The notes under the pieces: model-generated | Told to the model about the DNA's origin: nothing | Seen by the model: only the letters and a program-made list of their open reading frames with translations | Databases searched by the model: none | Made by a program: the position numbers and the translations under genes | DNA from: Rhytidiadelphus loreus | Taxonomy: Eukaryota; Streptophyta; Bryopsida; Hypnales; Hylocomiaceae | Reading direction: 5' to 3' | Assembly (NCBI GenBank): GCA_947034895.1 | Contig: OX344763.1 | Span: 61,895,093-61,959,092, forward strand | DNA: 64,000 bases | In this document: positions 1 to 64,000 of the stretch, piece by piece | How the letters are laid out: each line of letters begins with the position of its first letter | Numbering within the stretch: position 1 is the stretch's first letter

Positions 1-979
1 GTTTATTGAAAAGTTATCATAACAAAATTATAAAAGTTTAGCACTCAAAATTATTTATAGTAGTTAAAAGATAGGCCTTTCATTCATACATAATTTGCAC
101 TTCTTGAATAATTATGTGTTTTAAGTACACAAGATGTAAAGAATTTATAAAACTAATAGAGTATAGTATTTTCATACAATTTAGAGACTAAGGAGTCATT
201 GTATGGGATACATTAAATTACATTCATTTCTAGGAGGTGCACCTCTTATAATGATTATTTATGAGACATTGAATTGTTTCAAGTCTATAAACCATGATGG
301 AGTTCATAATAATGATTGGTAGCAAATGAATGCAAAGTCCATCACTCATTTCAATGTACTAACAAAGTAGTCCCATTTGAAGCCAATTATGCTTCAAATC
401 ATGCTTTGAAAGTGGGCATGACGACCTCTTAGAACATGGGTCTTTGATTTTAGCACTCCTCACATAATTACTAAGCTTTTGAAAATATGGATCCTACTTT
501 GTATAACTTTGGTCTCATACTTTCGTTATGAAATGTTTTAAGCATGTGCTTTTTATTTCTTTCATCTTGATAAAAGTTTTTTTTGGTCATTGTAGTTCTT
601 TATAGTATTTTGCATACTCTAGGTTTAGAATCCAAATCATTCTAATTTAAAAAAAAATTGAAGAAAATTATGTACTATACTCAATGATCATTATATTATT
701 AAAATTTTTACAACAATTTAACTAGTACATTATTTTGTTGATCTCTTGTAGTTATCCTCATTAAAATTTCATAGCTATTAGGGATTTAAATTCTCTAAAA
801 ACAGCATGAATACCTATATTTTTCCTTTCGTTTCCAATGTATTGTAGAAAATGAATTGCAAGAATTTAATGTGCTCCTACATAAATGCGAATTCCTTAGA
901 ATGTGTAAAAACATCCATGGAAAATAAATTATAAAAAGTACCGCATTTAGAAAACTTTGTTGTTGCTCCTAAACCAATA
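1..979. other. AT-rich intergenic DNA
   Basis: No open reading frame of note, RNA gene or clear repeat family is visible. The stretch is AT-rich with short homopolymer runs. Confidence 0.6.
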
Positions 980-1036
980 AACCTTAAACCTTAAACCCTA
1001 TACCCTAAACCCTAAACCTAAACCCTAAACCCTAAA
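980..1036. repeat. Interstitial telomere-like repeat
   Basis: Degenerate tandem CCCTAAA units (complement of the plant telomere repeat TTTAGGG), about eight units with several CCTTAAA variants. It is internal to the sequence and short, so it is an interstitial telomeric tract, not a chromosome end. Confidence 0.8.
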
Positions 1037-1872
1037 GTCCCAACTTCATTTCCTATTCAAAGCTTACATTAGGTAAAATTTTGTTTATAGCCAATGCACA
1101 TTGGACCCAGCATGTGCCAAATTCGTGTGGTCCCCTAAACATTCATCTAAAGTTGCATTAGAATAAACTATTTTTAAAAAAAGGTTGGTTGGTGGGTGGT
1201 GTAAGAATGGCCAAATTTGTCAAATCCGAAATTCCGCTGTGATTTCAAAGAATATTTCCACACTCTCCGAGAAAAGGTCATTGCCAAAAATTCCTTAAAC
1301 TATAAATCCCCCTATTAAAATCTTAAAAAGATCGGCTCCATCAGATCCCATTTCTATTCATGAAAAGCTCCTTCAGATTCCACATCTTTGACATGATTTG
1401 AGGGATGAGAATGTCAACGGCCTCCTAATATGAGAAGGTACTTCTCCCCTACATCTGGAAAGTCATTTAGAATTCAAATGCCGTTGTATTTCCCGCTCAT
1501 TCTATCCCGCTCGTGTGTGCATCGTCTCTCTTCGTCGAGCACCTCATTTCCTCCTCCGTGGCCTGTTGTAGACATTGCTACAGCACGGCCTTTGAACTTA
1601 TGATTTTGCATTCATTTACATGTTTAAGTGACTAGGTGGCTTAGTTTCGCACGGGTTGTCGTAAGTTCCTCTATTTTCCTTCTTCACTTCTCACTGAATG
1701 CTGGATTCCTGCTCTTGCTCCGTAGTGTTAAGCAAAGGTGCATGCAATATTGCATAGACCTCCGATTCATGGATTATTGAGAATTCCGGTGTCACGTCTC
1801 AAATGTTGTCCTTTGTATGTTATGTTCGAGATTGAACTACCGATTTTTACGCCGTGAATATCGGAACTTATC
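1037..1872. other. Upstream region of the DUF7869-type gene
   Basis: No protein match. GC content rises from about 1490, with pyrimidine-rich stretches and possible splice sites, so a transcribed leader or upstream exon of the downstream gene could lie here. I cannot fix a promoter. Confidence 0.3.
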
Positions 1873-2510
1873 TTCGCCTCGAGGATAATTACAGACAGTC
1901 ATGGAAGTTATCCTCGGGTTATGCATGAATCACAGACAAGCATGGAGGTTATCCTCGACCCGAGGATAACCACATACATGCATGGAGGTTATCCTCCACC
2001 CGAGGATAACCACATACATGCATGGAGGTTATCCTCCACCCGAGGATAACCACATACATGCATGGAGGTTATCCTCCACCTGAGGATAACCACATACATG
2101 CATAGAGGTTATCCTCGGTTCGAGGATAACCACATATATGCATAGAGGTTATCCTCGACTAACCACATACATGCATAGAGGTTATCCTCGACTAACCACA
2201 GACATGCATAGAGGTTATCCTCGGTTCAAGGATAACCACATATATGCATAGAGGTTATCCTCGACTAACCACATACATGCATAGAGGTTATCCTCGACTA
2301 ACCACAGACATGCATAGAGGTTATCCTCGGTTCGAGGATAACCCCATGCATGTCTGTGGTTATCCTTGAACCGAGGATAACCTCTATGCATGTCTGTGGT
2401 TAGTCGAGGATAACCTCTATGCATGTATGTGGTTATCCTCGGGTCGAGGATAATCAAACACATGCATGGAGGTTATCCTCAAACCGAGGATAACTACAAA
2501 CATGCATGGA
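1873..2510. repeat. 40-bp palindromic tandem array that flips orientation
   Basis: From 1961 the unit is exactly 40 bp. Each unit carries GAGGATAACC, then CATACATGCATGGA, then GGTTATCCTC, so both the unit and the junction between units can form hairpins. After about 2121 a shortened 33-bp variant lacking CGAGGAT appears. Near 2340 the array switches to the opposite strand and continues reversed to about 2510. One more CCTCGCCTCGAGG copy sits alone at about 2924, matching the array's first unit near 1873. Small open frames here are by-products of the repeat. Confidence 0.9.
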
Positions 2511-2978
2511 ATGTAAATGATAATCATACACAAGCGTAGACATTCATTGGCTTTTGAGATGATATAAAGGGTTTATATACATAATCACTCTGGCACTCTA
2601 ATATCGTCTGTGCTAATGCATAATATTTCTAAATTTTTGCCCTCTCGTATCTTCAAATCAATGATACCTTTGTGTTTTTTACTGCTAGGTAGGAATGTTC
2701 GATAGATGAAGTAATAAATTTTTTTATTATTCTTCTAGGGAATGCAAGGATGTTAGATTGAATTCTATTTTGTGTTTTTGTGGTGCTAATTCTTCTCATT
2801 TTCACTACTTTAGTGTAGGTGGATAGATTATTATACATGATTACAAAATTGTTTACAATTTGCCCTCCAGTCGAGGGCACTTTGGTCCTGATTTAGTCAA
2901 TGTATCGCACTTATTTATTATCCTCGCCTCGAGGATACTCACAGTAGTATTAATTCATTGGTGTTCTTTCACGCGCAG
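2511..2978 (+). other. Probable intron or leader before the DUF7869 exon
   Basis: AT-rich sequence ending in a pyrimidine-rich tract and CAG at 2976-2978, directly before the first good start codon of the next gene. It behaves like the 3' end of an intron; the donor is not identified. Confidence 0.4.
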
Positions 2979-2979
2979 A

Positions 2980-5775
2980 ATGGATACTTCAGATGCTAAC
3001 GAGTTTACAGTTCTAGTGCCAACTTTGCCGCCGGGTGTCGCTCCCTGCGAAGGATTTTCTCGACCTTCTTGGTATACCAAATGCGTCACATTCAAGAATG
3101 AAGAGGGGGTAGAGGTGGCAAAAGGAATTTGTCATAGTGTTGATGTAGATCTCGTCATTGACATGGACGGACAGCCACTTGGTGATGACCGAGTTGCAAT
3201 TCAAATTGTAGAGTCTTTGTATGAGGCAGATGTTCCGTCGGAGTGGATGTGGTCCATGCACTCTTGGCACATTTCAAGGGTCTACCTCAATGGTGCCAGC
3301 TTATATGATCTCGAGCAAACGCATCTCTTCAATACTGCTGTCTCTTCAAACGGTTTGAGGCGGCGTGTTCGGACTGGAGTTCGATCCTACGAAAGCTCAC
3401 GTGAGAGGGTTGAGCCTACCAATCTCCCAAAGAAAGAAGCCCTCCTCAGAGAGCAAGCAATTGCTGATGTTTCTAGTATGAAATGTTGCCAGAAGAATTG
3501 CTTGCAACCATTTCCACGTGGGCAGATTCAAGCTGTTCGGTCTCTACTTCATATTGATGGTGGAGTGTTCTGGCGCAAGTCACGTCTGCTTGACGTGCAC
3601 AAGCAAACCCACACTAATTCCAATGGAAGGGACATGATCACATTGGCAAACCATGAAATTTGTTCAGTTGTTTGGTGTGCCATCCATGGAGTATCGAAGG
3701 CTACCTTTTATAGATACAAGAAGATGGCAAAAGATGACCAGAAACCGGAGCATCATGGCAACCTTGGAATGAAAAAGCCTCGGACACACATTTTGCAAGC
3801 CACAGCAACTCTTCGATTATTAGTGGAGAATGAAGCAGATACGATGCCCCACAAGTCGAGGACCCTTGAGTCTGGGGAGAAAGTCCCCTCCATGGTCCTA
3901 CCGTCTACATTTCGTTGGAAGGACAAGTTGACACAGATCAACAATGTGAATTCTTCTCTTCAATTGCAACATATTTCGGCTAGTGGTTTGAGCAACATTC
4001 GACGTCAATCTTTTCCAGAGTATGCTCCGAAGGCTAGAGGAGATAGTTTTGCTCGTTGTGGAACCTGCGATAGATATAGACAACTCAAGAGTGCTTGCAC
4101 TCCACGTTCACGAGCGCAAGACGTGTGGTCTAACAAATTGAGAGTGCACCTATCGGGACAAAAGGCGCACAGGGACTTGTACTATGGAAACCGTTCAATG
4201 TCCGAGATGTATCCTGACAAGGTTCTGACTATAATCCATGACAAGATGGATCACTCCAAGACTGCTTCCCCTCATTACTCTCACAAGAGTAAGGGAAATG
4301 ATTCTTTCATGAAGATGCCTATCGCTGTTACGGGCATGATTGCTCATGGTCATGGAGATGTGTGTTATGCACACTATAGGTTGGATATCTTCCCAACAGA
4401 CTTCAACCATACTATTGGATCCATTGCAAAATTATTGCGAGATCTAGAGTCCCAACCAAAGCATTCATCTCGCCAATTGTTTGTAGGAGGAGAGCGTTCT
4501 GATTTGACACAAGCTTTGTTAATAGGCTCAGAGATTTGTACGGACTCTCTTGGTTCCCCCCCTGAAGTATTGGCGGAAACTCAACCTCTTCCTCCAACAT
4601 TGACTCTTCAGCTTGACAATGCTTCTGGCGACAACAAGAATCGGTGGGTTTTTGCATTTTGTTCTCTCCTTGTCTATAGAGCTATTTTTCAAGAGATATA
4701 CATCAATTTCCTCATTGTTGGACACACTTATGAGGACATTGATGCTCTATTTGGTCGTTGGAGCACCAAATTGAAGACGAATGACTACCCAACACTTCCA
4801 AGGTTGATGAAGTCTTTCATGGATTGCAAAACACAACCCGTGATTCCTCATCTCATTGAAGAGGTTCCTGATTTTAAGCAATTTGTGGATGGGTATTTGC
4901 ATACAGGCAATGATTCTCTACAGGGTCATTCTCAAGCGCAACAGTTCAAGTTTTATAAGGATTCTAATGGGTGGCCATTGATGCAGTACAAGATCCTTTG
5001 TACTGATGTGGATTAGTTGCCAAAAGAAGGTGGGGGGATTCGCTTGTGGAAGGAGACAATAGATGGGTACCCTAAAGTACCGAGGGGTAGTCCTCTACCT
5101 TTGGCACCGCAACAAATGCGTTGCTTTGAAGAGATTTGCAAGGGTTTAGATGGGTACATTGCATTGTGGGGGGCAATGGGAAATCAAGACTTATCTGGCG
5201 AGTTTAGGAGGAAGAATGAGCCGGTGCGGAAATATTAAGAGGGTGTGAGAAGTGCTCTCAATGCTCCGCTTGTGGTGTATGAGACATTGCGAGATGGATT
5301 TTGGCCAAATTCTCGAATTGCCGATGAGGTGGAAGACCAATATTTAGATGATGGCACGATGCGTGAGGAGTTTGCGGAAGATGCAACTTTTATTGGTCGC
5401 AGGCGTGATCGTCCACCTCCTTCATTTCGTGTTGGCCGTGATGTATATGCAGGTTACTTAGTTGTTGTGCGCCCCGCTGACGGTGACCTCCGTCCATTTT
5501 GGCTTGCTCGGGCTCTAACAAATCTTAATCCAGATCCAGGGCATGTCAATTCGATTCAACTTCAATATTGGACACCTACGTCTTTTCATCACACCAATGA
5601 AGAAACATATGCTGGGTGGGACACAAAACAAGGGAATTCTTGGTGCGAGGATAAGGCTATCTCTCCGAGTTGGACGCATACAGACTGCATTATGACTACT
5701 TGGAAGCCACGTTTCAAAGAAGGCACTTCTGATCCAAAAGTTAGAATTCCCAAAACACAAATTGCTATCATCTAG
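2980..5775 (+). pseudogene. DUF7869-type transposon-like protein, broken by two stops
   Basis: One reading frame of about 930 codons runs from ATG 2980 to TAG 5773, interrupted by TAG at 5014-5016 and TAA at 5236-5238. The frame does not shift across either stop, so these are point nonsense changes. The part at about 4600-4800 has the hallmarks of DUF7869, a domain found in repetitive plant and animal proteins: LQLDNASGDNKNRW followed by VGHTYEDIDALF. A cysteine pair (RCGTCDRYRQL) at about 4050 and a paired CC earlier suggest metal binding. The last ~100 residues (from about 5430) have a FWLARAL...IQLQYW pattern like a small beta-barrel reader or chromo-like domain. The start was chosen because it follows a splice-acceptor-like CAG; an upstream GTG at 2860 is in frame but reads through intron-like sequence. 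Catalytic function is not established for the family; a transposase origin is inference. Confidence 0.75.
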
Positions 5776-7307
5776 ACATCGGTGGATGCATATGTATCTG
5801 GTGAAAGCAATAATGTATCTTCGGAGTGAAGATGAATAGTTTGTAGGCATAGGAAATCATTAGGAGTTTTGCGAGTTTGTACGTTTTCTTAACTTTAGGA
5901 AGGCTGGAAAAAAAATATGGAAAAAAAAAGATTATAGAGAGTTGTAGAAGTTGATAGTTTCTTTGATTAGGGTACAAAAAAATATAATAAAAAGTTGTTA
6001 GAAAAAAATAGATACAGTAGATGAAATAGATTTAGTTTTTTTATTCTTTTAGTTCATTGTTTTGATCTATTTTATATTATATTAGAATTTGGTGTTTTAG
6101 ATGTTTTATAATATAATATATTTTTATTTTTATTTCTTGTATTGTATTGTGTATTTTGTAAGATCTTCATTGTAATTCCATTGTTTATGACATTTGTTTT
6201 GGAACATTAGGGATACTAATGTTTTTTATACAAAGTAATTCTGAACTTCTCTATCTAAGCATAGGTCAAATTCTTTACTTTGACATTGTAGTTTTTGATA
6301 AGGCTAAGTGTACAGATTATTCTATCATGGATGATTTCAAAATTCTCTACCTCGCCATATGTCAAACTATTTACTTAGATATTTTAGTTAAGTACTTATT
6401 ATAATTGGTTCAAGTTTGCCGTCTAAAATCTCACCTTTCAACGTCCTTCACTACTATTTTTTTCCTCAAATTTCTTATCTTTGTAGAAATTCTTTGTTCT
6501 TCCACCATTTAATAGTCTCAATTTTATTGAATTGTCTCAATTTAATGAACTTTTCTATATACTAAATTTAGGAAGATGATTAAAATGAGAATCCACATTG
6601 TCTCAATTTAATGAATATGGCCTTGTTTTTGTAGAAGTGCTTTTCGTTTGGTTCCACAATTCTATTGTCGCTAATGCTTTTCCATTGCACTTGCTTCTCG
6701 AGTCACACGAGAATGAAGAAGGTATTGACCTCTTCAACCAAGGAATGTGCGGAATCCAAGGGCGGGAAGAATCCTATCCTTGACACAAGCTAGGACTTTT
6801 CTATCATTTCCGCATGCATATTATAATAGCATTTTTTTGCCTTGAAGACACTTTTTGTTAACGTGGGCATGCCTTTCTTGCTCGCATATTCTGCAATGGG
6901 CATTCTTGACAGAGCCTGGCCTGCTCACCAAAAATGAAAATATATTCTACTTTTCTACAATCTGAATTCATTGTGAGTTCCATATTCTCTATGTTGTTGA
7001 AGCACAATTATTTTGTGGAAAAGAGTTGTTGTCCTTCTTCTCATTGTGCACTACGAATTGGTAATTTCTCCATAATTTCCAGTGCATTTGGATGAATTCT
7101 CTGGCATGAAAACATTTGGAGGAAGTAGCTGCTCGTTAAAGTCAACAACTATTCTCTTCTGGTCAAAGCTCATGATCTTCACTTCAAGTACAATTTCTAC
7201 TAATTTCACACTAGATTCCAGCAATTTGCTTCTTCAACTTGTACATCCTATGGTTATTTCTTGCAACTACAAAAAGATTCACGCTACATCGTTCTTGTAA
7301 ACAGATG
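5776..7307. other. AT-rich spacer between the DUF7869 gene and the giant MULE
   Basis: 3' flank of the broken gene followed by T-rich DNA. A few 60-70-codon frames (about 6219, 6598, 7082) have no recognisable motif. I found no clear right-hand terminal repeat for a DUF7869 transposon. Confidence 0.5.
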
Positions 7308-7317
7308 CACTTTACAC
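7308..7317. repeat. Left target-site duplication of the giant MULE (CACTTTACAC)
   Basis: A 10-bp direct repeat, CACTTTACAC, occurs here and at 23903-23912, each exactly 20 bp outside the inner edge of the conserved GTGAG of the terminal inverted repeat. MULEs typically duplicate 8-11 bp. The outermost few TIR bases match poorly, so the exact end could be off by some bases. Confidence 0.65.
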
Positions 7318-7380
7318 CAACGTTGCTAGCGCGTGAGTGTAGAGCGGGGAGCGGGGAATGAAGAGCACGGAGCGGGGATT
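7318..7380 (+). repeat. Left terminal inverted repeat of the giant MULE
   Basis: Reads TGCT, then GTGAG, then GAGCGGGGAGCGGGGA, ending GGAGCGGGGATT. The reverse complement of 23847-23902 has the same order: TGCT, GTGAG, repeated GAGCGG blocks, GGAGCGGGGATT. The number of GAGCGG(G/C)GA blocks differs between the ends, so the repeat is imperfect. Confidence 0.75.
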
Positions 7381-7439
7381 TAAGAAAGAATAGGAAATAA
7401 TTAATGAAAAAAATGGGAAATAGGGGGAATATGACATAG

Positions 7440-7880
7440 AATTTGAGTATATTTTGTGAAATTTGGATGCAAGTTAGCGTAAATTAAAAATAAGTTCAAT
7501 GATAAGATGGATGAAAATAAATAGAGTCAAAGAAAAAAAAATAGGAAAAATACCATGCCAAAAGTAGATGGAAGTAGAGTAGGCGGGGATGAAAGCATAT
7601 GATAGAAATGGATGAAAGTTGTTCACTATTGAGATGAAAATAGATGAAAATTTAGGATGAAACATTTGGATGAAAAATCGTGAAAGAGGTAGATGGATGA
7701 AAATTTTGGATGAAAATATTGAAAATTTGAATTTGGATGAAAAACTTGGATGAAAATATTGAAATTATGAAGTTGGATGAAAAATTTGGATGAAAATATT
7801 GGAAATAGGAATTCGGATGGAAAAAATGGACGAAAAATTTGGGTGAATATATTGGATGTACATTTTGGATGGAAGTAGTG
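7440..7880 (+). repeat. Left subterminal GATGAAA repeats
   Basis: Roughly 25 copies of (G)GATGAAAA/T-type motifs, many spaced 15-30 bp (for example GGATGAAAATATTG at 7680-7750). The right end of the element has the same motif on the opposite strand. These are typical of subterminal transposase-binding repeats, by inference. Open frames on the minus strand here are compositional. Confidence 0.75.
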
Positions 7881-8642
7881 CACAATGAAGATTAACGTAG
7901 ATGATAAAAGTTTAAGGGTTTAGGAATCTAGGATCATGTTGAAAGTAGATTAATAAAATGGAAGACATTACCTCCTCGTTACGAAGACAATACTTTGAAA
8001 AAGTTTAGGACTGAAGTACTCGTTCACGATGGAATTAAATTACAGAATTGGATGAAAGTAGTTCCACAATAAATTTAGAATCCATCAAAGATTAGGGTGA
8101 ATAATGGCCTACATTAAGGCGGTTTGCATAGCACAAAGGATTTAGAGTACCTTCACATCTCTACGACAATATATGAATATTTCGAACTCAATGGAGGAAG
8201 AAGGTACCACTGCAAAAAGTCTACACTTGTAATGTCTGATCTACAACTGCTTACAGTAAGTACCCTATAACCGTGGTGGCATGGCAGATTGCAGAGTGGC
8301 AGCTACAATTCAGGAAAACTGCAAAAGACTTATTTTCAATGTAATTCACCGAACTACTTGAGACATTGCCAATGTGCTTGCACACTAACAATGAAGATCC
8401 CGTTTGAAGGTACACAGTCATTTCAGATATCACTGAATTTATTAGAGAAATGGATGGATGTCAGAACATGTAGAAAATCAGAAGATGACTATGAACATCT
8501 ATACATTAACAACATGCAAAAAGCAAATAGAATGCAAGCTCAATGTATCGAAGTAGTAGCCCTTGTAGTCTCACTACATTTTCATTCATATATGTGAAAC
8601 GAAATCAACATACTGACAACATTATCCATGCTTCAAATAATC
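7881..8642. other. Spacer and 3' flank of the MULE transposase gene
   Basis: AT-rich non-coding DNA with a few scattered GATGAAAGTAG motifs near the left edge. A 102-codon frame at 8289-8597 has no recognisable domain and no splice context. Confidence 0.5.
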
Positions 8643-11600
8643 CTAATTTGATCTCAAATGGTTTAGGATTCCGCTAAGAAGCACTCGTTTGACCTCATTG
8701 AAACTAAATGTTGAAGCATGGATGAAGACATCTGAGGAAGATTGAAGGTTGCAGATGACATTGAGAACAAAGTACAGATGCTTGCAATTTGACCAAGCTC
8801 CACGCTTCCCCAAGCACTTTAGCTTCATTTCCTTGAAATAAGGGCAGGTGCAGTCCGGAAATGAGGAAATAGTAAGCATGTACTTCTCAATCTGGGGCTC
8901 TATTCCCGAGTCCATTGCTACTATGCATCCAAAACCAGGGTGAGGGACCATAGTTACGCTTACAATGCGGGCATTCAGAGTTAAGGCCAATGCACAGTTG
9001 TTTTGGTGTTTTGTTGTGGGTGCCTTTGGATTTCGACGAACGACCTTCCCAGTCCGAGTTGTAGAATGTTCATCAGCTGAATCTGGATTGTGATAATTAC
9101 GCACAATTTCAATGCTCGCTTCTCCACCAAACAACCTCCATGGGGAAATGAGGTGGCATTGTGGAAGTTGGAAACCGGCCGCTTCAAGTGCTAGAATCTC
9201 GGCCATCGTCAATTGGGTGCCTAATTTCACCGGCCAAATAACAGGAACAGGTGGTACAAAGAGCACCCATTTCCGTCGTGATCCTTTGACACATCGTTCA
9301 ATGTCGTCATTGCAAAAGAAAAATTGCATACGATCATTACGATTTTGCTTGTAATTGACCATCATACCTGTGTATGTCGGAGCCGCTGTTGCAGTGTTGT
9401 TTTGCACTATTAGAGCTGTGCATTTTTTCTTTGTCATTGCCTGAAGAGCAAAGCACGCCTTTGCTGATGTTTTTGGTAGTCGTGAAATGTGCCACTGCAT
9501 CTCATCACACATGCTTTCTTGAACTGCCGATACATGAGTCAAATTTAGAATTGTAGTCTGCCTCAAATTCACCTCCACTGAAAATGCGTCTGGAACTTCA
9601 ACATCTTCACTTGGAGTAATGTCCTCCACTATTGTGTTCAAATTTTGAACACTTGAACTCGCTCTGAAGGATCTCGTTTGCCGACGAGGATGTGAGAAGT
9701 TCACTTTGTCCGGTCGGTGTGAGTCGTACTCGCATCCAAGTGGCATGTCTGCTTTCCTCTTTTGTGATCCAAAAACTTCTTGACCTTCGAGATGAGGTTC
9801 TCTGTTGATGAAAGCTTCAACACTTGGAATAGACGACAGAGCTTTAGTTAGTGATTTCGGGTTACCAGTTCGCTCTGCCGAACGTTGGGCAACTCGTAAC
9901 AATAACTCTTCCTTCCCCGGTCCTGTCCCTCCTTCATTTCCCTTTAGATATTGGTGATATTTGACCATTTGCATGAATGCTCTGACAAAGTCATCGACCG
10001 TAGCTACGTATAAGTCGTTTCCACGCTTCCCAGATTGCTGAAGCCACTTATTGTGCATAGTTTCCGTAAGGTTGCAAGATGGCATTTCGGCTTTCTCGGA
10101 TGCAGTTAGATCCTGAAATCACAGGGGTATATACATGTGTCAGCTCTACATGCGAGTCTTCCCAGGATGCCAAGAAAAAGCATAAATATATTTGTCAGAG
10201 ACCACAGAAGACTGAAGACTATGACCACAGATGAAATGGAAAAACGCGAGTTTTAATTAGTCAACGTGCAGAGCGTTGAGATTACTGACCATCGTCTCGG
10301 GACCGAGACGTTTGTTATGGGGAACCTACGTCTGCACCACATCTAACCGAAGTGGAACATTTGACAATGTAACAACAGAACTAATTTGACAGAAGGCATA
10401 ACAAACATTGTTACAAATGAAGGAGAAAACAGTGAGGAAATTACAAGTTCCATGAAGCCTCCCCATTGGCGATAACGGAAATGCTAGAACGAAAGCCACA
10501 ACTCTAGTTTGTGCAATCCTTCCACCGTGGTGGCACCTGATGACAACCACCACGCCCTGATGGCTAAGTACCGTTCCTCAGATTGTTGCATTGAAGTGGC
10601 GTTCTTGTACTGCTTACATAGCAGACGATGTTGATCCTGCAAGTCTCCTCGAATATCTGCCTTTGTATGCTTTTCCATGGATTGAGTCCAGTGAAAAAGG
10701 CATGTCCTTTCACGGTTGAGCATTGGTTCGGAAATATCCCCCGATCCATACACCGTCCTCACCGCATTCCAGTTTGCTTGCGCGCTGTCTGCCATGAAGC
10801 CCTTGAATTGAATCCTTGTCACACCATGTCGCTCTACAACTGAATTGAGGTTTGTTCAAAAAAGAACTTGTGCTGCGCAATCCTCAGATTGCATGTCACA
10901 ACAGGCGATTGTCATCACACGACAGAATCCGGAGTCATAAACGTGACACGCCATGGTCGTCCAATCTTTTACACGCTTCACGTGATCAAACATGATCCAT
11001 GCTTCCTGAAGGTCTCCTCCCGATTGCATTCGCTTCACCAAATCGACTCCACTCCTTGGCCCCACTTCAGACATTTTGAAAAGGAATACCTTATCTATGT
11101 CGGTCCCTTGACCTGGGAATTTGCTCTCCTGCACAAAAGCCCATGTGCTTGACCCCCTCAACCTAGTAATGCTATCAATCACTCCGAACTTACGCAAGAA
11201 CTTGAAGGAAGTTACCTCATTCCTTATGCTCGGGGAACTTAAGTATTTGCATTTCTCAAGTACAGGAACAAGGGATGCAAGGTCCATACTCTTCGGCTGC
11301 ATTCCGTCAGGACATAGAAGAAGACCTCCTAACAGCTCCTTTGTTGCCTCTAGGACAATAGCGGAATTCGTGGCAGAAGGAGTCCGTTCCAACTGCTCCC
11401 CAATAAGAGTTCGTGATATGGATTTCATATCTCTGAGTTCACCATCCTTAACCGGATGCGCGTGATGACCAAGATGGACGTATGCCTTACTGAAAGTGCA
11501 CTTGCCTGCAACGTAATACACGTGTACATTACAACGCGCCACACAAGCAGGAGGCTCCTTACAAATCTTGCATACAAGCGTGGAACCAGGCGGATGTGGT

Positions 11601-12538
11601 TGTCCGACATCTAGTGGTAGCGGAGATAGTCCTTCCCACTCTAATTCATTTACATCTCTCATTCTGTGAACTCGATGAAGGAAGTCACATTCAGTATTCA
11701 CACAACGAAGATGACCCACACAAACGGATTTGCAGAACGACAAGCCCATTGGATTGACTATATTCGTAGTGACAGTCTTCAACCAGACGTGTCCATCGTA
11801 ACGCTTGTCCATCCCCGACATTTGTTTCGCTGAAGAGACGGTACTACTGTTATAGAGAGCTGGCAATTCAAATATGACATCGCCATTAAACGATGGAGGC
11901 AATACTGTCACTTTATGAATTTGAATACTACCATAGTCTAGTTTCGATAAGATGTTCCTACATCCTTTCAATGTACGCAATGTCCTCAAGCAATTGACCA
12001 CAGATGTTCTTGAATCACCCATTGGACCGTTGTCTGGTGACTCTGTAGACTCCTCTACCGTAAAAGAGGGAACTGACTCAACCAAAGATGGAGTCTTCAT
12101 AGCGGAGCGTGTTGCTGGAGAATTTCCATCAGAATTAGAACTCAAGTTCGTAACCAAGTTTGAGAAGGTCTCTACTTTGACATTGATCAATGACGGAGAC
12201 TGAAATCTGGAAGCACTGGACCCAGGCAAACTTCCCGTGTCCATAGGCAATGATGGAAAGACAGCAGGAACTCCGTATGCCCGATATCGTCCAGGTCTCA
12301 GGTTCCACAATCTATTCTCAGAATCAGTAATCGGCATTTGCCCAATAGTGTGAAGAAGGGTACCAGAGTCTTTATCAAATATATCTTCATCTACATGAAT
12401 GGAATCTTGCAAAAAATTGAATCTTAGCGATAGTCTCAATGCTGAAACAACAGCAAGACCATCTACACCTACAGGGAAACGTACAGGTACACCGTTATCT
12501 ATAGCCGTGACGACCACCATTTCCAGGAGGTCTTCCAT
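8643..12538 (-). pseudogene. MULE transposase with SWIM zinc finger, two exons, nonsense-damaged
   Basis: Exon 1 runs from ATG 12538 down to about 10445; exon 2 from 10112 to the stop at 8643. The exon 2 acceptor (TTTCAG before GATCTAACTGC) is clear; the exon 1 donor (CTT then GTAATT) is my best choice. Order of domains: an N-terminal PB1/ubiquitin-like stretch (residues 1-95); a Ser/Thr-rich linker; a Cys/His cluster (CVGHLRCVNTECDFLHR, CKICKEPP, ending LGHHAH) of the GCM/WRKY-like type seen in MULEs; then the DDE transposase core with candidate D (IMFDHVKR), D (GFMADSAQANW) and E before CLFHW (RERTCLFHW). Exon 2 gives NLTETMHNKW and, at about 8760-8860, a SWIM finger (CTCP...NCKH). In-frame TGA at 10856-10858 and TAG at 10484-10486 interrupt the core without a frameshift; both positions suit a lost tryptophan codon. 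Transcribed away from the cargo gene. Confidence 0.85.
10293..10310. other. 18-bp palindrome CGTCTCGG-GA-CCGAGACG in the transposase intron
   Basis: Perfect 8-bp arms around a 2-bp centre. It lies in the predicted intron of the MULE gene. The same GTCTCGG-NN-CCGAGAC core recurs at 13773, 13943, 14113, 16861 and 19837, always in non-coding DNA of this element. Confidence 0.8.
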
Positions 12539-13561
12539 GACACAAGGACGTGAAGTAGAGGTTCAATGTCCAAGAAGATGATCAAATGGAAAAAACAACC
12601 AGGGCGACTACTCTAAGACACAAAGAAGAATAAATCCACCACTGATATATATTGATGACAACAATTCGAACGGACATATATAATCCTCAATTCAAAATTC
12701 ACAGTCATCATATTTCATATTTAGTGGTTGTTCCATGAAGTGGCGGCAATGTGAATTAATAAGAGTAACTTACTATCATATTTTTGTCGGCCTCATTCCT
12801 GGCATTTCATAAGGGGATAATGCAGTTGACCGACTTCATGTATTTACCAAGATCCTACTATCATAGCACTGACATGACCGGTCATCTTAACTTCACAAAT
12901 TGTGAAGACAATCCATGAATAATAATCGGACCGCCACACTTGTAATCCATATTGTTTATTAATATTAATGTGTAACTGAAAATGGTCATTATATATTATG
13001 AAAAAGGAAGCTGAAATACGAAGTGAACCTCAGTAGTATGCACTATAATAATGATATTCTGAATAGTAATTGATATGTCAGAAACATCGGTAATACACAA
13101 TATAAGAATAAAGATTGCGATATTGTAGAAGTAGAATAAAAATATCCGATCAATTATTCTGAAAAGACATACAATTCATACTGTCGAGTAGCTAAATTAT
13201 TTGGATGCTTTGCCGATAAGGTATACAAATGAATTAAATCACCCATAGAGTGTATTCAAAATCAAGCAATTGGAATGGTGTCTAGTGTAACAGTCGTCCG
13301 ATTTAACCTTCTCAAAGCGACCTGATCACATTCATCCAGTCGTAGTGCGGCAGACCATCATCAAAACCCTAATATTCTAGTCAGCAGAAACCGGAAATCC
13401 CCAGATTCCGAAGGACCTTCCCTACCCGGACTGGCACGCCGGCTGTCCTTACACCGACTTCCGACCTCCAGCAGCACTTGTGCGTGAAATCTTCCAAGAC
13501 TGTGAACATCAGTAGTCGGAGCGCAATTGGGGCATTGCTTTCATCATCAGTAGTTGGTGTC
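12539..13561. promoter_or_regulatory. Shared divergent promoter region of the giant MULE
   Basis: About 1 kb of mostly AT-rich DNA separates the start codons of the minus-strand transposase (12538) and the plus-strand cargo gene (13562). No long frame occupies it until the GC-rich leader at about 13380. Promoters for both genes are expected here; I cannot place a TATA box with confidence. Confidence 0.5.
13364..13372 (+). promoter_or_regulatory. Telo-box (AAACCCTAA) upstream of the cargo gene
   Basis: AAACCCTAA lies about 190 bp before the predicted ATG at 13562. In plants this element is common in promoters of genes active in dividing cells. With a single site, chance occurrence is possible. 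Confidence 0.35.
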
Positions 13562-14744
13562 ATGGCGGACCGAAACCTTCGGTCGAACAAAGGTCAGGCT
13601 GGATTGACGGCAAGCTTGGAGGGGGGACGAGATGCCCCGAACCCTACGCGTGAGGTATGTCCTGCAAAACCCGCCCACGCCCCAGTGCATTTTTGTTATT
13701 TTGATTTCCTGTTTGGATTTTGTTTTTCGGGGAGGTGGCTGCATGAGCACACCCCCACCGTGGAGCCAGCTAGTCTCGGCCCTGAGAGGAGCCCAGTGGG
13801 GCGCCCGCACTTGCACAGGGTCGGCGTGAGGGGAATGAGCTGCGCCCTCACCTAGTGCATTTTTGTTATTTTGATTTCCCGTTTGGATTTTGTTTTTCGG
13901 GGAGGTGGCTGCATGAGCACACCCCCACCATGGAGCCAGCCAGTCTCGGCCCCGAGAGGAGCCCAGTGGGGCGCCCGCACTTGCACGGGGTCGGCGTGAG
14001 GGGAATGAGCTGCGCCCTCACCCAGTGCATTTTTGTTATTTTGATTTCCTGTTTGGATTTTGTTTTTCGAGGAGGTGGCCTCCCGTGCACACCCCCACCG
14101 TGGAGCCAGCCAGTCTCGGCCCCGAGAGGAGCCCAGTGGGGCGCCCGTACTTGCACGGGGTCGGCGTAAGGGGAATGAGCTACGCCCTCACCCAGTGCAT
14201 TTTTGATTTTTTCCCGAGTGGGGTGCCCTCACTTGTGCTTGGAAAGTGATTGAATGGGATTGACAGGTCCGCTCTCATTATTATTAAATGTAATATCTAC
14301 TTATGTTTATCTCAATTAATTGTTGTGCAGGGGGGTATTCTCGCGGTTGAGGAGCAGACAGGTGCGGATGTTCAAGCGGCCATTAACGTACTGGTGTCTC
14401 CTGAGATTCGCCCGTGTTTGGAGAAGGAGGTCACGCTAGCCGAGGTTGCATCAAAGCGATCGGGTGACCACCTACCTCCACTTGTAAGGCCTCTTCGGAC
14501 GTTTACCCAACATGGTGATAGAGTAGTGTTCAATAGTGTTGAACGTGTTCTGACCTCGGGATCATCCATTGGATCAACCGATGAGAGAGACTAGATATCC
14601 TTACCGCGACAGAGTGTTGAGTACTGTACGTGTGTTCACGATGATTTAGAGGTGACATCCGCAGATGACACGGATGTGGACATCTTCATTTGGTATTGTG
14701 GGCATTATAGATCACTCAATCAGAAATGCGAGTGTGGGATTTGA
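13562..14744 (+). CDS. Upstream exons of the cargo gene (or a separate small Cys-rich protein)
   Basis: Exon A is 13562-13654 (31 codons from MADRNLRSNKG), with a good start context (GTCATGGCGG) and a GAG/GTATGT donor. Exon B starts at 14331 after TTGTTGTGCAG; both junctions are phase 0 and join in frame (..NPTRE then GGILAVEEQTG..). Exon B runs to TGA 14742 but has an in-frame TAG at 14592-14594. Its end is cysteine/histidine-rich (YCTCVHDD ... WYCGHYRSLNQKCECG), suggesting metal binding. No known family recognised. It lies 130 bp before the first exon of the ParB-methyltransferase model on the same strand, so these are probably that gene's N-terminal exons, but I could not find a convincing donor linking exon B to 14876. 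The intron 13655-14330 is filled by the 170-bp repeat. Confidence 0.5.
13681..14210 (+). repeat. Exact 170-bp tandem repeat, three copies plus a partial
   Basis: CAGTGCATTTTTGTT recurs at 13684, 13854, 14024 and (partial) 14194, spacing exactly 170 bp, with only a few substitutions between copies. Each full copy contains GTCTCGGCCC(C/T)GAGAG, a near-match to the palindrome elsewhere in the element, and a GC-rich second half after a T-rich first half. It sits wholly within the predicted first intron of the cargo gene; the long open frames on both strands here are shadows of the repeat. Confidence 0.9.
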
Positions 14745-14875
14745 CCGTGGATGTGATTTATGTATGACACTGGTTTTTTCTATGAAATTTAAACCGGGAC
14801 TTTCATAGAACAACAAGAACAACTATTCGTTATTTTATTCTAATAATTATGTTTGTTATTCTTACTATGCTGCAG

Positions 14876-17800
14876 ACCATCATTGAGTCTCAAACATTGA
14901 TTATGAGCACACCTACTAGTGATGCTATTGTTGAGGTCGCACAACAGCCAGATGTGGTCTCCGATTCAGATTCAGAAGATGTCGATATCCCTGGTGTGCG
15001 GAAAGATGCTTTGGAGGATGACATAAGGAAGTCCCAGAAATTGGACACCGTTTCAATTTTGTATGGCTTGAGGTTGACATCAACGGATGCATCACGCATG
15101 AAGATCCCGTTGTGCAGGCTCGTGCCCATGCCTATAGTTCGTCCTACGCTGGCATGCGACTTGACTTTGCTCGAAAATCAGTTCACGGGGGGGTACGAAG
15201 AGGGAGCCAGGGTATTTTACGTTTCCATCTCAAACGAAGTTGGGGACGGTGAGGTTTTCTCAAATGCAGAGAAGATTGAATGGGGAGAACACTGGAATTC
15301 CATCAATGACGAATTCAACAGCTTCTTGAGGGCCGATCCTATTCTCAAGCATTTGGTGGATCAGAAGTTTTTTATTTGTGATGGAAACCACCGAAGGATT
15401 GCGTGGATGAACCACATTACTCGCCTACATGCCACGGAGAGGAGTTGGCACATCAGCGTCGACTCTATCGTTCTTGATACAAGAGGTCGTATTGGGGTTG
15501 CTATGCAGGCTATGCACGACATCAACAAGTGAGCATTCCATTCCAAATAGTTCTAATCACTATTTTCATTTGTTTCTTTTATATATACACACTTTCTCTC
15601 TATATTGATTTCATGTCTTGACTCTTTTCATTTATGATCTTCAAGCATACCGAAAACTATCATGTCAAGACTAATCTCGTGCACACTCTTTTCCGCGTCC
15701 AAAAATACGGGATGATGGAGCTGGATAAGTTCACTGAATTGTTATCCGCCGAAAAGTTAACAATTTGTAGGAACAATACTCGAACGAAATGGTATACTAT
15801 GCCATTGGAGGTCTTCACCTCATTTATCTTTAAGGTATGCAATTTCTCATCACAGTATTCAATTAGAACATCCTATCATATGGTTTCCTTTTTCATTTCT
15901 AATGGGTGATGTGCATTCTCTCAGCAAGAGATTTCTGCAGCGGCTGAGGTGGCCATTCGTAAACACAAGGAGGACACTTCGCCTGAAGAGGTGACAGCGG
16001 ACGGAGTTGCCACGGCTATGAGGGTCTCTATCAAAGATTCAAATGAGAAGTACCAGAAGAAACTCTCGAAGATTGTGGCAGTAGCAAACCCCGCTCTTGG
16101 ACCTGATTGGCTATTGGAGGTATACTTGACTAATTACTATTTCCAGATACTCTGTGATGTATTTCGTGAAACTCTAAGATGAAAAGTACGATTAAATAAT
16201 ATTCAATTGGATTTCTGCAGATCGAACGGCATTGGAATCTGTTTTCCATTCCAGAGTTAACTCTGGAGAAACTGCAGATGATGGCCATAGCTAATGCCAC
16301 TACGGAATCCAAAGTCAAATGGTTGAAGTGGATGAATGCATCAGGGCCAACTAGAGAGGCGCGTCGATTTCCACCGAGGCCTGTAAACGAGGAAAAATTG
16401 GCTTTGTTTCTGGCTAGGGCTTGCTGGTACTCGGGGGTATGAATTTCGAAAATACTTTTTGACTGTCCTTCTGTAATTTATGTGTTCTTTGATCTCAAGG
16501 TTTGTTTACATTCACATCTGACTAATGTACATTTGTGCATAACAGTTGGAGGAGGCAGCATCTGAGTTGCTGGATTCGGTGATGCGGGCAGATAATATTC
16601 CTGTGAACATGTCTGTTCCAACTGAGCCGGAAACTCTGAAGGAATATATAGAGGGTTGGAGAATGAAGGTTTGGGATATTGCCTATACGGGAATGTTTAG
16701 AGGAGCAAACGCTTACAAGAAGTCTGACAACTTCAAGGATTACAAAGGGGCAATGCTTGCGGTTCATCGCGTCATATACAGGTATTCTGTGGTCCTTCTT
16801 TCATGTAATTTTCGGATCCATTCAATCCTTTTGTGCAAGCATTGGGAACTTCAATTGGTAGTCTCGGGGCTGAGACTCTAATATTCAGGGGCTGAGTCTT
16901 GCAACATGGTTTGCTTGACTTTTATTCATATTCCTTTTTTTCCTTGAAATTGTTCTTGGATCTTCAATTTCTGCTGGAAAGGATTTGGTCCTCTCATTCA
17001 ATTAATCAGGTTGGAGGACTTGAAATTGGTGTAACTAATTGTAGGGCATTCGATTCTGACATCTTTCATCGTGGTCATTTTTCATCTTATCTTCATAGGT
17101 ATTTCAAGTTCGAGTTGTACGCCAAGAAAGCCATAGCCAAGTCGGACTTGCCACCGTTCTTGACCACCTGGTTGGATAGAGCTAGGGATGATTGCATGTT
17201 CTCACCCTGGCAGCTTAGAAATTGGACGACTCCACATCTTCAAGCTTGCCCGTGGTACATCGAATGCAACTTGGGATCCATTCCACAAGAGGAGGCACCT
17301 TTGTTCAAGACACTCAAGGAAACACCGGTGGCGGAGCCTGAGTTTGATGAGTTTGCCGGTCTTGATCCAGAAGCACGAGCCAAAGCCATTGCGAAACGGG
17401 ATGCATTTGACAAGAAGAAAGTGGAGAGGCTGGAGGAGGCAAAGAAGAAGACGGAGGATATGAAGCTCAAGAGATTGGCCGCCAAGGCTGAAAAAGAGCA
17501 AGAGAAGGCAATCAAGAAGGGCAAGAAGAGGAAGGCGGAAACTCCTTTGCAGGAACCGGCTACAAGTGCTGCTGATGTGAAGGACACATCATCTAGCTTT
17601 TCACTCACTCAAGACCGCCTTGTGCATGGTCTCACTCCAACGGTTCATCACTTGGATTCCGACCATGCCATTGACGAATGCATTCTCAATATATCGTTGC
17701 GTGGACTTACCCGTGACAAGAAGGCCCTAGAAGCCGTTGAAGCCTTCTTATCCATGGTAAATTTGTTGCCTTCTTCCTTTTAGTTCATTTTCTGTTCATT

Positions 17801-19240
17801 AATTATGTTTCTCCATACTGAATTATATATCACTTCTCACTACTTTCTTGTTGTTCCATTGTCATGGTGCAGCATGTAAGCGACAAACAACGATACTTCG
17901 ACGGAGTCTTGACTACAGAGTCCGCAGTTGACTTGATTATTGTTGATGTACCTGAAGGACTCCATGTGCCTACCATATCTGCTCCTCCTGCACCTATTCC
18001 TACGTGGAATCAGTTTTCATCGGACTGGTTGATTCCAATTTTTGACTTTGCGGGTGGTTATTTACACGACAATGGAGCACTTCTCGTGATGTACCCATCT
18101 TCCTCCAAAGCGCACAGAAGTCAACTTCTAGGATGTTGCAAGGAATATGGATTCAAGATTCTTTGCGATTGGTGGGGTATGAACCATCTTCACTTGACAT
18201 CGGCCATTGATCCCAAAAAAACGGTAATAGCCATTTCACTTTATCATTTTCGTCTTCCTCCAAAATTTGCAACTTGCCTTTATTAATCCATGACTTCTCA
18301 CTTGTTCCAGACGTAGAGGTTTTCAATCTCTCTTGTGGTCAAGAAGTCCGGCCCCACAACTGAGGAAAACTTCCCATTCCAGCATGTTCCCTCTCATGCA
18401 AAGGTTGGCGTCACCGTGGGCAAGGATGACTGCCTTAGGAACCTAAGTATGCTTTGCCGAAGAGGTCACCATGAATGGTGAGAAACCATGGCACGGTCCA
18501 AGAGAGAAGGCCTCTGCTTTCATGGCGATGCTTGTGGAAGGGTGTTACGAAGCCGAATCCGTTGTCGTTGACTACACGGCAGCTACAGGTATATCTTCAA
18601 GAGTATTACATACTTAGTGCAATCATCTTCAGTTTGTCAAATTCGGGTGACATCTAATGAATGTATGTCTAACATATCAGATATGCAGGTACTAGCATTC
18701 TCGCATGTCGAGCCACTAGGCGTCATGTTTTAGCCTTCGAGGAAGATCAAGCTATCTTTGAGGCCCTAATCAAACCGGTGATTCGTCAAAATCCGGTTCT
18801 TTCGGCCGTAGCCACACGTGTCGTTGATGCCAGAAGTGATATGGATGAGGATGAGGTGCCGGCACAACAGATTGTGAAAACTTCATTCTTCAGTAAGTAA
18901 GTCTTCATTTCAACTTATTCATTGAATCATATCTTTGAATATTATATCATCTTAATCTAATTTCTTATTTACTTCATTGTGTAGGCAAGCGGCAAAAATG
19001 AGATCCGAATCACATGTTCCGTTCTTTCTAAACCCTGCCTTCTTTCCAAGCCCACCAAAGCCGTTTGAACTTCCCGAATACGTTGAATCTCTTTCTAGGG
19101 ATTACGTTGCCATCGACCCTAGGCCTAGTTGTAGGGCAAATCTAGTAGATCTTCGAGTTCTCCAGTTTATTGATGACATTGTTGTGGAGTCAGATATGGA
19201 AACATCAGACAGTGAGGGCAGTTCCAAATCATTTGACTAG
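14876..19240 (+). pseudogene. ParB-like domain fused to a permuted DNA methyltransferase, ten exons
   Basis: Predicted exons: 14876-15528 (first Met codon of clear sense 14903), 15646-15834, 15925-16119, 16221-16436, 16546-16781, 17099-17756, 17873-18223, 18311-18588, 18689-18896, 18985-19240; about 1,070 codons. All introns are GT-AG and most phases agree. The first exon has FFICDGNHRRIAW, the DGxHRxxA signature of ParB/Srx-fold domains. Exon 6 is a Lys/Glu-rich coiled coil (about 17360-17540). Exon 7 has LIIVDVPEGLH, in the place of methyltransferase motif IV ((D/N/S)PP(Y/F)), then a GALLVMYPSS strand. Exons 8-9 give EKPWHGPREKASAF then VVVDYTAATGTSILACR, resembling the conserved Pro-Lys loop and AdoMet-binding motif I (DPFxGxGT). 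Order IV before I is that of the beta class of N6-adenine/N4-cytosine enzymes. Damage: phase mismatch at exon 1/2, TAG at 18314-18316, a frameshift near 18440-18470. Motif IV is DVPE, not DPPY, so catalysis is doubtful. Confidence 0.7.
16860..16877. other. Near-perfect palindrome AGTCTCGG-GG-CTGAGACT in a cargo-gene intron
   Basis: One mismatch in 8-bp arms. It lies in the predicted intron 16782-17098 of the methyltransferase gene. A partial second half (GGGCTGAGTCTT) follows about 15 bp downstream. Confidence 0.7.
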
Positions 19241-20459
19241 GGTGACAGTCAGACCATCACATTCCCTTATTTTATATGCTTGTCTGTGATGCGGATTCCT
19301 TTTTTCATCTATTCCATTTGTTTTGTCTATTGGTTTGCATCAATGGTACTTTATACTGGTCATGATCGAATAGACATTACATATTTGTTGTTCCGCTTCT
19401 TATTACTATGCCTCCGGTAATTCAGCTCCGCCATAGTCAGGGTTCATTTCCGTATACCTTCTAAGTCCTCAATCTCGTTTCTCACTTGTTATCCTGAAGT
19501 TCTTGCTAGTGGTTGTGATGTAACAAACAAATTCAAGGACCCTAAACCCTAATTCAAAATTGAAACTGTGACTCAGTTCTGCATTCTTTTTTTATATCAT
19601 TCATGCATTCTTCTGTAATTTGACTAATTCTAGTAATCTCTCGCTTATTTGATTTGTTGAGTAGGGGGGATAATTGCAGACACTGTAATTTAAGATGATA
19701 CTAGAGTCCTTCGCGGGGTTCAAGATTTGTCGATCATGATCAATGAGCGTTTTCTTCAATTGCTGTTTCTCGAATTTTTGTCCCCATCAATGAATCATTG
19801 ATTGAATAGAGCAAGCCGAATGCATTTGAAACATTGGTCTCGGTCCCGAGACCTGGTCCTTCCCTGAACATAGTCTGCCCCCCTAAGAAAATTCCAGGCT
19901 TTTACTTGATTTCCTTTACTAATAAGTTACTGCCCTTCAATGTGAATTCATGGACTACACGATGACAAATATTATAATTATCGTAATTAATTTACTTCTA
20001 GAAGCATATTGTACTTTATCAATATCATATTTGGAGATCAATGATATTCCAATAATTTTCATAAGTGGTCAATGTGGAATCATGCAACTTTGCCTACCGC
20101 TATAGTTATAGCATTATTCTATTATTGCAATATTCCAGAAAGATCAGACTATCATGGAAACCCTTATCTCTGTGGTCATGTGTGTGGTTGTTGTCATCTC
20201 GTTTCACAAGTCTATCTTATTCCCCTCCTAATATCTGTGTCTGGCCGCTCTCGGGTTTAGATAACCCCAGGCCAACCTCTTCCAGGGTCTATACTCCCCT
20301 TCTCCACCACCACCCCCAAACCGGACTCAAGAATATACGCTACCCTAAATCAACCTTGCCAAGGGTTTATGCTCCCTTCTGCAGTCCTATTCGAGGCTCT
20401 AAGCTACCTCTGGTAACCCCGGTCGGCAGTGCGTGTGCTGTAGCGCAGTATTCCCACTA
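19241..20459. other. 3' flank of the cargo gene
   Basis: Non-coding. Includes CCCTAAACCCTAA at about 19541-19553 and one palindrome copy. A 131-codon frame at 20065-20460 has no recognisable domain and leads into the GC-rich array. Confidence 0.5.
19836..19853. other. 18-bp palindrome GGTCTCGG-TC-CCGAGACC
   Basis: Perfect 8-bp arms around a 2-bp centre, about 600 bp after the cargo gene's stop codon. Same core as the copy in the transposase intron. Confidence 0.8.
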
Positions 20460-21710
20460 GGGATTTGTACTGCCCCGCGGCAATCCAGCCAGGGATTTGA
20501 GCTACCCGCGGAAGCCCTCCGAGAGAGGTTGCACTACCCCTCGGCAGCCCTCCCAGGGAGGGGGCGTTGCCCCTTACCAGCCCTCGCCAGGCAGGTTGCG
20601 CCGCCCCGCGACAGCCCCTCCTAGGGAGGTTGCGCCGCCCCGCGACAGCCCCTCCCAGGGAGGTTGGGCTGCCCCGCGGCAGCCCTCCCCAAGCAGACTG
20701 CACTGCCCCGCCGCAGCGCCTCTTGGGGACGGCGCTGCCCCACGGCAGCCCCTCGCGGGGAAGCGGCTGCCCCGCGGCAACCCCTGGCTGGGGCTGTGCT
20801 GCCTTTGGGCAGCAACTCGCAGGGTCTGTGCTGCCCCGCGGCAGCGCCTCGCGGGGACGGCGGTAGCCCCTCACGGGGTCTGTGCTGCCCCCTAGCAGCC
20901 GCTTGCGGGGGGATTGTGCTGCCTCGGGGCAGCCCCTCGCGGGGACGGCGTTGCCCCGCAGGGTCTGTGCTGCCCCCCAGCAGCCGCTTGCGGAGGGACT
21001 ATGCTGCCTTGGGGCAGCCCCTCGCGGGGACGACGCTGCCCCGCGGTAGCCCCTCACGGGGTCTGCGTTGCCTCGCAGCAGCTGCTTGCGGGGGGACTGT
21101 GCTGCCCCGCAGCAGCCTCTCGCGGGGTTTGTGCTGCCACGGGGCAGCTCCTCGCAGCGGGACTGTGCTGCCGCATGGCAGCCCCTAGCGGGGTCTGGGC
21201 TCACAAGCGGGGGGACTGTGCTGTCGCGGGGCAGTTCCTTCCAGAGGGGATTATACTGCCTAGCGGCAGCCTCTCGCGGTGTCTGTGCTGCTGCGGGGCA
21301 GCTCCTCGCAGGGGGACTGTGCTGCCCCGCGGCAGCCCCTCACTGGGTCTGTGCTGCTGTGGGGTAGCCGCTTGCGGGGGGACTGTGCTACCACGGGCCA
21401 GCCCCTCGCAGGGACTGTGCTGCCGCGGGGCAGCTCCTCGCGGGGGGACTGTTCTGCCTTGGGGCAACTCCTCGCGGGGGGACTGTGCTGCCCTGCGGCA
21501 GCCCCTTGCTGGGGCAGCCGCTTGCGAGGAGACTGTACTGCCTTGGGGTAGCCCTTCACAATGATTGTGCTGTGACGAGGCAGCCGCTTGCGGGGGGCCT
21601 GTGCTACCTTGGGCAGCCCCTCGCGGGGGAACTGTGCTATCCGAAGGATGCCCCTCGCGGAGGAACTGTGCTACCTTAAGGCAGCCCCTCGCGGGAGGTT
21701 GCCCTAAACC
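20460..21710. repeat. GC-rich tandem array of GCTGCC-CCGC-GGCAGC units
   Basis: About 35 degenerate units of roughly 33-40 bp, each with a hairpin-forming GCTGCC(N4)GGCAGC core and a CTCGCGGGGGGACTGT linker. GC content is far above the rest of the window. Open frames on nearly all six frames (up to 266 codons on the minus strand, rich in Arg-Gly-Ala-Ala-Gln) result from the lack of AT-rich stops and are not credible genes. Confidence 0.9.
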
Positions 21711-22075
21711 CGCGGGTTTAGAAGCCGAGGATTCTATTTTGCTACAGTTTTTTATAGATTACAATAAAAAGAATAAATCTTTTGAAATTTCTAATGACTC
21801 GGGTCAATAAATCCTGCAAGTTCGACATGCGCGGTTCCATTGCGCGGTTAGGAGCCGACAATTCTATTTTGCTACAGTTTCGAATTGATTATAGTAAAGA
21901 GAATAAATCTTCTGGAATTTCTAATGACTCGGGTCGATAAGTAGTTCTTACGAGAAGATAAGGATAGTGATTTTTGTTCTCCTAATCCTGCAAGTTCGAC
22001 AAGCGTGATTCCATTGCGCGGTTACGAGCTGACGATTCTATTTTGCTATAGTTTTTAATAGATTACAATGCAGCA
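21711..22075 (+). repeat. Three diverged direct repeats next to the GC array
   Basis: The block GATTCTATTTTGCTA(C/T)AGTTT begins at about 21729, 21858 and 22034, preceded by a GCGCGGTTA(G/C)GAGC-like segment and followed by TTTCTAATGACTCGGGTC in the first two copies. Non-coding. Confidence 0.75.
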
Positions 22076-22159
22076 TTGTATTTTCCAGTTTTCGGCTTGC
22101 ATATCGCTTTCTTCAAATAGCACTGTAACCTTCACTTCCATTTTCATTATTCTTGGTGA

Positions 22160-22260
22160 ATGTGGGTCCGTGCATCGATGCTCCTTGTGCCACGTGTTGC
22201 AATGTTGTAGCTTCTTCAAATGATAAGGTTATCTTTAAAGCTCTAATAGCTCTGCGGGGA
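22160..22260 (+). pseudogene. Second, decayed methyltransferase motif-I fragment
   Basis: Translation of about 22164-22253 gives GPCIDAPCATCCNVVASSND then KVIFKALIAL. Exon 9 of the cargo gene gives GTSILACRATRRHVLAFEED then QAIFEALIKP. Spacing is the same, with about half the residues matching, and the nucleotide match is clearest at GATAAGGTTATCTTTAAAGC versus GATCAAGCTATCTTTGAGGC. This suggests a diverged partial duplicate of the methyltransferase 3' end. No intact frame. Alignment by eye only. Confidence 0.45.
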
Positions 22261-22468
22261 CTAACTGGCTGTAGTTTGTCGATAGAATTTGTGTGCCCCG
22301 GGGTCCAGACTATATATCTAGAGTTCTAGACGACACCACATATCCATTGTATGTTTTCTGAAGTCCTCGTTAACCAGTATGTCACTTTTTTCTTGACTCT
22401 TGTCAAGCCGACTACGTTCACAGTGTATACATCTTATTATGTAACATTTGGTTTTCATGTTTGTGTAG

Positions 22469-22596
22469 GCGGAGCAGTGTTCGAGCAATGCCTCAGTTGC
22501 ACAGGGCCTGCCAAAGCATAGGTCTTTGTATACCCAACTACAATGATTTTGCTACTGCTATACGAGGAAGAGATACACCTGGATATTTCCCCCCCT
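22469..22596 (+). pseudogene. Exon-like segment after the methyltransferase fragment
   Basis: A 128-bp open segment preceded by TTTGTGTAG and followed by GTGAGT, encoding RRSSVRAMPQLHRACQSIG and onwards. It stands where exon 10 would follow exon 9 in a duplicated methyltransferase, and its acceptor context resembles that of exon 10 (CATTGTGTAG), but I see no convincing protein similarity. Confidence 0.3.
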
Positions 22597-23419
22597 GTGA
22601 GTTGTACACCCCATTTGCTAAATACTTGCCTTTGTCTTCAATTACTTGGTATTGCACAATACGATCTTGAAGTAGGATCCAAATACAACAGTTCAGTATA
22701 GAGTAACTGAAGCTCAATTACATGTACATGAACGTATTCTTAGCAATGTTTATTCACGTTACTTGCTTGTCCAGGTTGTTGGTCCGCTTCCAGCTTACAA
22801 ACCGACTGTATAAGTTACATGTGCTGCTAGAGAGGAAAAATATCATACAAGAACACCATCTTCTAACATTCATCGTGCATTTTTTTCAGCCAAATGACGG
22901 AATTGTCCATTACAACTTTTGAATTTTTTAATTATAGTTCGACCCTGATCCCAACTCGCTTGATTTGAACTTTGTTTCCAAAAATTTTGCACAAAATTCG
23001 TTTTGTGATCTATCTCTTCTTCAATTCATTAGTTCAAGAGTAATAATAGCCAATATTGACATATGGCAAAGAAAGTGTATGATGAATGTTATAACATGGT
23101 GAGCTTAAAGATTTCAAGATGTATTCAATTCTGCAGTGTATTTATATTCAAATCTTTTGAAATTTGTTGAATCTTGGAAGTTCCAAGACATGTAGGTCGG
23201 GTTTCAAAAACCACCTATTTAATAAATTCCAAGGGCATGTATTGTATAGTCCTCGCAGTGTTTTCTTACAATGTAGCCTTCATTCTCTACACACAGTTCT
23301 CTATTGGACATGGAATTCCTTTTGGATTTTTTACAGCGTGCTATTCATGATTATGGTGTATGCTTTTCTTCACGGAGGAATCCTCTGTGATTTTCTTTGT
23401 ATTATTTAGCATCACTTAT
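22597..23419. other. Non-coding right part of the giant MULE
   Basis: AT-rich DNA with no recognisable gene. Short frames of 66-81 codons have no motif. Confidence 0.5.
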
Positions 23420-23800
23420 GCATGCTTTTAATCTCATTAGAAGACCCTACATTGATTTCATGCATCCAATGTCATCCATTATTTTCATCCACTTCCCCGA
23501 TGTACATCCATGTCTTCCATCCACTTTCATCATCTACATTCATCCATTTTTTTCATCCACTTTCATCATCTACATTCATCCATTTTTTCATCCACTTTCA
23601 TCATCTACATTCATCCATTTTTTCATTCACTTTCATCATCTACATTCATTCATTTTTTTCATCCACTTTCATCCATTTTTTTAAGCACTTTCATTAGTTT
23701 ACCTTCAATCCTGAACCCAAAACTTTTGTTCTTTCATAGAATTTTTTAACTTTCATAGAAATTTTCCTAAACTTCTGTTCCAATTATCATCCATTTTTTC
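23420..23800 (-). repeat. Right subterminal GATGAAA repeats (inverted)
   Basis: About 20 copies of TTCATCC/TTTCATC-type motifs, including a near-perfect ~45-bp tandem at about 23515-23660 (TTTCATCATCTACATTCATC). They are the reverse complement of the left-end repeats. The 80-95-codon frames rich in His, Phe, Ile and Ser are artefacts of the repeat. Confidence 0.8.
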
Positions 23801-23846
23801 CAATCTATTTGATCAAATATTTCAAAATAGTCTCTTCCCACTCACC

Positions 23847-23902
23847 AATCCCCGCTCCCTGCTCGCCGCTCGCCGCTCCCCGCTCACGTACCAGCATTCC
23901 CC
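23847..23902 (-). repeat. Right terminal inverted repeat of the giant MULE
   Basis: Read on the minus strand: TGCTGGTACGTGAG, then GCGGGGAGCGGCGAGCGGCG and GGAGCGGGGATT, matching the left end in order of blocks. Confidence 0.75.
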
Positions 23903-23912
23903 CACTTTACAC
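23903..23912. repeat. Right target-site duplication (CACTTTACAC)
   Basis: Identical to 7308-7317. Confidence 0.65.
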
Positions 23913-25504
23913 AACACTCTCCAGTTCTCCAATGAATCAAGTCGTTTAGGGGTTAAACAATATTTGTCACTTCTAACTCCATTACTGTTGTTAGTACTTC
24001 CACTATACAAACTGTACTGGAAAAATTGATTTAAAAAATTTGAGTATGCTTAATAAAAGGAATGAAGCTTCAGGTACCACTCTATTTCACTTCATGATAT
24101 AGTTGCTTCTGCAAGTGAAATACAATCGTACATATTGCCCTCATGCTAATCCTCTTAAGACACCAACATTTGATTCACATATCAACTTCGTCATTTTATG
24201 AAAGGAAGATTTCTTCTAAGGCAAAACACAATGAGACCGGCAACTTTATAGATTAGCCTTCACAGGTATGAAAATTTCTTAACAACTCTCTACTTATAAG
24301 AAAACACTAGGAATGCAAAGAACAAAATACCTTACATTTTCTACAAAGTATTAATTCTAAAAATGAAAAAAAACATTAACACACAATGAACTCAATTTTC
24401 ATATTCATTTTATACTAAATAGGTGAAAGTTCTTTCTACGGTGACTATCTACATCCATCAAGCCAAGGCATTCATTGCAAATAGTAAGTTAGCTCATTTT
24501 TCTATAATCCCATTCATTGGAAGACCTTCATAATGGACACACAAAACAATTAAGATGACCATTTCCTATGTGCATGCATTATAAACCTACTCTCATAGAC
24601 CAGGTCAGCTCAATATGTCAGGGTTCCATGCCGCAAACACTTTGCCTCTTATGGGAACACAACATTCAAATCTCCACTCTCTTGGTGGTTCATTATCCCC
24701 TATAGACCTTGAGTGTCATCCACATTTCCAAAATTTTGAAGATCTATTATAAAATGCAAATTCAAAAGATGATTTCTACATTACATTCAAAAAATAATAT
24801 CAACAAATACAAAAACCAATACTTTCGAGTACTATTTGATTCTACAAATTGAAAATTCCTTTTCAAATCAATTGTACATAGAATTTTTATGAGTTCTACA
24901 AGAATTTTTTTCCAATCACTGCAAATTGTTAAATTCTAGTCGTAGTCTTCTTTGAATTTGTTTATTTTCCTTTCTCATTACATGCTTTTTTGCTACACTG
25001 GAGGGCTGCGAGTTCCCATCTAAAAACCTTCCAAAACCTACCAAAATCTGCCATTCGCAAGCTGTGCTAACCAAGCCGAGAGACTGCCAGGTCACTGTTT
25101 TTGAAAAAAATAAAAAATAAAAAGTAAATTTAACCTTGTTTTTTATTTTAAGGATTTAAAAAAAATTCTTGAAAAAGAAAATATCTGACACTGGCGTTCA
25201 ATGAGACCGGAGGGAATGGAGCTGGAAACAGGCCTGAAATGGCCCTCCAGCCCATCCGGATTTCATCTAATGTCTTCAAGTTGTCTTTGAAGGGTCTTCT
25301 TTTGAATTGAATAGTTTATTTTTTCAAGGCAATCCGAACAATACTTATTGAATAATAGAACATCTACCTAGCAAAGACTTCACAATCTATATCGTACAAT
25401 TGTTAAAGAAATACCACATGATTCTTCAAGGAAAAAGTTGGATTAGAAAAAGGAAATTTTGTGCTTTGGATTTGTTCATGTTCATTCACTCTTCTAAATT
25501 TTAC
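23913..25504. other. AT-rich intergenic DNA
   Basis: No gene or repeat family recognised. A short GC-richer patch at about 25000-25260 carries no open frame. Confidence 0.5.
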
Positions 25505-28500
25505 TCTTGATTCTCCCAAGGCAAAGTCATGTAAAAAATGTCAAGTGAAAAAAAAATATATATTAAAACCTTAATCCTTGTTTTTAATCCTTCCCCCAAG
25601 TGCAATGCAAGACCTTGAAGTTTATTTTTGTCTTGTATAGAAGTTAGTGTTTAAGTACACAAATTGGCTCAAAGTAATGTATCTGTAGAAGCTTTGATCA
25701 ATCCCCAACCAAACTCATGAAGAAATTGTAAAGTGAAAAAGAAAGAAAATATTAATACCTAACATGAAGTTTTTATTCCTTCCCTTAAGTGCAATGCATG
25801 ACTTTGAAGTTGATTTTTGTCTTGTTTAGAAGTCATTGTTATAGTACATAAAATGGCCCAAAGTGATGTATCTCTAGAGGCTTTGATGAATCTCCAAACA
25901 AACTTATGAAGAAAATGTAAAGTAGAAAAGAAAGAAAATATTAATACCTTACTTCTAATCCTAAATCCTTCCCCCAAGTGCAATGCATGACCTTGAGTTG
26001 ATTTTTGTCTTGTTCAGAAGTTAGCGTTGTAGTATACAAAATAGACTATAGTGATGTACCTAAAGAAGCTTTGATCAATCCCCTAGCAAACTCGTGAAAA
26101 TATTTCAGGTGAATAAGAAAGAAAATATAAATACCTTACTTGAAATTCTAAATCCTTCCTCCAAGTGCGATGCATGACCTTGAAGTTTATTTGTCTTGTT
26201 TAGAAGTAAGGATTGTAGTGTACAAAATGGCCTATAGTGATGTATCTAAAGAGGCTTCGATCAATCCCCAAGCAAACTCATGTAAAAAATGTCACGTGAA
26301 AAAGAAAGAAAATATTAATACCTTACTTGAAATTCTTAATCCTTCCTCCAAGTGCAATGCATGACCTTGAAGTTGATTTTTGTCTTGTTTAGAAGTTAGC
26401 GTTTTAGTATACAAATTGGCTCAAAGTGATTTATCTAAAGAGGCTTCGATCAATCCTCAAGAAAACTCATGAAGAAATTGTAAAGTGAAAAAAAAAAAAA
26501 TATTAATACCTAACTTGAAGTTATAAATTCTTTCTCCACATGCAATCCTTGACCTTGAAATTGATTTTTGTCTTGCATAGAAGTTAGCGTTGTAGTGTAT
26601 TACACGGGCCAATGTGCTCTACCTTTGGAGACTTCGATCAATTCCCGAGCAAATTCATGTAAAAAATGTAAAGTGGAAAAGAAAGAAAATATTCATACCT
26701 TACTCCTAGTCCTAAATCCTTCCCCCAAGTGTAATGCATGACCTTGAAGTTGATTTTTGTCTTGCATAGAAGTTAGCATTGTAGTGTATTATACGGGCCA
26801 ATGTGCTCTATCTTCGGAGACTTCAATCAATCCCCAAGCGAACTCATGAAAAAAATGTAAAGTGAAAAAGGAAAAAAAACATTAATACCATATTTGAAAT
26901 TCTTAATCCTTCCTCCAAGTGCAATGCATGACCTTTAAGTTGATTTTTTGTCTTGTTTAGCAATTAGTGTTGTAGTGTATAAATTGGCCCAAAGGGTTGT
27001 ACCCAAAGAGTCTAAGATCAATCACCAAGCAAACTCTTGAAAAAAATGTAAAGTGAAAAAGTAAGAAAATATTAATACCTTACTCTTAGTTCTTAATCCT
27101 TCACCCAAGTACAAAGCAAGACCTTAAAGTTGATTTTTGTCTTGTTTAGAATCCAGCATTGTAGTGTATACAATGGCCTATAGAGATGTAGCTAAAGAGG
27201 CTTCAATCCATCCTCTAGAAAACTCATGAAAAAAATGTCAAGTGAAAAAGAAAAAGAAACATTAATACCTAACTTGAAGTTCTTAATCCCTCCCCCAACT
27301 ACAATGCATGACTTTGAAGTTCATTTTTGTCTTGTTTAGAGGTCATTGTTATAGTATATTAAATGGCCCAAAGTGATGTATCTCTAGAGGCTTCGATGAA
27401 TCCCCATGAAGAAAATGTCAAGTAAAAAAGAAAGAAAATATTAATACCTTACTCCTAATCCTAAATCCTTCCCCCAAGTGCAATGCATGACCTTGAGTTG
27501 ATTTTTGTCTTGTTTAGAAGTCAATATTATAGTGTATGAAATGGCCCAAAGTAATGTATCTCTTAAGGCTTCGATGAATCCCCAAGAAAACTTATGAAGA
27601 AATAATAAAGTGAAAAAGAAAGAAAATATTCATACATTAGTCCTAGTTCTAAATCCTTCACCCAAGTGCAGTGCAAGACCTTAAAGTTGATTTTTGTCTT
27701 GTTTCAAATTTAGCATTGTAGTGTACAAAATGGCCTATAGAGATGTACCTTCAGTGGCTAAGATCAATTCCCTAGCAAACTCATGAAAAAAATGTCAAGT
27801 GAAAAAAAAAAAGACATTAATACCTTATTTGAAAATTTTAATCCTTCCATCAATTGCAATGCATGACCTTGAAGATGATTTTTGACTTGTATAGAACTTA
27901 GTGTTGTAGTGTATAAAATGGCCTAATGTGATGCATGACTTTGAAGTTGATTTTTGTCTTGTTTAGAAGTCATTGTTATAGTATATAAAATGGCCCAAAG
28001 TGATGTATCTCTAGAGGCTTTGATGAATCCGCAAACAAACTTATGAAGAAAATGTCAAGTAGAAAAGAAAGAAAATATTAATACTTTATTCCTAATCCTA
28101 AATCCTTCCCCCAAGTGCAATGCATGACCTTGAATTGATTTTTGTCTTGTTTAGAAGTTAGCGTTGTAGTGTACAAAATAGCCTATAGTGATGTACCTAA
28201 AGAAGCTTTGATCAATCCCTTAGCCAACTCATGAAATAAATTTCACATGAAAAAGAAAGAAAATATTAATACCTTATTTGAAATTCTTAATCCTTCCCCC
28301 AAGTGCAATGCAAGACCTTGAAGTTGATTTTTGTCTTATTTAGAAGTTAGTGTTGTAGTGTATAAAGTGGACCAAAGTCTTGTGCTTAAAGAGGCTTGGA
28401 TCAATCCCCAAGCAAACTCATGAAGAAAATGTAAAGTGAAAAAGAAAGAAAATATTAATACCTTACTTCTAGTTCTAAATCCGTCTCTCTAGTGTTATGC

Positions 28501-28655
28501 ATGACCTTGAAGTTTATTTTTGTCTTGTTAAGAAGTTAGCATCGAAATGTACAAATTGACTCAAAGTGATGTATTTAAAGAGGCTTCGATGAATCCCCAA
28601 GAAAACTCATAAAGAAAATGAAAAGTGAAAAAAGAAAGAAAATATAAATACCTTA
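25505..28655. repeat. Satellite-like tandem array of ~188-bp units
   Basis: About 17 diverged units. Each has CAAGTGCAATGCATGACC, TTGATTTTTGTCTTGTTTAG, a variable middle (AAATGGCC...GATGTA), GGCTT(C/T)GATCAATCCCC and GAAAAAGAAAGAAAATATTA. One unit near 27860-27940 is truncated. No open frame is conserved between units, so it is non-coding. Confidence 0.9.
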
Positions 28656-30239
28656 CCTCGGGTATGCAACTCCTATATTATATGCAGGGGTCATTGGCAT
28701 TAAAATAGCTTAAAGGATGGCTTTTGTAAAAATAAAATGGAATTAAAATGACCAAAATGTTGGGTGAAGACAAAATTAAATAAAATAGCTACAAAAAAAT
28801 TTGGGTTGCATATTTATTAAAAGAAAATCTTCATAGTGTATATGAAGAAAATGGACCACACCAACTTTGCAATATCCACTCTATGAAGATGTTGCAAATA
28901 CCAAGCACCAAACTTGGCTAAAAAATTCAGTTTGTGCTCAACTTTTTAAATGCTGAACTTTGATGACAACCAAATCTAAACAATGTGAAGGATTGAAGGT
29001 CATCAACATTTATTGATGCCACTATTGATAAAGCTCTAATTTTTCTACTTTTTGATCCTATATAAATCCAACACAATGGAAGGAAGATGAATAATATGAT
29101 ACTTCACTCTTTAGAATTGTAGATAATAAGATGCACCCTTGCTGAAAACTACACCAATATGTTGAATGTTCAAAAATAGACGTCAAGCAACAAGAATCTG
29201 TCTCCTAGAAAATTAAGTGTACAAATATAGCAAGTACTTCTTCAAATACAAAACAACTCATAATACTAAGGCAAATTTAATAAATGATCAAGATTGAGAG
29301 GGTAATTTAATTAACTATTCTACTTTCAATTAACATATCTAGTAGGTGAGTTTAGACTTCTATATAAGTTACTGAAACTACATCTACTCCATTCAACCAT
29401 CATGCTTGTGCAATTATCAAGAATAATATTGATTAATCTCACTTCCTCTAAGCTTAAGCTTGAGCTGATAAGTTCTTCCAGATGAGAGACATCATTGAGT
29501 AAAGTAGGAGGTCCACAAATTGACCATCTAATGGCTGATATTGAATCATATTAAGTTTTGGTGGTATTTTTGGAAGAAAACAAACAAACTTATATCTAAG
29601 CTGAACTAGATGTAATCTTTTCTGGAAAATATGTATCAATGGGAGTTTAAACAAGGTCACATTTATACCAACTAGAGATAGTACTAGACCCTAAAAGCAT
29701 TAAAATTCCATCCCTAAACTTCAAATCAGCATACAAGCCCCACATTTGGAACAAACAAATTCAGCAAACTTGAGAATACATAATTGACATGCAATGCCTA
29801 AACAAGCCCAACCATTAACCCCTCACCGCCCAAGGCCTAACCATTCAAAAAACAACCTTGCTCTTCAAGTGTTATAAGTCTAAATGTGATTAAGGTATGA
29901 AAATCTCAACCATATAATCTTATAGTGTGCATGTTGTAGATGGTGTAAATCAAATTTGGGGTCATTTGACCATATAGATTGAGAGATTATAATGTTTTAG
30001 TGTTGAAAAAAGATGCTGAAATTTTCCTAAAAACACCTTTGGAGGTGAAATTCGATTTCTAAACCTATTCAAATGAAAAAAACTTGAAACTACAAAGTGA
30101 TTTAGAAACAAAAGACAAACACTTTGATGGGGAAAAAATCATTCAATTGACTCATTGCGTTTGCAAAATTGTATTGAAATGTCAAAAAACAGTGAAAAAA
30201 GTAGCAAAAAAACACATCTATGGCTAAACCTACCTCTAC

Positions 30240-30720
30240 TAAAATGCTTCTCAGTAAATCATAACTTCTTGGATTGATATGAAATTTTTACCACAAGAAC
30301 TAGACTAGTATGTGCAACTTTTCCAAATTTTTTTATTGAAAACAAACCCTGTCTGAAGAAGTTATAAGTGGACGAAGTTCAAAGGTCATGCAAAAATGTC
30401 TAGATTTTGAACTTCGAATTTCTCCCAAGCATTCAAAACAACTTGGATTGACCTGAAAATTTACCACAATAACTAGACTTCAAGGAGAACATAGCCCAAC
30501 AAATTTTATTGAAAACAAACATTGGATGAAGGAGATACAAGCCCCCAAAGTTTCAGCCTTCAAATGTAATTTGGTGAATTAAAATTGAACCTGTGAACTT
30601 CGATTGACTTCCAAGAAATCAATACATCTTGGATTGATCTGAAAATTGTACCACATAAACGAGAAGAGAGAACACAACTTTACCAATAAGTTTTATTGAA
30701 TTTGGACATCAGATGCAAAA
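30240..30720 (+). repeat. Three degenerate tandem units of ~180 bp
   Basis: The sequence CTTGGATTGA(T/C)(C/A)TGAAA followed by TTTACCACA and a TTTTATTGAA motif recurs at about 30268, 30441 and 30631. Non-coding. Confidence 0.7.
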
Positions 30721-31809
30721 GTTACAGCACTTTGAATTTTCTGTGAGGACACTTTTTGTCCCCTCCAGCAATGAGGGGTTAACAACAAAGCTCACAAACA
30801 AAGCCAAGCATGATCACTCTCAAAACAATGATCTAAAGAGCAAATACAAAAGCAACACGAAAGGTGCACAAGCTAGCTCAAAAATACAAACCCTAATCCA
30901 AGCAAAAAGATAGAAACATAGAAACAATAACTTACCTTAATGTAAAATTTTGAATTTAATCAAGAGCATGAACGAATCATCACCTAATGTAATCCTTCAT
31001 GTCGTTCACAGTGACGCTTCACAACAATGCTCCAAATGTGATCCTCACAACGATTGTCAAATGAAATCAAGCCTCCATAAATATTGCCACATCCCTCCAA
31101 ATCAATTGCTACACCCTTCCAAATTGATTCTTACACCCCTCCAAATCGAAGACAATAGTACACAAAAACATGAGAGAGAATGATTGAGGCGAAATGAGGG
31201 AAGAAGTGGTGAAAGAAAGCGACAGAAGCTTGGGCAGAAGAAAGCAGCGGGAAATAGACTGAACTGAAAACAAAGATACTAACGGCACTAGGGTTTAGAA
31301 TACACCTGCTGCCCTATACCCTTGGAATACCCTTAAGATATCCGGTTTTCAATATTTTTGATTGTCATATCCTCAAGGTGCATTGGAGACAATGAAACAT
31401 ATTTGATCATTAATAGCACATATCTCAGCCAAACAACCAGTATCTCAATATAAATCATCAATCTTCTAGCTCAACTATCACACCCAAAGTTGCCTATGTA
31501 TAATTTTACAAAATTCATACAAAAAGTTTCCTCCAATTAAAATTAAAATTCATTTGTCATATGTTATTTATATTAAAATTTTATTAAAAAGACCCAAAAT
31601 TTGGGTAGCTTGTCCCATGATATATGTATTAAAAAAACTCATATAATTAGATTTATAATGCTATTATTATCCTCAAAAATACTAATTAAATGTATATATT
31701 TACATTTTTGGATTCCTTGTTGAAAGGGCTACAAGTCTTTTCTAAATTAAAACAAATAACATCCCTTGAAATTAAACTAAAATGCATTATAAGTAATTAA
31801 AATCAAGGC
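30721..31809. other. Remainder of the unclassified element
   Basis: No recognisable domain. Frames at 30713-30913 and 30950-31183 (66 and 77 codons) have no motif. An AACTTACCTT at about 30930 would be a minus-strand donor, but no exon is evident. Confidence 0.4.
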
Positions 31810-32285
31810 CATATAATATGGGAGTTGCATATCCGGGATAATAAGAGAATGAAAACGATGCATGACTTAGATTTTTTTAGGGGTTGAAAGCACAACTATT
31901 TGAATTCAATGACCATGGAAGTAAAACTCATTTCAATTGCATAGTAACACATTTTACTCAAGAAATAATACAAGTCTACAACATCAATTACCAACAAATT
32001 TATTTTCATTTTCTTATTTTCCTTGCGTCCATTATATACTACGGAATCAAAAAGGACCAAGAGTATTTGAATTCAAAAGTTGTTACACTTTGCATAACAA
32101 TGTTTAAAGGTCATATTCAATATACATAACTTTACAAATAGCCCATTGAATAATTGTTTTTCTAAAGACAATGCACGTGGCATAAAATTGCTTCATATAT
32201 TATAGGAAAATATTACAAAATAAGCGGCACATATTTGGCCACTAAGCTCATTGCTTGTAGTACTAAAGTCTTGCACTAGACCATC

Positions 32286-33892
32286 CTATTACAAAGGTGA
32301 GCCTCGAAACACCGATTTGGAGGGCATCATGGACCATGGTGGAGACATAAGGGAATTTGTGATCTCTATACACGTTGGTCTCTTCTTTGGGTCAGGGTTC
32401 ATGAGTTCACGCAACTTCATTCCAAAGTACATTGATCCTTCGCGAGTCTTGAACAAATCCTTGTCCCAGTCGTCCATATCACCAATTTCATCCATTCGGT
32501 CAACTTCCCAATAGAATATGAGTCTGACTATTGCGTATACTTATACTGTTGTTACATGATCCATATACTTGTATCGGAATTTGGAGGTCCATATGCATAA
32601 AACAACTCTGGGGCAACCTACCAACAACCTTTTCGGTATTGATCCCTCTCGGTCTCAGATGGCCTTCCATAATGTGAAGGCGCATTTTCGTCAAAACGAC
32701 TTGATATTCCCAAATCACAAATTCCAATGTTGATTATGTCGTTTGAATAATCAGGAAAATGCAACATGATGTTCATGGGAGACAAGTCATTGTGTAGCAC
32801 ACGGCACTTGTGCATGAGATTTGTCACATATACTAAAGCCCATGCCAACTTTGCCTGGTGCCTTCGGAAGAGATCGAGTTCTTTTTGTTTCTCCTCAAGA
32901 AGTCTTGTGGCTTTTTGCATTTCATGTCAGTCAATGGTTGGTGATACAGAACGATCTAAATGCCTCAACTCATTCAAATGGCTCCCATTCCACCACAATG
33001 TATATGCTTCATTCATGCAAGAATGAATGGCAGAAAACTTAATGATGCCAGGGTGATTTAAGGGGCAAGCAAGGGCCTCCATGGATCGTTGCACTTTCCC
33101 CTTGCACGGGTTTATTTCCTTGGATATTTTCCCTACAAAAGCGATGTAGCTTGGAATTGTATCCATTCCTTCAATGCGTACCTTACACACTTTTGCATAC
33201 CCCCCTTCACGTTCAAAAGCACTAATGGGCACCACTTTTGCCGTATCGGAGATCCATGTGATACACAATCCACCATCTTGCACAAATGCTACCTGCACTG
33301 TTGCATTTTTCTACTTAAAACCCCTTGCTGAGCCTCTTGCCAATTTCTTCACTACGTTAGACCACCACTCCATCTTTTGGTAGAATGCCTTGACCTCTTC
33401 TGATTCCTCTGCTATTGGAAGTAATGGTCAATGTTCCTCCATCAATTTCTTGGTATTGAACATCACTGCTTTCAATGTGTTATCAAGCCATTCAAATAGT
33501 CTAGAAGAATACGTCAAGTCAATGTCTGCAAAATCATCGGATCCCTTTAACTTGGTTAAAATCCGTGCCTGTAAATCGTTCGGCAAGGCCACACTACCAG
33601 TTGTAGGACACCTCAAGTAGCTTGCCTCTAAGAATTGTACACTTTTCCCTGCATACCGCTAGAGACACACTTCGTATGCATATCGGGTATAACTTGGGGG
33701 AGGAGAGTTGGAGTCCTTGTCATGTGCAGACTTCTGCTTCTTGTCCTTCCGTCGCCTTTGACTCCTTCCTTCTTCATTTTCATTTACAGCTATCGGAACT
33801 TCAAAATGTATTGGATCATCAAGGTCCATATCCCATATAGACTTTCTCCTTGTAGTGTTGCCTTCATGTGAAAAAGACATGTTGTACTTCAA
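32286..33892 (-). pseudogene. Protein-kinase-like gene, decayed
   Basis: On the minus strand the kinase order is preserved in fragments: an N-terminal extension (about 33430-33890) with a Lys/Arg-rich linker (GRSQRRRKDKKQKS); a glycine-loop-like GGYAKVCKV and candidate ATP lysine in VGKISK (about 33130-33220); the catalytic loop HNDLSPMNIMLH and DLG in place of DFG (about 32690-32790); and the C-lobe signature NPDPKKRPTCIEI (about 32370). Several stops and frame changes separate these pieces (for example at 33425, around 32922-32930 and near 32500). Substrate and pathway unknown. No introns are obvious, so it may be retro-derived. Confidence 0.75.
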
Positions 33893-34039
33893 AATAGTTC
33901 ACAACCCGTGTTCAAAATTCGTAGATTGAAAGGGCAAAAATTTCCCCTCCCAATTGAGACCCTGGCCCACATGCACGCATCCAGCCACCTCAAGGTAGGT
34001 GAAAGACAGTGCGCAAGGCCAAAGTGAGTAGAGAATCCG

Positions 34040-35830
34040 GGTGTAGGGCTAATGCTTAAGCACTCGCAGTCGCCTTAGGACGTGTGCGTATGAAAAAGTG
34101 GGCGACTACGGGTCTGAAGACAATGGGAATAGGCAATTGCGGGTCTTCGGAGTGCGAAAATGGGCGACTGAGGGTCATCGGAGCACGGAAATGGGTGACC
34201 GCAAGTACCAATAATCTAGAATAGCATTCCGAAACTTGCACGCGTGGTCGCCCACAAAAGCAATCTCCTTGACCCGTAGTCGCCCCCTATGTGCAATTGC
34301 CCCCTACACGCAATCGCCTTGATTCAGCATTTTCAAAAAAATTGGTGTCTTCTTCTTTTACCCGCAGTCGCCCCCAACGCACGGTCGCCCTGATGGAAGG
34401 GGGGAGTTTGCATTTTCCAAAAAATTAGTGACTCCCTCCTTGACCCATAGTTGCCCCCAACACGTAGTCGCCTTGATGAAAGGGGGGAGTTTGCATTTTC
34501 AAAAAATTGGTGTCTCCTTCCTTGACTCGCAGTCGCCCCCTACGTGCAGTCGCCCTGATTGAGGGGGAGCTTCAAATGTGTTTCTCTCTTCCTCGATGAC
34601 CCTCGGTCACCCTTGACCCAAGGTGGCCCTAAACCAACAACCATTTCAAAGAACTGACCCAACACTAATTAGCATTTGGAGCAGCTTCTAATTGTTTTTT
34701 CCTTGTTTCACTTACTAAATCTGTAATAAATATTAGGCGTCAATTCATATCAAAGATATGGCAAGGCAATCAAAGAATTATTCTCACAATGTGAAGGGGT
34801 TCCCAAACCCTAGACCTTGGAAAACAATAATAAAACATTTATCTAGAATCAAATCATTAAACCTACATAAAATACTTGCACATCCTACACAAGATGTAGT
34901 ATTTTAGACCTAATGCAGAATCATGTCTTTTTTTTCTTGTTGAAATTGTAAAGGGAATGGAGAAAGTAACATATGATCAAAAGGAATTACAAACAATATG
35001 GGAGAAGGGGCCCAAAAAACACCTTCTCGTGAAACATGCCCCAATATATCTAATTACACCTCCCGACTATTTCAATGTACATAAAACTTTTAATTGGAAC
35101 TTGGGTAAAAGGAATGTTGGAGAGCTAATGCAAAACCATTTTTTTTTCTTGTTGAAATTGTAAAGAGAATGGAGAAAGTAACATATAATCAAAGGGAATT
35201 AAAAACAATATGGGAGAGGGGTTCCAAAAAACACCATCTCGTGAACGTGCCCATATCCGTAGTCGCCCCAAGCGTGGTCGCCCTAGAACCTTGGTTTTGC
35301 TTTTGGAAGTGATATGGGGACCCGTAGTCGCCCCCTACGCGGAGTCACCTTGATGGAGGGGGGAGTTTACATTCTCAAATAATTTGGTATCTCCCTCGTT
35401 GATCTATAGTCGCCCTCTATGTGTAGTCGCCCTAATGGAAGGGGGGAGTTTGCATTTCAAATAATTTGGTGTCTCCCTCCTTGACCCGCAGTCGCCCATT
35501 ACGCGTAGTCACCCTGATAGAGGGGGGCAGTTCGCATTTGAAAATTATTTGGTGTCTCCTTCCTTCCCTCCATCAAGGCGACTGCGCGTAGGGGGCGACT
35601 GTGGGTCAAGGAGTTTGCATTTTCTCCTCAACCAGCAGTTGCCCCCTATGCGCAGTCGCCTTAATGGAGGGGGGTGAATTTTCAAATGTGTTTCTCCCTC
35701 GAGGACCTGAGGTCACCCCTGACCCGAGGTCGCCCTTGAAAGATGTGAGGGATTCTTGGAAGTAAAATTCCGGATCCGCAGTCGCCCCATGCGCAGTCGC
35801 TCTAGTTTTCGTGATGCGGGGTTTAGGGTT
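34040..35830. repeat. Cluster 1 of the CCCGCAGTCGCCC motif family
   Basis: Dozens of variants of GACCCGCAGTCGCCC, often followed by CCTACGCGCAGTCGCC and GATGGAGGGGGGAGTTTGCA. From about 34060 to 34200 the motif is on the minus strand (GGGCGACTGAGGGTC); from 34250 on it is on the plus strand, with a brief return near 35570-35610. Longer direct copies exist too: a ~210-bp unit beginning TTGTTGAAATTGTAAAG at 34937 and 35147. Confidence 0.8.
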
Positions 35831-36589
35831 AGCGCATGCGCCCCATGCGAACGCGAGTATTTCATAAGTTGTCCCACCTCGTGGTCCATAATTTCCATGA
35901 CAACGCCTTCTACTTTGCATGCCTTGTAGTGGCTGAATGTGGGCCTAGTGTTGTGGAGGTCTAGTTAGTTTCTTCGTTTTCAACAAACCGCCAATAGTCC
36001 GGCAGACACTTCTTGTATACTTCAATGAACTCAAACTCTTTTTCATTAGTTTAGGATAGTGAGAATATCAAAGCCATTTGATGTAGAAGACCTTGAAACG
36101 GCAATTGCATTTATTGTGGCAAAGTAGTGGAATAATAAGGATTCACATACAAATGGGTGTGAAGCCACCTAAAAAGTTTACACTGAATCTACATTTAAAA
36201 CAATTATCAATTCAAATGAAAATGATTCATTTGGCTCTTGATTGACTCTCTTTAATTTTTGGGTGCTATAGCAACGTAGGGGGGCCTCAATTGTTATGTA
36301 GTCTATTCAAATTTTATTCTTCTTGCATTGTTAATGATTAGTTATTTGGCTCCTTACAGGCTTAATGGCAACTGTCCAATTTAGCAAGTGCTTAGAGGAA
36401 GTCAAAATTATTCTCGACCATGAATATTTCCAGTGAAAATTTGTTTAGTTTGCCTTTGACTTCCTTATTGTCGTCCATTTGTATTGTAGACAATGTCTTT
36501 TTAATAGGTGGCAAAATCACCATGATGATGGTTATTCTATTTGAATTGATTTGTGATCTTTGAAATAGGATTAAGGACTTTTGAAAAGG
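35831..36589. other. Intergenic DNA
   Basis: No gene recognised; the 104-codon minus-strand frame at 35606-35920 overlaps the motif cluster and is compositional. Confidence 0.45.
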
Positions 36590-37400
36590 CTACAAATTGT
36601 ATTGCTTTACTCATTATGGCTAGTGCAATGAGTCCAAAGGGCATTTCCAAGATTGCAAAATGGGTGAGTAAAATATTGCCCTTCATTTTGTATAGGTGAT
36701 TTGAATCCTTGAATAATGAAATGAAAATATATTAATGAACAATTCTAGATGGATAGTTGGTGGTGGACATTTCATTTCACTTTTAGTGCTTATTTGTTGC
36801 AAGACAAGTGATGCATTTGATACAAAACACATGTGATATTGTTTGGGGAGCCAAATTTGATGAGGCCATTAGAGAGGGGTGGGCCATGATGGAAGAATAT
36901 GTGTGGGTTCACTAAGGGAAAGATTGCACAAACCTTAGGTTTGGTTGTTCTAGTATAAAGCTTGTATTATTAGATTATATGCTAAAAATACCCCTATTTA
37001 GTTGTTATGTTTTAATATTCATTGATATGGGGAGCCGGGGGATGCAGGGCTTTATTAGAAGAATTTGAGGATGTCAAGAAACTTTCCGAGTCTGAGAATG
37101 GGTGCTTGTTGTTACAACTCATTAAGGTTAGTGCAATGTGTGGATTGCACATGAATAAATATATCTGCTAGGTTAATATTGCTTTTACCCCATTCCGTGA
37201 ATATCATATGTACTAATGACAATTCCATCTTATAATGATGAGCCTGGGACGGAATGCACATTTACACAATCTCTAAGCGTTCAAATCAATACCACGGATA
37301 TTTTTGAGCGGACCAATAATAGGTTAAACCAAACACTGGCAAACTTGGATAACCTTGTGCCATGGGCAAATCGTTCGTGACTGGAGACATTGTTGTGGTG
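36590..37400 (+). pseudogene. Scattered exon-like remnants of an unrecognised gene
   Basis: Short open segments with plausible protein texture appear at about 36618-36665 (before GTGAGT), 36830-36915, 37030-37130 and 37240-37380 (PGTECTFTQSLSVQ and nearby), broken by stops. No family recognised; the case rests on amino-acid texture only. Confidence 0.25.
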
Positions 37401-37653
37401 CACCAAATGGCAAGCTTGTACCATGGCATAAGTACCAATTTTGATTTTTGAAGAAGGATCATAGAAATAAATAAATTATTTATGAAGATAATAGTACTAA
37501 AGTCATGCTAGACATGTGAAATGGCAATGTGCTTGACAAAGAACTTCATTTTATATTTCTATACTATGATTTTGCTAAACAATCCATGGATTGTTTCTCT
37601 CATATGGAGGATCATATTTTGCTAAACACTCCACGGTATATGAATGTTTAACT

Positions 37654-38168
37654 GGTTAGGGCCTACTACTTCAATAGTTTACATTTGTGAACCCCCCAAA
37701 AATATGTATACCCATAAATGTTGTGCCCCGTTATTCTTGGTTCACAAGTTTGAAACCCCTAAAGATTGGAAAATGTAAAAATGTGTGCCCTTCATTTTAT
37801 CCCTTTGTTTGTAAATATGATGGCTACACTTTCAATGAATATGAAACAAGTTTTATTGTTTGGGTACTTATGAATGTATACATAAATAAAATTTGAATAC
37901 AACCATGAAATGGTTAGGGCCTACTACTTCAATGGTTTACATTTGTGAACCCCCAAAAAATATGTATACACATAAATGTTGTGCCCCATTATTCTTGGTT
38001 CACAAGTTTGAAACCCCCCAAAATTGAAAATTGAAAAATGTGTGCCCTTGATTTTATCCCTTTTTTTGTAAATATGATGGCTACACTTTCAATGAATATG
38101 AAACAAGTTTTATTGTTTGGGTACTTATGAATGTATACATAAATAAAATTTGAACAAAACCATGAAAA
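37654..38168 (+). repeat. 258-bp tandem duplication
   Basis: GGTTAGGGCCTACTACTTCA starts at 37654 and again at 37912; the two copies are nearly identical with a few substitutions and small indels. Non-coding. Confidence 0.9.
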
Positions 38169-38879
38169 TAGCTAGGAAATAGCTAAGACAATTAATTGTG
38201 ACAATTAGTTCCCATCTGCACCTTCACGGTGCTTGATGAAGCACATGATGAAACTTAAATAGGAGCTCATGTTGTCACACCCAATCCTTATGGGATATTT
38301 GAACAACCATCTTCCTACACTCATTCTATGCATTGTATATTGCAATGCATAATTGATTATATTGACCTTTGTCCTCCCACGCAATTTATAATGTGTCAAT
38401 CATACTTCACCATAAATGAATAAAAGGTATTTATCCCTAAATTCCCAAGCCCCTTCTTTTAGAGCTCTCCAAAAGTGGTGTACATTGATCAAAAATCCTA
38501 CATTCTTCATAGTTGGATCTTGTTTTAGAATGGATTCACCATATAAATTCAAACTAAACATAATCGAGATCGCATGGGAAAATAAAACACAACCATATGA
38601 ATTATGGATGGTAAATTTCTAATGTTTGATTATTTCCTTATTGAAATTGCAGAAGTGATGTTAGGGTGGGAATCCTCTTTTTGCATGTCAAATCTAATAA
38701 GTTGGTCATTGCAACAATAATTAATAAAATGGCTAAAAATGCATAACCCGAATTTTTAAATAAAAGATGAAAAGGTGCACTACATTTTTTTGAAGTGCAT
38801 TTGTAATTTAAATTTCTGTCCAGAATTTTGTGTAAGAGAATTTCAAAGTCAAAGTCTTAGATGTTTAGAAATTCAAACT
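38169..38879. other. Intergenic DNA
   Basis: No recognisable gene; frames of about 65 codons only. Confidence 0.5.
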
Positions 38880-39250
38880 ACGCCCTGTATCCGTAGTCGC
38901 CCACCCGCGGTCGCCACACTATCGGGGTGTATAAATTACCCACTGGTCCTGCACACGTGGTTGCCCATCCCCACTAGCCCTAGACCCATAGTCATCCTAT
39001 CTACAGTCGGTCCATCCCAACTGAACTTAGACCCACAGTCGCCCTACCCGCATTTGCATTCACATTCGCATTCGGCCCCTCCCCAGTACTCCAATAACCT
39101 TAGACCCGCAAGCGCCCTACCCGCAGGTGCCTTCACAGTGGTCCCTTAGACCCACAGGCGCCCTACCCGCGTTCGCTCTCAGACCTGCACGCGCCCCTTC
39201 CCGAACTCGCCCCAGGGCGATTGTGGGTTCATTAGCCGTCGCCCTACCCA
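38880..39250 (+). repeat. Cluster 2 of the CCCGCAGTCGCCC motif family
   Basis: Tandem variants such as ACCCACAGTCGCCCTACCCG and ACCCGCAAGCGCCCTACCCG, mostly on the plus strand, with one reverse copy (GGGCGATTGTGGGTTC) near 39206-39230. Confidence 0.75.
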
Positions 39251-39458
39251 ACTTCGCCACTTTCCCTTCCTTTGTGTATTGCCTTTTACCTACTTAATAG
39301 TGGCTGATTGCGTGCCCAGGAGCTTGGGGTTTGAGTTTCACTTATATGTGGCTCACGTTCTTGAATTTACTCCATCATTCATTAATCGCTAGATAATACG
39401 TTGCAAGCACTTGTTAGGTTTTGATTCCTTGCCCCAAATCTTGAGAGTATCTCCAATA

Positions 39459-41062
39459 GCGGACCACAAGAAAAAGACCAAAGCAAAAGGAGCCATGCAC
39501 CCTAGGCAACGATGCATCCTTTTGGACCTAGCGTGTATGGCCTACCGAGATTGGGATTGAATTTCAAGAGACTGGACCGCCAAGACTTGTAAGTCCTTCG
39601 TGGGGTGGAGCCACATCAACAAGTTATTCCCCTATCATCGGCACTACACGAATTGACGCAACAATATAGCAAATCTGCATCCATGTCGTAATGATGCGTT
39701 TATGCAACGATGTATCAAAATTTATCGATACTTGTATGGCACACATTCAGTGCCTAGGAGCAAAGTCCTGTATTTCATATGTGCAATGGTATATGCGAAA
39801 CTCATTCTGTTTCGAAGTATGGATTGGAGTTCAATCAAAGGAGTGAAGCATGCTCGCCTTCCACCTACAAAAGACATTCTAAGGGCGGCTCTATTTGCCA
39901 ATCCACGCGAAGGGCTAGGCCAGAAGAAAAACTTGAAGGAAGGAGTGCCCAATGAACAATTTCAGTGGACATCATCTGATTCATCTTCTAAAGACGAAGA
40001 CAACTATGGTGAAGACCCTCTAGTGAAGCCTATAAACATGGCAATGGTGGCTTCTACTTCCTAAAATTTACCTCCCCCGAGAGTGGAAGAAGAGGGTGAA
40101 TGAGCTAGGCAACCACAAGATCTTGATATTTTGCCTCTTGCTATGGTGAATCCGATTACAATCCCTTGCACTGAAGAGGACGAAGTCATGCAGTATGTGC
40201 TTACATGCGTGCAAGAAGCTGCAGATGACGTTTTTTGGATAGAGATGGAAACAGAAGAGGATGTTCAGCCTTCTTTGTTCCAATTGGAATGTGTTGAAGA
40301 CATGTTTCCAAGTGAAGAATTTGTTGAAGATGGAATTGTCCTTGATACAGTAATATTGGATAGCAAAGCTGTTTACAGAGCTCAACTCAAGAAGCTTCTA
40401 AAAAAGTTGGATGAAAAACATGTGGAGTGTGAGAAACTTCACAATCAAAAAATGCAAACTTTGAGTGGAGATATTGTGAATAGCTTACGTGCTGAAATTG
40501 AAAGTTGACAAGTTTTTTTGTCAATGCAAATAACAAAGATTTTAGACTTTGAAGCATTTTACCTTAGATTCTCTTCTCGGCATGCTGGAGGATCTAGTTC
40601 TTCTAGCAATGAGTTTGCCAAAGAACGACTTGCCAAAATTATGGAAGCATGCAAGTTGGAGGAAGATCAGGTAGACTTGGAGAAGCGAGGGGTGGAAGAA
40701 GCACGATCAAGATTAAATTTCTTGAAAGCATTAAAGGACAAAGCCCCCCTTGACTGTGTTGCAGAAATGTGTGGTTGGAAAGACGTGGCTACTAAATAGC
40801 ATTATCTCTTACGGAAGTAGTTGACTTGAAAAAGAAGTTTGGGGTTTCTTTGTCCTTGAATCTGAAATTAGAAAAACATCGGGATACACTAAAGGCGCTT
40901 TTGAAGTTTAAAAAATCTTTCAAGAAATATTGGTTGGCAGAGAAGTTGGGGAACGATGACCGATACCTTAGGACTTTGATGTTGGAAGGTAGGAGAGCCA
41001 CGTATGAGATGGAACGTGAGGCTCGTGACCGCAAAGAAAAGGGCAAAATGGATGTTGAATGA
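39459..41062 (+). pseudogene. Coiled-coil protein of unknown function, broken
   Basis: A single frame from about 39459 to 40799 reads as coherent protein interrupted by several stops (for example TAA 40062-40064, TGA near 40101, TGA 40506-40508, TAG 40797-40799); coding texture then continues in another frame at 40826-41062. The first part is basic (HKKKTKAKGAMHPRQRC); the middle is acidic (SSDSSSKDEDNYGED, EEDVQP); the last ~230 residues are heptad-rich (KKLLKKLDEKHVECEKLH; EEDQVDLEKRGVEEARSRL). No domain recognised. It sits between two clusters of the CCCGCAGTCGCCC motif and upstream of the hAT gene; it could be an accessory gene of that element, which is inference. Confidence 0.5.
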
Positions 41063-41385
41063 TTTTTCTTTTTAGCACATTTTTGAGGACTATGTATATT
41101 CCATATTATGTATATATAGAATGATATTATCCATTTTGAACATTCCAATGCAAGTACATTGAATTCCATGTAATTCCTTGATAAGAATAAATAAATATAG
41201 ATATGAATTTTTGGTTATTTATGTTTGCAAAATTGTAAATACTTGAGTATTCTAGGAATTTTGGCAGAAAAATGGCCTTAGGACTTTAGGGGTTAAAAGA
41301 GAATTAAAAAAAAAGAACAATTAAAAACTTGTCGGATTGATAAAGAGCTTGTTATTGAAGTTCAAACCAGTTGTCACGGCTAAGG

Positions 41386-41596
41386 TGAATTGACCCCCTC
41401 ATTGCCCCTTGAGGGCAAACCTTGGAATTTTTTTATTTTCAAGGCTTCATTTTTTTTGGAAATTTTGAATTCATAGTTTCAATCAGAGGCCTCAAATTAC
41501 TCTAGGGAGATGCAAGAATTACCAAAAAAATTGGCACAACATAGGGGGCTTTTTTGTCAAACCTAAGTTGACCGGGGCAATGAGGGGGTTAGTTCT
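41386..41596. repeat. Small inverted-repeat element or hairpin
   Basis: ACCCCCTCATTGCCCC at 41393-41408 has its reverse complement GGGGCAATGAGGGGGT at 41574-41589. Flanking bases match weakly. Could be a MITE or a remnant of a larger element. Confidence 0.5.
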
Positions 41597-41599
41597 TCT

Positions 41600-42010
41600 T
41601 GCGCAGTTGTCACCCCAGGCAAGACCTCTCTATCGCCTCATATAGGACCTGCGGTCGTCCCCACCTAGACTCACAGTCTCCTTTGAATCCAGCATAGTGT
41701 CGACCTGCGGTCGCCCTTGTACCCGCAGTCATCTATAAGACCTAAAGTTGTCCATTCCTAGACCCGCAGTCGCCTATTCTTGGACCCGCAGTTATCCATT
41801 CCTAGACCCGCAGTCGCCTATTCTTGGACCCGCAGTTATCCATTCCTAGACCCGCAGTCGCCCATTCCTGGACCCGTGGCGCCCACTTCTGGACCCGATG
41901 TCGCCCAATTTTGTACCTCTAATCGCCCATCACCCGCAATTGCCCTTCACCAAACTTATTTCAGATTTTTGGACCTGCATTCTCTCATGGGGTGACTGTG
42001 GGTCCAAGGA
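41600..42010 (+). repeat. Cluster 3 of the CCCGCAGTCGCCC motif family
   Basis: Tandem units of about 26-27 bp (CCTAGACCCGCAGTCGCC and TTGGACCCGCAGTTATCC alternate at 41757-41875), ending with a reverse copy (GGGGTGACTGTGGGTCCAAG) near 41990. Confidence 0.8.
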
Positions 42011-43423
42011 GTTGTATTGTATAAAGCTCTAGAATACCCCTTGTTTTATCACCTTGGCTCCGTTGATAAAACTCTTGTCTTGGACCTTCAAAAGAGGCTT
42101 TATGCAGACGTTTAACTTCTTTGGAGGGCAACAACCGTGTTTAGAAGGGTTTATAAGACCATTCTAAGTGAGTTGCTTTGTCATTACATCTTCTATAGTA
42201 TTAGTGTGATTACTGTAGTCATTTTCTTTGAAGACCCAATGTTGATCTACTACATGGCTAGACAAAGTGTTGGGAGGGGGGGACTATGAATGATACGCGG
42301 AGGTCCACGAAGGGTTGGGACCCTTGGCTAGTACCGTGCACCCCAATTGATAATTCTCCCCATGCTCAAAAATGCGTATTTTGTAGGTGGAGCAAAGCAT
42401 TTGTATGGAAGAGAGTATTGATTTACTTTGGATATGGCAACTCGACTACATCGGAGCGTTGTAAGGAGATCCCTAGAATTGTACAAGAAAAGTTTAGGAC
42501 TTGCGAGGGGCAATTTCAAGGTCCATGAGTTACGAAGAGATGTATGATGCATCGACCAGATATAATACACTTGCTACTGTTGTAGAGTCTCTTGTCACAC
42601 CCGCATTGGATGTCAAAGAAGAAGGGTCTCTCAATCCTTTTGAAACAAATGCAAGACAAATTCCTATGTCTGATTCAGTAGATTCTACTTAAACAACGCT
42701 TGAGAGAAGGAGGAACACGCCATCTGTTTCTTGACAAAGAAGCATGGATGAGTCATTACAGACGAGCCGCAGATAAGAGTTGGATAGTTTGTGGGCTTAT
42801 TTCTTTTACGAGGCAAACATTGCAGTCAACGTTGTGCACCACCCGGCCTTCATGAATGTTGTTAAACAAACTGCAGCAGCAGGATTCATGTACCAACCGC
42901 CATTGTATAATGCAATTCGCACAAAAATGATAGACATTAAAAAGATATCTGTTCAAGCCATGGTCTCCAAGCGGACGAGGGTTTCAATAAGTCAGTATGG
43001 AACAACAATTTGTTTAGATGGTTGGTCTGATACTAATTTGCGGCTGTTACTGAATATAATGTTGGTGTGTCCCGCCGGGGATGTCTTTTGGGGATCAGTG
43101 GATAGTATTGGGGAGAAGAAGGATATATCCTACACGACTGAGGCGATGGCACGATACATTGAGGAAGTTGGTCCTACCAACATTGTGCAATTGTGTACGG
43201 ACAATGCTGCAGTTATGATGGGGGCGATGGCAAAGTTGGAAAAAAGGTACCCTGACATTTATAGGCAGGGTTGTGCAGCACACATTTTGGACTTACTCTT
43301 AGAAGATTGGGCAAAGGATCAGAGGATAGAGGAGTTGGTAAAAAAGGCTTCGTCAATTGTGAAGTTCATCAAGATATACTAATATACTTTGGCGTTGTTT
43401 TGGAGATTTTCACCAAACAAAAT

Positions 43424-43431
43424 GTTGAGAC
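43424..43431. repeat. Left 8-bp target-site duplication (GTTGAGAC)
   Basis: Perfect match to 49396-49403, directly outside the CAGGGTTGAC terminus. Confidence 0.93.
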
Positions 43432-43560
43432 CAGGGTTGACAAGGCATGACGTTGGACGTCCGGACGTCCAAAGTCCGCGGGCGCTGACCCCCGAACGTC
43501 TTTTGACATACTTGGCAAATACTACTGTTCGACCGCTGGACGGGCGAATGGCCAAAACTT

Positions 43561-43670
43561 CCGACGGCATCGAGTGGACGGGCAGATCGCAGACGGGCCA
43601 ACCGAAGCTTCCGACGGCATCGAGTGGACAGGCAGATCGCAGACGGGCCAACCAAAGCTTCCGACGGATA
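43561..43670 (+). repeat. 50-bp tandem repeat near the left end of the fold-back element
   Basis: CCGACGGCATCGAGTGGAC recurs at 43561 and 43611 with CCGACGGATA at 43661, a 50-bp period with a few substitutions. GC-rich; the open frames here on both strands are compositional. Confidence 0.85.
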
Positions 43671-44639
43671 GGGGAGAGCGGACGGGCCGACCGGAATTTC
43701 CGATGGACTGACGCACATGCGGTCGGTTGGGTGGATGGCCATGAAGTCGACAAGGCGGACGGCCACGCGGTCAACCAGGCATGAGGACGGCCACGAGGTC
43801 GACCTTGCAGTCGGTGCAGGCGGACGAGCGGACGGCAAAACAAATTAATCGATACCGTTCATTCATCTAGCCAAACACCTGACTACCGGACGCTCTGTTC
43901 ACATTCATGTGGACCATAATATACCATTGGAAAGATATCATTCATAGCTTTCCAATGGTATATAATACATTCAATTTGGATAAAAACTTCAAATATGGGA
44001 CATCTCCAAAGATTGCAGTCTTCCTAGTCCTCCATCCGACCGAAGTAAAATGACATAAAACATGATTTTCAGATCACTTTTACGCATAGTAAAATGTCTT
44101 TTTTATTAAAACTTTGAACTCTAAAAACATTGGAAATGAAGCCAAGTTTTACCTCCAGAAATCCATTTCAAGTTTTAACCTTCCAAAAAAAAGTTATGAA
44201 CTATTTTCTAAGGCTACTTTTGAAAATGACCAAAAAATTGCCGTCCGCTCCTCTGACCCGCCGTTTGTCTTTCTGACGACCCGTCCGACCCTCTGCTGAC
44301 CGCAGTAAAATGTCTTAAAACATGATTTTTAGACCTCTTTTACGCATAGTAAAATGTCTTTTTTCAAAAAACTTTGAACTACAAAAACGTTGGAAATAAA
44401 GCCAAGTTTCAGCTCCAAAAATACATTTCAAGTTTTGATCTTCCAACAAAAAGTTATGGACCATTTTCTAAGATTGTGTTTGAAAATGGCCAAAAAAACG
44501 CCGTCCTCTCCTTCGACTCCCATCCATCCATCTCACCACCCAAAGGACCCTTCAAGTCTCCAATCCGCCATCCGCCCTTCCCACTCGCCATCTGCTCCTC
44601 CGACCCGCCGTCTGCCCTTCTGACGGCCCGTCCGACCCT

Positions 44640-45627
44640 CTGCCGACCGCAATAAAATGTCTTAAAACATGATTTTTAGACCTCTTTTACGCATAGTAAA
44701 ATGTCTTTTTTCAAAAAACTTTGAACTACAAAAACGTTGGAAATGAAGCCAAGTTTCACCTCCAAGAATCCGTTTCAAGTTTTGACCTTCCAAAAAAAAG
44801 TTAAAGACCATTTTCTAAGGCTTTTTTGATAATGGCCAAAAAAACGTTGTCTTCTACTCCTCTCCTCCGACCCCCCGTTCGCCATCTAACCACTTGTCTG
44901 CCTATTGTACCCTCCATCCAGTTGTATTGTATTAATGAATTTTAAAAAGTACAGATTCGCTTTTCAAGGCTTCTATTTAATACTACAAAGTACAAACATC
45001 CTATATAGCATTTATGTATACAAAGGAAGGATAATCCAAGTTAAACTTTCACACATTGAAATATGCACTATAATTGTTATACTCTAAACCCTAAATCTTA
45101 AACCCTAAATCCTAAACCCTAGACCCTAAACCTTGAATTTTACATTAGTGAACAAACACATTGCTTTAATGTGCAAAATATGTTTGACTTCTAATTCCCT
45201 TAAAATGTGATTATCATGATGTACTACATATGGATTTTTGCATAGTTCATAAGCTTATTCATATATGTTGTCAACATGTTTTTGGTATTTTCTACATCAA
45301 TTATGATGTGCCAATTTACAAATGTTAAACATACAATTATAATTTGAAGTTTTTTTTCTTTAAGTTTTGTTGTAAAATGCATTAATAGTTTGAAACATCA
45401 AAGTATACATAGTACAAGCAATTATATTATTTTATAATTGTATTACAAGATGCTACAAAAAATGCTTTAAATATTTTAATGTAATTTAATGTTGTTCAAG
45501 ATTAAATATTGCATTTATACAACAAAAATATTATTGAAGTTGTTTTCCTACACCCTTACACCTATAAATTGTAAATTGTCAACTATATATCTCATATGAA
45601 AAATATTAGTGCTTGAATAGTTTAAAA
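44640..45627 (+). repeat. Left inner arm of a ~1-kb palindrome
   Basis: Reverse-complement match to 46641-47628 without indels: paired coordinates sum to 92268 throughout. I saw about one difference in the inner ~450 bp and a few more near the outer edge. Includes a telomere-like CCCTAAA tract at about 45084-45130. Confidence 0.93.
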
Positions 45628-46640
45628 CATAATCAACCTTCAAATGTGATGTTTTTTTGTATATGACTATGATGACCCTCATTAATATATATTTGTAATG
45701 TATTTATACATCAATAATGATGTTTTCAATTCATCTTGTTGTAAATGTGACATGTGCAATTGTGATTTAATAATTTATATTATTAGTTTAGTTTTATATC
45801 TCGTCTTGAAAAAATTTGGAATCATTTTAATATATGTTTTGTTCTTTATCACACTAGATTCTATTATTTTTTAAATTGCTAAGAATAAACACTAAAAAAA
45901 AAGTTCAAAGGGCTATTTGTTTATATAAAGTAAAGACTAGAAATGTCATGGAAAATGTTTCTTTTCATCTCTATTATTTCTTTCATTTGAAAAACATTAT
46001 GTTTGCCAACATTTTTTATTAAAATATATTTGATAAATAAGTTTTTTAAATATTTTTGACATTCAAATTTTGACAATCAGATAATGTAACAAATATATAA
46101 ACTCCTAATCCTACAAAATCCTAGTTTACAAACTATTGAGTTTTATTTCACCATACCAAGAATTTGCCATTAAAAATTTAGAAAAGTATCTCAGTATCTT
46201 TACAAATATTAGACATCATCTGAAAAAATAGTCTTTTAACTTTTCCCAAAAAAATTCAATACTACTATCAATATAAATTAACAAAACCGAAGACATAAGT
46301 ACAAATAGAAATATAAATGTATACCACAAACTTATAACCAAAGAATTGTAGAAACACTATAAAATAATGCATTTACAAATGATTTTATAGAAAATTCCGT
46401 AATTTAAAACCTTGAAGAATACAATATCGATTGGATTGAATGACGAAAAACTATATAGTTTGACTTTTAGTAATATATATAATTAACCAAGCATGCTAGA
46501 TCTCCCACAATATAATTGCAAGAAAATCTCTTGTCTAATTAAATAATGATCAATTCAATTTTCTTAAGTAAAAATAAGGAACCCAAAAGTGTTGAAGGGA
46601 TCATATAAGGGGCAATCATGTTTGACAAAGGTCGGTTATC

Positions 46641-47628
46641 TTTTAAACTATTCAAGCACCAATATTTTTCATATGAGATATATAGTTGACAATTTACAAT
46701 TTATAGGTATAAGGGTGTAGGAAAACAACTTCAATAATATTTTTGTTGTATAAATGCAATATTTAATCTTGAACAACATTAAATTACATTAAAATATTTA
46801 AAGCATTTTTTGTAGCATCTTGTAATACAATTATAAAATAATATAATTACTTGTACTATGTATACTTTGATGTTTCAAACTATTAATGCATTTTACAACA
46901 AAACTTAAAGAAAAAAAACTTCAAATTATAATTGTATGTTTAACATTTGTAAATTGGCACATCATAATTGATGTAGAAAATACCAAAAACATGTTGACAA
47001 CATATATGAATAAGCTTATGAACTATGCAAAAATCCATATGTAGTACATCATGATAATCACATTTTAAGGGAATTAGAAGTCAAACATATTTTGCACATT
47101 AAAGCAATGTGTTTGTTCACTAATGTAAAATTCAAGGTTTAGGGTCTAGGGTTTAGGATTTAGGGTTTAAGATTTAGGGTTTAGAGTATAACAATTATAG
47201 TGCATATTTCAATGTGTGAAAGTTTAACTTGGATTATCCTTCCTTTGTATACATAAATGCTATATAGGATGTTTGTACTTTGTAGTATTAAATAGAAGCC
47301 TTGAAAAGCGAATCTGTACTTTTTAAAATTCATTAATACAATACAACTGGATGGAGGGTACAATAGGCAGACAAGTGGTTAGATGGCGAACGGGGGGTCG
47401 GAGGAGAGGAGTAGAAGACAACGTTTTTTTGGCCATTATCAAAAAAGCCTTAGAAAATGGTCTTTAACTTTTTTTTGGAAGGTCAAAACTTGAAACGGAT
47501 TCTTGGAGGTGAAACTTGGCTTCATTTCCAACGTTTTTGTAGTTCAAAGTTTTTTGAAAAAAGACATTTTACTATGCGTAAAAGAGGTCTAAAAATCATG
47601 TTTTAAGACATTTTACTGCGGTCGGCAG
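46641..47628 (-). repeat. Right inner arm of the ~1-kb palindrome
   Basis: Mirror of 44640-45627. Its telomere-like tract reads TTTAGGG at about 47136-47184. An identical 60-codon frame lies in each arm but has no known motif. Confidence 0.93.
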
Positions 47629-49395
47629 AGGGTCGGACGGGCCGTCAGAAGGGCAGACGGTGGGTTGGAGGAGTGGACGGCAGGTGGGAAGGACAGAGGG
47701 CGAATGGGAAGGCAGATGGCGGATTGGAGACTCGAAGGGTCCTTTGGGTGGTGAGATGGATGGATGGAAGTCGGAGGAGAGGACGGCGTTTTTTTGGCAA
47801 TTTTCAAACACAGCCTTAGAAATGGTCCATAACTTTTTGCTGGAAGATCAAAACTTGAAACAAATTCTTGGAGATGAAACTTGGCTTTATTTTCAACGTT
47901 TTTGTAGTTCAAAGTTTTTCGAAAAAAGACATTTTACTTTGCATAAAAAAGGTCTAAAAATCATGTTTTATGACATTTTACTGCGGTTGGCAAAGGGTCG
48001 GACGGACGGTCAGAAGGCCGGATGGCGGGTCTAAGGAACGGACAGCGGGTCAGAAGGGCGGATGGTGGATCGGAAGGGCGGGGTGTATGTACGTTAGACC
48101 CATGCATTTTCGGGAATGCTCTATTGTACTTCTAAGAACTTAGAGTATTGAATTGTGCTTTGTATACTTGGATTTAGGATTGATGTTTGTGACTAGTGAG
48201 TGATTGTGAGGGAGGAATTAATTGTTGTAGATCAATCATTAAGTATATAGGAGGTCTACCGAACATGTCACTAAGATCCAAAGCCATGCACATATGAAAT
48301 ATTCCTCCACAAAAAATAAAAAACGTATTAAGACTTAAGAGTAGTCTTTGTACAAAAAAGCACCACAATATGTTTGATGAAGAATTGATATTTTTCTTTA
48401 TTTGACTTGATGCCATTCGAAAACTATTTGCAGCCATTCAGAATCTTCAATCAAATGGAATTTTTATTTATTTTTCCACCATATATTCGTTGAAAATCAA
48501 AACTAATTTATTTCTAAGATTCTGCCAAATATGGATTGTAAATATTAAATTGAAAATAGATTCCAAAAGATTGCCCCTCCTTATTTTTTCTCCAAAAAAA
48601 CCCTAGCACTTCAACTCTATATGATCAAGATATTTATACTTTTATTTTAATTAGTACCATGTGATTTTTTACTAACAATCCAAAAAGTACAAATTTCTCA
48701 CTCTAAATTGGTTATTCAAAGAAATCAATAAAGCCCACAGGATCTTCACATGTATAATGTCTAGAAAAACAAAAAAAATATACAAGACAAGCTTTTAAAT
48801 TCAAATAATAACAAGTACAAAGTCATGTTATCCTAAAAAATTGCTTTGTGATTTGAAAAAGTATAAGGTCTAACATACTTACACCCAGCAAACGGCGGGT
48901 CGGAAAGATGGATGGCGGATTGGAGACCCGGAGCGTCAATCAAGTGGTGAGATGGGTGGACGGGGGTTGGAGAAGACGACATTTCTTCGGCCATTTTCAA
49001 ATACAGCCTTAGAAAATGATTCATAACTTTTTGTTGGAAAGTCAAAACTTGAAAAGTATTCTTGGAGGTGAAACTTGGATTCATTTCCAACCTTTTTGTA
49101 GTTCAAAGTTTTTTGAAAAAAAACATTTTATTATGCGTAAAAGAGGTTTGAAAATCATGTTTTATGACATTTTACTGTGGTCGGGCCGTCTGTGCCGTCC
49201 GCCCGTCCGCGATGACCGTCTATGCCAACCACGTCGTCCACCCGTCTGCGATGGCCGTCCGCTTGTCCTCACCGTCTAAACATCTGACGGGTGCCGTCTG
49301 ATAGACGCTGTCCACATCGTCTACGTGTCTGGAAAATCTGGATGTCCGAAAAATGGACGTATTTTTGCCCTGGACGTTGCAATTCGTCAACCCTG

Positions 49396-49403
49396 GTTGA
49401 GAC
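49396..49403. repeat. Right 8-bp target-site duplication (GTTGAGAC)
   Basis: Identical to 43424-43431. Confidence 0.93.
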
Positions 49404-49710
49404 TTCCAAGCAAAACACGTTTTACCACAAATTTCTTGATGATTGATCGTTTGGTAGACTACAAGCAAGCAGTGCACAACGTGACATTGGACGAGACATA
49501 CATGACGTTCGAGTTGAATTTGCAAAACCACAAAAATAGACATTTCATTATGGACAAGGCCAAACTTGCAAGGCATGGTATCTGTTTAGAGGAGTTCTGG
49601 ATTCAGTGTGACATTTTCCTACATATGGTAGAGCTCGTGTTGCTTTGTCTTTGTCATTTTGATGGAAAAGTCTCGGCAATGCCAAAAGCTTTAGAGGTCA
49701 AAATGAGGTA

Positions 49711-50120
49711 TTAGGAGCCACCCAAGACGTAACCAGTGCTTTTTTTGGACCATTATTGATTGTGTAGCTCAAATTTTTTAGATTTCTTCCAAAAAACCAT
49801 GCTTCATTATTTATAAATGTCATAGTGTCATATTTGAGTATTGTATAGCCTATGATGTCATCATTTAATCTAAATTAAGTACAAAAATAGGGTTGTAACC
49901 AATGCTTTTTACTCCTTTGTTGAATTTGAAAGTAAACCATATAGAGACTTTTATATTGAAATTAATAATATTTTGAATAGATTATGTCATTGTTGACAAC
50001 TTTGAATAATTTTTAAAACTAATTTTGATGAAATTGATGAAGTTTTTGAGTGAAACATTCCATTAACATTTCAAAAAGGACTCCGAAAAGGACCATTCCA
50101 CGGTCTCCATTGGCTCCTAA
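49711..50120. mobile_element. 410-bp MITE in the 3' part of the hAT gene
   Basis: Ends TTAGGAGCCA ... TGGCTCCTAA, flanked by TA at 49709-49710 and 50121-50122. It separates two coding parts of the hAT transposase and is AT-rich without a frame. The TA dinucleotide suggests a Tc1/mariner-type MITE; with only 2 bp of duplication the family is tentative. Confidence 0.7.
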
Positions 50121-51792
50121 TAGCTCACTTTGACCCTTAGTAATGATGATAGCCTTGAAGGAGCATGTTTATTCTCTCAAGGATGCTCCATTTTTCCTTG
50201 ATCCAGTGGTGGCAACACGATACGAGAAACAATTTGATGCTTGTTGGAAGTTGATGATTACTGATCTACACTATGCGGGGGCACTACTAAATTCATACTT
50301 GAGTGACGTAGAGGCTATTCATAACAATGGCTACGCAATGGAAGCTTTGAATTGAGTCATACGAAAATTGAGCATACCATTGAACGTATCAGTGGTGGAA
50401 GCAATGCAAAAGCTAAAACAATTTGAAGAAAAGACATGTGCATTCAATTCCCTACATGAGGCTCTCGATATCATTGGATGTCAATTATTGCCTCATCAAT
50501 GGTGGAATCGTTGGGGGGGGGGGGATGCTCCTTCAAAAATTGCAAAGTGAATTCTCGGTTTGACGTGCTCAACATCTTCGTGTGAAAGGAATTGGAGCAT
50601 GTATTCCTTTGTGAACAATAAAGTGCAAAACCGCTTGGCTACACCAAAGGCGGAGACATTGGTGTATATCTACGCGAACAACAAACTTGAACATCAGAAA
50701 CGTGGACACAATCCAACCATTTTTTACGACTAGATGTTTGTAGATGGAGATGTTGAGGATGAGCATGATGGGCCTTTGTCTTCAGGGGAAGAAGACGAGG
50801 TTGTTTCCGATTTTATGAGAGAACGCCAAAACCGCATGGATGAAGAGGATCGGTTGCGCAACAATCCTTGGAATGCAATGGTTCAGCCGCCACCTAGTCC
50901 TCCACGACCAATATACGTGAATACATTTGACTTTAATGACTATGGGTATGTTTCTTCTAGAAATTCACCTGTACATAGTCCATCGCATAATGTCGTGCAT
51001 ACTACGGATGCAATTTCGTCGGCACATGCATCACAGAGGAGGGAAAGCACCCTCGACAACAACGACGAAGGCGTACCTATTCCCATGGCACCCGTAGAAC
51101 AAGAAGCTAGATCTCCAATACCAACTAGTTCACCTTCGAATATGGCCCGCATTTTAAGAAGCATTGCACAAGTTCCAAAGAGAAGCGAACATGAAGAAGA
51201 GGCCATCAAAGTCAATGAAGTTGTACACAAGGGAATACCAAATCTTGTTGTATTGAACGCATCTACCCTCGGAACAACTGTTACTATAGATGATGATTCT
51301 AATGTACCATTGGTATATGTTATGAATCGAAGTCGGAATGTGCCGTTGAATCTAGAGACGACTAGAAATGTGGCAACAGTAAGGAGGTTTATTCCAACCC
51401 TTCCAACAAGGCCACCGATGCATGGAGGTGGTTTACGGACAATTGAAGAAGAGGTCCACGGCTCAGCTCCACAACCCACTCAACCTTCATCCGTGTCTGG
51501 CTCTAGCAAATCATCATTAGGAATCCAAAGGCGCAACAGTAGAGGCCAGAAAAGGCGTATTAGGAGGGTTGACAAGAGGGGACCTCGAAACCCTAAACAA
51601 CCCACTCAAATTGTCCAACGGTGTACCATTGGAGCGGGATGTTCTATCCAGAATGTTGGACAATCAAGTAGAGGAGGGCAACACCCTACATCCAACATGG
51701 ATGGAACTACGGATGCATTGAGGCTCACGAAACGACTTCTGCAAACTGAAGGCTTACGTGGTGTAGATACAGAAGTTCGAAATCTAAACTGA

Positions 51793-52440
51793 GAGGTAGA
51801 GTGTGAAGTACGAATCGAAGTAGTAACAAGGAAAGATGATGAAAACGAGAGCTTGGGCGACAACTAGAGCAACAAAGAGTCTTATGAAGATACAGACCCT
51901 AATGCTGATGAGGTGCCGAGCAATTCCACATTCACGCCTGGTGACTAGAGTACTAGACAAGTAGATAATAATTATAGTTATAAGGTTTTAGCTTATATGT
52001 TTGGTAGCGAATCTTTGTAGTTCAAGCTTTAAGCCTTCATCCTGATGTGTAAGGATTTTGTAGTGCCTCATCAAGCATATGAGCATATTAGAATGAGGGA
52101 CAGATTACTGGTTTTAAAATATATGTTGAGTTCTAATTGTTAGGTAGTTAGGTGATAACTGCAACGAGGTTATAGAATTGGAATGCAAGTACGACTACAT
52201 TTGAAGTTCACCTCAAAACAATATAGATGACTTATTAATATAATTGTTGTTGATATTATTATTGTGGCCTTATATTGGATGACTTTTTGGAATTAGAGAA
52301 GTTCTGTCCAATTTACATTTCATTAGCTCTATTATTTGCACTTATAAATTGTAAATCCCAATATAACGTAGCACCTAATTCTACGCTTATAGAATTCCTT
52401 TGTGACGTGTTACTTCAAAGACTGAATATGCCAAATTGAA
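51793..52440. other. 3' flank of the hAT gene
   Basis: Non-coding, AT-rich. I did not find a clear outer terminal repeat for the host hAT element. Confidence 0.5.
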
Positions 52441-52725
52441 ATCCTAAACTGAACCTACACCCAAGGTCGCCTTCTCCCCTCATCTAAGGTCGCCTAGGAA
52501 CCCGCGGTCGCCGTCAACTGTTCCCACATGCAATCACCCTGTAACCCAAAGTTGCCCCTACTTCTTGGACCCAAGGTCGCCCCTCAATACCTAAAGCCAC
52601 GGTTGCCCCTAAGCCCGAAGTTGCCTTCAACCCTAAACCTGCAGTCGCCTCTATTTTTTCCACCCGAGGTTGCCCAAGGCAAACCTGCACGCGCCCCCAC
52701 CCGCAGTCGCCCCCATTGGTTGTCC
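52441..52725 (+). repeat. Cluster 4 of the CCCGCAGTCGCCC motif family
   Basis: Variants such as ACCCAAGGTCGCCC, ACCCGCGGTCGCC and ACCTGCAGTCGCC, all on the plus strand. With cluster 3 it brackets the hAT gene, so both may be subterminal parts of the host element. Confidence 0.7.
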
Positions 52726-52901
52726 ACATCAGTCTTGTAGCCCTGCCACTTAGGCAAAATCTATTTACCGTGGGGTAAATTTTTTTACCCCTCCGCGATG
52801 CGTTGTCAAATAAACTCGACATTTAGTGACACGCGACACGCGACATCAGACGTCATACACGATGCCTAAACCCAAAAATATGTTAGACAAGACAACCTTG
52901 G

Positions 52902-53935
52902 TTGTTGGTAAAAGAGGAAATTGACGCCTTATTGAAAGCTGGATTTATCTATAAGGTTCACAATTCCGAATGGGTATTATCCATTGTTGTTGTTCCTAAA
53001 AAACCAGAACCTAAAGGGAAGGTAAAGATCCGGGTTTGTCAGGACTTCCAGAAACTAAATGCAGCATCAAGGAAGGACTTCTTTTCGCTACCTTTTACAG
53101 ACATCATCCTGGACCAAGTCTCCGGAAATGAATGTTATAATTTCTTGGACAGATTCTCCGAATATAACCAAGTCTCAATCCGGTAGGCGGATCAACTAAA
53201 AACCACATTCACAACGAAATGGGGAACGTTTGCGTTTACCTGGATGCCATTTGGACTATGTAACGTGCCCGGAACATTTCAACGGCTCATGATGGACATC
53301 TTCCAAGACTTTCTACAACATTTTTTGGAAGTCTTCATTGATGATTTTGTGGCATTTAGCCCTCAAACGTCCTAGTTGGAGTATTTACGGAAAACTTTCC
53401 AAAGATGTAGGGAGACTAACCTCAAACTACATCCGAGAAAGTGTGTCTTCGGCATGGAAACTGGAATTTTACTCGGACACGTTGTCAGCCTCAAGGGATT
53501 GGAAGTGGATACGGACAAGGTAAAGGTTATGCTTACTTTGGCCCCTTCTACATGTATACAAGAAATCCGGGGATTCCTTGGATGTGTCGGATACTATCGT
53601 TCATAGACGGATATGCCTGGAAAGCTAATCCACTAACATAACTACTAAAAAAAGATATAGAATTTGTCTGGACACCAGAAAGACATGAGGCTTTTGAAGA
53701 CCTCAAAATGGCTTTGGTAAAAGCCCCAATCCTAGCTTCCCCAGATTAGACAAAGGAATTCCACGTTACTTTAGACGCTTCCAAGTGGTGCCTCGGAGCC
53801 ATCCTTTGGCAATATGATGATCAACATAGAGAATGTCCATTGTATTATTCAAGTAGACAGATGAGTTTTGCCGAAAGGAAGTACACTACTACAGAAAGAA
53901 CATTATATTCAATATTTTGGGAGTTTTCCAATGAA
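52902..53935 (+). pseudogene. Ty3/Gypsy reverse transcriptase-RNase H relic
   Basis: Fragmentary pol homology: the RT entrance (EEIDALLKAGFIYKV), WMPFGLCNVPGTFQRLM, the active-site motif as FIDDF, and then RNase-H-like LDASKWCLGAIL and SRQMSFAERKYTTTERTLYSI. In-frame stops lie near 53184 and 53373, with frame loss after 53604. No gag, protease, integrase or LTR is attached, so it is an old fragment independent of the young LTR element to its right. Confidence 0.85.
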
Positions 53936-54200
53936 ACGGGAGTCATCATATAATGACTTGTGAATGTCTAGAAGCACCTAAGTGATAAATAGAGCTAATT
54001 TTGAGGTTTGAAAACACATAAAACACAATGCGAAGCCATTCGAAAGAAATTTGCAAATCCAAGATTAGAAATGGTTTTTAGAAATGGCAATATGTTATTC
54101 TATTAATAGAAATCATTCACCACATGTACACATATTTGATGAATACATTGCAAAATGAAATGTAATAACATGGAAGCCTAGCCCGCCCACCATTACACTT
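53936..54200. other. Flank between the RT relic and the LTR element
   Basis: Non-coding. The last five bases, CACTT, should be the left target duplication of the LTR element; the right copy lies beyond the window. Confidence 0.4.
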
Positions 54201-55616
54201 TGTAGTCTTGTGAAATTTTTATTTTTGAGAACTTGTAGAAAATAGTGTAAATAGAGTAAACTTGGCAATTGGTTCCCACAATAGAGTAATAATATAGGCA
54301 AATTGATGGGTTAAAATGGATTTGTAAAGTCGCCAAGGAATTAGATTGCATGAGAGACAATATGACTTGGTACCTATGATTTGAAAGGTTGTCTTCAGTA
54401 GTAGAATATAGTCGGACAATTTGTCATTTCTTCTCCCCCTTTTGGGCTCTCTTTTTGGCAATCAACTTGTTTTGTATCGGTGTATTTCTTCAATGGAATT
54501 TTGAGCAATTTGCCTTGTGTAATTCTTATTTGTTTACATCTTTGGATCTAGTGATTGGACTAGTAGATTGTATTAGTCGATTTGACTTGTGTGTACTGAG
54601 TACCAGTGATTGGGCCAGCCACCTATTGATCCAGTGATTGGATTTATTTGGTTTTGGATATTTGAATAAGTGAGTGAAGTTAAGCAAATTGTCTATTGTG
54701 TTGTCGTGTACCAGTGATTGGGCCGGCCAACTAAACAATTTGTCTTTGAATTATTGAAAATTCTTATTGTATAATTTTGTCGATCTTGTGATAGGATTGT
54801 TGTGATAAAACAAATTGTCTTTGATTGGTTTGTGAGTTCATAATTGTGTGTTTATTAATCCAGTGATTGGATTAATTTATTGTGGCAATTTGATTGATTG
54901 TGTGAAGTTGAAAAATTTGTATGTTGCTGTGTACCAGTGATTGGACCAGCCATTCTTTCAAAGTGTTTTCAAATATTGGAGAATCTTTCCGTGTAATTGT
55001 GCCAGCCTTGTGGTTGATTAGTTGTGATAAATCAATTTGTCTTGTATCAATTTTGTGAGCATATGATTGTGAGAGTATTGACTTAGTGATCAAAACTTTG
55101 TGAGATACAACAATTTGTCTTTTACCAAAATCAAAAGATTGCGATTGTGCATTTACTTATCCATTGATTGGGAATTGGAGTTGACTTATCAAATTGTCAA
55201 TTTGAGATGGTGATTGAATATCTTTGGGATGAATCTTATCACATAAGTAAGTGTGATGAATTGGCATTGTGTTCTTGACAAATTGACAAGGTATTGGAGG
55301 ACCAGCGGATGTTGATTCAAATTCTTTCATCATGCAAATTGCCAATCAATTAGTGGATCAGGGAGTTGTTCAATTTCATTTATAAGGTATATATGATCAA
55401 TTGACCATGAAGCAATTTCTAGTTTGGAATTGTATATAGAGAATCGATAAGATATTGATAAATTGCCAATAGATTATATAAGTATATTTTTCATTTTTTT
55501 TATAAGATACAAGTGACTTTAGCTACTAATACGTTAGACTATTTGACTATTCCCAAGTTTGGAACCCCTATACTTAGTCTTGGGGTTTTGTGAGATGAAC
55601 AAAAACTTAGACTACA
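54201..55616 (+). repeat. 5' LTR (1,416 bp)
   Basis: Starts TGTAGTCT and ends AGACTACA. Contains many imperfect internal repeats of (C)CAGTGATTGG(A/G)(C)CAGC and CAAATTGTCTTTG. Frames of 60-80 codons occur in identical form in both LTRs and are not genes. Confidence 0.95.
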
Positions 55617-55619
55617 TTT

Positions 55620-55637
55620 TGGCGCCGCTGCCGGGGA
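55620..55637 (+). promoter_or_regulatory. Primer-binding site, tRNA-Asp type
   Basis: TGGCGCCGCTGCCGGGGA begins three bases after the 5' LTR. It resembles the TGGCGCCGTTGCCGGGGA site of many plant Ty3/Gypsy (Tat/Athila) elements with one difference. Confidence 0.85.
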
Positions 55638-57480
55638 ATAGTCCTGGCTAACGGTGGCTAAATTGTAGAATAGAAAAAAGGAATTTTATTTTATAATTGA
55701 TAAGGAAGTTCTGAAGAATAAATTAGTAGAAATAGATTATTTTTATCTTCTTTGAGTTTAAAGGAAAACTCCAAGAATGATTTATGTTTTTACTAATCGT
55801 TTTCTCTTGCAACTCCTTATCAAAATTTATAAAGTTCCTTAATACTAAAATGGAAAATAAAATAATAATATGTTTGCTTATATAAATTTTGGAAGAATTA
55901 TAATAATTGATGATTTAAAAGAGAAAAAGTTTTGCATTGATTGTATTCATCAGCATTTAAGAAATTTTGTAACTCTAATTTATTTAGACCAATTTGAAGA
56001 GAAAGTGATTTAATTCAACCTGATTATTTAGAAATATTAAAAAAAAAAAAAAAAAGCAGCAATAAAAATAAAAATAAAAATAAACATGCATGAGATAATG
56101 TTTTGAGTTCAAGGTTAAATTGGCAAGTTTATGCAACAAATTGCTTGTTAAGAAAGATTGTTTCAGATGTCATGGATTACTTGTCTATTAGAAGAAGTCA
56201 CCAAGAAATATTAGACAAATTAGGTCAAATAAAATAATTTTCAGAAAATATATAATGAAATAAGTATTTAATATAATCAAAATAAATAATTTAATGTATT
56301 AAAAATAAAACATTTATTAAATTATAAATAAGAAATTTAATATAATGAAATAAATATTTTAATATAATATAGTAATATAATACTATTAAAATATAATATT
56401 TTAAAATATAAAATATAAAATGTAGAAATATTAAGTATTTAAAAAATTAAAATATTGAAAATTATATTGAAAATTAATATCTAATCTAATTTGACTAAAA
56501 GACCTCACATCTATATCATATTTATATTAATTATTGTTAAAATATATTATGATTTATTAAAAATATTATTTTATTTTACTTTATTTACTAGTGTGCAGGC
56601 ATACAACCTTATTTTGACCAAAATAAAATAATATTAAATTCCTCTACTATGGTCTTGATGAAGTTTTAAGAAAATAGATAATTTGATTGTTTTACAATAA
56701 AGTGACTAATTGACCAATTGACACATACATAGGTATCGTGAGAAGTTTGTTATTTTTGTTACAAATTTGGAATAAACTTGATATAAGATTTAATTATGCT
56801 AAGTCATCAAATTGCAAAATTACTCAAAGTCAAAACGTCCTAAACTTATTTTGTGAGAAAGGAAAAGAAAATAACATAAAAATGATGATAAATGATATAA
56901 TAATTATTTTTCTTAAAATAAAAATAAAAATAAAAAATTGAGTCTAATTGTTTTATAACATGTCAAGTGAATTAAGAGTTTGTTTTTTGTTTTTTTGTTT
57001 TTTTATGTGTAACAAGCCTAATGGAGTTAATCATTTCATGAGAAAGAAAAAATAAGAAAGAATGTGATAATGGCAAAGAGTGATCAAAGTATGGGGACTG
57101 AAAAGAACAATTGGACCCCAAACCTTGCCTTTATGATTTTTTTTAGAAATCTATTAAGTAAGAAATGGGAAGAAGCCAATTGTCAAAATTTTATGTTTAT
57201 GGTTTAGTTCACCTATGTACTAAGAGTACAATTCAATAGTCTAAGACAAATTATCAAAAATAAAATAAAATAATAATAATAATAATAATTACTTCACTTT
57301 ATTTTTAATTTTTTTAATTTTTTAATTTTTTTTACATAAGACAAGGTTATGGCAATGCCATTAGAAATTAGCCTTGTGGGAGCATACATGGTATATATGA
57401 GATTGTCAAAATTTTACAGCAAAGTAAAAACAACATTTGATTAGCTATAATTTATTATCTAGGTTCAAATGCATAATATA
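55638..57480. other. Left interior of the LTR element
   Basis: Very AT-rich; contains poly(A) and AAATAAAAATA-type runs (about 56040-56085, 56360-56470) and an AAT microsatellite near 57270. No gag-like frame. Confidence 0.7.
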
Positions 57481-57489
57481 AAACCCTAG
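57481..57489 (+). promoter_or_regulatory. Telo-box (AAACCCTAG) of the captured gene
   Basis: Lies about 110 bp before the TATA box. Typical of plant promoters for translation-related and cell-division genes. Confidence 0.5.
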
Positions 57490-57591
57490 AAAGGAAATTA
57501 ACAGTCAGTTCAGCGTAATCGTCCGATCTCAGCTATTCGACGGTCACGATGAATTAGGTTTTCCGATTAAATCTTGAGCGTCGGAGGCCAA

Positions 57592-57599
57592 CTATAAAT
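57592..57599 (+). promoter_or_regulatory. TATA box (CTATAAAT) of the captured gene
   Basis: TATAAA context in a locally GC-richer stretch; transcription would start near 57620-57630 in the pyrimidine-rich CTTCTTCTATC. Confidence 0.55.
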
Positions 57600-57619
57600 C
57601 CCCTCCCGAGTGCAAAGTC

Positions 57620-59030
57620 CTTCTTCTATCTTTGTCACCTCGTCGCCTGTGAGTTTCGCACTGCTTGTTTTTACTTCCTGATTTGTGCTTGCTTATCCCC
57701 TTGCATTGTCTATTCGTGTTAACAAGCTGTTGTAGTTTGTTTTCATTGTACTGTTTGTTTTGACTGGTTGTAGTTATTTGTGGTTGTTGCCTTCTAGGTT
57801 TTTTTCTAGAGGTATAGGGTTTGTCTGTGTATGGTAGTTTTACTCCGAGCGTGATTGTCTAACTTTTGTTTGCTTTCCTTTACTTGATCATTGAGCTCCG
57901 CGGCTGGCGGCTAGATTTGGTAATATTTTACTCTCGGATGACATGCCGGTGGCCCTGATCAACTGCGGCAACAGCAGCAGCAGTTGGTTTTTTCTGCTCG
58001 CGGTTGTGTTTTAGGTTTTTCCTTACTGAGTCAGCGCGTCCGTGGTGTAATCTATAGGGAGATTTGTAATTTGATATGGTGCGGTTTGATTTGCTCAAGA
58101 TGCGGTTCAATTGCTGTAGGTGCCTTTGTAAATTGTAATTCATGGCAATGAGGAGAACTGACGTGAAAGTCATGGAGGTTGTGACAAGAGGCACCCCCCC
58201 TCTTATCAATACTTTTCCCGGAAGGGGACACCGCATCAGCCCGACTGCTACTATCCTTGCAGATCTCAAAGAGAACGAGATGGCCATGAAGTGTAATTAC
58301 TCCTCTCAGGAGAAGACCCCTGATCACTTGCTTCTGCAGGATCGGAAGTTTGTTAAGCTCCTTCAGGTCCACAATACAGATGCTATACAACGCGCCATTG
58401 CTGAAGCTTCCGGCGAGTTTGCTAAGCAAATGAAGGCCCAGCTAGATTCTATTCTAGATGCAGATGATCTTACAAGTGTGAAAGAGCTTACAAGGTCCAG
58501 GAAGATCAAGTCCTTGGTAGATATGTACTTAAAAAGTAAGGATGGTAAGGCAGCACTCCGCGACATGAACAAGGTAACCGGGAGACTTGATATTCTTCGT
58601 GACATCAAAGCTTGTATTAAAAACGAGGATGCAGAGGAGCTCAAACAGATCCGGCTCCAAATCGACACTCTTACTAATGTACCTGGTGGTGGATTCGTCG
58701 ATCTCATATCCGGCTACTTGGAGGCTAACAACATGCTCATGAACAACAAACTGTCGGCAGGAGATCTGGCTCTTATTCAAGACAAGCTTGCTAGTGGCGA
58801 CACGTTCGGCTTAGGGGAGTCTTCCAAGACTTGGTTATCTCATATCATTGCAAACCTCCTGCGAGGCTAATAGAGAGTCATAGGTTCCATTGTTGTCAGA
58901 GCGATTGCTATCTCACGTACATTTTGTCAAGTAATGCAAATATCACTCTTCTTTTGTTTTAGACTTCGTGAACTATTTCACATTCCTCGATGTTGCTTTT
59001 GCACTCTAGGAATAAAGCTTGTGCCACTTT
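57620..59030 (+). CDS. Intact gene of unknown function carried inside the LTR element
   Basis: Coding frame 58142-58870, 242 codons, no interruption. Upstream there is a plausible 5'UTR intron from GTGAGT at 57649 to TGTAG at 58119, a TATA box at 57592 and a telo-box at 57481; AATAAA follows at 59011. The second in-frame ATG is at 58148. The protein is basic at the N terminus (MAMRRTDVKVMEVVTRG), then mostly helical and charged, with no signal peptide or membrane segment. I do not recognise the family; it is not gag, pol or env. Coding GC content (near one half) contrasts with the AT-rich interior around it, which fits acquisition from a host gene. It is in the same orientation as the LTRs. 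It is the only long, undamaged reading frame with gene structure in this window. Confidence 0.75.
59011..59016 (+). terminator. Poly(A) signal AATAAA of the captured gene
   Basis: 141 bp after the stop codon, followed by T-rich DNA. Confidence 0.6.
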
Positions 59031-62000
59031 ATTTTTTTATTTTATTTTATTTTTAATTTTTGTCTAAAAAAAAAAAATCTATTTTTATGAATTTAAAAAA
59101 AAATTGATAAATGAAGAGTGATTTAGTTGAGAGAAGAATAATTAGAAATCCTTACTTTCATATGTTATCTCAGTTAACTTGTCTTAAAACTAATTGTCTA
59201 AGGTTTATAGCTACGGTCTGATAGTTGAGCGACCTAATTGTCTATCATAAGCTTGAATCAAGTTGTCAAACTATAGTAAATGAAAGTTTTTGACATAAAT
59301 TTCCAAAAGGATTTAAAACAATGAAGATTTACTTTAATTGGCTATAAACAAAAATCTAAGTTAAGTCTAAATGAGTGTAAAAGAGATAAATTGCCTCATA
59401 AAGGTTAGATTGAAAAATAAACCAATTGTCAAAGAGAGTTCAAGAATATGGAAAACATGATAAACGGTGTAATTAGACATGTTAAAAAAAAAATTTAAAT
59501 AAGAAAAGAGGTTAATAGGAGCAAATTGTTGGAGAATGCCTAATGATGCCTAAGATTAAAGTTGTTTGAAAAAAGGAAACAACAAATTATCTATGAGTTT
59601 GTTATGGTCTAAAATAGTTTCTAACAAAGATAAATTGTATTAGATCTCTTTCTAGCAGTTTTTTTAAAATAAAAAATAAAAAATAAAAAAATAAAAAATA
59701 AAAAATAAATTCTTGTCTTAATTTTAACGAGAAACAAATTGTTATTGAGTGGAAAAGTATTCCATGTGGTCAATGTGATGAGAGACTTTGTATCTTTAAT
59801 GTTCACTTGTCTTTCTCTTAATTCAAAAGTCAAGGATCCTTCATGCAAATTGTCATGATTAGTAGAAAGAGAAGACAAATTATTGGATAAAATTCTTGAA
59901 AAAGAGTTAATTGCAGGGTGATTGATGGTAATTATGGAATCTAGATCATTCAAGAGCCTAAGAGAAGATGAATTGTGCTAGTGCAAATTTTGATTAAGAG
60001 TGACTTTGTCCAATCAATTGCTTGAGTTTGATTGAATAAGAGGATAATTTGTTTGGAGTAATTTGTTAAATGGAGAAATGCTCAAAATTGTCAATTGCCG
60101 AGTGAAACAAGTTGATTTAAAAGTACACGGCATGTAGCAAGTAGTCTAAGTAAACCAAGTGTTAAAAGAATTTCATTGATATGTAGTAACTAGTATCAAC
60201 AAAATGTGAGTGAGAACATGATAAATTAGCAATAAGACAAATTGATGCATACAGAAGCAAAGAAAAGAAGCAGATTAAACCAATCAGCAATTAAGGGTGA
60301 AGCAAGTGGGAGCCAATTGTTGAGTGTGAATTTCACTTAGAAAAGAACAATTAGGCTCCAAAGCCAATAGAACCCGGATATAAAAGTTGGAATTGTAGTA
60401 ATGAAAACCTTGTAGATTTGCCAATTTGTTAAATTAGATTGTGAGGCAATTTGCCGAGTGAACAAAGTGCATGCAGATTTGGAAATTTGTTAAGAAATTG
60501 ACAATTTGAATTATATACAGCTAATCTTTTATTGTACAACGAGTAGGAGAGGACAGACAATTTGCCAAGAGAACAGAGAGACATCTAATTAATAATATTG
60601 TGATATCTACTTGGGGCAATGAAGTGGAAAGAAAATGAATCTTATTGAGTAAAACTGATTTTTTTTATGAGTTGAGAGAACATGATAACAATATAAGAGA
60701 AAACGAATCTCAAACAATTTGCCAAAAGATATAAGTAGTGTGAAAAAATCTCATTCCTTAGACAAACTGTCAAAATTGAGTGATTGAAAGACTAATTGCC
60801 GAGAGTTTAAGGAAATAAAATTTACAAGGAAACAAAATTGCTCCGTCAAATTGATCTTTTATTAGCCTACTCCATAGGTTGTTATTATTGCAAGGAAGTG
60901 AGGATAGAGAAAATTGACAAATTGACAGTTATATGACAGAGAAGGTAGCTAGTACAAAACTTTTTATCCAACAATTTTCCAAGTGAGAATTAGTGTTCAT
61001 ATTTATGTGCAGCATAATTTTTATTTTATTTTTTAAAAGACTAAATTAATTGGAAATAATGAGTATCTTAAAAATAAATAAAAATAAGAAAGACTATTAG
61101 AATTCCGTGAGGGAAATTTAAAACAAAAACAAAAAAACATGATAAAGTTGAGTGATTCTTTGTAGTAATTAGCTCTACAAAACTAATTGATTAATTGATT
61201 CAACTTTGAAGAGAGTTTTGATCATAAAATAGTAAATAGCAAATTGTTAGTGAAAGCAAAGTTCAGAGATAAATGAACTCTAAGAGAAGGAGACAAATTG
61301 ATAAACTAATTGAAGCTTGAGGAAGTTCGTTTGCCGAGAGTGTAACTTAAGGCTATTGAGAGAATCAAGGAATGATTTTTTGTGAGTAGTGAGACAAATT
61401 GACTGAAAGTAGGTTGAATAAGAGAAAAAATGAGCAAATGAGAGAAAATGAGTGCTGAGTAAGGTGACTGCTGTTGAATATTAAATGAGAGTGAGACAAA
61501 TTGTTTAGTGAATAATATTATAGAAATCAAATAGCGTGAAAGTTGTCTTTGAGTGATTTACATGTTTCTAAGAACTTGTCAGATGGCACCTAAGGTGTAG
61601 CTTAAGGCGTATGCCCTTGCCTTGTATGAACTTCCATCTAATATTTTACAATAAATTGACGAAGAGCAGAAGAATAAGCTAGAGTTGGCAAGGATATGGG
61701 CATATTTACATTGTCTATGGGAACAACCCAATTTAGAGTGAGTCAAGCAAGTTGGCATGAAAACTAATTCCAGGCAAGTTATTGACAAGATCTCAGTCCA
61801 AGTATAAATTGCTAGTTTGATGGTTCACGATTTATAGAACTTCTTGATTATTTTTGGAAGAAGCCAACCACTGAAGTCAAAATTGGCCCTCACCAAAGCA
61901 ACAAAGATTGAATTATTTGGAGATAAATTTAACACTGCAATGAAACTTGAAGAATTCTCCTTATAACCTGGTGTATCTACACATTTCAAAAGATAGTAAA

Positions 62001-62580
62001 TTGGATTTGCCTATAGGGACTGTGACAAATGCTCATTTTTGCCCTTGTAAGCGGTGTTACAAATATACAAATGCTATACTGGATTTAGTTGAGTATAATG
62101 GCCATTTATTGAGGGATAATTTACCACGCCAAAGCAATGTGCAAAGACCTACTACTTATTCTATGAAAAATATAGCAATCATATCAAACCTATGTATCTC
62201 CAAGCAGCTATCTTTTGCAACTTTCAAGCTTATATGTGTTGGCAGCACAAGATCATTGTAAATATCAAGAAATTTAATCCTAATCGTCTTGAGTTTTATT
62301 AAATGTTGAAAAATTCAGCACAAAAGTACAAGATGGAATAGATTGGTGGAAATTATGGCGATTACACACTTTAAGACAAGTATACTTAATAAAAGAATTC
62401 CTTGCATACGATTTGAGCTTGGCAGTATTTGTATGACTCCCCAAAGCAAGGAAATCCAAAACTTCTACTTTGTGATCCAATAGTGCAAAGGGGCAATGAA
62501 CAAAGTAGAGCAACAAAGTATTCAACATGAAGATTAAAGCTTGAACAAGAAGCTACACTCATATTATTGACGAGGGCGTC
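59031..62580. other. Right interior of the LTR element
   Basis: AT-rich, non-coding, unusually rich in CAATTTG, AATTGTC and AATTGCC words, which are also frequent in the LTRs. No recognisable pol. Confidence 0.65.
61947..62261 (+). pseudogene. Possible fragment of a CACTA transposase-associated domain
   Basis: A 104-codon frame includes HFCPCKRCYKY followed about 15 residues later by YNGHLL. This is like the CPCxxC...HL pattern of the N-terminal domain of CACTA (TNP2) transposases. Similarity is weak and short. Confidence 0.25.
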
Positions 62581-62585
62581 AATAA

Positions 62586-62598
62586 GCTAAGTAGGGGG
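62586..62598 (+). promoter_or_regulatory. Polypurine tract
   Basis: GCTAAGTAGGGGG lies just before the 3' LTR start at 62602, the expected place for plus-strand priming. It is interrupted by pyrimidines. Confidence 0.55.
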
Positions 62599-62601
62599 CT
62601 A

Positions 62602-64000
62602 TGTAGTCTTGTGAAATTTTTATTTTTGAGAACTTGTAGAAAATAGTGTAAATAGAGTAAACTTGGCAATTGGTTCCCACAATAGAGTAATAATATAGGC
62701 AAATTGATGGGTTAAAATGGATTTGTAAAGTCGCCAAGGAATTAGATTGCATGAGAGACAATATGACTTGGTACCTATGATTTGAAAGGTTGTCTTCAGT
62801 AGTAGAATATAGTCGGACAATTTGTCATTTCTTCTCCCCCTTTTGGGCTCTCTTTTTGGCAATCAACTTGTTTTGTATCGGTGTATTTCTTCAATGGAAT
62901 TTTGAGCAATTTGCCTTGTGTAATTCTTATTTGTTTACATCTTTGGATCTAGTGATTGGACTAGTAGATTGTATTAGTCGATTTGACTTGTGTGTACTGA
63001 GTACCAGTGATTGGGCCAGCCACCTATTGATCCAGTGATTGGATTTATTTGGTTTTGGATATTTGAATAAGTGAGTGAAGTTAAGCAAATTGTCTATTGT
63101 GTTGTCGTGTACCAGTGATTGGGCCGGCCAACTAAACAATTTGTCTTTGAATTATTGAAAATTCTTATTGTATAATTTTGTCGATCTTGTGATAGGATTG
63201 TTGTGATAAAACAAATTGTCTTTGATTGGTTTGTGAGTTCATAATTGTGTGTTTATTAATCCAGTGATTGGATTAATTTATTGTGGCAATTTGATTGATT
63301 GTGTGAAGTTGAAAAATTTGTATGTTGCTGTGTACCAGTGATTGGACCAGCCATTCTTTCAAAGTGTTTTCAAATATTGGAGAATCTTTCCGTGTAATTG
63401 TGCCAGCCTTGTGGTTGATTAGTTGTGATAAATCAATTTGTCTTGTATCAATTTTGTGAGCATATGATTGTGAGAGTATTGACTTAGTGATCAAAACTTT
63501 GTGAGATACAACAATTTGTCTTTTACCAAAATCAAAAGATTGCGATTGTGCATTTACTTATCCATTGATTGGGAATTGGAGTTGACTTATCAAATTGTCA
63601 ATTTGAGATGGTGATTGAATATCTTTGGGATGAATCTTATCACATAAGTAAGTGTGATGAATTGGCATTGTGTTCTTGACAAATTGACAAGGTATTGGAG
63701 GACCAGCGGATGTTGATTCAAATTCTTTCATCATGCAAATTGCCAATCAATTAGTGGATCAGGGAGTTGTTCAATTTCATTTATAAGGTATATATGATCA
63801 ATTGACCATGAAGCAATTTCTAGTTTGGAATTGTATATAGAGAATCGATAAGATATTGATAAATTGCCAATAGATTATATAAGTATATTTTTCATTTTTT
63901 TTATAAGATACAAGTGACTTTAGCTACTAATACGTTAGACTATTTGACTATTCCCAAGTTTGGAACCCCTATACTTAGTCTTGGGGTTTTGTGAGATGAA
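62602..64000 (+). repeat. 3' LTR, cut by the window edge
   Basis: Matches 54201-55599 base for base as far as I compared, at constant offset 8401. Confidence 0.95.

What the first reader, a model, noticed from the sequence alone, without database searches (positions are those of the whole stretch)
7318..23902. Giant MULE transposon carrying a DNA-methyltransferase cargo gene
Inverted GAGCGGGGA-rich ends, inverted GATGAAA subterminal repeats and a 10-bp direct repeat (CACTTTACAC) at equal distance from both ends enclose a MULE transposase and a ParB-methyltransferase gene. A transposon of this size with a dedicated DNA-modifying cargo is, as far as I know, not a standard plant MULE; I cannot tell whether it has been described.
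Basis: partly seen in the sequence, partly recalled or inferred. Interest (0 to 1): 0.9.

Follow-up and report, generated by a model that had tools for sequence, protein, structure and literature searches.

The report
Giant jumping gene carrying ParB-methyltransferase-like protein
A very large plant-type "Mutator" jumping gene, present in many copies in its genome, always carried (in the complete copies examined) a second, strongly conserved gene that looks like a bacterial DNA-binding and DNA-methylating protein and may help the jumping gene escape the host's silencing.

Summary
The finding is real and its coordinates are exact. In the window's own 407-Mb genome, 14 of 14 elements that I could pair by their ends (16.0-30.0 kb) start and stop at the same bases as 7318-23902, each flanked by a perfect 10-bp duplication, and all 14 carry both a divergently transcribed MULE-type transposase and a ParB-methyltransferase-like gene. 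Empty sites exist. The window copy is dead; 5 of 14 have both genes open. The ParB-MTase gene is under strong purifying selection (median dN/dS 0.08 in 65 of 91 pairs; transposase 0.29), so it is a working part, not a passenger. Its N-terminal model resembles ParB CTPases. Motif IV is D(V/L)PE, not DPPY, in 24 of 24 copies read, so methylation is doubtful. A palindromic minisatellite lies downstream of the gene in all 14. Mutation spectra suggest CG and CHG methylation of copies. Best reading: an anti-silencing or self-marking accessory protein. ParB-MTase accessory genes were already reported in algal transposons such as Sola1 (PMC12477816, passages); the MULE carrier, variant motif and array are new as far as my ten paper searches show.

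The parts
7308..7317 (.). left copy of the 10-bp target-site duplication CACTTTACAC
   Evidence: 14/14 elements have such a duplication
7318..23902 (.). whole element (16,585 bp), dead copy
7318..7380 (+). left terminal inverted repeat, GAGCGGGG-rich
7510..8060 (+). left subterminal GATGAAA repeats (tandem core 7643-7871)
8643..12538 (-). MULE-type transposase, two exons (12538-10445, 10112-8643), two in-frame stops (10856-10858, 10484-10486)
   Evidence: fold of a relative
13681..14212 (.). array A: 170-bp tandem repeat x3.1 between the genes; the unit differs between element families
14903..19239 (+). ParB-methyltransferase-like gene, 10 exons (intact copy E4: 1058 aa); here the intron-1 acceptor is lost and exon 8 has a frameshift
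15368..15409 (+). ParB/Srx-type motif FFICDGNHRRIAWM
   Evidence: fold
17945..17971 (+). variant methyltransferase motif IV, DVPEGLHVP (position of canonical DPPY, recalled)
18561..18588 (+). motif I (SAM-binding-like VVVDYTAATG, continuing into the exon at 18689)
   Evidence: exon 8 and exon 9 translations; sequence
20470..21695 (+). array B: GC-rich 32-34-bp minisatellite with nested inverted repeats, unit GGCAGCCCCTCGCGGGGACTGTGCTGCC; 30 near-matches (up to 4 mismatches) to its 17-bp core on this strand inside the element, none elsewhere in the window on this strand
23473..23815 (-). right subterminal GATGAAA repeats (tandem core 23505-23679)
23847..23902 (-). right terminal inverted repeat
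23903..23912 (.). right copy of the target-site duplication

Best explanation
It is a giant two-gene MULE. SHOWN: exact ends with 10-bp duplications, many copies, empty sites, a transposase whose predicted catalytic region matches an IS256-type transposase first, and a second gene present in all complete copies examined and held by purifying selection. INFERRED: the ParB/Srx domain at the N terminus binds a nucleotide and helps the protein load on element DNA (most likely near the palindromic array B just downstream of its gene, or at the subterminal repeats); the SAM-binding methyltransferase-like domain then marks or shields that DNA, so that the element's two divergent promoters escape the host's CG/CHG cytosine-methylation silencing. 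It would work like the VANC anti-silencing proteins of VANDAL MULEs and the TET/JBP cargo of fungal transposons, but with a different protein. Because motif IV is D(V/L)PE, I think a non-canonical modification or a non-catalytic reader/shield is at least as likely as ordinary N6-adenine or N4-cytosine methylation.
Confidence: 0.55

Rival explanations
1. Catalytic self-marking: the protein is an active N6-adenine or N4-cytosine methyltransferase that labels the element's own DNA, despite the altered motif.
For: Domain order ParB - motif IV - motif I and a weak Pfam N6_N4_Mtase match (E 0.084, 13.3 bits, cut-off 26.7); PMC12477816 proposes binding and epigenetic self-modification for similar algal proteins (passage).
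Against: Motif IV is D(V/L)PE in 24/24 copies, lacking the aromatic residue and the first proline (role of the motif recalled).
Confidence: 0.2
2. Transposition helper: the protein acts in the cut-and-paste reaction itself (synapsis of distant ends, nicking, target choice or replication coupling), which a 16-30 kb element may need.
For: Present in all 14 complete elements; a bacterial ParB-methylase is reported to nick DNA (PMC5512222 passage); repeats lie at both ends.
Against: Related transposases exist without a detected partner; its history differs from that of the transposase, whose C-terminal part is much younger between families.
Confidence: 0.17
3. Passenger cargo: a captured host or bacterial gene carried along without benefit.
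For: MULEs often capture gene fragments (PMC13317346 passages).
Against: dN/dS 0.08 over dS up to 0.9, open frame of 1058 codons with its introns kept in several copies, presence in 14/14.
Confidence: 0.03
4. Chance clustering of two unrelated repeats with look-alike ends.
For: Ends are only 85% complementary and GC-rich.
Against: 14/14 exact duplications and boundaries, empty sites with one duplication copy.
Confidence: 0.01

Closest known systems
Sola1-1_Ec32 of the brown alga Ectocarpus, and the green and red algal transposons cited with it (PMC12477816, passages read)
   Same: Giant DNA transposon (21.5 kb) with a 1104-aa protein of ParB-like plus DNA-methyltransferase domains on the strand opposite to the transposase.
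   Different: Sola-1, not MULE; the passages read hold no selection, array or motif IV analysis. Homology of the proteins could not be tested here.
VANDAL MULEs with VANC (PMC5735166 passages, PMC10398659 abstract)
   Same: MULE with an accessory gene; tandem repeats in noncoding parts; host cytosine-methylation silencing.
   Different: VANC is reported to bind short motifs and cause loss of methylation; the passages do not describe it as ParB or methyltransferase. Here the function is inferred.
Fungal transposons with TET/JBP dioxygenase (PMC12730594, abstract)
   Same: Several DNA-transposon lineages carry a DNA-modification enzyme proposed to help escape silencing.
   Different: A 5-methylcytosine dioxygenase, in other superfamilies.
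Bacterial ParB-methylases such as Bacillus cereus Bce_0392 (PMC5512222 passage)
   Same: ParB-like domain fused to an adenine methylase.
   Different: About 500 aa lie between the two parts here and motif IV differs; scans of GTDB and IMG/VR contigs by short peptide patterns from the ParB alignment found no relative, which does not exclude remote ones.
IS256-family transposase ISCth4 (6xgx, 6xg8; family recalled)

Membership tests
MULE (Mutator-like element) | 8-11-bp target-site duplication (PMC6446971 passage) | tested here: met
   10 bp in 14/14
MULE (Mutator-like element) | terminal inverted repeats (some MULEs lack them) | tested here: met
   39 nt, 85% complementary, plus subterminal inverted arrays
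MULE (Mutator-like element) | Mutator/IS256-type RNase-H-fold DDE transposase | tested here: met
MULE (Mutator-like element) | SWIM zinc finger and WRKY/GCM-type DNA-binding domain, common in MULEs (recalled) | tested here: inconclusive
ParB/Srx superfamily | ParB/sulfiredoxin fold with a conserved G-x-H-R-type motif | tested here: met
Beta-class N4/N6 DNA methyltransferase | motif IV (D/N/S)PP(Y/F/W) (recalled) | tested here: not met
   D(V/L)PE in 24/24
Beta-class N4/N6 DNA methyltransferase | SAM-binding motif I placed after motif IV (recalled) | tested here: inconclusive
   VVVD(Y/C)TAATGTS in place; Pfam E 0.084
VANC-type anti-silencing system | protein-dependent, sequence-specific loss of silencing marks | not testable with these tools
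   needs plants or methylomes
Algal ParB-MTase transposon accessory proteins | homology to the Ectocarpus Sola1-1 protein | not tested
   no sequence of that protein at hand

The most novel reading that the evidence does not exclude
A eukaryotic transposon carries its own ParB-parS-like system: a nucleotide-switched ParB clamp fused to a catalytically rewired (D(V/L)PE) methyltransferase fold loads at a dedicated palindromic array inside the element and shields or re-marks the chromatin of its own copies against plant CG/CHG silencing, with gene plus arrays behaving as a cassette older than the element arms.
Probability: 0.2. Interest if true: 0.88.

Novelty: new variant of a known kind. Interest (0 to 1): 0.66.

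Why it matters
How very large DNA transposons persist in heavily methylated plant-type genomes is open. Here is an abundant family with young copies, a dedicated and strongly conserved second gene, and a candidate target array, so that anti-silencing by a ParB-methyltransferase-like protein becomes directly testable. The recurrence of such proteins in unrelated transposon superfamilies (Sola1 in a brown alga, MULE here) would point to a general accessory module. The consistent D(V/L)PE motif in a methyltransferase-like domain under strong selection is a clear biochemical question.

Tried and rejected
Passenger cargo and chance repeat: rejected on selection, boundaries and empty sites. Extra cargo in the longer copies: I saw none in the copies whose open frames or arrays I listed; their length differences are tandem arrays (118-bp unit up to 112 copies in E3), and E1 has a further insert in exon 6. 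Full-length protein search with the spliced gene: no match, probably because of introns, since single-exon searches gave 238 and 189 relatives. Solved structures by sequence: one chance-level row (E 0.37). Viral and GTDB contigs: no relatives by tblastn. CpG preservation as a sign of array protection: none; array B CpG o/e 0.55-0.73 in four elements, within the range of their other parts. Genome-wide pattern search for the array B unit: not answered in 14 attempts. Host species: not identified; plant-type is inferred from TTTAGGG-like repeats and CHG-context mutations. Paper searches: (open-licence PMC only). Rows dropped: from rank 72 on, one search counted 79 ParB rows; two of them (80% and 93% identity) were left out of the 77 used. 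An earlier wording that one 15-member transposase group lacks the partner was mended: these were the 15 lowest-ranked rows, 2 of them paired; the 8 rows with a frame of 768-786 aa have none (one search used 10 entries of the partner lists, one of them a dummy, to name the two paired rows).
Full report
WHAT IS THERE. The window is C3:61895093-61959092 of an unnamed 407-Mb genome in 489 contigs. The element runs from 7318 to 23902. A search with its first 83 bp scored 40 of 101 candidates, and one with its last 83 bp scored 40 of 245. Same-strand pairs among the scored ends gave 13 further elements of 16.0-30.0 kb. With the window copy, 14 of 14 have a perfect 10-bp duplication directly outside CAACGTTGCTAG and CAGC(A/T)TTCCCC. 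The search lists only the best candidates, so the number of elements is a lower bound, and the pairs are those that happened to be scored at both ends.

EMPTY SITES. The joined flanks of copy E1 match 40 scored places (of 2521 candidates); 38 run across the junction in one piece (86-94% identity) and two are the copy's own flanks. E3 sits inside exon 4 of another, diverged ParB-MTase gene: part of its right flank matches that exon at 60%, and the joined flank reads on as IERHWCSNIVPEMTLDKLQ (my reading of the letters printed). No match spanning the joined flanks of any of the 14 was found in the other fetched sequence.

GENES. All 14 carry the transposase on the left, reading leftwards, and the ParB-MTase on the right, reading rightwards. 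In copy E4 the ParB-MTase gene has ten exons with GT-AG introns and encodes 1058 aa. In the block alignment, neither gene has a stop in E3, E4, E7, E12 and E13; spliced models agree for these five (the 'TA' donor flagged for exon 9 in every copy is a one-base shift in my model that leaves the joined sequence unchanged, and E7 lacks an ATG at the place of E4's start codon). The window copy has two stops in the transposase, a lost splice acceptor and a frameshift in the ParB-MTase gene.

ASSOCIATION. Of 78 scored transposases (1524 candidates), 63 have a divergent ParB exon (150 scored of 1368 candidates) within 50 kb; random placement gave a mean of 0.86 and at most 4 in 200 trials. Of the 71 closest ParB exons, 62 have a divergent transposase; of the other 79, 2, because the capped transposase list hardly reaches those families. 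With a relative (P0010) as query, 63 other-family transposases were taken: 37 have a divergent ParB or exon-7 hit (random mean 0.45, maximum 2; same-strand 0), and 29 of 77 more distant ParB exons have one of them. The 8 rows with a split N-terminal hit and a frame of 768-786 aa have none. So the pairing extends to other families but is not universal. In the protein collection, four contig lengths (555475, 258601, 225379, 9903) appear in both hit lists (120 of 238 and 120 of 189 rows shown), which suggests the same pairing in other assemblies.

SELECTION AND MOSAIC. Nei-Gojobori dN/dS over pairs with dS>0.05 (65 of 91): ParB-MTase median 0.079 (0.073-0.113), transposase 0.29 (0.21-0.35). Between the four representatives E0, E4, E7 and E11 the ParB-MTase has dS 0.34-0.90, the transposase 0.16-0.24, and within the transposase dS falls from 0.21-0.81 in the first 300 codons to 0.03-0.15 from codon 600 on. 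Among the same four, the left arm aligns at 86.6-91.4%, the right 1.7 kb at 85.2-88.2% in the three pairs where it aligns on its own (79.9-80.7% together with the array in two others), and the centre at 67.0-81.4%. So arms have been exchanged or homogenised between families, and the centre, with the ParB-MTase and both arrays, is older. Close pairs (dS 0.006-0.03) show recent activity; their dN/dS of 0.27-1.07 rests on few changes (pairs with E0 or E4 printed).

ARRAYS. Array A between the genes has a 170-bp, 118-bp or 268-bp unit by family (a 355-bp period is the best TRF row in E9, none in E6). Array B, downstream of the ParB-MTase, has 16-43 near-matches to a 17-bp core per element (selected by that core). 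The best TRF unit of 31-35 bp, rotated to fit, agrees with GGCAGCCCCTCGCGGGGACTGTGCTGCC at 27-28 of 28 positions in 12 of 14. The unit contains GGCAGC...GCTGCC and CCCC...GGGG inverted repeats. Its conservation across families with diverged silent sites suggests a function, though exchange with the younger right arm could also explain it.

SILENCING. Among seven copies of one subfamily, 111 of 143 (transposase arm) and 109 of 149 (ParB-MTase) singleton changes are C>T or G>A, 3.4 to 5.3 times more frequent per site at CG and CHG than at CHH. This is what plant-type methylation of silenced elements would leave (recalled). It suggests that copies get silenced, and gives the element a reason to resist, but is no sign that it succeeds.

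KNOWN. [quoted passage not shown] That is the closest precedent and removes a claim of a categorically new kind. The text of PMC6446971 holds no 'methyltransferase'. My ten searches of open-licence papers found no MULE with such a gene; subscription papers were not searched.

VERDICT. Real, exact and biologically meaningful: a new MULE variant of a recently noticed kind of transposon. Confidence in the anatomy is about 0.95, in the anti-silencing or self-marking role about 0.55.

Noticed in passing
window 54198-64000: Two 1402-bp direct repeats (54198-55599, 62599-64000), 99.93% identical: a very young LTR retrotransposon with about 7 kb inside.
   Followed up: no
window 44036-49184: Long inverted repeats 44243-45640 and 46628-48043, 95% identical: a foldback or long-TIR element.
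   Followed up: no
window 2860-5016: 718-aa open frame with DUF7869 (PF25273, E 1.1e-45).
   Followed up: no
window 25515-28656: Tandem array with 189/377-bp period.
   Followed up: no
G000 C5:41170804-41200769 (L013-L016): A 30-kb copy inserted inside exon 4 of another, diverged ParB-MTase gene, with a 13-kb array of 118-bp repeats.
   Followed up: partly
G000 C3:61885155-61885718: A second, diverged ParB exon (66%) ends about 9.4 kb upstream of the window's start.
   Followed up: no
window 10294-10316 and 19830-19852: A 23-nt inverted pair (87%) with GTCTCGG and CCGAGAC, one in the transposase intron and one downstream of the ParB-MTase gene.
   Followed up: no
G000, e.g. C2:50558531-50560147 and seven similar rows: Transposase rows with a separate N-terminal hit and a frame of 768-786 aa, none with a detected ParB-MTase partner (0 of 8).
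   Followed up: partly
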